From assembly GCA_023078555.1 (NCBI GenBank), contig CM041202.1, positions 186,001 through 250,000 on the forward strand: 64,000 nt of DNA, in the 5' to 3' direction. Source of the stretch: Ulva prolifera (lineage: Eukaryota > Chlorophyta > Ulvophyceae > Ulvales > Ulvaceae). Of this stretch, positions 1 through 64,000 are shown one piece after another. Every line of letters begins with the position of its first letter. Within the stretch, counting starts at the first letter, position 1. The notes under the pieces are model-generated. The model was not told the origin of the DNA and did no database searches. It saw only the letters and a program-made list of their open reading frames with translations. The position numbers and the translations under genes are program-made.

Positions 1-2732
1 GAATTGCTGGCTGGGCTCTAGGTGGACAGACACGAGTGCAAACAGCCTCCAGGCCCAGGACCACACTGAGCCCAAGCTGTGGCATGATGGCATGTGATGC
101 ACAGGCGGATAAAGTGCAGATTGGCAATGCCAATTTGGTTCTAAGCTACTGCTGCGGGCAGAGGCCTGGCGCATCGCACCGTCGGCAGAAGTTGACTCTC
201 CGCTGCCCTGCAGTTTGGGATGAAAGGTTCTTGATTGCGCTGTCCCGGGCTACCTCCTCCTCCTGCAGGCAAGATTGTGTTGACAGCAGCAATTTTTGAT
301 GCTGTGCATGTGCTGCATAGCATAGATGCGCGGGTGTGTTCGTTAGCTGGGCCGTCGTTTGCAGCTGTCTCCGTGAGGCAGTGATGCCTTGTTTTGCTGA
401 GCAACACACAAAGCCAACATCGACTCTACCCACAACGTGTGGAGCGCTTTTGAAACACATACGACAGACCGGTTCACTGCCCGGATCTGCTCGGGTGGTC
501 GCGCTTCAGCTATTGGTCGCACTGCCTGTAGCAGCTGTGGACAGGGGGGCAAGGAGGGGAGGACCACATGGCGATAGCTGATGTCAGCATCAGAGAGCCT
601 GCTGTAGCGAAGGCCGACACAGTACATCGAGTATAGGTAACGCGATTAGATGATCGACAGAGCCTAGTCTCTGCCACATCATCAGTTGCGTGACGCGATT
701 CACAGCACATTCGAGAAACATGCAAATATGGCATTGATACTGCGCGGGGCTGAACGACCTGATTTTTATGAAGCATGGAGACATCGTGACGTGTCCAAAA
801 ATAGACTGAGCAAATGTCGCCGTCAGTAGCGAATTGTCCAGGGATGTATCCTCACACGACAGTCCGCATCACGCCAGCATTGTCACGTCAGCCCGTCGAA
901 TGCTGTATTCGCGGTAGTATGTAGTTGCGAGCCGACCCCATACAGTCACAACTCAATTGCCGCGGTTATAGTGTCGAAAGTGCAGGGAGGACAGACGCAT
1001 ACCTGGGGAGAATTGAAGGGATGCCATCCCGGTGGAACACTTCCTGGATCGCTAAATATGGCCACGAAGTATGACCAGGTCAACATCGCACACTGCAGAC
1101 ATGAGATGTTGACTCTCATTCCGGTGTTTCTGGCATGCGCCGCGTCAGGGACATGCGTGGGCGAGCTTTACCAGTGCTGTGTACGTCAATAAGACGCAAA
1201 GAGCTGTGATCTTGTAGCCAATACTTGATTGCAGAAGCATCCGAGTATACACAGTGCACACTGTCTGATACAGCAATCCTTCGAGGGCCAGGACCACAAG
1301 GATCATGACCCCTCCGGCATACCGCAAGCAGCGACAGAACCGAAACACATCAAAACGTAGCAACATCATGATCACCTCGTAACGCTGAGGACCTCACTGC
1401 ATTCTATCCCCCTACATCTGCTTATGTGACGCTGTCCGCGCGCTACAGCTGTAGGAGGCAGCGCTGTCGTCGTCTTTGAATTGTAGCTACATTCGATAAT
1501 TTGGTCCACAAAGTACAATGAAATGATATGAGGTGCAACGTAAAGGCAGATATTGTTCAGAGCAACGCGACACAGGCGCGAACCAAGTGTTTGCGTTGAC
1601 ACTGTTGTGGCTACAGGAGCAGGACATGTTGTGTACAGACCAATCCCATAATTCAGAGGGAAGAATATACAGTACTGCGTGGATGCTAGAGGAATAAAAT
1701 GCAGGCAGGGCCGTGTATTTCTATCCCTGTAAAAGCGGTGAATTTACACCAGAGTGGACAGGAACAGGCAACCTCAAATACAACAGATTCTTGCAGTGAC
1801 GTGTGTCACAATTCAGGATAGGACTTCCAGCACTACAGCAGCATAGCCGTGTACGCGTTCGTGGTGCAAGGAACCCGTCATCAACCTGGATTTGTACAGC
1901 TATGGGGACTGGCATAGAACAGTCTTTGCAGTGAGGTGCCAACTCTGAGCCACCAAGTATGATGTAGCGTATCTATTCTGTGCAACTTGTAAGCATCATA
2001 TCGTTTCAAGCACTGCTGAACGGCATACTAGCTTCGCCCTAAACCTGCACATCTTAAATGCATTGAAACAAGCCTCAGCACCCGCCACGCATTCGCTACG
2101 GCCAGCTCATCTGACTATCACTCAGTCATGCAATCGTACAGGAGTGCACCTCTATCACGATGTCCATACAGCCTATTCACACACAAATTCTCAAAACATG
2201 GCCAAGTCCTCTGACAAGGCAAGGCCACACTTTCAGTGATGCACGCCTGACAGACACGCCATGGTGCTTAACAACACGCCCTTGTCGAGGTGCAGTCGAC
2301 GGGCATTTGCAGCAAACTTGGGGCAGCACTTAGAGCCTACAGCCAGACTCAAGCGCTGCGTATGTACATCTTGCTGCGTGTAGTTGACCAGCCAAGATGT
2401 TGTGTGCACAGCCCATACACTAATCGCCCCAAAGCAAGAGCCTCCTTGGCTCCGCAGAGGCTGATGGTCCTCGACCACCATATATGCATTGGACTGCAGC
2501 ACATAGAGCTGTAAACAAGCTAGTGTGCTGTGCAGGGGGAGCTGAGCCATGCTGGTAACCAGAGTCGATGCAGCTCACAGTGCGCTTGTGCCTAGACACA
2601 ATGCGCCCCGAAGAAGAAGCATGGTCCTTCAGCCATGGCATGGCGTTTGGAAATTTGGCAAATCACCCAAGACAATGGCCATTGTGCGTCCAACGTACAC
2701 ATCAACAGGGACCTTCACGCACAGACCTTCAG
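1..2732. other. no supported gene
   Basis: Open frames on both strands are all shorter than about 110 codons and lack family motifs or a convincing donor/acceptor chain. The stretch lies downstream of the bifunctional nuclease gene, which ends at 2733. Some minus-strand blocks near 2233-2330, 2420-2500 and 2640-2730 look mildly protein-like, but they could not be joined in phase to that gene. I see no RNA gene here. Confidence 0.5.
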
Positions 2733-5418
2733 CTACTGTGGCGGGTGCTGGTGGTGCTTCTGTGGCGTGCTCATGGCAGCAATCCTGACCTGTGATAGTT
2801 CATCACGCAGCCGGGCAGCCTCCTGCAGCACCACAAGTGTAGTTGGACACGGGCCTCCACGTGGTCCGCTGGACCTGATGCGGAATGCTGTGGCCAACTC
2901 CAAGCATGTCCCAGCAGAACACTGCTGTTGCAGTACACCGCTGCTGCAGCACTACATGATGTCTAGAACAGGGAATAGCAGGCCAAAGGATCGGTTTGCA
3001 ATGAGCTGCCTATGCAGTACAGCACATAATCATATGGAAAAGGCGGTGCCACCAATCCTGCCATGCTCCACATGCCACCGATCATGCAAGCCACCGATCA
3101 TGCAAGCCGATCATGCAAGCCACCAACCATGCAAGCCACTGATCATGCAAGCCACCAATCAGGAGCTCACGTAAACTAGATGGTACAATGCACAAGAACT
3201 TTGGATTCAGGCCAGTTCACACCCAGCGCTGTATCATACGCTGAGCCCGCACGGACAGCTTCGCAGAGCACACCTCAAACCGGCTGTCATCAATGGCCTT
3301 TTCTATTGCTACGACAAGCCTCAGGGACTGATCGGACGCAATCACCTGGTTCATCTTGTCTCGAATTCTGCACACAATGAGCTATGTGAAGGAAAAGTCT
3401 CCAACAAGCTAGGAGCCCACGAGAAGCAGGCTGTGCAAAAACAAAGCCAAACAAATAGAGAGCTTATGCACGCAGGTTGGACGGGGGGACATACGCGGCC
3501 GCCTCAACATAGCGCTCCTGCTCCACAGCCAGCTGCAGCTGCAGATTAAACAGGATCGTTGGATCTGAGTACATCGCGCACTCCTCCTTGCACGTCCGCA
3601 CGATCTCAGCGTCGCTCTCCGTGAGCCGCCGGCCGCCGGCGCCACTCGGGCGCGCGCCCCCGGCTGCAGTCCCCCCGCCCGCACTCGCTGCGCTCAGCGG
3701 GTCAGAGATAGGCACGGCCATGCGCTCGGCGATATCCTTTGCGACGAGGATGCGGGCTGAGAAGCGCACAGCGAGGTTGATTGCGTCAGAGGGCCGCGCA
3801 TCGACATCGATCGGGGCGCCGCCGCCACCGGCCTTGCGCATGTGCACGCGCGCATGGTACGTGTTGTTGACCAGCGAGTGGATGCGCACGGCCACGACCT
3901 GCACCACAGACGCGTCATTTTATGATCAGAAAGATCAACCTTGAGCGGTGGGACGCGTTGACCGCTGACTCGTCATGGATCAGGTGTGGCGTAACGGCCG
4001 GTGCAGCGTGCGTGATGGTAATCACCGTTAATTGTGGTGAATGCCACAGCTGGCGATAAATATACATGACGTATTCAAGTGTCCACACGCATATGCCAAT
4101 CACCCACGGACTTGCAGTCAACAGGTGCGTGGTGAGTTGGGTGTGCTTACTGCATGGATCAGTCAGGTCTTCTCCTGCCCTTTTCGAACAGCACTGTACG
4201 GTGTGCCACAACAGTCAAGGCGCGGTGCATTGTACTTGGCTTGTTCGATGTGCACCTGTGAGGGGTGCAAGGATGCTTGTGGAATGACACCTGGCATTGG
4301 CACAACTGAGCACAGTACTGGAACCCGAGCACAACCCCCACGAACGTGTTGAATTTGCTGGCAGGAAGGACCTGATATGATTTGCACCGATAAACAAGCA
4401 AGCGATGCCTCTTCCTGACACTCGCACACGACTGACAACCGCTGTCCTCGTCACAGACAATCTGCGGGCACACAAACGCACCACCACTCCAGGATAACGC
4501 TGGGTCACCGACTGATCGATAATTTCTGCATGAAAGCAAAAAGAAAACATGCCATGGCGCGAGACACAAAAAGTCCAGGCATGGGCTTTGTCTGCTTTGC
4601 TGAGGGCGATCACGCTTCACCAACAACCACCACGTCCAACTGATAGCAAGCCCAAAAGATCCCATTGCGTTGTACAGAGATCCACAGTCAATTTCATGTG
4701 TGCCGTTGCACATTGCTGGCTCGTTTGAAAGCGTTCGCAAGACATCGCAGTGTAGACGTGCAGCGAGTCGCACCTGGTAGCCGAGAACTTCTACGAGATT
4801 TTTCGTCAGATCATGTGTAAGAGGTCTTGCCTGCAATACTGACGACCGTGAGCACTCTTGAATGCAGGCGCCGAATATGTGCATGTGAAGTTTATGTTCC
4901 ACTTACACGGACCACAGGAGAAAGGTGCGCGTCCGGGCGCTAGCGATGTCATTGCGAAAGGGAAATTGAAAAATTCGGATATGTCTAGCACAAACGGCAT
5001 TTGGCCATCGACGCTGTCGCATGGGTATTCGTGGAACACTGTCGACATTGAATCCCACAGAGAGCGTCAGCACCGCACCACCGGCTTGTTTTGAATACCC
5101 ATCCTCAGCGATGCAGCCTCGGCATCTCCTACATCAGACTGTGTGCTTCATGCATCGGCTCAATGGAATCGCAAGTTCCGATAAGGAAAAGCGGAACGCA
5201 CCCACGTATACCGAGAGTATCGTGCTCCTGGAGGCTAGCTTCAACCCGATAACGGGACCATTTGACACAGCTGGGGCTGTTCTTACTGCAGGCAAGGCGG
5301 TGGTATCATGCCGAATGCGAATGTTGACGCTTGAAACGCGATACACGGCAGATACACTTACCGCTCTCAACCTCAGCTGCAACATAGTCCGATTCATCAA
5401 ATCCAAGGTCAGCATTTC
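2733..5418 (-). CDS. bifunctional nuclease (DUF151/BFN) with two C-terminal UVR motifs, 5' end not resolved
   Basis: Seven exons join in phase on the minus strand: about 5418-5362, 5285-5202, 5128-5079, 4830-4774, 3898-3495, 3367-3274 and 2822-2733. The BFN domain is read across them: SDYVAAEVES, then GPVIGLKLASRSTILSVYVG, GDAEAASLRMGIQNKPV, ARPLTHDLTKNLVEVLGYQ, and VDARPSDAINLAVRF. The UVR motif QERYVEAAAIRDKM is completed only across the 3495/3367 junction. A second UVR motif, DDSRFEEAARLRDEL, is completed across 3274/2822. This order (DUF151 then UVR) is that of plant and algal BFN/BBD proteins, which are reported to have nuclease activity on RNA and DNA. All visible introns are GT-AG; the 3899-4773 intron is 875 bp. 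The exon before 5418, with start codon and any targeting peptide, was not found. A stop at 3464 lies inside an intron and is not the gene end. Confidence 0.82.
3073..3162. repeat. short tandem repeat inside BFN intron
   Basis: About five imperfect copies of a 14-19 bp unit built on GATCATGCAAGCCACC lie in the intron between the last two BFN exons. Confidence 0.8.
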
Positions 5419-6072
5419 CTGCCCATGCTATGATGGTTTCGCATCGCCCTCCAGACGAGACAGCCGGTCGACATTGGAGTGAGAGTGCAGGTGGGTGTTT
5501 GTTCACACGCCCGTTGCAGCGAGGTGTCGACCGCCTTGCGTTAGTCCAACAAAGTTGCAGCGTACAGCTCATGATCGATCCTGCAGTACTACTTGCGAAA
5601 TGAGCTAGCGGTCAGAAACCTTTCAGCTCAGGTGAACAGCAATTGCACAAGAGATGGCTTCCCCGTGTACAGTAACGACGAGTATGATTTCGAAAGCAAT
5701 CTGGACGGTTTTACTGGCTTTCTTGGCTTCAAGTATTGTCGAAGCAGCCCCGTGTTGATCCTGCCCTGCCTACTCAGCATGGCCGCTGTGCGACAATGCA
5801 TGGCTAAGAGTGCTGGTGAACGCGCACTCTTGAAATAAGATGGCTACGTTGGGACTGAGCTCACCCAGCAGTATGGGCCTGAACTTTCACAGCTCTTTGC
5901 CTGATGATCTGAAGAGTCATCGCGCTGATGTGTCCCGTCATGGCAGATTTCCTGTCACCGTCAGTGACATGTAAGTAGACTCTTACTGGTTTCGATCGTC
6001 AGAACGGCCGTAACAACATTTTTTTTCGCAAGCGATCACCAGACACGTGACCTGTACGGGACGTTCCCATCA

Positions 6073-6079
6073 AATATAA
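6073..6079 (+). promoter_or_regulatory. possible TATA-like element
   Basis: AAATATAAG lies about 100 bp upstream of the phosphoesterase start at 6179, in the divergent gap between that gene and BFN. Position and sequence fit a TATA box; nothing else supports it. Confidence 0.3.
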
Positions 6080-6178
6080 GCGCGCAGGGGATGTGTGTTC
6101 CGGTGGCTCCAGCGAGGCCATGAGCGCGTTGTGATCCACCAGGTCTTTGTCATCTAAGTCAAAGCGAGATGTGAGATC

Positions 6179-9100
6179 ATGCCGCTTTTCCTGGTGATAT
6201 TGTGCGTGTTTCTCGTGATCTCGGGTAGTCGCATTGCCCTAGCAGATCTGCAATTCGTTGACGAAGTCTTCAAAGTTGTACAATTCACAGACCTGCACCT
6301 CGGTGAAGGCCAAAGAACAGATGAGCTCACCATAGAGGTGTGATCGATGTTTAATTTTGCGTTGTTTCAAAGGGCTGGCGCTGAGTGCATCAGATGGTCA
6401 TGCTTTCAACGCCCCCCCCCCCCCCCCCCCCCCATATGCTATAGCATTGCAGCCCCTGAAGAAATCTGTGTTGTGAAGGTGGTTGACACCGTCCTACATG
6501 CTGAAGACAACGTCAAGCTTGTTGTCTTGTCTGGGGACATGGTCTCCGGATTTAGGAACAAGTACAGTATTTCGGGCTGGTTTGAGAACAAGTGCGATTT
6601 CCGTTCAGCATCACCTCAGGGGCACAGTTGCATCTTATGTGGGTGGTGCAGTATGACCTCACGTAGGACTGTTTTTGCAGGTATGAGCCGCTGCTAAACA
6701 CCCTCGCGAGCCATGCCGTGCCACATGCTGTTATTCTTGGCAACCATGACAGCGAAGGACTGCTTGATAGATCCCAGGTACGTCCTTGTTACATCCCGGG
6801 TGCATGCGCCTGGTGCAGTGACTCCCGTATGGATATCATATCATTGGAAGTGGAATGTCCATGCATCACATGCCGGCATAAAATGTGTAAGTTCATTTGC
6901 CTGCATATCTGGCTGTGGTACATGACAGCCAGTGGCCATGACCATTACCAGTCCCTGATCACCGAACAACTGAACAATTGTCGAAATCAGGACAGTTTGT
7001 ATGCTCTTGCAAGCGTCACACGGGCAGTGTTGTTGTCACCGCCGATCTGCACGCTTGCGAGTTCTGTGGGACATGCACTCGCTGTGGTATACCTAGCTCA
7101 CTTCCGCTGAGCTGACTTGAACGTCTGAACTTGCCTGACCTGGTGTGATCTTCAGCTTTGCTGTGAACACCCAGAGGCGGAACTGCGAGGACAGTTCTGG
7201 CCAATGGAAGCAGCTAGCCGGGCCTGTGTGACGTATCAGCAGATGTGGTCCCGTTAATTCGGAGTTGTCAATGTCCAATAGGATGCGGCTCAGTAAATTC
7301 AGATTTACTTTACTTTACGTATCATGCAGAGTGCACAGGATAGCACTCTTGCGCTGCAGGTGATGCACGTTGACATGACCGCCGGGTCACCATTCAGCGT
7401 ATCCCGACACGGTCCGGCACATGGTACAAGTGCAGGGAACTACTGGCTGGACATCTACCCTTCTGACCGCACCGTGCCGGCACCATCAGCCCGGCTGTGG
7501 TTCCTGGATTCGATGGCGAGAGGCTGCGCAGGCATTCCCGGCTGGTGTGAACCTGCCACTTGCTGTTGACGGAAGGTCAACGAGGGTTCACTCAGCCGTT
7601 CCTCTGTCGAACTTTGACAGTTCTAGGTCCCTAGACCACATCACGGGCTCTTCAAGTTGTTGTATCATCTGGTCTGAGTTCTTCTCTCGCACTGTTCTGA
7701 TCCCTTGACTCCCCTGCTCTTTTTACACAGCGGGCTTGTGCACGTTCGGAGGCGAGCATGGTCACGCTCATATCATAGTCGCCATGTCAGCCTGCGCAAC
7801 TATTCTGCCACTTGCTGTGGTTGTCGTTTTGGGGGGTCTGCCTTGTGATGGTGTTTGTGTCAAGTAAAGTACATCTAAATTCACTGAGCCGTATCCTATT
7901 GGACATTTTCAACGCCATGTATTTGTGTGCTGATCGAGTGAATCATCGGACACCTGTCGATCATTGCTCCTGGTTGCACTGCTTGGTAACATGATTTGGT
8001 GCTCTGCCATGCAGTGGCTCGAGCTCTCGAAGGCTGCGGCCCTGCACACCATGAGCTCCTCTGCTGCTGAATCGGTCGGGCGCATGGGGCGGCCACATGC
8101 GTGTTCCATCCCAGGCTTCGTGTCTCTGCGCTCGCGAATCCTCTGCTGTATATGCCGCAGCGCCGGGTCTGCACGGCACTCACGCCTTGCCTCTCGGGCC
8201 AGGTGGGAGCAGGCGCTTGTGTCTGCGCTGCAGGGGCTGAGCGTGTCTGCGCTGCAGGGGCTGTGTGAGTCCGGACATTGTGAACTGGGTGAAGCAGGAG
8301 GCGTCCCGGCTGCAGGCCGTTCCAGTGTCTGCCGCGTTTGTACACATCCCTGTGCCTGAGTTCCTGCAAGCATGGAATCACGGAACCTCTGTGGGCATGA
8401 AGACCGAGGCCGTCTGCTGCCCTTCCTGCAACTCGGGGCTGTATCAGACCCTCGTGTGCGTGCCCCATACGTCACTCTCACACTTTATGCTTTCATTGCT
8501 GCACTTGGGGCTCCTGATAGAGGATCATTTTGTTGCACTCAATGATGTCCATATGCCTTGAACGTGTTCTCAACTGGTTGTCCAGTGCATCATCAAGCAA
8601 TATGCACGTGCCCCTGCTGCAACCCGCTGCACTGCGGCGCCACCCAGGAGGCGCCCACAGTGCACCCACCCTCATGATATGCACACGGGGTGTCATGCTG
8701 TCTGATGCTCCATGTACACGAGATCGCAGTGCCAGGAATAAGGCACGCTTGGGCAGTGCGCCTCTGTCACACGCTGCTGTCAGGGAGGCTCAGCAGCAGC
8801 GGTGGCCCAGGCAGAAGGTCCATCGGAGCACATCAGCACACGGCATCGCCCGGCAGAGCACCGACCACCCTGCCGCTGTACCTGCTGTGGCTGGTGGCCA
8901 TGCCAACTCTCGCCGGCACACGTGCAGGGGTGCGAAAGTGCAGGCGATCTACTCCGGGCATGACCATGGCAACGACTATGTGGCGCACTGGAATGGCACG
9001 CGGCTTGCGTATGGGTGCGCAGATATCTCCTTTCTGCCCACCCTGCTGATGGCCGCGCTCTTGATGCACACGTTGGCATGTCGGGCCGTCCTGGAGCTTC

Positions 9101-9546
9101 ATGGAGCAGCCTCGCTCTGCATCTTCGTGGAGGCAGATCTGCATTTTCGTAGAGGCAGAATGTCCATGGAACAACAGACGTCGCCACACGTGGATTCACA
9201 GCGTGTGTTGCAGCGACAAAGGCCAGGAGGCAGGTAGCACCGCAGCGATTGCGTGCAGCACAGTAATGGGAGACCCGACACGGGGGACCCAAGGCACTCA
9301 GCACATGTCAGACGCCGGTGCCCGTGCACGCATGGTCTGCTCTGAGCGTCACAGCTGTATGCAGAAGAAAATCTGGGTATGGCAGCTATGGGCCTCCAGT
9401 GGGGTTCAAAAAGGGGGCACGGGTGATCGTGCTGCGGGAAGGGGAGCCTGCCGACGCATCCGAGACATACCTGCGTCTGGAGGACGCGTCCAAAGTGCGG
9501 CAATCGCCCTCCGGAAAACCGTTCTGGAAGCGGATGCAATGGTCCT
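6179..9546 (+). CDS. secreted calcineurin-like metallophosphoesterase, Dcr2 / purple acid phosphatase 29 type
   Basis: Seven exons join in phase: 6179-6337, 6479-6591, 6681-6777, 7360-7544, 8258-8455, 8928-9014 and 9365 to about 9546. The product starts with a hydrophobic signal peptide (MPLFLVILCVFLVISGSRIA). All metal-binding motifs of the family are present in order: FTDLH, LSGDMVSG, ILGNHDSEG, FVHIPVPEF and YSGHDHGND. GWFENKYEPLL and LAYGRKSGYGSYG are each restored exactly across an intron, which validates those junctions. The length seen (about 340 aa) matches the Dcr2/PAP14-28-29 group. That group is predicted to hydrolyse phosphomonoesters; substrate is not inferable. The terminal exon is uncertain because the frame stays open past a possible donor at 9547. 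Intron 1 carries a run of 22 C. The gene is divergent from BFN. Confidence 0.86.
6412..6433 (+). repeat. poly-C tract in phosphoesterase intron 1
   Basis: Twenty-two consecutive C residues lie 46 bp before the acceptor of exon 2. Runs of this size are prone to length variation and sequencing error. Confidence 0.95.
7244..7318 (+). repeat. dispersed repeat, left arm of an inverted pair around exon 4
   Basis: The segment begins TGGTCCCGTTAATTCGGAG and continues through GTCCAATAGGATGCGGCTCA. An inverted copy lies at 7863-7905 and a direct copy at 15350-15407 in an intron of the next gene, so this is a dispersed family, probably a small non-autonomous element. Confidence 0.75.
7863..7905 (-). 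repeat. dispersed repeat, right arm of the inverted pair
   Basis: Its reverse complement contains GTCCAATAGGATACGGCTCA and matches 7273-7318 over about 42 bp with few differences. The two arms flank coding exon 4 (7360-7544) of the phosphoesterase. Confidence 0.75.
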
Positions 9547-10726
9547 GTGAGCCCGGTGTGTACCTGGCAGGTGGCCTCCGTGTGTGCAGCCATTCAGCTC
9601 ACCTGTGTGCACATGCTTGTTCTGTGCTTTCTTGTGCTGAGGAACTGTTTTGTAACCCGTATGTACATCCCTGCACAGGGACACGTGCAGGGGAACAGCC
9701 GTCCCAGCGACGAGCATGTCGGTTGCTGTCAAGGCGGTTCCGGCTTGATCTGGAGTCCATGGCAGGATGTCCGCTGTCGTATCGTGCACATTGCGGTCAT
9801 TTGCAAGATTTTCAACGAGAGTTGCGCTGGTTACAATGGTTGCAGCATGAGATGAGTTTCCTCGATGCCTTGCAGGCATGTCCATGCGTCGCATGCTCTC
9901 CGGTGTGGAGTCAATGGAGCATAGAGATGATGTTGAGGTCAAGCTGGGATGGTTTGGACAATGTAGTGTGTATGAAGCTAAAGCACCAGCGGAACAGTCC
10001 GACCTGTAGATTAGGATCTGCTGTTTTGAAACGTGGACTGGGTTCCTCGAGTCTGTGGCATTATGTTTTAGCATGGACTCCAGGCACTTGGTGTCTGCAG
10101 TATGCAGATCGTCGTTGGTACAGTGTTGCATGTCTGATGTTAACCATGCGAGTCGACATGGGATGCCAACAGCCATCAAGGTTTTCATGTCTTCCAAGGA
10201 AGTTCTGAGGTGTACTCGGCAGCAACAGACGGCGATGAGGTTGAAGCTTGTGGTGAGAGCAGAGTGCACTCGGATAACGGCTGTCGAGGACCAGAGTAGA
10301 CCATGCAAAAGCAGGATAGCGCACTTGCGTAAAGCACTGGAAAACACTGACCTGTGTTATGCAGAATCTTAACGCACGTCCTCTGCAAGCCAAAGCTTGA
10401 GCAAGGCAGACATAACTGCACAGTGGCTGGGCAACACAGCTTCGCGCGCGGTTTCGATGACGGCGATCGTGTCCACTAGGGCATAATCTTGAGCACGCGC
10501 AGTTCAAACGAAAACAACCGCCAGCAGATGTACAAGGCTGGTACTGCCATGTAGATCAGGCTGCTTTGTACCCGTGATATGCGTCTAGGGCTCCACCGCT
10601 TTGCTATTGCGGCGTGGGCTTCGTATTGATCTTGCAGTACCGCAAGGGTCCCTCTCGCGTGCAACTAGAATAGTAAAGCAGTTCACATCTGAAATAGACC
10701 TTTTTTTATGTATAGCTGTTTTTGAA
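9547..10726. other. intergenic region between phosphoesterase and SPINDLY-like gene
   Basis: It probably contains the last short exon and 3' UTR of the phosphoesterase. Long open frames on both strands here show no family motif. Nothing else is supported. Confidence 0.5.
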
Positions 10727-13700
10727 ATGACTCGAGACGAGCCCAGGAGCCCCGTCGGGGAAGCCCAGCAGGCATCCACACCGTCCGAAGGTGCCGGGGA
10801 CGATGAGATTGCCCGGCGCGAAACAAAGAATGCTATCGACACGACCACATGGGACGATTTTGATGACTCGCCTTCCTGCGCGTCTGCAAGTGACGGCGTG
10901 GACGACACTTCGCGCCCATGCTCGTCTCTGGAGGTGGCATTAGTGCGACGCCTGTTCAGCAGCGGCCGCACTGAAGACGCTCGAAGCCTGCTAGATGATA
11001 TCAAGAGCTCTACCGATGCTGTGGAGGAGATTGAGCTCCTGCTTGGTGAGCTGCTGCTTGCCGAGGGCAAGGTCAGTGAGGCTACCGCGTGTTTCCTCGG
11101 GATGCTTGCTGACAACCCCAGCTGCGTTCCTGCCCTCAAAGCGGTCACCCAGCTCCACAAGCGTTCTGGTGACCTTCAGCGGGCAGTGCAGGTGCGCGGC
11201 CGGTCTCCGGGCTTGCTTTCGTGCTCGGAGTTGACATTTGCTTTGACCAGGTCGCCTGCATGCTGCCGTGTGCTCAGCAAGCGAGGCCTGCTGGCCTGTG
11301 ACTGCCCCCAAACAGTACGCGATGCAGGTGGCGCACAAGCTGCACGCCGTGGCTGAAGACAGGCGGGACGCTGACCTGAGCTCGTTCTGTGCTGACGTTG
11401 TGGTTGACCTGGGGATCATGAAACAGGGCCAGGGCGACCTAAGCAGCTCGGTGGCACTCTACTCAGAAGCCCTACGGATGAACGAATCTCACGATTCTGC
11501 GCTGTTCCAAATGGGAACGCTCGCTGTTGCTCAAGGCAAGCGAGACGACGCCAAGCTTTTGTACCGAAAGGCTGTAGAAAGCAAGCCTGGGCATGTACAG
11601 GTGCGCCTGTCACCACCTTTCAGTGTGCCTATATGTTCAAGCCGTGAGACGCCAATGACAGCGCTCTGAAGTAGATCCACCTACAACTGCGCTGCCAGGG
11701 CAAGTATTCACCTTCATGTGAGGGTGCCGTACCCTGTAAGTGCGTGCAAAGAGCAAGCGGAGACGGCAGGAATGACACGCTTGAGCTCCATGTACATTTT
11801 GTGGATCACCTGACAAGCACTCCTGTCCCCACTGCGTGCGCCGGCTGCATCGCCAATCGTCTGGGCTATCCTACAGAAGTGCATGCATGTATACAGGCGC
11901 TCACGAACCTCGGCGTGCTTTTGAGACAGGACGGCCACCTTGCCGAGGCGCAGGCGCTGCTCCAGCAAGCCCTCACGCTCGCCCCTAATGATGTCACCGT
12001 CCTCCACAACCTCGCCGCCGTGTACGTCCTCCTCGGAAACAGCGCCGGCTGCTCCGCCGCCGACACCGCCTCCGATGGCCTCGCCACCGGCGCCCGCGGC
12101 ACCCCCGACAAGGCCCCGCCGCCCGCCAGCCCGTCGCACAGCGGCGCAGCCGCAGCCGCGGCCGCGGCCGCGGATGCGGGCGAGCCCGCGGGTGAGCCCG
12201 CAGGCGTGGAGGCGGATGCAGACGCCGACGTCGCCGCGGAGCGGCAGCGCGGCGCGCGCGCCTCCTACGTCCGCGCGCTCGCGTATGACCCCACCAACGC
12301 CGACGCGCTCTACAACCTCGGGGTGCTCGATGCCGCCGCCGAGGCGTGGGAGGGCGCGCTCTTCCACTACCAGACCTGCGTTCGCCTCCACCCGGCGCAC
12401 AGCATGGCGTGGAACAACCTCGGCGTCGTGTACCAGCGCGTCGACAACCTCCCCGCGGCGGTCGAGTGCTACGAGGCGGCGGTCGCGACGCGGCCGGATT
12501 TCTGGCTCAGCCTGAACAACCTCGGGGTGATCGCGACGGTGCAGGGCCACGCGGCGCGCGCGCAGCGGTACCTGCGCGCGGCGATCGCGGCGAATCCGGA
12601 ATATGCCGAGGCGCACAACAACATGGGCGTGCTGCTGCGGGATCTCGGGATGGTGCGGGAGGTGCGGTCCTGGCCACTGCGAGTGCCGCGATCAGTGCGC
12701 TGACATGCGTGCGGTGGCGACGGGATGTGGTGCAGCGAGCATCATCCTGCGGTGCTACCTGCCACTCTGATCTTTATTTCAAATGCTTAGTGTCTTTGCT
12801 GATGAGCGTGTCGCCGCACTGATGATGGTTGGTGCGGCCTCTGCCATGGAAGTTCAGGGTCTCTGCTACGATGTGGTCCTGTGGAGATGCTCTGTCAGTC
12901 CGGTGCAGCTGTGCTGGGCCGCGCCTTCTGGGCCTCAGGCTCAGGGACGGCGCTGCATTCAGTCGTGGTTTCGCTGGATGTTACGCGCATGTCCCATTCT
13001 CGGTGTTTTGTCGGCAGCCCCGAACCGGCTGTACGCCTCCGAACATTTGTGGGAATGTATGAGACCTTTAAGCGTGCGTGGTTGTATGCGTGTAGGCGAT
13101 CCACAGCTACGAGCAATGCATGCGCCTGTGCCCCGCTTCCCCGAACGCCTTCCAGAACCGCCTGCTGGCCCTCAACTACATCTATCCGGGGGAAGAGCCG
13201 CACGTGGGCGCCGCACATGCCGACTGGGGCGCCACGTTTGCAGCGCAGGCGCAGCCGCTGCCGCCGGTCGACCGCGCGGCGTGGCCGCCGCTCGCCGGGC
13301 GGCGGCTGCGCGTGGGCTACGTGTCGCCGGACCTGTACCGGCACTCCGTGTCGTACTTCGCAGAGGCCCCTTTGACCCACCACGACCGCTCCCGTGTGGA
13401 GGTGCGCCCCCGTCCCTGTGTTCTGTATGCATGTGCTCCACATGCATGTGCTCCACACACACGGCAACGTTCATGCATGTCTGTGTGCTGGCATAGAAGG
13501 CATACCTGATTCGGGTGCCCCACACTCAGTCCTGTGCACAAGTATGTACAGCATGTACAGCAGTAGTGCAGCACGCCGGTGGCAGTGGCAACTCTTCTCC
13601 CACCTCATTCCGCCTCTCGTCAGCCCTGACGCCATCTCCCCGCCTCTCTGTAACACGAATTCCGCACGCCGCCAGCACGTGGGCCACCCTCCGGCAACAC

Positions 13701-16700
13701 CGCGGCTCCGCCGCCCACATGTGACCCTCCAGCGTTCCTGGGCTTACGACCTCTCTAAATGTGCAGGTGTTTGTGTACTGCGTGACGCCGCGCCGCGATG
13801 CCAAGTCCGCGTACCTCCGCGCCGACGCCGAGGCCGCCGGCGCCACCTGGCGCAGCGCCGCCTCAGCCACCGACCGCGCGCTCGCCGACCTCATTCGCCG
13901 CGACGGCATCGACGTCCTCATCGAGCTCACCGGGCACACGGCACACAACCGCCTCGGCGCGATGCGCCTGCGCCCGGCGCCGGTCCAGATGACGTGGATC
14001 GGGTACCCCAACTCGACCGGCCTCGCCGATGTGGACTACCGCATCACGGACGCAGCGTCGGACCCTGTGGACACGGCGCAGACGTACGTGGAGCAGCTGC
14101 TGCGGCTGCCGGGGTGCTTCCTGTGTTACACGCCGATGCGTGCGCCGCCGGACGTCGCGCCGGCGCCGTGTGCGGCGCATGGGTATGTGACGTTTGGGTC
14201 GTTTAATGCTCTGGCGAAGGTTACGGACGATGTCATCGAGGTGCGATGGTGCCGCTGTCCACGCTGCATGACCCGTGCCTTGGATGCCTTTGATGTTGTC
14301 TGTGGAAGCTCTCTGGGCCGAGAGCAGTGGCTACGATGCATGGTCGCCATGAGGTCGCGCAAACAAGTCTACCTTGCTTTCGCCACGCCACGCCACGCCT
14401 GTCCGGAAAACTATGCAGAGTACGTGACGTCGCGGTCCTCTGGCCCAAGGGCTGCGCGTGTCTGGGGCTGCTGTGTCTGTGTGGGCGTGGAAGCTGTTTT
14501 TTCAGGGATATCTGTGGAACCTTCTCTTGTGTTGGTGTTGGTTCATACCCATTCACTCTTCTGTATCACAGAGCACAGGGCTTCATGCTCTATGCGGGCC
14601 GATGCTGGGCGGACAGAGCTGTTGGCTACCAGCGTGACCTTCCGCGCTGTTCTGCGCTGTTGAGGGGGTAGTTGGACAGCGCCCACACACCAAGAGGGAG
14701 CGAGTGGACTGCAGTCCAAGCACAATTGGGTCGGTCTCGGCGCGGCGCTTCTGCGACGTTTGCTGCACGCCCGAAATGGGAGGCATCATGCATGCGACCA
14801 CAGTGGCAATGAAATCATTCGCGTCGACGCATCGCGCAGCTCGATGTAGAGAAAGTAAGGTTGGCCTGTGTGTGCAGGTGTGGTGTGACATCCTGAAGGC
14901 GGTGCCACGGTCGCGGCTGGTGCTGAAGAACAAGCCCTTCCTGTGCCCTGAGACCCGCGCGCTGTGGCTAAAGCGCTTCACCTCGCGCGGCGTGCCGTCG
15001 TGGCGCGTCGACCTCCTGCCCCTCGCCGCGGCCACAGGCGACCACATGAGCCAGTACGGCATGCTCGATATCGCGCTGGACCCCTGGCCGTACACCGGTG
15101 CGCCTCCCTCTCGGCGTCTCCCCCTCGGGGCCTCCCTCTCGGGGCCTTCATCTCGGGGCCTTCCTCTCGGCGCCTCCCTCTCGGGGCCTTCCTCTCGGGG
15201 CCTTCCTTCCTTGGCCTTCCTTTCGGGGCGTTCCTTTCAGGGCGTTCGAGGCCTTCCTTTCCGGGCTTTCCTTTCTGGGCGTTTGTTTGCGATGTTTGTT
15301 TGGGATGTTGTCTGCATGGGTTGTTGAACCTGAACAAAACGTGTGGCATATGTGGTCCCGTTAATGCGGAGTCGTCAATGTCCTCTTCAGGATACGGCTA
15401 GTAAATGCAGGTCGGCTTAACTGCACGTACTGCACTGCACACGCTTTGTGATTGTGCTCCCTGGTGGTGTCCCTGTTTGTTTAGCTGCAGGCAATCTGTG
15501 GTGCACCATTATCTGTGTGACCAGGGCAAAGTCCAAGAGGCCTGTAGCACGAACAGGAACAGGAGCACCACCCATGCAACCACCTGTTGTCAAGCCCGTC
15601 ATTGCTTCACAATGGAAGCAGAAAACTATGCATCCACACACTGACGCATGCAAATGCCCACCCACACCACTAGTGTCTCAGTGTGAATGAGTCATGGTCA
15701 AGGTAGAGTGGCATGCATGCCACCAGGGGTCAAGCAGGTTCATGTGCTGTCTGGCCCCTTCATGCAACCACAGAAACTGACATGTGACTGTGGAACCTGA
15801 CTGTGATGCTGCTCCAGCATGCTCCTACTCTATCACATATCATCCATCTGCACTCAGCAGTGCACTTCGCAGTCAATGCATTGCTACACATGCCAATCAT
15901 CCATGTGAGATGTGAACAGTGATGAATTGTCCAATGTATTGCACCAGCATGATACCATAGCCAACGTGATTCCTTAACTAGGCCTTGCTACACCACTCTG
16001 ATGAAGGCCATTGTGCACAACTTTCAGATAGCTTGTGCTATGCCCCTGATGTGAACAGGAGCCCACAGTTTCCTAACAGTTTCATAATGATGGTGTGGTG
16101 TGGTTCCTTGCTCTGGCTTGCACATAGCTTCACATGCTGGCAACTCTGGGCAACTGGCAGAATGCATATATGTGTCATCACTCATGCCTTTCACATCATG
16201 TCTGCAGTGCAACCTGCCTGGCTGTGCCTTTGTAACACCCACTCTGCCAGGTTCCTGCTGCTTGAGCACTGGTGGCAGCTGTCTGCACCCCACTGTCTCT
16301 ATCCATGCAGAGCCTGACTGACATGGGAGGTCAACCACTCGTCGCACCAGCATCTGGTGATTCCTAATTGGTAAGTGCCAATTCTGATTGCCAAGTCCTC
16401 CAGTAATTTTTGTCACAAGTCTCACACTCTCGGTCACGAATGGAATCACATCAATTGAATCACATCACATCATGCACTTGAGTGGTTTCATGGAATCATT
16501 GCGGCAGCTGCACTGTAGTAAAGTACAACAAGTCTGACAGTGCTGTTCAGCCACCGCTGCGTGGCCACCAGTGGCTCCTCCGCCCCCGCATGGACTCCCA
16601 ACTGCTCAGGCAACATCAGGAGTGCACCACTGACATGTGGCACGCATATCATCCCAGGCATCCACTTTGGTGCTGCAGCTGAGGCCCATGTGGCCACGCA

Positions 16701-17448
16701 TCAGGAGGAGGCGCAGCAGCGCCTGACCCGCTCCTGAAGGGCACCCGTGGGGCTGTGCCAGTGAACCTGGCTCAAGCCTCACATGCATCACAATTGCTTG
16801 GCCAAATGTTATGTCACTTCTGCGCAGAGGCCCCATTCCACAAACAACCATCACTGACTCGTCTCCACACAACCAACACGCTTCGCGATGTCTACGAGAT
16901 GTCAAACAGGAGGACATTCAAAAGCCAGCTGCTGCGATTGTCACTTGCTATGTCTACGTTGATCACAATCCAAGAATGTAGCCAGCCCATGCTCCATGAT
17001 TGCAGCCAGCTTTCTCGGTAAGCGGGGTAAGAGGGGAAACATCGAGGCAGGAGTAGCGTGCTGCGGTGCAGGCACGACGACGACGTGCGAGGCCATCTTC
17101 ATGGGCGTCCCCGTCATCACCCTCGCCGGCGCCTGCCACGCGCACAACGTCGGCGTCTCCCTCCTCTCCGCCCTCGGCATGCATGACGACTGGGTGTGCA
17201 CAACCCGCGCGGCGTACGTCGCTGCGGCCGCGCGGTGGGCGGCCGCGCCGGCGGCCCTCATGGAGGTCCGCGCCGGCCTGCGCGCACGCATGCTTGCGTC
17301 GCCGCTGTGCGACGCCGCGGCGTTCATGCCGGGCCTTGAGGCGGAGCTGGAGGCGTGCTTCCGGCGGTGGGAGGAAGGGGCGGGGGGCCGAGGTGGCCCC
17401 GCGGCGGCTGCGGAGGCGGCGGAAGACTCGCCGCTGGCTGAGAAGTGA
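10727..17448 (+). CDS. SPY: SPINDLY-like TPR-containing GT41 O-glycosyltransferase
   Basis: Seven exons join in phase: 10727-11191, 11316-11600, 11897-12661, 13096-13401, 13767-14240, 14878-15097 and 17072-17448, giving 963 aa. Residues about 110-505 are tetratricopeptide repeats (ALTNLGVLLRQDGHLAEAQ, AWNNLGVVYQ, AHNNMGVLLRDLG). An Ala/Pro/Asp-rich insert of about 70 residues (303-372) splits them. Residues 506-963 are the GT41 catalytic region: GYVSPDLYRHSVSYFAEAPL, MTWIGYPNSTGLADVDYRI, VTFGSFNALAKV, LVLKNKPF, TTTTCEAIFMGVP and AGACHAHNVGVSLL. These match the plant SPY branch, known as a nucleocytoplasmic protein O-fucosyltransferase, rather than animal OGT. Five of six donors begin GTGCG. 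Intron 6 is 1,974 bp and holds a minisatellite. The start at 10727 follows AAA and precedes an acidic, low-complexity N-terminus; other starts upstream are possible. The function is inferred from family. Confidence 0.92.
15100..15280 (+). repeat. CTCTCGGGGCCTTCC minisatellite in SPY intron 6
   Basis: About a dozen diverging copies of a 15-bp unit start two bases after the exon 6 donor. The period is a multiple of three, so the repeat stays open in a frame reading Leu-Ser-Gly-Pro-Ser, but it is intronic in the phase-consistent model. Confidence 0.85.
15350..15407 (+). repeat. third copy of the GTGGTCCCGTTAAT dispersed repeat
   Basis: GTGGTCCCGTTAATGCGGAG through GGATACGGCTAGTAAATGCAG is clearly related to 7244-7318. 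It lies in SPY intron 6. Confidence 0.7.
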
Positions 17449-19228
17449 ACCCTTTGCGTTTGAAGTGTATGCGCGGATGACGGCGTGTGTGGCAGATCAG
17501 TGCAATTTGGCGGCTCTGGAGGTTGGGGAGCGCGCCTGCGTGTCTCGCACGCGAGACTGCAAAGCACAGCGGTCAGCGATGCTCGGGCGTATAGTTGCAT
17601 GCATGTGTGCGCCGACACCGTTCGGAAGAGTTCTTTCGCATGTGAAGGTGAATGATGGTCACGCCGCGGCCTACATCTGTGTGCGTCATGAAGTCTCAGT
17701 AGCCCTGAGGGGATTGGCTCTGCCCTGGCCACGGTGGACGGGAGCTGCGTCGATATGGACGGTTCGATTGATTTCACGATTTTCACCACGTGACACAGGA
17801 CGCTCGTGCATTCCGTTTTGCCGAAAGGCCCGTTCTGAGGATCCCGTGCAGACGGTGCGCAGTGCCTGCGCAGCTGTGATGGTGAAAATTGATGGTATGG
17901 TGATAATTCTCCTGGAGCCTTCAGCTCCTGGAGCCTTCAGGAATTTTTCAAGCGGGCATCGGCATGAGGTCACGGTTTGAGAAACCGGAGCGGGCTACAG
18001 GCGCGCGGCCGTGCGGTACCGTTGCTGGCAACGCGTGCAATCCCGGTCTGGCTGCTGCAGGTGCTGCTTCTGTGGCTTCAGGGGTGTGCAGTGACGCGGC
18101 GATCAGGCCAGTGCAGTGGGTAGCGCTGCCGTGTGGGGGCGTGTCAGCCTCTCTGTGCGTGAGCATGCAGTTCGTACTTGAATTGCTAACATCCTGAAAG
18201 GTCAAGCACCAGCAGATACATGGCCATGCGCAGCCACATTGCTCAGTTTTGTGCACAGCTTGCCACCTAGTCACACTGGGAAAGTGCATCTGGAAGAGGC
18301 TGTATTATCTGGTGATGATCGAGGCAAGTACAAGAGCATGACCTTACACTCTGCACTGTGGATGGCGCTCCAGGCAATCTCCATCACAGCTAATTGGACT
18401 CATGTACACCTCATCATGTAACCTATCACGGACAAGTTGATTCGGTAGATACCTTTTGCTGCGTACGTCCTTGGCCATCCACTGGTCTGTACCAGACATG
18501 CACACCACACTCTGGGCCTTCATGTCCTGAAGCATACAGCCCCGGAGGACCGGGCCTAGATACCGAAACTGTGCCACAAATGCCCTCTGTCCAGCCCCCC
18601 TTCCTTACGCCCCCCTGGTCCCGTGCAGTTATAAACATATGCCAACGCATGCATGTCACCCCTACGGATGTGAACTTGCGCAAGACGCCGACAGCGCCTC
18701 CGCTTGGGCCGGCTTGGTCTCATAGAAATGGGTATCGAAACACGTGTACACAGCGGAAAAGGGGTGACATCACCACACTCTCACAGATGCAAAACAATAC
18801 TAGCTCATATACAAGAAGCTCCTGAGCACCTGCCCTGGCCTCATCATGCATGCGGACACGTCCCGTGCCTGCACAGCGACGTCCGGTCACTGTGCCTCCG
18901 CCTGTGGCCACTTTACCTATTCGTCCATGGCCACCCCATGTCTGTCCCTGGATCACGCATGCGCAAGCACACGCATGGATGCGTTCCACAGGTAGCACCT
19001 TCGGTTGTCCTGGCCTATCGATAGAGCGGCCACAAGCGCTAGCGTCCTCCCAGCCAGTTGACGGGGCACATGTATGTCACGGACAGTGTGTGACAAACCA
19101 CACATAGTGTGTGCGCACATGCGAAGACGGCCTCAGCAGTCAGATGCGCGCGGGCTGGGTCACCCGGCATCCCGGCCGCACTTGCGGGAGCCATAACTTC
19201 AAGTCAATTGACACAGTCGCAGGCACCT
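17449..19228. other. convergent intergenic region, no supported gene
   Basis: SPY (plus) and the first GMC gene (minus) end towards each other here. Open frames of up to 143 codons (18394-18825) show no motif and no credible splice context. The region presumably holds both 3' UTRs. Confidence 0.5.
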
Positions 19229-21812
19229 CTACTCCGTTGAGGTGGACGTGCGCGTTATGTCAGTCTCAGCAAACGACTCCTCACCAGATGCGGCCGCTCT
19301 CGCCGAAGCCCCTTCACTGCTCGATGTTCTTGTCACCGTCCTCGTTCTGCTGGCGAGACCACACGCAGCCCCGGCGCCCAGCCCGGAGAAACCCCGGCAC
19401 GAGCGCGCCTCCTCGATGATGACCTCGGCCGCGTGCTCCGCGAGCGCGTACACCGACCCCATCAGGCCAGAGCCGCTCGGGAGCTGCGGGATGACGGACA
19501 CGTCGACGACGCGCAGCCGCTCCACGCCGCGCACGCGGAAGTTCCCGTCCACGACCTCGCCGGCCGCGCACCCGGCCGCGAAGTGGTAGGAGTTCTCGCT
19601 CGTCGTGCGGACGTGGGACTCGTTCACGGTGGGAACTCCCGGCAGCACATTGAACATGCCGAGTTCCGGGCGGATGACTTCGGTCGCGGCGTTGAGGCGT
19701 TGGAGGCAGCGCGCGACGGTTTCGACCTCCCCGGGGGCCGAGAGGAGGTTCAGGTCCACCTCCGGGGGGGCCGCTGGGTCGCGCAGGGTTTCGGCGGTGA
19801 TCTCGAGGGTGGCGCGGGATTTCGCGTCCGGGACGCCGATGACCGCGAACGCCGGGACGTCAAGGTTCGTAGACCCGATGGCGACGGTGCCGCCGACGAC
19901 GCAGCCCTCGTCGCGGAGAGCGCCGACGAGGCCGGAGATCGCAACCCCGAGGGGGCCACCGCCGCCGCGCGCAAAGGTGGCTGCAGCGGCGTCGGAGAAG
20001 ATGACGCTCGTGTTGGCCTCCGGCGCGAGCGGCACCGCGGTGTAGATGTCGATGAGCTGTCCCACGACGCGACCCTGCACAGCACACAGCACAGCATGAC
20101 CCAGCACGCAGCATGAAGAGCATCACATGATACAACATAGATCGCTGCACACGGCACATCGCAGCGTACATGAACGCACACATGACCTGCTTCTGTTCAT
20201 GCATGCGACAAACGCAGCGATGAAAGCATTGTTGTTTGGATACTTGATGAATGGGGGGACAGCGGAGGCGCGTCGACTGCACTTGGGCGTAGCTGAAGGG
20301 GGCGGCACCTGGGCGGCCTGGCCGACGGGGAGGTCCTGCACGAGGGGCACGCCGAGGCGGCGCAGGAGGGCGGCGGGGCCGATGCCGGAGAGCTGCAGCA
20401 GCTTGGGGGAGCCGTACGGGCCCGCGCTGCTCACCACCCCCCGCCGCGCCGCCACGCGCCGCGCCTGCCGCCCCTCCGGCTCGTCTGTCTTCCTGTATGC
20501 ATGCATGAGGTGCTGTGAGCCAATAAATACTGTGCGGCGTGAACCAGGTATACGATTGAAAGAACTGAAAGTTTGTATAGATCAGCAACGGAAGATTCAT
20601 TCTACAGGATTCCGGTACACACAGCTGCTGCTCTGCCAGCATAAGGCGCAGTGCGGATCATCCGCACAGTTTGACAACGTACATGCCCGCATGCCATCAT
20701 GGCAGTTCTGATAGTACATATGGAAGTGCGCACAGGTAGACGACACCGGTCGCGCGGCCATTTTCAACGTCGATCCGGGTCGCCAGCGCCGGCTGCACCA
20801 GCTCCAGGTTGTGCCGGCACGCGCCGTACTTCACGGGCTCGAGGTACGCCGTGCAGGAGTCCCTCCGCCGCCCCTTGTCGTCGGCGGCGATGGCGTTGTA
20901 CGCCGCGAACGTGGGCTTCTGGGCCTTCAGGGTTAGCGGGTCCAAGTCGGTGCGGATGCCGGTCGCGTATGCCCCCTCTAGCCACACCGGCAGGTAGGGT
21001 TGCTGCAGTCTGTCAGGGGGCACTGCGACGCCGACTTGGGCCGCCGCAGTGGAATAGTACCGCGCCGCCGATGCCTCGGTGAAGCCTGCATGGGTGCATG
21101 CGTCACGCTGATGTGCTGTGTGCTGTGTGCTGTGTTCAATGCGCCAAATGCTATGCTTTGCCCCGCCGTGGCTCAAGCGGGCGCGATCCGGCGTGATTAA
21201 TACGTGCTGTGTGCTATGTGCTGCGTGCTATGTGCTGTGCAGACACAAGGGCCACAAGGGTTCCCATTCATTGTTCCAGAGGATCTGGAAACGTGACCGG
21301 GGCACAGCCGAGAGGAAGTGGCACTGAATCAAGCAAAATCCCCAGGCGCCCCTGACGGCAGCGCATCACATGCATATGGGTCACAGCGCACCTGGGAACC
21401 CCCACCCCGCGGCCTCCGCCAGCCCCGGCGTCGTCCACTGCCCCGCGTTGATGGCGCTCGAGCCGCCGAGCGTCGCGCCGGTCAGGATCTCCAGCGACCG
21501 GCCCCTCAGCCCCTCCATCGGCTCACTCCGGAAGGCCTCGGTCAGGCTCGGCGTCTGCCACGCCTCCCCCGCCTGCCGCATCTGAGTCACGAGGTCCTCC
21601 TCAGCGTCGCTCCGCGGCGCCCCGCGTTCCAGCAGCGCGACGGTCGAGTGCGGCAGCGCCGTACACAGCCGCGCCGCGACCACGCACCCCGCCGTGCCGC
21701 CGCCGACGATTACGTAATCGAACGAGAGGGTGGCCGTGGGGGCGCCGCTGTCGGCGGCGGTGCGGGTGGGCGCGGCTGCGGCGAGGAGGAAGACGGCCTG
21801 CCGGAGCTTCAT
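19229..21812 (-). CDS. GMC-family FAD oxidoreductase, copy A
   Basis: Four exons join in phase: 21812-21392, 21085-20734, 20492-20309 and 20074-19229, giving 600 aa. A probable signal peptide ([20 protein letters not shown]) precedes the FAD-binding motif [18 protein letters not shown]. Then come the GMC signature [16 protein letters not shown], the block [20 protein letters not shown] and the C-terminal domain with NSYHFAAGC and [18 protein letters not shown] enzymes (choline dehydrogenase, glucose oxidase, hydroxynitrile lyase types) oxidise alcohols using FAD. The conserved active-site His of YHFAAG is present. The second His/Asn expected shortly after the PSG motif is not evident (PSGSGLMGS), so substrate and activity are uncertain. 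The last about 60 residues are a Ser/Thr/Arg-rich tail. A paralogue with the same intron positions lies at 34430-37240. Confidence 0.9.
21111..21240 (+). repeat. GTGCTGT heptamer-like microsatellite in GMC-A intron 1
   Basis: Two short runs of TGTGCTG/TATGCTG repeats lie between exons 1 and 2. The same heptamer in opposite orientation (CAGCACA) recurs at 22172-22204 and 27352-27375. Confidence 0.75.
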
Positions 21813-24595
21813 GGCTGCATGTATGGGTATCATGCGTGATTTGTGTGTGTGGAGTGCAAGGGCGCACATGCATGGGTGGCTTGAGGGATCATGGGTGACC
21901 AGGGTATTTCACCAAAGGGAACATTGACAGATGTAACTGTCGGGCTGCATGGCTGACATTCACCATGCCGTAAATTAAGAGTTAAACTGGAATTAATTGT
22001 GGAGGAAACCAGATTAGCAGGACAAGGCGTTCACGCTCAGCTTCACCCCTACCCCCCACCCCGATCCAGGAACCCTACGAGGCTGTACTGGGCAGGCCCG
22101 CTTTGCTCTTATTCCCAGCGTCTGTGGGCAGCAGAGGAGCAGAGCTGACGTAGCAGCAGTGGAGCAGGGCGCACACAGCACACAGCACACAGCACACAGC
22201 ACACATCAGAATCCGGCAGTCATGCAGGCAGTTTCGGCCAGGCGGCATGAGCAGGTGTTCAGGCTGGGGAAGGGGTGGACACATGGGTGCCCATGCATGC
22301 AGAGTCAGCTGTGAAGCTCAGTCAGCTGTGAAGCTGCTCAGCTGAGCCTGGCGTGGCTACATGTGGGCTCAGCCTGTCACCTTATGGCTGAGCATGTCAC
22401 TCACAGACTGACCTCCCTAGCATTGCCGGATGTTCAGATGATTAGGTTATTGGCAAGCATGAGGGGAGGTCTGTTCAGATGATTAGGTCATTGGCAAGCA
22501 TGAGGGGAGGTCTGTGCGGCCCGCAGTTGACCTGCAGGTGCACACAGCCCACAGCCATCCCTGTCCAGCCTCGCACCATTCAGAATGCATAGTTTTGCAC
22601 ACTACTTCCCGAAAACCTGGCCAACGTACATGACAGATCAAAACAGCCAGTTGTGGTCTGCAGACCCAGAGCGAAAGAGACTGCAAAGCGCTTGCCCATC
22701 GGCCTCGAAGGTCACCACAAGGGAAACAGACTGGCACACCACAGCAGGCACAGCAGGCACAGCAGGCAGCCTGTGCAGCAACGGCTCGGGTTAGCAAGCG
22801 ACGTGGCACTCAGGGCGGCAGTGAGCTGTGGTCATGCTGCTCAGCATTGAACGTTCAGGTGGAGCACACGTCTGTTGCTGCGGCGTTGCAGGCTAGTCCG
22901 GGCGGCATGCCTTGGCGGAGGCAGGCGCCATCTGACACACCCCGGGCGTGCCACCGCTGCCGCCCCAGCAGCCTCTGCATTTTGTAGAGGATCGATGGGC
23001 ACACGAGGCGACCGCCACAGGCGACACTGCCTCGTTGCAGCAGCGCTGCTGTAGACGATGGCCATTATGGCAGCCAACGGGCCGATGGTGCAGATGAGCT
23101 GGCCTAGCATCTCGGACTGAGGAGGTGGTTGCACGCCTGGCGGCAGGGCAGACCAGAGGCTAGGCAAAGCAACAGCTAGGCTTTGAAGGAATTGATGGCA
23201 GGCAAGGTGCAGCGGACAGGTTAGGGTGTTGCTCAAGGATGGTACACCCAGTGAGCTCGTACGTCGGTGTACCTCTGATGAATTGTCGTATCTTTGCAAG
23301 GACTGAGATACAAAAATGTGACTGCTTGCTTTGGGGCAATGAGTTTAATGAGGTCTGGAACAGGCCTGTGCTTCCAGATGGCAGACGACGCCAATCACTT
23401 AGAGTGGGCTGACACCGCATGCATTTGGGGGTTTCCTGCGTTCATGGCGCTGATTGCACTGTCTGCTGGATCAGCGGAGTTGACAGGTCGTCGGTGAATG
23501 CTTGACAATGAGTGGGGGCATGGTGAGACCCGTCGGCGTGCCCGAAGCAGGTGTGGTTCGACCAGCGCCGTCAGGTATACGTAAGCAGCCTCATCCAGGG
23601 GATATCTTGGCGATTCTCATCACTGCTAATCATGGAACCAACAGCGACGGCGGAAGCCACCGGTAACCGGTCACACCGCGTGCGTTTCCCAGGGCCAGTC
23701 CCATGCGCTGCACCAGCAACATGCGAGTATGTTGTCATGAATATGATTTAAACCAATACGTATTATTTTATTGACCAGGATATAGCGGTGGAACTGCATT
23801 GACATCGGCAGGGATCGCGGAGAGTGCTTGGTCCGGGTAAGCAGGCCAGCAGCTGGGCGAAAATCACGTGCAGCTGCGTGTAAGGCTGCAGAGTGATCTT
23901 TAGCGCCGCTTCCAAGGGCTGGGTGCCATGCAACTGGCCACGAGCTCTGGCAGAGTGCAGTCCAGTGCTGACTGCGCACCGTCGCCACTCATGACCTTGT
24001 CCATGGTCAATCTGGGCACGGCAGTCGACACAAGCAGCCCTGAACCCACACTTACGCGATGAACATGCAATTTTGGCAATATGGTAGGCCTGCACTTGCG
24101 CCCGTTCCCAGCAACTGCTACAACAGCTGTGAACTGGGAACACGGAGCACCGCTGGTTGCAGTGCGCTATGCTTCTCGGTGTCCCGCCTACAGGTACATT
24201 GGTCCCTAGATCTATACCAAGGCGCTGAATCCGGCCACTGCAGGAACGAGTGATGGCCTGCAGCTGCCACATGAGCATGGCTATCTCGTGTACACGAGCA
24301 GCTGCTGCTGGTATCACTCTACATGCTTACTCTGCATTGGGCCATTCTGATTGCGCCACCTGGCTATGCATTGTGCATGCGAATCCATTCCGCCATGATC
24401 ACCATGCGGACATGCTGCACCAAGGCACAGCGCGCCACGAGCTTGGTGGACTGCGCGCGTCACAAGCTTCAGCTGCAGCTAGCTCGCCCGCGCTGCCGCG
24501 GCATGCCATTTAGCTCACGTTGCAGGATTTCAAGCTTCACGTCTACTGCGGATTACAGCCCATCAATGTGCACATCCGTTCTTAACCGCTGAGAG
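21813..24595. other. gene-poor region; one weak minus-strand exon candidate
   Basis: The CAGCACA run at 22172-22204 and a near-duplicate of about 40 bp at 22436-22515 (TTCAGATGATTAGGT...) are visible. A minus-strand frame at 23299-22841 contains one hydrophobic span (LICTIGPLAAIMAIVYSSAA) and ends in an Arg-rich tail. It could be the last exon of a membrane protein, but no family is recognisable and no upstream exon was found. Confidence 0.35.
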
Positions 24596-26113
24596 TTGCC
24601 AATATCAGGAGCTCGCCATATCGGTACGCGTAGCAACTTTGACGCGGATCACTGGCTGTACGTATACGTACCAGCAAGCAGGACTTCATGCCGCGAACCA
24701 TACATGGTGCAAGCGTACAAGGATGCATCTGCGTGGCACTTCCAGCCACTTCGCCGGCCGAAGAGGTGCTTGTCTCTATTTGCTTTGAACAGACCCGGCA
24801 CACGTACCCCACACGAAACAATCATGACATGTGCTCATCCATGTCATTCGACAGCGTGCTGCGGTTCCGTGTACACCACAGTGGCATGGACCTCTGCGAG
24901 CGCACTGCGTGCGCACTGGCATTGTACTGCAGTAACGTCTTACTGGAGTACAATGCGCATACCTTCGTGGCGCTCCGGCGCTGGATCACGTCACAATCTA
25001 ATGGTTTGAATGACGTGGATATTCTCAGTTGTGGAGAGTTAATCGTGCAGCACTGCATGTCTCGAGATGGCCGTGCCTTGACGCCCGGTTGTGTGGACGG
25101 TGATGAGCGATATGGCCGTCTTGGGCGCTTCCCAACACTCACACATTGTTCGCTGTGAACTGCAAGGTTTGTTTATACACAAGTGGGCTTCCGTCGCAGC
25201 CCACGTTTCGCGCATCCTCGCATGTACGACTACTAGCCGATCCCACACGGTGGCATACACCAAGCGCGCAGCTCATTGAACAAGTTTCCACGAGACTTCA
25301 TGATCAGGTGTGCCGTTGGTGGATGTAGCCCTTCGGCCGCCTGCGATGCGCCACGGCGCAGCATGCGCAATGTCGGGATGATCGGGAGGACCCACGGAAG
25401 CGTAGCTGCTCGGGACGACCAGTCCACGTTGAAAGCTACAATACTGGATCTCAAGGAGTCAAGCGACTTCGTCGCAGTCACGTGAAGAAGATGTCTCGAT
25501 GATGTCAGTGAACGTCGACAGCGTCGAGCTCCATGCAGCGCCCGACACAGGGCGGGCGTTCATGAACATGCAGGAAGACAACTCACGATGACATTGAAGT
25601 GCGATTCCTCATAGCGACAAGGAATGCGTGGGCCGGCCTGTCATATCTCGTCGGCCGCTTCTCGTGTCCTCACGCAAACCATCATTCGTGCAGTTAAAGG
25701 CAAGCCGCGTTCCAGCGATCCCAACTGCTGGCACCAAAGTAGCCTGGCCTTCCAGCCAGAGCTCTACGTGCTCAACCGCCGACATCTAATTCCGTATTGC
25801 GCAGACAGTTTGGAGATTCACACCTTCTCTGCTCCGGCGGGTGGCAAACAGCACTCTCGCTGCGCTCGAACTGAAGCTTGGCTGCTCATGCGGATCGACA
25901 CACGGATATTTCGTCAGCAAACACGCGCGCCAGTTTGAAAGGTCAATTGTCTTGTGTGAGCAAGCCAAACCACGGATGGGGCCAATGCAAGCGGCCGAAA
26001 AAGTCGATCGTTGTCTTTGGTGTCGAGTGCGGCAGCTGCGCATTACTTCAAGCGCAGGCGTCGTGAGTCTCGTGACGCCAGGTCCGCTGTGCACGTGGCT
26101 GAGATGTACGTAA
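24596..26113 (+). other. candidate multi-exon coding region of unknown function
   Basis: Several overlapping plus-strand frames look protein-like and are bounded by AG and GT. Examples are 24688-25158 (with DMCSSMSFDSVLRFRVHHSG), a block near 25230-25310 ending LIEQVSTRLHDQ before GTGTGC, a block near 25590-25670 reading DIEVRFLIATRNAWAGLSYL, and 25841-26060 (KHARQFERSIVLCEQAKPRM). I could not close phases over the set or recognise a family. It may be a lineage-specific gene or a chance run of open frames. Confidence 0.3.
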
Positions 26114-26189
26114 CCGAGTGTGGACGCCGCTTACGGTTGCGCAACTGCAGTTGCCTTGGGAATCCGCATACACCCGGACTACTTGAATG

Positions 26190-26700
26190 TTACAAAAGAG
26201 TGAACGGAAGAAGACAAACACCGAAACCGAATCTCATCCGAATCAACAGCGACACACACATACACACACAAGCACACGCGCGGGCCGGCGGGACTGCGAG
26301 GCGGTGGGCCGGGCTGGCAGGGTGCGCTGTGGGTCTGGGGGTGGGGTGGCCCCATGGGGTGTGCAATCGGGGCTGGGAAGGCCCCCGGCAGTCGAGCGGC
26401 CCGGACAGGCAGCTGTAGGCGGCGGTGTGTTGCGCGCGGCCCTGTCGTGAGGCGACAGCGTTGGATGCGTTGTGGTTGTGTGTTGGGGCGTTTTGTGTTT
26501 TGGGCGTTGTGTTTGGGTTTGTTTGTGTGTGCGTGCGGGGGTGAGTACTTGGCGGTCTGCGGATCTGTGTCGGTTGCTGAGAACGTGGTGTGTTTTGTGT
26601 GTGCTGCGTGCATGGGTATCTGGGTGTGTGCTTGATCTGCTTGCTTCTTTCGCAGTGCGGCCCGCCTTGCCACTTTTATCCTTGTAACACACAATCACAC
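26190..26700 (+). repeat. dispersed repeat copy (AAGAGTGAACGG family with diverged retroposon body)
   Basis: The left part, AAGAGTGAACGGAAGAAGAC followed by AAACACCGAAACCGAAT, recurs at 37888-37922 (minus), 39027-39075, 39515-39565 and 40440-40482 (minus). The right part ends CTTGTAACACACA and resembles the 29238-29443 retroposon, though more diverged. Confidence 0.6.
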
Positions 26701-27065
26701 TACAACCACGCCCTACTTGAATGCGATGCTGGATGCGCGATTGCGCGTTCGTGTGCATCGGGCCGCAGAGAGATAATTATTGTTCTCAAGGCAAACGGCT
26801 TCAGACCATGGCGGATCGTTTTAGAATTCTATCCCTAGGGATAGGCCTTAAGGGGTAACGGCGAGGACTCGGAGGCAGCCAAGCCTATGAGTAGCCCGAG
26901 GCGTGTGCCACAGGGACAAAGGCGGCGAGGCGGGCGGCACCGCGACATTAACGAGCATGTCCTATCGCAATAAAATGGTCGCCAAGCCGGCACAGCGCAC
27001 GCACGCGACAGCCAGCACAAGCAGAGCGAAAGTGCCAACAGGGCCCCGCACAGACAACAGCCCAA

Positions 27066-27087
27066 CCCCCCCCCCCCCCCCCCCCCC
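27066..27087 (+). repeat. poly-C tract
   Basis: Twenty-two consecutive C residues in a gene-poor region. Confidence 0.95.
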
Positions 27088-27163
27088 AAAGCGACCCGAT
27101 CTCCCTTCTCCCGCAGACCTTTGTATCCGCGCGCGGTTGCTTGTCCGGCTGCCGCGCGCTGGC

Positions 27164-27198
27164 ATGATGGCATGATGGCATGATGGCATGATGGCAGC
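27164..27198 (+). repeat. CATGATGG microsatellite
   Basis: About four perfect direct copies of an eight-base unit (CATGATGG). Confidence 0.85.
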
Positions 27199-27455
27199 CG
27201 TGTCCGCCGTGCACATGCGCTGGGGCGCCCAGGCGCGCCGCCACCGTGACGTGTGCTACGGGCGTGGGCACATGCATGCTTCAGGCTGGCGCCAGCCTGG
27301 CCCCCTGTAAGATCATCGATGATGGAGCTGCTGCGTTTCTACACGGCCCTGCACAGCACACAGCACACAGCACAGCACGGGACAGCGCGCAGCATGTACT
27401 CTGGCACATCCTGAGATGCGCATGGCACAGTAAACACTGCTGGCAGTATGGGAAG

Positions 27456-27520
27456 ACTCAGATCGGATCGTGTTGGATCGGATCGGATTGAATCAGATCG
27501 GATCGGACGGGACCGGATCT
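27456..27520 (+). repeat. GGATC-type microsatellite
   Basis: Interrupted runs of GGATCGGATC-like pentamers. Confidence 0.75.
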
Positions 27521-27548
27521 TCGGCATGCATGTGGCGGCATAGGCATC

Positions 27549-27591
27549 ATATGTACATATGATGTACATATGCTGTATGCGCATACAGCAT
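27549..27591. repeat. two adjacent palindromes (potential cruciform)
   Basis: CATATGTACATATG is followed by a perfect 22-bp palindrome at 27570-27591 with half-site ATGCTGTATGC. The second palindrome ends 16 bp before the relic GMC exon at 27607. Confidence 0.85.
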
Positions 27592-27606
27592 GATTCAGGG
27601 CCGCAC

Positions 27607-27789
27607 CTGGGCGGCCTGGCCGACGGGGAAGTCCTGCACGAGGGGCACGCCGAGGCGACGCAGGAGGGCGGCGGGGCCGATGCCGGAGAGCTGCAGCAGC
27701 TTGGGGGAGCCGTACGGGCCCGCGCTGCTCACCACCCCCGCCGCGCGTGCATGCGCCGCGCCTGCCGCCCCTCCGGCTCGTCCGTCTTC
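27607..27789 (-). pseudogene. orphan copy of GMC oxidoreductase exon 3
   Basis: The segment matches exon 3 of the two intact GMC genes (20309-20492 and 35500-35683) over its whole length and keeps both the AG acceptor and GT donor edges. It encodes [20 protein letters not shown]. It is 183 bp instead of 184 because a C run has one base fewer (five against six), so it is frameshifted. Similarity stops at about the exon edges, and no other GMC exon lies nearby. Confidence 0.88.
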
Positions 27790-27799
27790 CTGTACTAAC

Positions 27800-29230
27800 T
27801 GAGGTAGAAAGTTCACTGGTTGATGCTGTATTACATGAACATCACGGACCGGCATAACATGTTTCGGCCTTGCCAAAGGGCCTCATCAGACGTCTTCCTG
27901 CACACGCATGTTCGCTCAGCTCCATGAATGACAGGACAGTACTACAGGACAGTATCGAGAGGTTCACAGCGGCCATGGAGCTTCCGGCCAACAATCTATG
28001 CCAATTAATTGGTCAACCTAACTGAGAAGCCGCTATCAATTCAAGGCATGCCACAATTGAATTACAGTGTACACAGCTACTTCAAGGAGTTCCATGTTCT
28101 GGACTTGTACCGTTGCCAAGAGGCACATATATATATTCAGCTGTGCCTACTTAGGGTCAATAGGCACAGCTATAGCCCCTAGTTCGCTATTCAATTCCGC
28201 TGACACGATGCCTACTTAGGGTCAATGCCTGCATAAGTCGAAGCTGGAGAAGGCTCCATTTATGCCAGTTGAATTTTCTGAGCTGTCGTGTTTCAGATTC
28301 CATGGACACGACAGCATGCACTGCAGCAGCGGTCAGCACATGCACAAACCGGCACTTCATGCACAATGCCATATAAACATATCAAAACATGAGAGAGGGG
28401 CCTGACCCAGCCATGCACAGCGCATATGGAGCAGTTTTGTGGCAATGCATGGGCTACGATGCCCTAGCAGGCGAGCAAATCAAGTAAATGAAAGACGTGA
28501 CGAACGGCATAGTGAAATAGAGGGTGTCTCAGGTGGCCGACAGAATGCTCGCACGCTGTAAATGGTGGAGTACAGGCTCTTGCACAGCCGAGTGACCGGC
28601 CTAGTGATAAAGGCACTCGAGCAACCTGTGGCATACCGCACTCAATTCCGACTGCAACAGCTATCTGCAAACTATATTTATAGACTTTACGCCGTGCTGG
28701 CGGGGGCGGCGAGGCGTGCACGCCAGCGACGCTACGTTGCAGGTACGGAGACGTGTACCGGCGAGCTCGAGTCAGGTGATGTCTTGGTGTGTCAGCTACA
28801 TGTCCCCAAAGAATCAAGGCCATAACTGTTGCAGTGAACCTAGAGGTGCAGCCACAGTGTGCTCCTGTCATGGGGGGTGGGGGCTGCAGAGTCAGCCACA
28901 CGACCACCACAGCAAAAAAGCTGAATAGTGCGATCACCAGCTCCACTCCGGAATTGCTCAGACAGCATGCACATTTGGTTATCAAGGACGTGAACTGGGT
29001 GATCTGTATTGAATTCTGCGTAGCGGTTTCAGTGACGCGCAGTGTTTTCGAAATTTGAAAGTACCCATTTCTGTGAAAGCTGACCGGCAGTATTAGCGTA
29101 AGCAGTGCATCACTGCAGGGCACGCAATGCATGTACGCGCGCTAGACTCCGTGCCATGAGAAGCATATGCATGCCCAGATGTGCATGTCGTCAGCTGCCA
29201 CATGCATTGTCACGATGTACTACAATGCGA
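27800..29230. other. no supported gene
   Basis: The segment contains a direct repeat of GCCTACTTAGGGTCAAT (about 28148 and 28210). A 222-codon minus-strand frame (28464-29132) has one hydrophobic span (VELVIALFSFFAVVVVWLTL) but no recognisable family or splice chain. Confidence 0.45.
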
Positions 29231-29237
29231 GCTACTC

Positions 29238-29443
29238 GCACACACACCGGCGGTGTGACACCGCTCACTTGTGTGGCCGTGTCGCTGTGTCCGGCGCGGG
29301 TGCTGCCGTTGCGTGGGTGTTTTGGTGTGCGCTTCGTGTGGCTTGCTGCGTGGTGTGCGTTTCCCCTGCTTTTTGCTTGCGGTGCTACCTGCCTCGCTTG
29401 CTTTGTCCTTGTAACACACACAGGCGGTGTGACACCGCTCAAG
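29238..29443 (+). mobile_element. short retroposon-like insertion with about 26-bp direct repeats
   Basis: Two near-identical copies of a sequence containing GGCGGTGTGACACCGCTCA (29248-29268 and 29424-29443) bracket about 150 bp ending TTTGTCCTTGTAACACAC. Related bodies occur in inverted orientation at 39180-39350 and, more diverged, at 26480-26700. Long flanking direct repeats on a short non-coding body fit a SINE-like or processed insertion; no pol III boxes were identified. Confidence 0.55.
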
Positions 29444-32400
29444 CGGTTTTCCGATCCTACGACGACGTGGCACTAGCTGGAGCTGTTTAGTACATGTAAA
29501 CTGCGCCGGATCGCAGAAGTCTGAACAACTTTCTTACCAGAATCATCTGAATCAAATCAACGGTTGTGGAGGGACGCGATCTCGTATGTACGTGTGGCAG
29601 TGCTTGGCGCTGCGTTAGAGTTGGATCATCGACGAGCAGAAGATTGCGTCTACGCGTTCATACGTAACATTTGCACGATATTTGTGTTTCTTCAACTTTG
29701 TTTAGCACATTATGATGCACAGATCTCGTCGCGCCGAGCTCGAGGACTCCGGTGCAAGCATGCTCTCCGCCCCAGCGGACTGAATGCTCAGATTCAGAAT
29801 CTCTAGAGTGTGCCAGAGTATGGCTTGGGAACTGGAGACGCATGCCTGGCCGTGTGGTCAGTACAGATTGGGCCACACTGCAGGTGTCGGTGTCGCTGGG
29901 ACATGGACAGGTGCGAGGCAGCACAGCCAGAACCCACATATCCAATACGTGAGAGAATATACTATGCACTGAATAGATCAGATGTTTCTAGGCTTGTAGG
30001 TGTGGAGGCTCTGTCGGAGCCTGCTTACGCGGGCGTGCCCGCTGCGCTGCTCCGCGACGGGAGCTGCTTGTGAATGGCCATCCTGTATGGGTTCGTTTGT
30101 TTTTTTTTAAGCAAACAGCTTCCGTGAATCCTTCCGAGTGGTGTATCTCTGTGAACCATGGTCTGCTACGTCAGCAGCACATGCTGCCTACGAGGGCTCT
30201 GGAGAGTGGTGGTGGAATTTGCTTGGCTGCTCGAAATCCCAAAGGGTTGCCTGGAGACAGCCCGGGCTGATCGCGACCGTTGACTATGGCTTGGGATGTC
30301 CGTGTCCAGCATGGGGCCGTGGTGGTATTGCACAAATGTTGACCAATTGGCAGCTGCATCAGGCTGGTCTGACCAACCGGTACATGACGACGGTCCAGCC
30401 AGTCTTGTCGACCTCGCACCGAAAGCAGCGTCCTCGATATTATCTTTAATACCGATTGTGATGGCTTCCAAGGCTGTTTGACGGGGCTGGGTGTGCACAT
30501 GGCCTGACCGCTGCCACAACATACTACGTAGTACAGTACATTGATGCAGAACCAGAAACATCAGGCACAATAAGCCTTCTGTTCAGCGTCCTGTCTGTGG
30601 GATGGTCCCACAGGCATCAGGTGTCGAGTCTGCTGATACCCACGTCGATGGCTGAGCTGATTGGCGGAATGCCATTCCGTCTGGTACGTGCACACACATG
30701 GATGAGCCTCTCTGTCTTTGCCCTTGTGAGTCACAAGTTGTGACACATGTGTCTGGTACAAATCTCCACCAGGAGAGGCAGCAGTATTGGGTCATCGGGC
30801 CCGATCACCTGGAACATTTCCGCATATTCACATCTAATTTCGGGGTGGCAACCCGGAAATGCTGCAAAGCGACCCACGCAAGCCATGGTGCACCGCCACC
30901 ACTCCACACACAACACCCCTCACACACCCCACGCCAAGCCACCGAACTTGCGGCGAGGCACCAACACCAACCATCTCCTGCGCCACTGCGCGGCACACCA
31001 GATAACTGTCGGGTGGCCATACTAGCAGCCCCCTCACCCAAGCCCCCACCCCCTGTACCCGCCACGATGCAGAGCCGCTCCCGAGCGGTATGTATGTGTG
31101 GCCCCGGGGTCAATGCCATGTAGCTCCCCGGCATAGCGTGTAAGGACATTCAGTGCATGTCACATGCCACGGTTTCGAACCTCGATCTTCGATGTCCCGT
31201 GCATGCGAAATTGACTTTGAGTGAAGATTGGGCCGTGGATACTCCCACCGGCGACAGCTCCCGCACCCAGCGTCTTGGATACCCACACGGTGATCGTGAA
31301 GAAGATGGCCACGCATGTTCACATGAGTACTAGTACTGCCGGCAAACGAGGTCTGGGAATCGGCTGTTGTGGGCAGACTCCGAGGTCTCGTTTGCCAGCA
31401 AAACGCCGTGGCGTGCGCAGCTCCACGCCGCAGGGTGCGCTCCGGCCAGATCCCCTCCCTCCATGGCCAGCGCACAGCTGCTGCACCCTCGCACGGCTGC
31501 TGCAGCACTGGCACAGCTGCTGCAGCACTGCAGTGCTGCATGGCACCGGGTGCCACCGGGTGCCAGTGGCTGACTGCATGCATGAGCTGCACAGCTGCAT
31601 CAGGCGGTGGGACGAGGTACTAAAGTTGTAATTCCACAGTATGGGGACAGAAAATGAATCATAGATGTGCAAACAGCATGCACAACGCATGTGCAGCGTG
31701 CATGTATGAGGTGTGTTTGTGTGCGTGGCATGGCGACGCCCTGCAGAGATGCTGAGTAGAGGATAGCCGGAGCGGAGGGCATGTGAAAACCGGCAGATTT
31801 GTGCTGATCTCGTAGACTCTTTGCATGGGTCGTGAGGTGCAGGGCTGGCTGAGCTGTGCATGACTGTTGCCCTGGTAGCAGACACCAGCGGCATGTCTAT
31901 AGTGTGCCGCTGATCAAAACCGTTAATTCCATGACATGCGAGAGGTAATTTCGTGTCTGTAGCGGATTTCAGAGGGGCAGCGGCCGCGGGCGTGGCACGC
32001 TCTGCAACGCTGGTACGTCAGCAAGTACCGGCGAGAGTTTGACAGCTACAACATCATACAACTGCCTGCCGATCATGACAACTGTGATGTGATTTGCAGG
32101 TGTGCTGGTGATTGGAGGTCAGCCACTGTCTGCCGAGGCATGGCTAGGCGTGGGCGGGCAGCTAGGCGCACAGCATCCCGGGCAAAAGTTATTTCAGGTA
32201 TGATCCACAAAACTTTCAGCTCTGTTAGCGGAGCATGTGGTAGATGAGGCATGTCTTTGTGACTCAGGGCATTCAGGTTTGTCTGGGTGGAGGTCATCCT
32301 CACGAAATGTAGTCGATTCTGTTAATAAAATTATAACTTTGGTACCTGGCTCCACCGCAGGGTGGTGTAGTGGGATCCATGCATGGAGTACACATGTGCA

Positions 32401-32504
32401 GCTCAGCCTTTGCATGCCAGGCCACTTATGTATCGGTGTTTTTACAAAGGGTAGAGGCCAGGAATGTAATCGGTTCTCGGAATCCACTCTGTGTGCAAAC
32501 CCAC
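29444..32504. other. no supported gene
   Basis: Open frames are short and motif-free. The frame at 29810-30073 (with NRSDVSRLVGVEALSEPAYA) is the most protein-like but stands alone. Confidence 0.45.
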
Positions 32505-32708
32505 TTACACATTCATGGCACTAGGCCGGCCCCAAGCTCGCACCACAGCCCCACCGGCAATACCTACCAAAGGTTGAGGCCTCATACGGAGCACATGAGC
32601 AAATAGTTCCCTTTGCACAACGCCACGCTCAACGCGCAAAGCATTCGTCACAAATAAACCATGGTCCACCACACCATACCGAGACGCCACCTCAGCCAGC
32701 TGATTCAA
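32505..32708 (-). pseudogene. remnant of a repeated coding element, copy 1
   Basis: The minus strand reads LNQLAEVASRYGVVDHGLFV followed by TNALRVERGVVQ. A related fragment (LKRLAEVASRCGKVNRALFV) occurs at 39640-39836 on the same strand. The DNA to its left (CATGGCACTAGGCCGG) is also shared, near 39414. I do not recognise the protein family; it looks like a piece of a mobile element ORF. Confidence 0.6.
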
Positions 32709-33071
32709 ATGTGCCGTAGCCCCGACCTACCAAGCGTCAATCGACGCATTAGACGTCTCATGCGAAAATGGCACAAAAACATATGCACCAGCGTCGTACG
32801 CACACTATGCATTGCGTTTCTGCACATCCCGCGGCGCGATCCGCCGCAGCAGACCCTGCCTCCCGAGCCGCGGCGCTGCAATAGGCACCAGCACAGGGGT
32901 TCACAATCGGCACATCCCTATGCACAAAGGGTCATCAGGCGGCACAAACACGATGTCCCCCACCTTCTCCCAGGCCAACGCCGTGAGCAAATCCTGCAGC
33001 CCCTCCTCTTGCGTGGCAGTGGCCCCGCACCCCAGTCCCTGCAGCACCCTAGCCATGGCCACCTCACGCAG

Positions 33072-33095
33072 CCCCCTCCCCCCCCCCCCCCCCCC

Positions 33096-33125
<30 letters not shown>
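33072..33125 (+). repeat. long poly-C tract
   Basis: About 54 bases of C interrupted by one T and one G. It creates long proline or glycine frames that are not genes. Confidence 0.95.
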
Positions 33126-33126
<1 letters not shown>

Positions 33127-33488
33127 CGCAGGCGCCTCCACACGGACACTCGCCGAGCTGCTGCGGCAGCGGCGGCTGCAGCACCCACCGGCTCCGGCCG
33201 GTGGCGGCGGCGGGGCTGCAGGCGACGGCCCCGCGGGCGACGTTGCCGTGTGCGAAGGGCCTAGGGCCGCAACTTGGGAGGCATGCAGCGGTGGGTCAGG
33301 GGGAGACGGGCCCGGCAGGGGCAGCACGCGCTGCCGGGGGTGTCCGCACGCCGTGCGCGGACGGATCCCGGTGTGAACGGGATGCGCGTGGATGCCACAC
33401 ATCCGTGGGAATCGATCTGGCGCCATTATCTTTCATCGGTATTGTGGCGCAATGTCCGGATCTAGGTCCCCGACATGAGCTGGCAATT

Positions 33489-33525
33489 CATCGCGATATC
33501 ATCGCGATATCATCGCGATATCGCG
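33489..33525 (+). repeat. ATCGCGATATC tandem palindromic repeat
   Basis: Three and a half copies of an 11-bp unit in which ATCGCGAT and GATATC are each palindromic. Confidence 0.9.
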
Positions 33526-34429
33526 TGGTCGAGATCATGTGGCTGTATGAATGTGCCACATGCACAGAACGAGGCGATGGCATTGGGAGGGGCCGGAGGA
33601 CTGCCCTCGTGATTACTGAGGCAAGTCTAGTACTCCACGGCGGTCCTGAACATGTGCTGTGAGAGCAGCAGGGTGCTCAAATACGTGGTGGCTACCGGTG
33701 GCCCCGCAGGCACAGGAGTGCAGCCGTGCAAATTGCAAGTTGCATTTACCCTTGGTTGTGGCGATATAGGTTGGTTGTGGCGATATAGGTGTATGTGTTG
33801 ATGAATACAGCAACCAAGACACCCGGAATGCAGGTGAGATCTGTCATGGCATAGGCTGTAGCTACCGTCATTTCAAGCACAGGTCAACACGTGGGGATGC
33901 ACCGCCCGACCCAGCTGTAGAGAGAGCTACAGAGCTCGTGATGATGACGTTTCTTTCCGCATTGCAGAGCTACCGACTTGTACGCAAACCTTGCGCTATG
34001 TGGCAGCCCAGGTGTACTGCGGCCATATCACCGGATTCACGCTGCATTCGCTTCGGCCCATTCACTCTCCCGTAAGATCCGCTGCGACGTGTAACTTCAG
34101 CACACAATTGCAAGTGCTACAGGCGCCTCATGAGGCTTCATTCAAGCTGCAGCACACGTACATCGCTATCTCAGCACAAGTTCACTGCTGCACAAAGGCA
34201 GCGCCTTTCGGCAGCTCGCCGGCGAAGGGTGCAGGCATGTGCGCCTCAGCGTCCGCACAGGTCTCCGCACGGAAGGCTGGTGTTGCCGCATCTCCGAGCC
34301 GCCACAACTCAGGCTGCTGTGGCGGCAGTGCTTCGCCATACACTATAGTGTATAAACAGTACTCCATACACAGCGCACCCACCAGCCCGCCTACTAGTAG
34401 TACGCGGCTCCCGCGTAGCCCGTGGACTT

Positions 34430-37240
<2,811 letters not shown>

Positions 37241-39179
37241 GCGGGGCTCCGTACAGCTGCATGCATATGTGTTGACAGTGGAGCAATGACTCGGATCAGT
37301 ACGAAGAGGAGGAGAAGCAAATGAAACAAGGGTAGAAGGACGGAGCTGCTAGGCAAACACGGAGAGAGAACAAGATGTACACAACTTACTGTCAGAGAAC
37401 GTAATCTAGCCCATGTTAGAATCAAGTGTCAATAAGCTTGCACCTGGGATGCTTGCAGTGCGGAGACATCGCTCCACTCGGCAGCAGCTGACTCAGCGGC
37501 TGGGCATTTGAGCGTTGATGCGGATGAGGGCCTGGATGGGGTTGATGCTGCGAGGGAGTCCATGCGGTACGCTGATGACGTAATCCGAATCACGAAATGC
37601 GAAGCTTGAGTAACCAGCTGATGCAACGCGGCCGTGTACGGCAGTGCATATGCGGCGGCATATGCACGGAGCGCCTCGAGCGCATGATGGAGGACACCGG
37701 TACCCTGCCGGCAGTACTACGGCAGCACACGTCAAGAGACTCTACAGCCAGTAATTTTACAGGCAGCTGCCATGGCTGTGCCCCGGCCAGTCCGATACGC
37801 GAACGCCTATATCGCTGTGAGGGGCATGCCGCCCTAGGCCTGCATCTCGGGCTGTGTGACATTGTACACGTGTGACATTGTACACATTTTCAGTGTTTGT
37901 TTTCTCCCGTTCACTCTTTTGTAAATACATTGTACACGTGGATGAACCGCACCGGTACCGTCAACGGGCGAACGTTCGGCCGCGGCTGCAGGCGAACACA
38001 TTAGATCTAGAGAGGTCTTCCGAACCAGCTTCCACATGATTGTATGCACAAATGTCTGCAACATACGTTTGCGTATGCATTCACACAGGCGCACACTCGC
38101 ATTGTACGTACATGGACCGGTCCAGGCCGATCGATTCGTGATAAACTCGTGTGTCGAAGACCTAACGCCCGTTCGCTGTTCTGCTGGTTGCACTGGTATA
38201 TCCGCGGCGCTGACCCTAGCACTTGCAAGCACCAGTGCACCGTTCAATTCGCCGATGCACGCAGCCCACCGCCTTATATGCAAGCATGACGATGGCCATG
38301 GGTCTGAAGTTACCGCGCCTACATAGAGCGACGCGCAAGGGCTGACTCCATCCTGTGACATTCCATATGAACCGCATCGTGGCCTTCAGATGCGTACCCG
38401 GGGAGTTCTCTATGTATAGCTGCAACTGTGAAGGACTTGGTAGCTAGCTGTCCGCTGCCAGCGCCCAAAGTCAAGAGGTCATGCTGCGCTAGCGGTCCGA
38501 GTCGCAGGCCCTCACCAAGGCGCCAGGGAGCTGGCAACCCTCTATACTAGCTACTCGTAGTACGTGGCTGCAGTATCGCTGCAGAGAGATACGAAAGAGG
38601 CTCTATAGCTGCAGCTTAGTTGCCACACAAGTCCGCTTTAGATGGAGCGGTGTCACAGAATGCCCACGAGCTCTCTGCAGTCACTACGACAGCAGCAAGG
38701 CACAGGTGGAACACGTGTAGACGTTCTGATACGCTGCTGCACATGTATGTCGCACACGGTATGTCTCCCGGTCCAGCCTCTTCAGCAAATGTTGCTGGGA
38801 CGTCCGAGGCCTGTCGCGATCTCGATCGACAGGTGCCATGGCCGTGCGGAGAACAGTATCTCAGAGTACAGTATCTCGGAGATATGGGGGCATGCAGAGA
38901 TGTGGTGTGAGGCCCTGGGGGCATGCGCATATGATAGCGTGAACTGCGGCGGCGGGCGGACGCGGTTCGCATGCCCCCAGGCGCCTGCCGCGCGCGCGCA
39001 CGCACTCCGCGAAGTTGCCTGATGGCAGGAACTATTCCACAAGAATAAACAGGAGAAGACAAACACCAGAAAATAATATCATCGGAATCGGATGGCAGGA
39101 ATAGCTCCCAGCTGCGTGTGCATGCACTGATTCAGATTGCCGTCTTTATCTGGCGTGTGTGCGCTGCTGCAGTGTGTAT
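37241..39179. other. no supported gene; repeat fragments
   Basis: An inverted copy of the AAGAGTGAACGG repeat lies at 37888-37922, next to a tandem pair of ACATTGTACACGTGTG. A direct copy lies at 39027-39075. No coding exon could be supported on either strand. Confidence 0.5.
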
Positions 39180-39350
39180 GTGTTGCAAGGACAAATCAAG
39201 CAAGGCAGGTAGCACCACGAGCAACAAACAGGGGAATCACACACCCACGCAACCAGCCACACGCAGCACACACCAACACACCCTCGCACCGTCAGCACCC
39301 GTGCTGGCCACAGCCACACACACCCACACACAGTTTGGCTGTGTGTATGT
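39180..39350 (-). mobile_element. inverted copy of the short retroposon-like element
   Basis: The plus strand reads GTGTTGCAAGGACAAATCAA and continues GCAAGGCAGGTAGCACCACG, the reverse complement of the 29260-29420 body with moderate divergence. No clear flanking direct repeat is seen. Confidence 0.55.
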
Positions 39351-39514
39351 AGTTACAATGGAGGCCGGGCAGCGAGCCGTTGCCAGGAACACACACGCAA
39401 ATCCACTCACGCAGTCATGGCACTAGGCCGGGTACGAGCACGTACCACAGCCCGGCCGGTGATGCCAGCCAAAGATTGAAGCCCCGCACGGAGCACAAGA
39501 GCATTCCCCTAACG

Positions 39515-40482
39515 TTTACAAAAGATCACTCTCGAGAGTGAACGGGAGAAAACAAACACTGAAACCGATCGGTCGCGAATCTCGTCCGAATCAACATCAA
39601 CATACACTCACACGCACACGAACACTACTACAACCGCACTCACAACTCAGTCCGGCAGGATCGCGTCCTCCAGGCCCGCATCATACCGCAACCCCTGAGA
39701 GATGACAAGCCCAGAGCATTCCCCTTGCACAACGCCACACTCAACCGGCGTAGAGCATTCGTCACAAACAACGCACGGTTCACCTTACCACACCGAGACG
39801 CAACCTCCGCCAGCCGCTTCAAGTGATTCATGGGATTCATGGCAGGCCGTACCAAGCGGCTGTGTGTATGTATGTAGTTACAAAGGACAGAGGCCGGGCC
39901 ACCACTAGGCATATCCACTCACGCAGTCATGGCAGTCATCATGTATGTATCACTAGGAGAATGGTGACGTGGTGGTGGGGAACGTGCGAGGACGGCTCGC
40001 GGAAGAGGGGCGGATGCGTGGCGGAGCCCCCGGAACAGCGAAAGGACTGTTAGCGGAGCGTCCGGAAGGCAGTCCGGAGCGTGGGAGGAAGTTCCGCGAG
40101 CGTTCCGACCGGGTGGTTTCCAAGTGCACTCCACGTGGGTGTTCCGCCGGAACGTTTCCGGAGTGGTGCCGGAACGCGCGAAGGTTCCGCAATGCATCCG
40201 AAGGACTGTTTGAGGAAGAATGCTTAAAATTTCGGAATGATTTCGGATCCGGGGACGTTCCGGCGGAGCCTTGCGGAAGCCGTCCGGAAGCGTGGACGAA
40301 CATGCTGGTTCATGAGGGGTTATTACTTGGTTACTCTCTGTTCGACCGTGCCGGAGGCAGAGTACGTACGTGGTGAGGTCAGCGAGGCCTCCTTTACATG
40401 TGTGCCACGTGCATGTTGCCGTTGACACGGATGCGACTCGGTATCGGTGTTTGTTCTCTCTCATTCACTCTATTTTAACAGA
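39515..40482. mobile_element. candidate terminal-inverted-repeat element
   Basis: The left end contains GAGTGAACGGGAGAAAACAA followed by ACACTGAAACC. The right end is an inverted relative: its reverse complement reads GAGTGAATGAGAGAGAACAA then ACACCGATACC. The interior carries the second FVTNALR remnant (39640-39836) and, at 39960-40310, a GC-rich segment dense in TTCCGGAA-like motifs. A target site duplication was not evident, so the call rests on the inverted ends only. Confidence 0.4.
39640..39836 (-). pseudogene. remnant of a repeated coding element, copy 2
   Basis: The minus strand reads LKRLAEVASRCGKVNRALFV then TNALRRLSVALC, related to the fragment at 32505-32708. A second truncated piece of the same family lies at 39414-39508. 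No intact reading frame remains. Confidence 0.55.
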
Positions 40483-40885
40483 TGCACCAGGTTTTCAACG
40501 TGAATCGCGAATGGTGCGCACATGACATACGGTCTTGCGGGATAGGCAGTTTCGCGTACGCGTATACAAGCAGCATGTACACCGTGGTTCCGAAACAAGA
40601 CAGCTTTGTTGATGTGTTCACACGAGTTTGTAGGCAGGCGGTCATGCCTTGCATAGGCAATCATAGACTATCATAGACATTGCTTACATTGAGATCTCGT
40701 CACCTTGTGACCTCTGCATGTCCATACGGAACGACATTACTACTATAACAGGTAATGCCACGTCTAACATGTCATATACCCCACTCATACACTCGGCCAC
40801 GACCGCCTGTGTTCAGGGACAGTGTCTTCTGAGCCCCCGTTGGTGTACAACTAATATACAGACATCTTCAATCTGAGTCTTCACC

Positions 40886-43800
40886 TCACGACAGCATCTC
40901 AATCAAGGTCTGCATAAGCTCCCGGACCTCCTCCTGCACGCTCCGCCGCTGTATCATACCGCTGACAGTACACACATATTGAGATATACTTGTTCAGATA
41001 AACTGTGGCATACCTTGTCCTGTTTGATTGATTCATCGAGCTTCTTTGCCTGCGGACCCTTCCGGTTGCGGGCGGGGCCGGATGCCAGCTTCGCTAATTC
41101 GTCCTCAGACTTGGCTATTCTGTCATTGAGAACCTGGAGGGCATGCCTGAGAGATTCTACTTCGGCCTCTGCCTGGCGCTTCTCCAGAGCTGGATGAGTA
41201 TCTTTTTTCTTTGCCTTCTGCAGAACAACGATGCTGTCACACGATCTCTCGCACCTACGGAAACAACATGACCAGCATCACTCTTTTGTAAACTCACATG
41301 TGTTATAAGCAAGGACCTATGCGCAGCATTCATCAAGCTAGCTAGTGGGCTGCAGAGCCGTTACCTGTGGAGCACTCAGGTCGTACGTCGGCAATGCACA
41401 GATCAAGGGATGTACTGTAATGCAGTGAGGCAATACAGGAACCACGTAAGACTGTAAGAGAATGGTTACAGTAGACTTGGAGGCACATGACTATATGCCA
41501 CCGATCAGTCAAGTCTACAGCGGTCATAATCACAGTGACCGCACACAATCCTCACATGGATTGTGCTGGATTATGCTCATGCATATGATCATGCATATGT
41601 CCTAACATAACAGGAGTTGGGCCCGTGGCCACCACACTCATGTGCGTACTTGCACGTCATGCATTGTGTCCCAGGATGGACCTCATTTATGACACTCCCC
41701 TAGAGACTAATCTGGACTGGCATCAGATGAAGTCTCTTCCGAACATCCTTCAATGCAGGACCTGGTAACACCTTCGTGAAGACATCAGCAAGCTGGTCTT
41801 TGGTCCCTACCCATTGCACTTGAATCTCGTCTGCCTCTACAAATTCACGGACCCTTAGGTGCCGCACTCGAATGTGTTTAGACCTATCACTAGAGATTGG
41901 GTTGTTGGCTAGGATATTCGCACTTTTATTGTCTCCCCAAAGCACAGGTTTTTCTGGACGAAGATGCAGGTCTAACAACAACTGTTTAGCCCACATCAAC
42001 TCGTTTGCTGCACTACTCATAGCGATCAGCTCAGCCTCAGTTGTATCACCAGCAGTGATAGGCTGTCGCTTCGACCTCCAAAATACTGTGTTGCCATAGA
42101 CCCTTAGGACTAGGCCACTCACACTTTTCAGGCCTTTGTCATTCGCGAAATCAGCATCCGAATAGCCTTCCAGCAAACAGCTCTTTGATGAGCCCTCAAA
42201 CACTAGACCTAGTTCCTTCGTGGACTGCAGGTATCTCAGTATATGTTGCACCGCTGGCCAATGCTCCTTTAAACTACACCCCATATGTTTGGCCAAAACA
42301 TTGCAGGCATAAGAAATATCAGGCCGCGTAACTACAGCAATATATTGGATGCCTCCTACAGCACTCATGAATCTAGCGTGCTCAGCCTGGTCTGCTACCT
42401 CAAGTTCGGGATGATCCTTCGCACTCCTCAACTGTTGCCTTGGCACCAGCGGAGTCGGACCAGGTCGGCAATCTGCCATGCTGAATTTCTCTAGCAGGTT
42501 CACTACTTTCTGCTGCTGAGATAGAGAGATGATCTTCTGCTTCCTATCCCTGGTGATTGAGGCACCTAGTGCCCACGACAAGTCACCAAGGTCTCTACCT
42601 TCAAATGCTTTGAGAATCTGATCGATCAACTCCTTCAGGCCCGTAGACCGTCCAAAGATAAAAAGATCATCAACCCACAGAAATATGAAACACCTACCAG
42701 TTTTTCTAACATACAGTGCTGGGTCCGAATGTGATCTCACAAAACCCATTTCACCTAGCAAACGTGCAAGGGCCTTGTGCCATTCACGTGCAGCCTGCTT
42801 CAATCCATACAAAGTCTTAAGCAATTTCCACACACGATTTGTACCATCATTCAGGATAGGAGGCTGTTCAACGTAGACAGTCTCATTCATTACCCCATTC
42901 AGAAAGGCACACTGAATATCGACATGCTTCATTTCTAAGTCCTCTACTGCAGCGATCGAAAGCAATGCACGTAAAGTAGCATAGCTCCCTACTGGAGCCC
43001 ACGTTTCAAAGAAATCAATTCCCTCTTCCTGGGTAAAACTCCTGGCTACATACCGCGCCTTGTAACGCTGGATCTCCCCTGTGGGTCCCCTCTTTATCTT
43101 ATAGACCCACTTACCAGAAATGGCCTTGGCCCCTACTGGCAGCTCAACGAGCTCATAAGTTCCATGCTCGCTCAACGAAGTCACCTCCTCCTTCATAGCA
43201 CCATGCCACTTCTCGGCATCTTCTCCAGCTAAGGCCTGTTTCCAAGGCGGGCTATCAGGATCAAAAGGCTTCCTCTTCTTAATGGCTGCAACCCGACGGG
43301 ATGAACGTCGCTGGGCTGACTTACCGCCATCAAGCTCCCCATGCTTGGTCACCTCTGCACCAGCCACCGCACTGTCAGCCGTAGCCAACATGCCTGATGT
43401 TTCGGCTACCTTTGGTGCTACTGTCTGCTCACTCACTGTGCTATGCTCTATATCAACACTAGCTTCTATGACAGCAACATCTGCATGTGGAATCAAGCGC
43501 TTGCGTACAAGCGGGTTCCATTTGTGCCTAACTGGGGCCGACTGCGCTTCCTGCCCTTGGGCATCAGCAGCAGTGTCATGCAAATCAAAACTAACTTCTT
43601 TAGCAGGATGCATAGACTCCCCAGCGACAGGTGAGTTTGGGGCCGGACTTACCTCTCCCCTGGAGATAAATCCACCCAGATGCTCGCGCATGTAGTCCAT
43701 CCCATGCTCCAAGCTGCGAGCCGTAGCCCGACCGCCTGAAGCCCTGGGGATGGGTCCCCCAATATCCCCCATGGCACCTCGCGGCGGGCCAGCTGATCCC

Positions 43801-46800
43801 GCCGCGGCAGAGCTGGGTTGATGTTGTATCTCCATGTCGCGGACACTCACCTCATCTACTCTGCCAGAGTCGCTGGCGAGAGATCTCCCCGGAGATGTGA
43901 AGCTCTGCGCCCTCTGGCTGTTGTGTGCGGCCGACGGCAACATGTCGATGTTGGAGTGCTCAAGCTCCCGAAAGCGGTCGACGTTGGAGTGATTGTTGAC
44001 GCGCTCGATGTTCTCACCTGGCTGGAGGTGCAAATCAACAGCACCTTGGCGTAGCTCCTGACTACGCACTACCGCATGGACGTTCTCCACTACCTCTGGA
44101 GTTGTCTGTCTAGTCTTCCGCTGTAGCTCCCCTGAACCGAGGTCATCCCCCAGCTCCGGAACTACATGCTCAAACTCTGCGGCCAGGCTATCGTCGATGT
44201 ACTCCGAATCATGCAGGTCAACAAGATTCTTGCCTATGGCCATCCTGTCAAAATCATACTCAGCAGCTCCGTGCACCTGCATGTACTGCTTGCGAGCAGC
44301 AACCGCATCGACATCTGACAACGGGGGCGCGTACACCTTTTCCGCCATCTTGGGCTGGAATTCTAGTTTCTCAACTTCACTCCTAGTCGCTGACGGCATG
44401 AGCCCTATCTCCACGCTATCGAATTTCTTGATGTACTCACGCAACATCGCAGCGCTATACACCATCTGCCGCACTTCAATCACTTTGCCGCCCCCCGGTA
44501 CGGATTGGTAAACCCTGTTCATGTGTGGGCCTTGACCCGGACCTACCCACACAGCGTTTGCTCCCCTAGCGTCTAGTCTTCGTAGATGCTGACCATTCTG
44601 ATAGAAATACACTGGCAAACCCCATGGGCGCATCTGCTCTACAAGCAGTTTGAATCGTTCAAGATTCAATGATCTCCCGTAGAAGACCATATACGGGACC
44701 ACAAGTCGGAAATTAGTGTTTTCCCAGAGTCTATTGCACCGCTCACTTTCGCCACGCTTTGCCTGTGCCGTGATCTCCTCTTCTGTCATCAGCTTATCAC
44801 CTTTAGCTAGAGCAGGCTTGTTACTCACACCTTTCGATTTCACTGCGAGCACTCTACTTCTATTAGCTCTGCTAAGATTTTCAATCGCATTGGACAAATT
44901 CTTCTGTATGAACTTTTTCTTTTCACGAGTCATCAAAGCAGTACTAGGCACAAGATTAGTGCAATGGTTGACACACATCGCCCCCTCCGGCCATAGCCGG
45001 CGGGGAAGATCGGTGGGGAGAATTGCAGCACGCATTTTGTCAGAGGTGACACCACACGTACGCTCTGCTATACCATTGCCCTCATGGTGTCCAGGAGCAC
45101 ATGTTTCCCAAGATATTCCGTTCTCCGAGAAATAATCTTGGCTGTAGACTTGACTGATCGGTGGCATATAGTCATGTGCCTCCAAGTCTACTGTAACCAT
45201 TCTCTTACAGTCTTACGTGGTTCCTGTATTGCCTCACTGCATTACAGTACATCCCCTGATCTGTGCATTGCCGACGTACGACCTGAGTGCTCCACAGGTA
45301 ACGGCTCTGCAGCCCACTAGCTAGTTTGATGAATGCTGCGCATAGGTCCTTGCTTATAACATGGTATCGATGAACGTTTGCGCGATTGCATTCGTTGTGC
45401 GTAATAGTGGTGTGTCATATGACCGCGCATGCCCAAGGGCATCTGCGCTGCTTTAGTGCGTAGTCATATGACCAGATCAACCGCATGATAGTCAACAGTA
45501 GTCATTCGCATGTTTGATTGCGAGCTGTGTGGCTGCGGTTTACATTAGATTAGTCGTGACGGTCCACGGGCCGGCCGACGAAGCTGCCCGCGCGAGAGAA
45601 GAGATCGCTCGCTGCAGGTAGACCATGTCATCACCAGAAGGGGAAGCTGCTCTTGAAGCTGAGGCTACGGCCGAAGCTGAGAGGCAAGCTGCTCTCTTGC
45701 ACGCTTCGGGCGATGCACCTGGTGGCGTACCCACTACTAGCCGTGCTGACGGGCCAGCCGCTGGTACTAGACGTGCACAAGCTGCACAAGCTGCCTCTCA
45801 GCTCGAAGCTGCTAACGCTACGGCGGAGCAAGCTCGGGTTGAAGCAAGCAATGTTCGTGCTGCTCTAGCGCGCGCGGAACAGGCTCGTGAAGCTGCCGAG
45901 GCTGAGGCGGAAGCTCTGCGTGCTACGGCCCAGGCTGAAGCTGATGACTCAGGTAATAGTCATCTGAATGCGAACTTAGTTGATGCTAATGCCATAGTTG
46001 ACGCAATGAGATCTATGAACTTCCGTGAGCCCGCGATTGACAAAGGGAAGTCCCCACAGTGGGATTTTAGTAAAGGTGAACGATTCTCAACGTTTGAGTT
46101 TCGTGTTGAGCTGTGGCTCAAAGGCCATGGCCTTCATCACCTTCTGACAGAATTGCCTACTGGTCCTGAGACTGCAACTCATGACAAGGTAATGGCAGTT
46201 GTATGCTTTGCACTGCCAGCACAGGACTTAGAATATGTCCGTGTGTTTGTCTCCCTTAAGGATGTATGGAGTGCACTGCGTGCCAAGTATATGCCTAGCA
46301 AAGAGGCAGAGATCAGATCCCTGTGGGATAGGTTCTCCCGTGCTGTACTCAAAGGTCATAGAGCCACGCAGGTAGAAGAATACTGCACATATATTATGTC
46401 CTTAGTCAATCAGCTGACTGCTTTGGGTGCTCAACCTGCTCAGTACCAGGTTAGCAACAAGCTGTTCGAGCCTCTCGGTCGGGAATTTGTATCATTGCGT
46501 AGTGAGCAAGGAGGTCGTGATTTCCTCACTCAGATAGCTGCCATCACGAATCACGCACGGGCATTAGATGCCTGTGGACCTCCCCAAGGGGCAGGGCGTG
46601 ATCATGGCCCTAGAGGTAGGAACCCACAACAGCCACAGCGCCCTGCAGTTGCTGCCGTCGCTGCCAATGAGACCCGCACATGCTACGTGTGCAAGAAGAC
46701 AGGCCATCTCCAGAAGGACTGCCCGGATATCCATCCGGAGGTCAGAAAGTTCCTCTCTGAGCAGGCAGCTCAGCCTCGCGGCAACAACACCGGCCGCGGA

Positions 46801-49800
46801 CGAGGACGCGGACGCGGACGCGGACGGGGCAGAGGCCCATCCGTCGCTGCACTGGAGTTTCCAGGTGACGGATTCAGCATGGTTGATGTTGCCCGCCTGG
46901 GCGAGCTGTGCAATTTTCTCATAGACAGTGGATCTCAAGCTCATGTGATCCGTAATCCTGAGCTATTCGTCTGCATGCGGAAATCGAGAATCCCGTGCAT
47001 CCAGCCTGTCGGTGACGAGGACATTCCTGTCGTGGGCGAAGGAACAATTTGTTTCAAAGTAGGTTCGTATGTGACTACGGGTGGTGATGTGAAGGAATTA
47101 GTCCTAGAGATCCCGAGCTGTCTGTATGTCCCTGCATGCCCCTTCAACATCTTGTCTACGGAGGAGTTGAAGCATGAGAATATTTTCCTGCAAACACGTG
47201 CTGTCACGGAGGGAGGTGATATAGTCATCATCCCAGGCTTCTCTGACCAGGCCCTAGGCCACAAGGAGGGTAGGATTAACCAATCCACAGACGCGAAGAA
47301 TCGACCTGTTCTTTTCATTGAGACGGATAAGGGCAAGCCCATCCTAAGGGGTGAGCAAGTCAATAGTCCTAGTGTGTGGTCCTCGAGCAATGCCGTGGCA
47401 AAGCTCGAGAGTGACGAGGCCGATCTCTGCAGAATAGCTGCATTGACTGGCAAGGCACAACATGTTCCGGGTGCTGCCAAGCTGAACACGACATTTCTGA
47501 CACATTTGAGTCTGCAAACGGGCACATCCATTCTGCAAATGATGTCCAAAGCTGAGGTGTATAAGGGTCTAGGAATTAAATCTGATGTGGTGAAGGAGAA
47601 TCTAGGTCGCTGCCACGGTTGTCGCCTAGCCTCCCATGATTCCGGCTCTAGCAATCAGCATGGCACAAACGTAGAACATGATGAGGCCCAATGGCCTGGT
47701 GCATGGCTGCATGTTGATGTTATGGGTCCCATTTTGCCTGTAGGGGTAGGAAAAGCACGGTACATTCTCATAGTCGTCGATGAGCATTCACGCTACAGTT
47801 TTGCATGTCCAATGGATGCGAAGTCCAGAGTGCCACAGCTGCTAGTTGAAATCATTGAGCACATACGGTCTAGTGTTCTTCCGCATGAGTTCGTTGATGA
47901 TGAGGGCATTAAGATCACACCTAGAGTTATGGGTGTACACGGAGATCTTGGCGGAGAGTTTGAGGGTCACAATATCCAAGATTATTTCTCGGAGAACGGA
48001 ATATCTTGGGAAACATGTGCTCCTGGACACCATGAGGGCAATGGTATAGCAGAGCGTACGTGTGGTGTCACCTCTGACAAAATGCGTGCTGCAATTCTCC
48101 CCACCGATCTTCCCCGCCGGCTATGGCCGGAGGGGGCGATGTGTGTCAACCATTGCACTAATCTTGTGCCTAGTACTGCTTTGATGACTCGTGAAAAGAA
48201 AAAGTTCATACAGAAGAATTTGTCCAATGCGATTGAAAATCTTAGCAGAGCTAATAGAAGTAGAGTGCTCGCAGTGACATCGAAAGGTGTGAGTAACAAG
48301 CCTGCTCTAGCTAAAGGTGATAAGCTGATGACAGAAGAGGAGATCACGGCACAGGCAAAGCGTGGCGAAAGTGAGCGGTGCAATAGACTCTGGGAAAACA
48401 CTAATTTCCGACTTGTGGTCCCGTATATGGTCTTCTACGGGAGATCATTGAATCTTGAACGATTCAAACTGCTTGTAGAGCAGATGCGCCCATGGGGTTT
48501 GCCAGTGTATTTCTATCAGAATGGTCAGCATCTACGAAGACTAGACGCTAGGGGAGCAAACGCTGTGTGGGTAGGTCCGGGTCAAGGCCCACACATGAAC
48601 AGGGTTTACCAATCCGTACCGGGGGGCGGCAAAGTGATTGAAGTGCGGCAGATGGTGTATAGCGCTGCGATGTTGCGTTAGTACATCAAGAAATTCGATA
48701 GCGTGGAGATAGGGCTCATGCCGTCAGCGACTAGGAGTGAAGTTGAGAAACTAGAATTTACTACTTTCGCCACGATCTCCGTGTACACCCATAACTCTAG
48801 GTGTGATCTTAATGCCCTCATCATCAACGAACTCATGCGGAAGAACACTAGACCGTATGTGCTCAATGATTTCAACTAGCAGCTGTGGCACTCTGGACTT
48901 CGCATCCATTGGACATGCAAAACTGTAGCGTGAATGCTCATCGACGACTATGAGAATGTACCGTGCTTTTCCTACCCCTACAGGCAAAATGGGACCCATA
49001 ACATCAACATGCAGCCATGCACCAGGCCATTGGGCCTCATCATGTTCTACGTTTGTGCCATGCTGATTGCTAGAGCCGGAATCATGGGAGGCTAGGCGAC
49101 AACCGTGGCAGCGACCTAGATTCTCCTTCACCACATCAGATTTAATTCCTAGACCCTTATACACCTCAGCTTTGGACATCATTTGCAGAATGGATGTGCC
49201 CGTTTGCAGACTCAAATGTGTCAGAAATGTCGTGTTCAGCTTGGCAGCACCCGGAACATGTTGTGCCTTGCCAGTCAATGCAGCTATTCTGCAGAGATCG
49301 GCCTCGTCACTCTCGAGCTTTGCCACGGCATTGCTCGAGGACCACACACTAGGACTATTGACTTGCTCACCCCTTAGGATGGGCTTGCCCTTATCCGTCT
49401 CAATGAAAAGAACAGGTCGATTCTTCGCGTCTGTGGATTGGTTAATCCTACCCTCCTTGTGGCCTAGGGCCTGGTCAGAGAAGCCTGGGATGATGACTAT
49501 ATCACCTCCCTCCGTGACAGCACGTGTTTGCAGGAAAATATTCTCATGCTTCAACTCCTCCGTAGACAAGATGTTGAAGGGGCATGCAGGGACATACAGA
49601 CAGCTCGGGATCTCTAGGACTAATTCCTTCACATCACCACCCGTAGTCACATACGAACCTACTTTGAAACAAATTGTTCCTTCGCCCACGACAGGAATGT
49701 CCTCGTCACCGACAGGCTGGATGCACGGGATTCTCGATTTCCGCATGCAGACGAATAGCTCAGGATTACGGATCACATGAGCTTGAGATCCACTGTCTAT

Positions 49801-52800
49801 GAGAAAATTGCACAGCTCGCCCAGGCGGGCAACATCAACCATGCTGAATCCGTCACCTGGAAACTCCAGTGCAGCGACGGATGGGCCTCTGCCCCGTCCG
49901 CGTCCGCGTCCGCGTCCTCGTCCGCGGCCGGTGTTGTTGCCGCGAGGCTGAGCTGCCTGCTCAGAGAGGAACTTTCTGACCTCCGGATGGATATCCGGGC
50001 AGTCCTTCTGGAGATGGCCTGTCTTCTTGCACACGTAGCATGTGCGGGTCTCATTGGCAGCGACGGCAGCAACTGCAGGGCGCTGTGGCTGTTGTGGGTT
50101 CCTACCTCTAGGGCCATGATCACGCCCTGCCCCTTGGGGAGGTCCACAGGCATCTAATGCCCGTGCGTGATTCGTGATGGCAGCTATCTGAGTGAGGAAA
50201 TCACGACCTCCTTGCTCACTACGCAATGATACAAATTCCCGACCGAGAGGCTCGAACAGCTTGTTGCTAACCTGGTACTGAGCAGGTTGAGCACCCAAAG
50301 CAGTCAGCTGATTGACTAAGGACATAATATATGTGCAGTATTCTTCTACCTGCGTGGCTCTATGACCTTTGAGTACAGCACGGGAGAACCTATCCCACAG
50401 GGATCTGATCTCTGCCTCTTTGCTAGGCATATACTTGGCACGCAGTGCACTCCATACATCCTTAAGGGAGACAAACACACGGACATATTCTAAGTCCTGT
50501 GCTGGCAGTGCAAAGCATACAACTGCCATTACCTTGTCATGAGTTGCAGTCTCAGGACCAGTAGGCAATTCTGTCAGAAGGTGATGAAGGCCATGGCCTT
50601 TGAGCCACAGCTCAACACGAAACTCAAACGTTGAGAATCGTTCACCTTTACTAAAATCCCACTGTGGGGACTTCCCTTTGTCAATCGCGGGCTCACGGAA
50701 GTTCATAGATCTCATTGCGTCAACTATGGCATTAGCATCAACTAAGTTCGCATTCAGATGACTATTACCTGAGTCATCAGCTTCAGCCTGGGCCGTAGCA
50801 CGCAGAGCTTCCGCCTCAGCCTCGGCAGCTTCACGAGCCTGTTCCGCGCGCGCTAGAGCAGCACGAACATTGCTTGCTTCAACCCGAGCTTGCTCCGCCG
50901 TAGCGTTAGCAGCTTCGAGCTGAGAGGCAGCTTGTGCAGCTTGTGCACGTCTAGTACCAGCGGCTGGCCCGTCAGCACGGCTAGTAGTGGGTACGCCACC
51001 AGGTGCATCGCCCGAAGCGTGCAAGAGAGCAGCTTGCCTCTCAGCTTCGGCCGTAGCCTCAGCTTCAAGAGCAGCTTCCCCTTCTGGTGATGACATGGTC
51101 TACCTGCAGCGAGCGATCTCTTCTCTCGCGCGGGCAGCTTCGTCGGCCGGCCCGTGGACCGTCACGACTAATCTAATGTAAACCGCAGCCACACAGCTCG
51201 CAATCAAACATGCGAATGACTACTGTTGACTATCATGCGGTTGATCTGGTCATATGACTACGCACTAAAGCAGCGCAGATGCCCTTGGGCATGCGCGGTC
51301 ATATGACACACCACTATTACGCACAACGAATGCAATCGCGCAAACGTTCATCGATACCATGTTATAAGCAAGGACCTATGCGCAGCATTCATCAAGCTAG
51401 CTAGTGGGCTGCAGAGCCGTTACCTGTGGAGCACTCAAGTCGTACGTCGGCAATGCACAGATCAAGGGATGTACTGTAATGCAGTGAGGCAATACAGGAA
51501 CCACGTAAGACTGTAAGAGAATGGTTACAGTAGACTTGGAGGCACATGACTATATGCCACCGATCAGTCAAGTCTACAGCGGTCATAATCACAGTGACCG
51601 CACACAATCCTCACATGGATTGTGCTGGATTATGCTCATGCATATGATCATGCATATGTCCTAACATAACAGGAGTTGGGCCCGTGGCCACCACACTCAT
51701 GTGCGTACTTGCACGTCATGCATTGTGTCCCAGGATGGACCTCATTTATGACAACATGACCAGCATATATACGATGTTGATGCATCAGCAAGCGCACTGC
51801 ATCATTATGAACGCGCGTACATGAGCCTGGGCTTATGAAAGCACAGTTTATGTCAACCTTGTGGAGGTATGTACAGATCAAGGCGTACCGGTTCATCCTC
51901 CTGTATGTCCATCTCTGTTGGGCCGCTTCGCCGAGTCTTGGGCACCTTGGGCACTGGCATCTCGTCGTCCGCTTCTTCCGGGCCGGCTGCCACTATGTGG
52001 GGTAGGACCTCGAGCTCTACGTCATCGCTGTCAGGTACATCCTCCCGTGTTCGGTTGAGAACCGGAGGTGAAGGGGGGAGATCGGCGAGTGACCTGTCGC
52101 TGCCTCTCTTGCGGGCGCGTCTCCCGCCGTTGCTGGTCTCGGCCTGCGTAGCAAAGCATGTCGCGATTCTGGATCGACGCTACTTCCACGGCTGACATCG
52201 CTTTAAAATCCCTGCGTCATGTACAGCATGGCCACGAAGACGTACCCGGCCACCCTGTTGGCTCCTCCGGTGAGTGGGACGCAACGGAGATTCCGCTGTC
52301 TGTTCCCTTTTCATCTCACCCAGGATGAAATCCCTAAAGTAGTGGTTGTCAGCCACGTACACTCCGTCTTCCCGTGCCCACTGCGCGGCCGACTTCATCG
52401 TGCCATCGCCGTAAGCAGTCCTGGTTCCGATTCTGGACAGCTGCATGTATAGGTGATGTGTCAGTGGCGTGCGCTTGTCACGTGCACTAGGATGCTGTTG
52501 CCTAATGTGTTCGTTGTGCAGTATCAAAACGTCCGCATCAGATGGGTCAGGCGCGGTGCACGAGAATGGTTGGTGGGCCACCAGCCATTCGGGCATGCGT
52601 GCACGTCACTATTTTCACGCGCCTCGGAATGGTTGGTGGGCCACCAACCATTCGGGCAGGCATGCACGTCAGTATTCACGCGCCTCGGAATGGTTGGTGG
52701 CCCACCAACCATTCGGGCATGCATGCACGTCAGTATTCACGCGTCTCGGAATGGTTGGTGGCTCACCAACCATTCGGGCATGCCTGCATCTCACTATCCA

Positions 52801-55016
52801 CGGGCCCCGAATGGTCGGTGGGCCACCAGCCATTCGGGCATGCATGCACGTCACTATTAACGCGCCTCGGAATGGTTGGTGGCCCACCGACCATTCGGGC
52901 ATTCAGGCATCTCACTATCCACGGTCCCCGAATGGTCGGTGGGCCACCAGCCATTCGGGCATGCATGCACGTCACTATTAACTCGCCTCGGAATGGTTGG
53001 TGGCCCACCAACCATTCGGGCATTCAGGCATCTCACTATCCACGGGCCCCGAATGGTTGGTGGGCCACCAACCATTCGGGCATGCATGCACGTCAGTATT
53101 CACGCGTCTCGGAATGGTTGGTGGCTCACCAACCATTCGGGCATGCCTGCATCTCACTATCCACGGGCCCCGAATGGTTGGTGGCCCACCAGCCATTCGG
53201 GCATGCATGCACGTCACTATTAACGCGCCTCGGAACGGTTGGTGAGCCACCAGCCATTCGGGCATTCAGGCATCTCACTATCCACGGGCCCCGAATGGTC
53301 GGTGGGCCACCAGCCATTCGGGCATGCATGCACGTCACTATTAACGCGCCTCGGAATGGTTGGTGGCCCACCAACCATTCGGGCATGCATGCACGTCACT
53401 ATTAACGCGCCTCGGAACGGTTGGTGAGCCACCAGCCATTCGGGCATTCAGGCATCCCACTATCCACGGGCCCCGAATGGTCGGTGGGCCACCAGCCATT
53501 CGGGCATGCATGCACGTCACTATTAACGCGCCTCGGAATGGTTGGTGGCCCACCAACCATTCGGGCATTCAGGCATCTCACTATCCACGGGCCCCGAATG
53601 GTCGGTGGGCCACCAGCCATTCGGGCATGCATGCACGTCACTATTAACGCGCCTCGGAATGGTTGGTGGCCCACCGACCATTCGGGCATTCAGGCATCTC
53701 ACTATCCACGGGCCCCGAATGGTCGGTGGGCCACCAGCCATTCGGGCATGCATGCATGTAACTATTAACGCGCCTCGGAATGGTTGGCGGCCCACCAACC
53801 ATTCCGAGCAGTCCTGCATGTACGTCACGATCCGGGAGCAAGAAGAACGCGCCTGTTCTTGCTCCACGTCCTTCACTGCCGCGGTCACTCTCGGGTCCTT
53901 GCGGTCTCGCTCGCTCTGCCGCATCTTCTTGTTGTGATCAAATGCTCGTCGAGGGAAACCCCTGCAAGAACAGGATGATCACGACTGTGCGTGTGTGCTT
54001 ACACGAACACAAGATGACCACCGATTACGGCCGAACAGGTGCATCCTGACACAGTCGTGATGCACAGTCGTGATGTCGCATGCTCAAGAGGACACGCACT
54101 TGTACTTCACGTCCCTCAACATGGCTTGCTGGCCCCGAAATGCTGCTGCTATGTTCCTCGCAGCCGTGTACGCCGTCCCCTCTTTGCCCGCCTGCAGAAG
54201 TCAATCAAGTATGGTCGTCATCGATGTACTGTGGTGGCCATTGCCCCCCGCGGAGCACAGTCCGTGGCGACCACTTCCAGCAAGAAAACAACAACTGGGT
54301 CATTCACACTACACGCTCAGCCATACAACACAACACGAAACCATCCCAATCCACCGTAATCTTCACACTACCGTATGGCAACCGCCCCAGCAAGTCAGGC
54401 CGGCGATAGAGTCAAGTTGTTAGCAGGCATAGCACAAGCGTACCCCCGCTGCTGCCGCTGCGATCGCACCAACGTGCTGATGCATCAGCATACTTCCTTC
54501 ATACATCCGCAGCTTTGGGTCGCCGGTGTCCTTCAGCAGCGCCTGCATCAGCGGAGACGCCTTGTCCTCGTCCCTCATCTGGCCCAGGATCGCCGACAGC
54601 TTGTCAGTCCACATCAGAACTCCCGACTGTAGTACCTCCCACACGTGATCGCTGTCGCACGTCGCAGCGGTAGCAGTGGAGCCCGCTGTGCGTGCCGACG
54701 CCCCTGAAGCGGAGCCTCGATTCTTCCGCAGGTTGATGGGCTGGACCAACACCGGGGGCTCGATGCCGCCAGCGATCTTCCCCTTCTCGAAGTAGAATGA
54801 AATACATCTCTTCAGGGACTCCACGCTGTCGAGGTCCAAGGTGGCGTCCTCGTCGTTGGCCGACGACAGTGTCATGCCGTCCGACCCCCCTCCCCTTCGC
54901 CAGATACTCCTCGCTAGCACGTCCAGCATCCCATTCGCAGAGTCGTCATCCGCAGTGTCTTTGTCGACGACGATCGCGGCCTCTCGCTTGAACTGAAATT
55001 GAAGGCTGTCCGACAT
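40886..55016 (-). CDS. novel coiled-coil protein gene, split by satellite and copia insertions
   Basis: Seven exons join in phase on the minus strand: 55016-54444, 54191-54100, 53961-53829, 52440-52246, 52143-51875, 41254-41014 and 40948-40886, giving 521 aa. I recognise no domain. The N-terminus is mixed and acidic (DLDSVESLKRCISFYFEKGK). The middle contains FPRRAFDHNKKMRQSERDRK and REDGVYVADNHYFRDFILGE. The C-terminus is a probable coiled coil (EAEVESLRHALQVLNDRIAK) ending RELMQTLIEMLS. Intron 3 holds a 21-copy palindromic satellite. Intron 5 holds a whole copia element; removing it and its 5-bp target duplication leaves an intron of about 165 bp. The gene is divergent from the CACTA-like transposase with 332 bp between starts, so it may be the accessory (TnpA-like) gene of that transposon; this is inference. 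A shorter version stopping at 51853 is possible if the last intron is not used. Confidence 0.66.
41301..41694 (-). repeat. copia 3' LTR
   Basis: In element sense it runs TGTCATAAATGAGGTCC to GCTTATAACA (TG...CA ends). It is preceded by the short polypurine tract AGGGGAG (41695-41701), which overlaps the TAG stop of the polyprotein. Confidence 0.95.
41700..45135 (-). CDS. copia integrase C-terminal part, reverse transcriptase and RNase H
   Basis: The frame covers the end of the integrase (HHEGNGIAERTCGVTSDKMR, containing the catalytic Glu), a linker, the reverse transcriptase (ETWAPVGSYATLRALLSIAA, LYGLKQAAREWHKAL, WVDDLFIFG with the catalytic Asp pair) and RNase H (GYSDADFANDKGLKSVSGLV, WGDNKSANILANNP). 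Its first about 20 codons (45200-45141) are translated LTR sequence fused by the rearrangement, so no native start codon exists. The missing gag-protease-integrase half is at 48751-51096. It ends SL followed by TAG within the polypurine tract. Confidence 0.92.
45141..45361 (+). repeat. partial inverted LTR inside the copia element
   Basis: 221 bp correspond to the reverse complement of the first 221 bp of the left LTR as written. The sequence is joined at CTACAGC/CAAGATT to integrase sequence and leads into a second primer binding site at 45362. Confidence 0.9.
45625..48681 (+). CDS. inverted second copy of copia gag-protease-integrase
   Basis: The 1,018-codon frame starts with an Ala/Glu-rich gag. 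It has a CCHC zinc knuckle (CYVCKKTGHLQKDCPDIH), an aspartic protease motif (FLIDSGSQAHVI) and an integrase: zinc-binding Cys pair CHGC, catalytic Asp in WLHVDVMGPI, GVHGDLGGEFEGH, and Glu in HHEGNGIAERTCG. It stops at TAG 48679-48681, where the other copy has GAG (LREYIKKF), so this is a nonsense mutation. Similarity continues to about 48760 before the junction. No reverse transcriptase follows. Confidence 0.92.
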   Translation: MSSPEGEAALEAEATAEAERQAALLHASGDAPGGVPTTSRADGPAAGTRRAQAAQAASQLEAANATAEQARVEASNVRAALARAEQAREAAEAEAEALRATAQAEADDSGNSHLNANLVDANAIVDAMRSMNFREPAIDKGKSPQWDFSKGERFSTFEFRVELWLKGHGLHHLLTELPTGPETATHDKVMAVVCFALPAQDLEYVRVFVSLKDVWSALRAKYMPSKEAEIRSLWDRFSRAVLKGHRATQVEEYCTYIMSLVNQLTALGAQPAQYQVSNKLFEPLGREFVSLRSEQGGRDFLTQIAAITNHARALDACGPPQGAGRDHGPRGRNPQQPQRPAVAAVAANETRTCYVCKKTGHLQKDCPDIHPEVRKFLSEQAAQPRGNNTGRGRGRGRGRGRGRGPSVAALEFPGDGFSMVDVARLGELCNFLIDSGSQAHVIRNPELFVCMRKSRIPCIQPVGDEDIPVVGEGTICFKVGSYVTTGGDVKELVLEIPSCLYVPACPFNILSTEELKHENIFLQTRAVTEGGDIVIIPGFSDQALGHKEGRINQSTDAKNRPVLFIETDKGKPILRGEQVNSPSVWSSSNAVAKLESDEADLCRIAALTGKAQHVPGAAKLNTTFLTHLSLQTGTSILQMMSKAEVYKGLGIKSDVVKENLGRCHGCRLASHDSGSSNQHGTNVEHDEAQWPGAWLHVDVMGPILPVGVGKARYILIVVDEHSRYSFACPMDAKSRVPQLLVEIIEHIRSSVLPHEFVDDEGIKITPRVMGVHGDLGGEFEGHNIQDYFSENGISWETCAPGHHEGNGIAERTCGVTSDKMRAAILPTDLPRRLWPEGAMCVNHCTNLVPSTALMTREKKKFIQKNLSNAIENLSRANRSRVLAVTSKGVSNKPALAKGDKLMTEEEITAQAKRGESERCNRLWENTNFRLVVPYMVFYGRSLNLERFKLLVEQMRPWGLPVYFYQNGQHLRRLDARGANAVWVGPGQGPHMNRVYQSVPGGGKVIEVRQMVYSAAMLR
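48751..51096 (-). CDS. copia gag-protease-integrase, first half of the resident element
   Basis: The frame matches 45625-47960 almost residue for residue: gag, CCHC zinc knuckle, Gly-Arg-rich stretch, FLIDSGSQAHVI protease, and integrase up to VMGVHGD. There the inverted segment interrupts it and a short foreign tail ends the frame. The start at 51096 lies about 260 bp inside the primer binding site. Near identity with the inverted copy points to one recent event. Confidence 0.92.
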   Translation of the reverse strand: MSSPEGEAALEAEATAEAERQAALLHASGDAPGGVPTTSRADGPAAGTRRAQAAQAASQLEAANATAEQARVEASNVRAALARAEQAREAAEAEAEALRATAQAEADDSGNSHLNANLVDANAIVDAMRSMNFREPAIDKGKSPQWDFSKGERFSTFEFRVELWLKGHGLHHLLTELPTGPETATHDKVMAVVCFALPAQDLEYVRVFVSLKDVWSALRAKYMPSKEAEIRSLWDRFSRAVLKGHRATQVEEYCTYIMSLVNQLTALGAQPAQYQVSNKLFEPLGREFVSLRSEQGGRDFLTQIAAITNHARALDACGPPQGAGRDHGPRGRNPQQPQRPAVAAVAANETRTCYVCKKTGHLQKDCPDIHPEVRKFLSEQAAQPRGNNTGRGRGRGRGRGRGRGPSVAALEFPGDGFSMVDVARLGELCNFLIDSGSQAHVIRNPELFVCMRKSRIPCIQPVGDEDIPVVGEGTICFKVGSYVTTGGDVKELVLEIPSCLYVPACPFNILSTEELKHENIFLQTRAVTEGGDIVIIPGFSDQALGHKEGRINQSTDAKNRPVLFIETDKGKPILRGEQVNSPSVWSSSNAVAKLESDEADLCRIAALTGKAQHVPGAAKLNTTFLTHLSLQTGTSILQMMSKAEVYKGLGIKSDVVKENLGRCHGCRLASHDSGSSNQHGTNVEHDEAQWPGAWLHVDVMGPILPVGVGKARYILIVVDEHSRYSFACPMDAKSRVPQLLVEIIEHIRSSVLPHEFVDDEGIKITPRVMGVHGDRGESSKF
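51345..51359 (-). other. copia primer binding site
   Basis: TGGTATCGATGAACG directly follows the LTR end in element sense. TGGTATC is the usual start of an initiator-methionine tRNA complement. The same sequence occurs inverted at 45362-45376 in the internal copy. Confidence 0.75.
51360..51753 (-). repeat. copia 5' LTR
   Basis: Same length and ends as the left LTR. It is followed in element sense by a primer binding site. Confidence 0.95.
52564..53805. repeat. palindromic satellite array, 21 copies of about 60 bp
   Basis: Each unit contains an odd-length palindrome with 13-bp arms (GAATGGTTGGTGG and complement) around one central base, followed by about 33 bp of spacer. Two spacer types are largely interspersed: GGGCATGCATGCACGTCACT followed by ATTAACGCGCC, and GGGCATTCAGGCATCTCACT followed by ATCCACGGGCC. 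Together they form a higher-order dimer of about 121 bp in most of the array. The array lies in intron 3 of the coiled-coil gene. It gives a spurious open frame on several phases. Confidence 0.95.
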
Positions 55017-55348
55017 CGCGACGCGTACACAACAGAGAGGACCGGAACCAAACAGACACTTAGCAGCCAATACGTTTACAGTAACTTCAACTTCTTTGGA
55101 ACTTGGCGAAGCCTATCCGTCGATGCTGGTATCCAACCTTTTGAAAACACAGTGCCGTGTTGGTGCCCGGCCATTGGCCACAGGGACACTCCCTCGTTAC
55201 ATCCTCACGCATGATTATCCCCCGCCACTCAACTCGTCCCCGAGTACGCTTGCACTACGCCTGAACCTCGTTCATACCACGCCGCTCGCTTGCCGCGACG
55301 TCTTTCCATTCATCCAGGCAGAGTTTATCGACGTTTACTGTGCAGATA
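55017..55348. promoter_or_regulatory. shared divergent promoter region of coiled-coil and transposase genes
   Basis: The 332 bp between the two start codons must hold both 5' UTRs and promoters. No specific element was identified. Confidence 0.4.
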
Positions 55349-58300
55349 ATGGCTCCGCGTAAGCCTCGCACCGCCAAGCGTACTGTAGACGACGACCTTG
55401 CAACCGTTGGCATTCTGCGCCTTGATCCTCCTCTTCGTGAAGGGGACCGAAAGTTATTATACAGGTGCAGTAAATGTAGTAAACCGTTTGACAGGCTTCT
55501 AACCGCCCAGAACCACCCCCGCGCCTGCCCCACGGCGCGCGCTCAGACTCGTGACGATGGCACTGGCGATGACACAGGCAGCCAGCAAGTGGCGGGCAAC
55601 CAGCCTCCGGGCGATGTCGACCTCGGTCGAGTCGACGAGGTCCTCATCGAGGTGTGCCTGTCCCTGAACACCTCGTCTGATCTCCGAGTGCTGACTATCT
55701 GGTGATCGTGATTGGTGTCATGTGGCCAGGTCCCTGAGGGCTCCGACGTATCCGAAGAAGACTACGGAGACGACGATGCCGACAGCCTTTACGACGACGC
55801 CAGCAGTGTCCTCTCCAGCCTGTCAGGAGATGACTGGGACACAGACTCTACCGAGGTTTGTCCTTTCGGTGTCCCCCGACGCAGCCTAATTATCCGATTT
55901 GCTCTTATGCTGGGCACCCACCCCCTGCTCCCTGTCGCTGTAAATGGCTGGTGAATATGTGCAGAGCGACTCCCTCGATGGCCGCGAGGGTCCACAGGTC
56001 GCAGCTGAGGCTGCAGCCGTGAAGGGGACTGCCGCATGGTGGCGTCAGAGACGGATGGATCCGGTCTCCGACACCTGCCGTCTCACAGTGTTGACTGTAT
56101 CAATGTGGATCGCCAGCCTGAAGAGCATGTTCCGGATGAGTGATGTTGTGGTGGACATGTGGTGTCGTTTTGTGCATTACCTACTCTTACCAGATGGGAA
56201 TATGTTCCCCCCATCCTTCCACCTGGTCAAGGCTGTCCTGGCTGTACCAGATGTCTCTTCAGTGACCCGGCACGTGTGCCCACAGTGCTGGACTCTCTTC
56301 CCAGGTATAAAGCCGTGTGATCATACCCACCACTTGGACGATGTCTGCAACACCCCAGGGTGCACCCAGAAGCGTTTCGAGGTGGACCTGGCAGGCAAGG
56401 GTGCACCTTGCCGGAGTGTCTTCTACTTTGGGGAGGCCGCATCGCTGAAAGACCTGATTCTGCAACCCGGCGTCCTTGCCGCGGTTCGTGCTCATCGAGT
56501 GCACGCCCTAAAGGATCCCGCCGGTTTCTGGAAGTCCCCTGCCGGACGTGCCCTGAACGCCAAGTGCGGGGGGATTTTCGACAAGGCTGACCCGGACGAG
56601 ATTGCACTGCTTTTCAGCTTGGGTGCGCTCGCCTTGAGTTCGACCTATCCTGCGTCATCATCACTCAGTAGCCAGGCCATTGATATCGGCTGGGTCCAGT
56701 GGGGCCTGCAGTAGCCTCTCCCGGACACTGAGCCCGCTTGCAGGGGGTGACGGCGCCCACCTGTACGTGAACAAGCAACACGGGACCACAATCTGGGGCA
56801 TCCGCCTGCTGGACCTCCCCCCTCATCTGTCTCATTGCAATGATGCCTGGATCCCCCTGGGGGTGGTCGAGGGCCCAACTGAACCCACGAACATGGACAG
56901 CATCCTTGCACAGGTACTCGAGTTCTTCAAGAAGCATGACCCAGGTACGTGTCAGTCTGGTGAGTGTGTACCTAACGCACACTCATGTCCGGCCAGTGCT
57001 TGATGTGGCTGTGTTTGACTATGAACCCCCTACGATGCAGCCAGGAAGGGGGAGGACGGGATCGAGGCTTTCAAAGTTGAGATGCCCGACGGGACAGTTC
57101 TGCGCATCTGGCCTGTGCTCTGCTGTGTGGAGGGCGACATTCCATGGATGCAGAAGTTGACCAACAGCATCGGGCACGGCGGCAAGAGGGCGTGCTACCG
57201 TTGCGCCCAGAACGGCGTCTGGGTGTTCGCAGCCAACACAGTACGGTATGTTGGCTCCAGTTGCCGTGCCGTCGCCATGCTGCCTCTGACCACCACTGCT
57301 TACCCCTGGCATCCCGGCCAAGCCCGCCTCCGCCACCCCCTCCGACATGGCTTGGGGGCTCCCTACTGTCCTTATCAGACATCCGCCGTGCAGCTGGCTT
57401 GGGTTCCATGGCCCGGTCATCCAGCCTCAGCCGGTTCACGCTGCGGGGCCTGATCAAGGAAAGCCCCTCACAGCGGCGCAAGAGGCCGACATTGCCGCGG
57501 GGGCGGTGCCAAGGATGGTGCCCGGCAGTCTGGAACCAGACCCCGGGCCCCCCCCCCCCCCCCCCTCGCACGAAGTGGTCCGAGGTTACCACCATCGACC
57601 CGGCGACTCTGGCAAAGGACTGCCGGCTGAAGTACTCTGCTTCGGAGATGTGCGCTCGCGGCCACACAGCAGACCAGTTGACTGATCAGGTGCGGGTACC
57701 CTTGTATTTGAATCTTTCCTCTGTCATGCGGCTCATGTGCCTGCATGCATGGTCGATGTTCTGCCGATACGCCCACCAGGAGGCTTGCATGCAGACCACC
57801 AGCCCCACGTTGGACCGCTACACTGCCAAAGACACCCTGCTGGAACGGCAGAAACTTGCGAAGAAGGAGCACATCCGCCTGGGGGTTAAAGGGTCATCCC
57901 TGTTCAGCACCCTCTCATACTTCAAGTGCGCACCCCTACCACAGGACAGCGGCAGTACCGTCATCTGGACCCATGAATACACCGTGAAGGAGGTTGTTTC
58001 TGCAGTCCATGCCACTTCTTCCGCTACGGTGTCGCGCACGTGTTCCTCCTTGGCCTCCTCATGGACTTCTGGAATCAGTGGCTGCCGAGTTCGAAGAGGC
58101 GTAAGAAAGCCCGCCCTGCAGGCCCCAGGCGGTTGTATCAGCTGCCTAAAGAGGTGGTGGCCCAGATCGCTGCCCGCGCGTCCCACTTCATGCACACTTA
58201 TCTGTTCAAGAAAGTGTACACCGACATCACCAAGTGCGGTTCCGCGGCCCCCCACAATACGGCAGCGGTCACTGGTTACTGCTGGCAGCTGTCCCATGCA

Positions 58301-59722
58301 CAAATGTCGTGAACCTTACATCTTGTGGAGGCCAGCAGGTGGCTCGCTTCAAGTTTGCACTGCTGCAGGCACCGGTCTCGGTGGCTCATGGAGGACTGGC
58401 TTGCGTTCACTGAGACGTTCTCCTTGTACTTGCTGCACGACCTCCAATGGGAGCCCGACCAGGAGGATGTTCGGCTGGTGTTCGAGGAGATGTGGACGCA
58501 CCTCCGGGCAGGCACCCTGTATTTCCTGCGGTACGAGGAGCTCCAGCATACCGCACCCCGGATCAAAGCAGCTCAAGACGCATTGATGAAGTACGGCGCG
58601 ATGGCAGAAGATCTCTTTGGGGGGGAGGTGATCTGCACCTTCAAGCTTCATATTGCAGCCTGGCACCTACCGGACCAGGTGAGATGCTGTGGGCCTGCGT
58701 TCTTCTGTCTAGAGTTCTGGATCGAACGCATGGTGCAGCTACTTAAACGGCTGATCAAATATCGTTCCACCAAATCACCAGAGAAAGTGTATGTCAACGA
58801 TGAGCTGCTGCGGCGCACATGCATGAGGCTGCTTCACAGCAGCGAGACGGCAGAGGCGGCCATGCGCACGTTGCAAGAGGCCGTGGCCTCAGAGAAACGC
58901 CGTCGGTCAAAACGGCGCAAGGTCCGGGCCGCTGTGCACATGGGCGACACCGACTCTGATGACGGTGATGACGACAGGGTGTTTGGGGCGGGTAAGGACC
59001 TCGACGCCGAAGAGAAGAAAGAAGTGATGCCGCTGGGGTACACTGGGGTCGGTGAGTTGTCCGGGCTGCCTTACCTGCTCTACCACCAGGACGCCCTGCA
59101 GGATGCAGGGTGGCCGACCCAGCGGGTCTTGGGTGCGGGCTACGGCAGGAGAGAGGCCATCATGCGGGCGCTTGGGCTGCCGGTCGCTGGGGAGGTTGTT
59201 GCTGAGCGGCAGCTCTGTGAGGTGCACCTGCGAAAATTCCTGCGAGGGCGGGCTTTGGTAGGGGATGTCCTGACCTGTGCGCAGCACACTGGTCAGGGTA
59301 AGAAAGACAATCGATGGTGCCTGCTGAAGTACCATGTAGTAGAAGAGGGTACGAATAGGGGCCAGGATCGGTACTATGTCGGCGACTTGCAATACATAGT
59401 CCGTGCCAGGCTCAGCACGGCAGACGGGTCGAATATCTGTAGAACCTGCACTGTAGAGGCCAGCGTACTGTACCTCGGTGTGACAGACGTGTACGAGTGT
59501 AGTACACCCTATACACCCGGATGCAGGGAGGCGGATGAGGAGCTGAACCGCGCTCCCGAGTTTTACAGGGTTGATGGCGTGCATCACCGTTCCTCAGCTT
59601 ACACTGGCCGGTATGTAGTGAACATTGATGCTATGGCCGGGCAGCTGGTTCCGGTGAAACGGACGGCAGGAGGTGTTCAGTACTGGCAGACAGCGAATAA
59701 GGCATCCGGGCGTACTGTGTAA
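55349..59722 (+). CDS. CACTA/Plavaka-like (Tnp2-type) transposase, interrupted in the middle
   Basis: The first exons join in phase: 55349-55651, 55730-55855, 55965-56622, 56744-56944 and 57041-57245. They encode a Cys/His finger (YRCSKCSKPFDRLLTAQNHP with a following Cys), an acidic stretch, CPQCWTLFPGIKPCDHTHHL, YFGEAASLKDLILQPGVLAA, the region GDGAHLYVNKQHGTTIWGIR to IPLGVVEGPTEPTNMDSILA, and LTNSIGHGGKRACYRC. Later coding lies at about 57440-57690, 57730-58310 and 58370-59722. The last part includes a DUF4218-like block (FKLHIAAWHLPDQ, WIERMVQLLKRL) and a C-terminal domain ending at 59722. This order matches Tnp2-type transposases. A run of 18 C (57548-57565) and a frame change near 58000 break the frame, by decay or sequence error. 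Exact splice sites after 57245 are not resolved. Confidence 0.72.
57548..57565 (+). repeat. poly-C tract inside transposase coding sequence
   Basis: Eighteen C residues separate a frame reading PLTAAQEADIAAGAVPRMVP from one reading TKWSEVTTIDPATLAKDCRL, so the tract length decides whether the exon is intact. Confidence 0.9.
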
Positions 59723-59755
59723 GTAGGTCATCCCCCATATGGCGGCCACCATGCG

Positions 59756-59905
59756 GAATGCATGTGCCCAGTCAGCGCCACCGTGGAATGGTCGGTGGCC
59801 CACCAACCATTCCGCATGCGAGCAATGCATGTGCCCAGTCAGCGCCACCGTGGAATGGTTGGTGGCCCACCAACCATTCCGCATGCGAGCAATGCATGTG
59901 CCCAG
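59756..59905. repeat. second, short array of the same palindrome
   Basis: Two copies of the GGAATGGTTGGTGG palindrome sit in a 65-66 bp unit whose spacer (GCATGCGAGCAATGCATGTG then CCCAGTCAGCGCCACCGT) is unlike that of the 52.6-53.8 kb array. It starts 33 bp after the transposase stop codon. Confidence 0.93.
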
Positions 59906-60120
59906 CACTACTCAAGTGTCTACAGGATGCCCGCGTGCACAGCGTCGATGCTGTGACGTCATGTGGAGTTGGCCAAGGCCAGCCTGGCTTCTCAAGGACA
60001 CGCGCTTCTCACACGCGCTGTATCCATGTACCTCCTTTACAGTACACCACGCGTCTCGCTCCAGCTTGTGTAGTATTAGCTCCCATTGTCGTTCGAGCCC
60101 GTGGCCCGCGATTCATTCCG

Positions 60121-61533
60121 ATGTCTTCAACGTTGAACATTGGCACGATCACCGTGCAAACGCTGAACTCGTACCTCACTGACTTAGATAGTAGAGCTCA
60201 ATATGAGCCTACTTTTTATAGATTCGTGGAGGTAGCGTCACAGGGAAACTGGGTTCCTGGGCACCGCATCCCGTCGCTGGTCATGGACAGGCCACACGGC
60301 TTTCCGGTGGACATGATGGAATCCGGCTGGGTACTGACAGCTTACGATGTCGCTATGATAGATACCATCCTTGCCGGCGATAAAAAGGCGGAGTCCAGGA
60401 TGATGGCAGGCTTCTCGTCCATGGGAAGGGTACTAACCCGCGAAGTAGCGGGCGCAAGTACTCCATACCTAGCTGCTACGCACCATTTAAAGCTGCTATG
60501 GGTCGCGATGCGAGAAGCCGCGTTTCAGCGGGCCGTCCAGTCAGAAGCACCGTGCGGGGTGCATGCCATCGCGGTGTACAGGTCCGTCGCCACGACCCAA
60601 GGCCCCGACGAGACCATGGCAGGGCTTCTGCTTCGCCTCCGGATGACCATCGGTGGCCGGCCGATTGCAGCATGGTGGGATAGGCTCCAGGCCAGCGCCC
60701 CACAAGCCACACCGATGTGGCCCAGACCGGCGGTCCTCGAGGCCCGCTTAACGGCGCCAGTAATGCCGCCGCAGCTCGAACCCCAGGGTGCACAGCTGTC
60801 GGCCCCGCATGGCGGTGTCATGCCATCTGGGTCACCGCAGGCCCCCGAGCCTGGCCCTCCCGAGAGGGCAGAATCCTGCGGCCAGAGCGCTGTGGGGACC
60901 ACGGTGGCGTCCCGCCTGGCACCAGCCCCCGACAGCCCCCGGGACGATGACGCAGCGGAACGTGCAGTAGCGGCAACACCGCCAGCGGCTCTGCCGGATC
61001 GACAGGAGTGCGCGGCCCCCAAGGCAAAGGGGGCTGCTGCTTCTGGGCGTGCAATGATGCACCCTGCCCAGCCCAGGAGGTTCAGCCGCGGCGCAGTACT
61101 GGCTGCAGCCGCCCAGGACCCTCCTGGGCCCACACCGGCGTCGCCGCGCCAGTTAGCCGGTGCCGCTGGGCCGATGGAGGTGGACACCCCAGACGGTAGG
61201 GAAGGCGCAGCTCACCCACCCGCCGTGGGGAAGGGGTTCTTGTCCCCAGAGAGCTTGCTGCCACCGGAGGGCGGGGGAGGGAGACAGCCAATGAACCGGG
61301 CTCCGGAGAGGTCGGATGCCCGGCCGCTGAAGCGGCTGGCCGCTGAAATGTCGCACGTGGCCCCCACGGGGAACCTCCTCCGCGGCCAGAAGCTCGACGT
61401 GGTGGACGTGGAGTGTCCATCAGGCAGCACTAGAGTGCCCAGTGTTGAAGTGCACCTGGCAGATTTCGGTGCCACGAAAGTGACGGTACATGTGGCTGTC
61501 GACCACTTCCGGGAGTTCTGGGTGATGTCATGA
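60121..61533 (+). CDS. unrecognised 470-aa protein, possible third gene of the transposon
   Basis: A single open frame starts at the Met of MSSTLNIGTITVQTLNSYLT; an open extension upstream to 59758 runs through the palindromic array and is not credited. Residues 1-220 look globular (YEPTFYRFVEVASQGNWVPG, ATHHLKLLWVAMREAAFQRA). Residues 220-420 are rich in Pro, Ala and Gly. The end is again ordered (VDVECPSGSTRVPSVEVHLA, VHVAVDHFREFW). I recognise no family. It follows the transposase on the same strand. Its last three codons, ATG TCA TGA, overlap the start of an LTR-like repeat at 61526, so the native C-terminus may have been cut off by that insertion. Confidence 0.6.
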   Translation: MSSTLNIGTITVQTLNSYLTDLDSRAQYEPTFYRFVEVASQGNWVPGHRIPSLVMDRPHGFPVDMMESGWVLTAYDVAMIDTILAGDKKAESRMMAGFSSMGRVLTREVAGASTPYLAATHHLKLLWVAMREAAFQRAVQSEAPCGVHAIAVYRSVATTQGPDETMAGLLLRLRMTIGGRPIAAWWDRLQASAPQATPMWPRPAVLEARLTAPVMPPQLEPQGAQLSAPHGGVMPSGSPQAPEPGPPERAESCGQSAVGTTVASRLAPAPDSPRDDDAAERAVAATPPAALPDRQECAAPKAKGAAASGRAMMHPAQPRRFSRGAVLAAAAQDPPGPTPASPRQLAGAAGPMEVDTPDGREGAAHPPAVGKGFLSPESLLPPEGGGGRQPMNRAPERSDARPLKRLAAEMSHVAPTGNLLRGQKLDVVDVECPSGSTRVPSVEVHLADFGATKVTVHVAVDHFREFWVMS

Positions 61534-62186
61534 TCTTACAAAGGCCCTGAACCAGGATGGTTCCAAGGCAGCTAGGCATGTGAGTGGCCTAGACAACAAA
61601 AGCTTATGAGTTCAAGTAATAGGGAGTAAGCTGAACTAACTGTCACCATGCGAATTGATGCAGTCTTAAGTGCTAATACAATGCCCTAAAGTACCTATGA
61701 GAACGCCAGTCTTGCTTGATCTTGACTTGGTACTGCTTGACTTGAACTTGAATCTTGTATCTTGATATCTTTATTACTTTAAATGCACCATCTTACACTC
61801 CCTTTCAACACCGCACCGCACCGACGCCTTTGCTTCTCCTTACATGCTCATAACACAGAGCACTGCCTATTCTTCACTGTCAGCTCGGCACGTCACAACA
61901 TAGAGGCCGTTCATCCCGATGTAATTGATAGTATTTTAATTTCGTTCTCAGCCCCAATCGGCCGAGCTTCCTCAAGGATGAGAAGGCTTATGAGCACTGC
62001 AACTACATCAAGCAGAGCAGAGACAAGCGTGCGTCAGAGCTGATGGCACGGCTGAGCGCACAGTCGCGCATGCATGCATGTGCAGACGGATGCACGCAGC
62101 GTGAGTGCATTTGCGCGCAGCTGCGCTGGCTCGAGCAATGCTAGCAACGAGCATGGCTCAGTTACATAGCTAGGCCACGACATTCA
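61526..62186 (-). repeat. LTR-like segment, probable 3' LTR of the Ty3/gypsy element
   Basis: The segment begins TG and ends CA, is more AT-rich than its surroundings and has no coding potential. It lies just downstream of the integrase stop in element sense. It carries CTTGACTTG/CTTGAACTTG repeats near 61710-61760. The first 20 bp (TGTCATGATCTTACAAAGGC) are repeated directly after its end, at 62187-62206. No typical polypurine tract precedes it, and the partner LTR lies outside the window. Confidence 0.5.
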
Positions 62187-62226
62187 TGTCATGATCTTAC
62201 AAAGGCGCCGATGGGGCCAGCGTGCG

Positions 62227-64000
62227 CTAGCTCGTGAGCTGCGCCGCCGCGTGATCGGGCGGTGGCCGCATCGACATGCCTGCGGCGTGCAAGAGCTTCT
62301 CTAACACGTCCGTCACAGTCGTGCATCGGGCCACACGTTCTAAGTGTATTGGAAAGTGGCGCACTTCCTGACCTGGCACTTGGCGCGTTGTACGCAGGAA
62401 AGCCTGATTTTCAGATATGCTTTCGACAACAAATGGGCCTGTGACCGCATTTTTCTTGCCCAGTCCGCGTTCTAGGACATAAGCAAGGTCTCCAGCTTGC
62501 AATTTCCTCCCCCTCCTAGGCTTGCGAATGGCCAGAAGGTGGGCTTGCCTGTCAGCATTACGTTGCTGCGAACGGAGGATGCGATCGTATACGCGCGCAG
62601 CCACACGCTCTGCGCGGGCGTCGCGCTCTCGCACATAATCGTCCTCGGGCATGGCCGAAATCTCGACGGCTGCCATGCGGGGGTGCGCATCGCGCGCGCC
62701 CACCGGAGGTGGCAGCCGGAGGCGGTGTGCCATCACCAACTCATTCGGCGCATAACCGGTCACTGTATGCCGGCGTTGCATGTATTCCATGCGTGTCTGC
62801 GGAAGCAGCGCGGGCCAATCATGGATGGCGCCGGCAACTTTTGCCGCCAACATGGTCTTCATTGTGCGCACGAGTCGCTCGACGGCGCCGTTGGACTGGG
62901 GATGGTACGCAGAGGTCTGGACGTGGTCAATGCCAAACCGTTCTAGCTGGTGCCGGAAGGCTCCAGCAAACTCTGTCCCGTTATCCGTGGTCACCCATTC
63001 CGGGATGCCGTAGCGCATGAACCAGAAGTCATGCACGGCACGAGCGACTGTGTCGGCACTCTTGTCTCGCAGCGGTGCGAATTCCGCTGCCTTTGTGAAA
63101 TAATCCACCATTAGGCACACATACCCGTGGCCGGTCTGTGCCGTGGACAAGGTGGCTTTGGTGCGCCCTGCCTTACCACGCACTGGCGCCGCTTTCACCG
63201 CACGGAGGGGAAACGGGCCAGCCAGGTCAATGTGCACATGGCAGAACGGCTTGCTCATGCGGGGTAGCTGCACATCTGCCACATGTTGCAATTCCAACCG
63301 CTTGACTTGGCAAGCATGGCACTGTTCAACATAAGCTGCTACATCTAGCTTGATGCCTTGCCAGTGGTAGTGCTGATGCAGTACGGCCAGTGTTTGGCTC
63401 ACGCCGGCATGTCCCATGCGATCATGATACGCTCCAATCAGTCCCCAGCGGAATTCCACAGGGGGCACTGCTAGCCACAAACGGTCGCCTGTGCGCAATT
63501 GCGTATGCTCGAGCAGCCATTCTGGGCGAGTCGGATGCAATCGCAAGGTGGCAGCCTTTTTACGGACTTTGCGTTTCAGCGCTTTGGGCATATCGGGGTG
63601 GAACACTGCTTCCGCCGCAGCACGCGCGTGCTGCGACGCTGCTTCCGGGTCGCGGTCACCGCTTGATGCATTGCAGTTCAAGGACTCGACCACTGCCCGC
63701 TCCTGTCGCTCAACATACGCACGTACCAAATCCACTAGATCTGGGTGGTGCGGATCTCCACGCCGCGCAAACAAGATAGGGTCGTTGCGGCGGAGTTCGT
63801 CGACGTTGGAATACGCTTCATCGCATTGATGGCAGTGCCACGCTCCATCGGGTACCACAGACCGTCGGGGGTGCATACACTGCAGGTGGTATGGCCGGTT
63901 GCAGGTATCGCATAACACCATGTGAGCGTAACCCTCTGCAGCACCGCAAATGGTGCAGGGTTGCTTGTTCTTTGCTTGCGTGTCGCCCGATGACCACAGC
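62227..64000 (-). CDS. Ty3/gypsy-type integrase with N-terminal PHD finger, partial (runs off the right edge)
   Basis: The minus-strand frame is open from the window edge to TAG at 62227. From the edge it reads a PHD finger with all eight ligands: CTIC, CDTC, YHLQC and WHCHQC. Then comes an integrase: zinc-binding HDRMGHAG with CHACQ, catalytic Asp in HVHIDLAGPF, Asp in WVTTDNGTEF and Glu in HPQSNGAVERLVRTMK. A C-terminal SH3-like stretch follows (LQAGDLAYVLERGLGKK). RT and RNase H would lie to the right if this is a normal Ty3 polyprotein. PHD fingers bind histone H3 tails in other proteins, so the module may steer integration to chromatin; that is inference. All catalytic residues are intact and no stop interrupts the frame. 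Confidence 0.9.
   Translation of the reverse strand, partial: LWSSGDTQAKNKQPCTICGAAEGYAHMVLCDTCNRPYHLQCMHPRRSVVPDGAWHCHQCDEAYSNVDELRRNDPILFARRGDPHHPDLVDLVRAYVERQERAVVESLNCNASSGDRDPEAASQHARAAAEAVFHPDMPKALKRKVRKKAATLRLHPTRPEWLLEHTQLRTGDRLWLAVPPVEFRWGLIGAYHDRMGHAGVSQTLAVLHQHYHWQGIKLDVAAYVEQCHACQVKRLELQHVADVQLPRMSKPFCHVHIDLAGPFPLRAVKAAPVRGKAGRTKATLSTAQTGHGYVCLMVDYFTKAAEFAPLRDKSADTVARAVHDFWFMRYGIPEWVTTDNGTEFAGAFRHQLERFGIDHVQTSAYHPQSNGAVERLVRTMKTMLAAKVAGAIHDWPALLPQTRMEYMQRRHTVTGYAPNELVMAHRLRLPPPVGARDAHPRMAAVEISAMPEDDYVRERDARAERVAARVYDRILRSQQRNADRQAHLLAIRKPRRGRKLQAGDLAYVLERGLGKKNAVTGPFVVESISENQAFLRTTRQVPGQEVRHFPIHLERVARCTTVTDVLEKLLHAAGMSMRPPPDHAAAQLTS

Follow-up and report, generated by a model that had tools for sequence, protein, structure and literature searches.

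The window analysed here, 64,000 nucleotides of the Ulva prolifera genome (C7:186001-250000 in the 88.9 Mb and 44 contigs that were searched), contains a CACTA-like transposase gene between two neighbours that a sequence-only reading had assigned to no known family, with a hairpin repeat recurring among them. The question raised by this locus is whether these genes form a mobile element or a host gene cluster and what the neighbours and the hairpins might contribute. The locus is a CACTA (EnSpm) transposon, present in multiple copies in the genome, and the copy in the window is broken.

The left terminal inverted repeat, CACTAGGAGAATGGTGAC, lies at 39951..39968 on the forward strand and was identified by matching the outermost 350 bp to the rest of the genome and by counting the repeat pattern. 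All 40 matches scored, out of 67 candidates, begin at base 1 of this segment (39951), and the repeat pattern occurs 119 + 124 times in the genome, against 1 + 0 for a reversed-pattern control. A transposase probe gave at least 50 matches, at least 30 of which are 89-100% identical, both counts being lower bounds because 40 of the 88 candidates were scored. Ten of the 29 other transposase copies were compared with the window together with their flanks; the exact terminus was present in seven (c2, c3, c4, c7, c8, c10 and c11), copy c5 extends past the fetched stretch, and no such terminus was seen in the fetched stretches of c6 and c9. Right ends were found by extending the stretches, which gave full lengths of 19,276 bp for c4, 18,398 bp for c7, 17,441 bp for c10 and 17,662 bp for c11, and a diverged element, D, measures 17,345 bp and has 18-bp ends that differ by one mismatch. 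The elements with both ends seen are thus these five, of 17.3-19.3 kb and with 18-bp terminal repeats. The 5'-CACTA...TAGTG-3' termini that define CACTA/EnSpm elements are present, and four of the five full elements have the anticipated 3-bp target duplications (GTT for c7, ATA for c10, TAC for c11 and GTG for D), the triplets flanking c4 (CAT/AGG) disagreeing so that a matching duplication is absent there. The c4 flank also contains the insertion site of c11 without the element, the two halves overlapping by 3 bp. The right end of the window copy lies outside the window, and the interval 40886..61533 originally given to the cluster needs correction, the element running from 39951 to a point past the window end.

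One base of the terminal repeat is variable (60 T and 40 C among the 100 matches listed). Neighbouring plus/minus pairs of repeats less than 30 kb apart numbered 36 among the matches listed, 22 of them T/T, 12 C/C and two T/C. When typed from the probe places, 10 of the 22 T/T pairs contain a family-1 transposase and 12 contain none, and nine of the 12 C/C pairs contain a transposase of the D/E type and three contain none.

The multi-exon CACTA/EnSpm-type transposase gene occupies 55349..59722 on the forward strand, as judged from the other copies, from motifs and from a weak DUF4218 similarity (E 0.0034 for the exon, below the cut-off); the Tnp2 profile PF02992 was not reached in the Pfam search. 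The model in copy c10 has 8 exons and encodes 1194 aa. Motifs of the series D..D..C(2)C..H(4)H..E were recognised by eye at 56749, 57133, 57193, 58649 and 58724 and are kept in family E. As the accessible text of PMC12730594 gives D..D..C(2)C..H(3-4)H..E as the motif set of CMC-type transposases, these residues match it and form a putative catalytic set. The transposase of family D is approximately 64% identical to that of family 1, and those of families F3 and F4, which have elements for instance around C9:3368899 and C10:504833, are 42% and 39% identical. Our own gene model for the window wrongly continued from the transposase into the next gene, and the c4 model places exons inside a hairpin array; splice models were trusted for those exons whose frame is open in further copies as well.

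Two retroelements account for the damage in the window copy. A Copia retrotransposon on the reverse strand, recognised by its LTRs and target site duplication, was inserted into the CACTA element, of which it is not a part, and fills 41301..51753, within the interval first assigned to the cluster. Its LTRs of 394 bp (41301-41694 and 51360-51753) are 99.7% alike, the duplication reads ACATG, and an inverted partial Copia copy lies inside it at about 45141-48767. A Gypsy-type LTR element, likewise on the reverse strand and foreign to the CACTA element, starts at 61526, reaches the end of the window (64000) and continues beyond it, cutting the third gene. It was delimited by its domains and by the switch point at 61525, where the window departs from the sequence common to c2-c5. 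The frame 62230-63999 (reverse strand) matches integrase H2C2 (1.2e-14), rve (1e-08) and a PHD finger (1.6e-08), and a piece of the third gene is found again past the window end, at C7:256722-256995. The annotation of the window is corrected accordingly, retroelements interrupting two of the three genes seen.

The left gene starts at 55016 on the reverse strand, which bears out the description of a transposase with a divergent neighbour. Its first exon, 54444..55016, comes from a splice model on Copia-free copies and is open in c4, c10 and D; the later exons extend in the model leftwards to about 40700, across the Copia insertion. The 521-aa product proposed earlier was not reproduced, the models giving 579 aa in c10, 633 aa in c4 and 349 aa in family D, with uncertain 3' exons. 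The first exon shares 41% amino acid identity with that of family D, third codon positions being the least conserved. The protein matched no Pfam family at the thresholds used, in agreement with the earlier reading for this neighbour, and a single-sequence fold of exon 1 was uninformative (pLDDT 35). A left gene was found upstream of the transposase, within 12 kb, in all 30 family-1 copies, at 1.46-1.63 kb in 28 of them, at 2.4 kb in one and at 10.1 kb in another. A host gene cluster was rejected on the basis of this constant company.

The third gene could be followed only as far as the Gypsy-type junction. An open reading frame does start at 60121, as had been read, but the 470-aa frame is only the front of a ULP1-like (Peptidase C48) protease gene, whose 5' part occupies 60121..61525 on the forward strand and is cut before the catalytic domain. 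The frame was therefore rejected as a complete novel gene: its last codons belong to the Gypsy-type LTR (61526), and intact copies reach the ULP1 domain, so that this neighbour does belong to a recognised family. Two forms of the protease were distinguished. Form A, in the intact copy c4, scores 28.0 bits with PF02902 and form B 33.2 bits, above the cut-off of 20.7, which places the ULP1/Peptidase C48 domain in both forms although it is not joined to the gene in the window; the protease piece of family D scores 18.1 bits, below the cut-off. By eye, both forms retain the catalytic residues H, D, Q and C. Intact copies contain in addition a fourth gene on the strand opposite to the protease, the product of which matched no Pfam family at the thresholds used; its 3' half is uncertain, and the c10 model extended into the protease antisense. 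Because neither the left nor the fourth protein matches a Pfam family, the roles proposed for them below are guesses.

The neighbours accompany the transposase, as had been suggested, the left gene in 30 of 30 copies and the ULP1-like gene in 25 of 30. Two observations had been foreseen as fatal to a transposon with accessory genes, namely transposase copies lacking both neighbours and neighbours that are single-copy host genes. Both were checked and neither holds, because the neighbours travel with the transposase and are not single-copy host genes: the left gene has 35 places in the genome, and the two protease forms have 22 and 37 candidate places. No family-1 transposase is listed near five of the 35 left-gene places, three of the 20 places with a type A protease and four of the 15 with a type B protease, and parts occurring alone in this way may be deletion derivatives. 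No relative was found in one scan of viral contigs.

The ULP1-like and fourth genes might still be passengers, captured from the host and without a part in movement. Plant transposons have often picked up ULP domains, according to the accessible text of PMC2528002, and neither gene was detected in four of the 30 copies. However, family D, despite its distant transposase, has both genes, and the protease catalytic residues have been retained. Third codon positions are the least conserved in first-exon comparisons between A and B copies of the left, protease and fourth genes, as they are between A and D for the left gene, the fourth gene and a transposase exon, which is the pattern expected of coding genes that have been kept. 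Passenger status is unlikely in this light, and the protease and the fourth gene are treated below as putative working parts of the element.

The hairpin repeat of the sequence-only reading was found to form arrays at three places of the element: in an intron of the left gene (according to the model), behind the transposase gene, and a short way inside the right end. In the window, array 1 (52564..53804) has 21 palindromes built like GAATGGTTGGTGG.CCACCAACCATTC, 60-63 bp apart, and array 2 (59786..59879) comprises two units, at 59786 and 59853. The intron placement claimed for the first array fits the c10 model except for the last 9 nt of the array; the c4 model, with its exons inside the array, is distrusted. 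As single-stranded DNA, a unit of array 1 has a folding energy of -11.7 kcal/mol (z -4.8), which none of 200 shuffles equalled, and the unit at 59786 folds more weakly (-7.5, z -2.7, 5 of 200 shuffles as good). The hairpin core pattern has 646 + 608 matches genome-wide, against none for the reversed pattern, true hairpins being fewer than these 1254 matches because a near-palindrome can match both strands. Of the clusters among the 100 hairpin matches listed, all on contig C1, three fall within T-type pairs of terminal repeats (1.02, 3.88 and 4.76 Mb) and another three 2-11 kb inward from a lone T-type end (0.80, 1.80 and 2.84 Mb); the comparison, made by eye, showed none inside the four C-type pairs listed on that contig below 4.77 Mb.

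The motif GAATGG[T/C] is common to the hairpins and the terminal repeats in the two families compared, family 1 and D/E. The palindrome arms of family 1 read GAATGGTTGGTGG inwards, and those of D and E read CGAATGGCCACTC outwards. In the family-1 arrays counted (window, c4 and c10), where the terminal repeat has T, each left arm with GAATGG continues with T and right arms continue with T or C; D/E arms have GAATGGC in 34 of 34 cases, where the terminal repeat too has C. The agreement between hairpin and terminal repeat is incomplete in family 1, because 10 of the 21 right arms of window array 1 have C and 11 have T.

It is plausible from these motifs that the hairpins are cis-acting binding sites. 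They might also be merely a recombination-prone satellite, sharing GAATGG with the ends by chance or by descent and binding no protein, a possibility that we regard as real but not the favoured one. The left array varies from 5 to 21 units among the window, c4, c7, c10 and c11, hairpin arms are often mismatched (7 of the 23 window units are perfect over 13 bp), and the left array sits at least 2 kb from the left end, all of which would suit such a satellite. On the other hand, shuffled arms shared a 7-mer with the terminal repeat in just 207 and 141 of 20,000 trials for the two families, in a test that is post hoc as the motif was chosen after being seen, and the otherwise unrelated palindromes of the two families share this core in opposite directions. 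In addition, two short paired elements of 6.5 and 6.0 kb without a detected transposase retain arrays. We prefer to read them as candidate binding sites.

To the right of the transposase, the protease and the fourth gene occur in two forms, in opposite order and orientation. The protease was searched within 16 kb and the fourth gene within 20 kb of the 30 family-1 transposases. Protease A lies on the transposase strand with the fourth gene opposite in 12 copies, and without a detected fourth gene in four (the window copy included); in eight the arrangement is reversed, with the fourth gene on the same strand as the transposase and protease B opposite; one copy has the fourth gene only and four have neither; and in a single copy (C2:3723504) a B-like protease takes the A orientation and the fourth gene runs against it. 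Missed genes may be damaged or interrupted copies, because the calls are DNA and protein probe matches. The last-mentioned copy belongs to an 18.1 kb element bounded by a T/T pair (C2:3718496-3736605), its protease being B-like at 91-92%.

Comparison of c4 with c10 located the inverted part. The two copies are colinear up to about position 9650 of c4 (93.0% over 2695-9499 and 95.4% over the first 2 kb), c4 9286-18130 corresponds to c10 16838-8605 reversed, in seven main pieces that are 64-77% identical, and the right approximately 200 bp (201) match directly at 97.5%. Both breakpoints fall within hairpin arrays, one in array 2 and the other in the right array; as judged by eye, these two arrays repeat each other in inverted orientation. 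The core is 93-97% identical, whereas the protease first exon is 64-70% identical. Constraint alone is insufficient to explain this contrast, because the transposase introns are 92.9% identical and the third codon positions of the protease 52.8% identical, those of the last transposase exon being 92.2% identical.

Other copies combine these parts differently. In c11, the left part is 79-92% like c4 and c10 and the B cassette is 98-100% like c10. When left genes were typed as at least 93% or at most 91% identical to the window, all four combinations with cassettes A and B were found (9, 7, 7 and 1 copies; 24 of the 30, the six without a cassette call being dropped), which points to recombination between or within elements. 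As far as these comparisons go, the CACTA element seems to be built from exchanged parts. A free switching of cassette orientation was not supported: the 11 best matches to the type B protease probe from c10 are 98-100% identical to it, which fits one inversion followed by spread, and the inversion may have happened once only. The A order is probably ancestral, because D and the C2:3718496 element have it.

The same contrast could have arisen without any cassette swap, if A and B were old lineages in which gene conversion homogenised the core (left gene, transposase and ends) but had no access to the inverted cassette. An inverted segment would indeed hinder pairing and conversion, and a core and cassette of such unequal identity are what this scheme would produce. 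The B-like protease in the A orientation argues otherwise, because it indicates that orientation and cassette type are not locked, and the left-gene types are shuffled as well. We hold conversion without a swap to be a tentative alternative and give preference to exchange.

It is fairly likely, in our judgement, that the window contains a damaged member of a family of large cut-and-paste CACTA elements in which the left protein binds the element DNA and the cassette has been flipped and exchanged via the arrays. Cutting and joining at the CACTA termini would be the work of the transposase. GAATGG[Y], in the palindromes as well as in the termini, would be bound by a DNA-binding protein that thereby marks or pairs the element ends; the likeliest candidate is the left gene product, by analogy with TnpA. 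The ULP1-like protease might strip SUMO-like tags or otherwise counter host control, and the fourth protein might be a helper. Homologous recombination between inverted arrays would have flipped the segment from array 2 to the right array, and recombination or conversion between elements would have exchanged the flipped segment. A bolder version, in which the inverted arrays are dedicated exchange sites where the protein that binds GAATGG[Y] at the ends also acts, so that cassettes can be flipped and swapped between related CACTA elements, appears to us quite improbable; if true, a modular cassette system would be at work in a DNA transposon of a eukaryote. Four genes stay together in this family, its palindrome arrays are built on the terminal motif, and one core is combined with different accessory cassettes and left-gene types. 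This opens two matters to test: what recognises CACTA ends without known TnpA relatives, and whether helper genes are exchanged between transposons via their own internal repeats.

The model adopted here is that of maize En/Spm, in which, as the available text of PMC2613891 describes it, a transposase acts with a DNA-binding accessory protein on subterminal repeats; the En/Spm tnpA and tnpD transcripts share exons, whereas the Ulva left gene is divergent and separate. The same text describes soybean Tgmt* (20.5 kb), likewise a large CACTA element with a 3-bp duplication, repeats that could fold into 14 stem-loops and a proposed TnpA-like binder. In Tgmt* the repeats are confined to the outermost 159 bp on the left and 732 bp on the right, whereas the Ulva arrays are found about 2 kb inward, in the middle of the element and 0.5-1.4 kb short of the right end; no mention of a ULP1 gene in Tgmt* was found in the available part of that source. 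CACTA elements with ULP1 domains have been described in plants (PMC2528002 and PMC8978399, in their accessible parts). Cactavine-2, -3, -4, -5 and -13 of grapevine and rice CACTA-ULP (PMC2528002) combine a CACTA transposase with ULP1/C48, and Chenopodium CACTA domain types (PMC8978399) combine one with Peptidase_C48. Compared with these plant elements as described there, the Ulva transposase misses the Tnp2 profile, and the Ulva protease has a gene of its own, which occurs in both orientations and is accompanied by a fourth gene and by inverted hairpin arrays inside the element. The suggestion of a new family with two accessory genes is upheld for the CACTA element itself; the accessory genes are three, and ULP1 in CACTA elements was already known. 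What is new is the four-gene layout, the internal hairpin arrays and the inverted, diverged cassette. No recognisable description of this layout was found in the parts of the open PMC literature available to us, Repbase and subscription journals being outside the scope of that search.

ULP genes carried by transposons in both orientations are also described for KAONASHI (KIU) and VANC in plant MULEs, in the accessible text of PMC13317346 and PMC2528002. Their carriers are Mutator-type and, as described there, without CACTA ends, unlike the Ulva elements, and KIU-carrying elements are reported in the available part of PMC13317346 to escape silencing. Host genes are present in the window as well, among them those for a SPINDLY-like TPR protein and a GMC oxidoreductase.

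In c8, another genomic copy of the family-1 CACTA transposase region, the transposase gene is interrupted by a CACTA element of family E, which is grouped with family D, at a site equal to position 58927 of the window. The insertion is flanked by CGG, and a related remnant lies at the same site in a further copy, c9. Further transposases of this genome fall into two clades that are more remote, with 42% and 39% identity to family D and many copies in each; examples are found at position 3368899 of contig C9 and position 504833 of contig C10. In element D itself, the diverged CACTA element, a run of N at 8916-13237 of the joined stretch spans most of the transposase gene and part of the ULP1-like protease gene.

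The Copia element inserted in the CACTA copy of the window harbours an inverted partial copy of its own kind (45141-48767), which starts about 79 bp within the LTR. The arms of 2813 and 783 nucleotides were 100% complementary in one comparison, and the shorter one 99.7% in another. This nested copy may have arisen when the element tried and failed to insert into itself, or it may be an error of the assembly. The Gypsy-type element (61526-64000, minus strand) encodes a PHD-finger domain immediately ahead of the integrase zinc-binding domain.

Three GMC oxidoreductase-like readings lie on the minus strand of the window (19232-20122, 34433-35452 and 36605-37348). The second of them was used for the search; among its hits to enzymes of solved structure (E about 7e-10) is fatty acid photodecarboxylase. 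A gene for a SPINDLY-like TPR O-linked sugar transferase, searched with its first part, lies at 11675-14660 on the plus strand.
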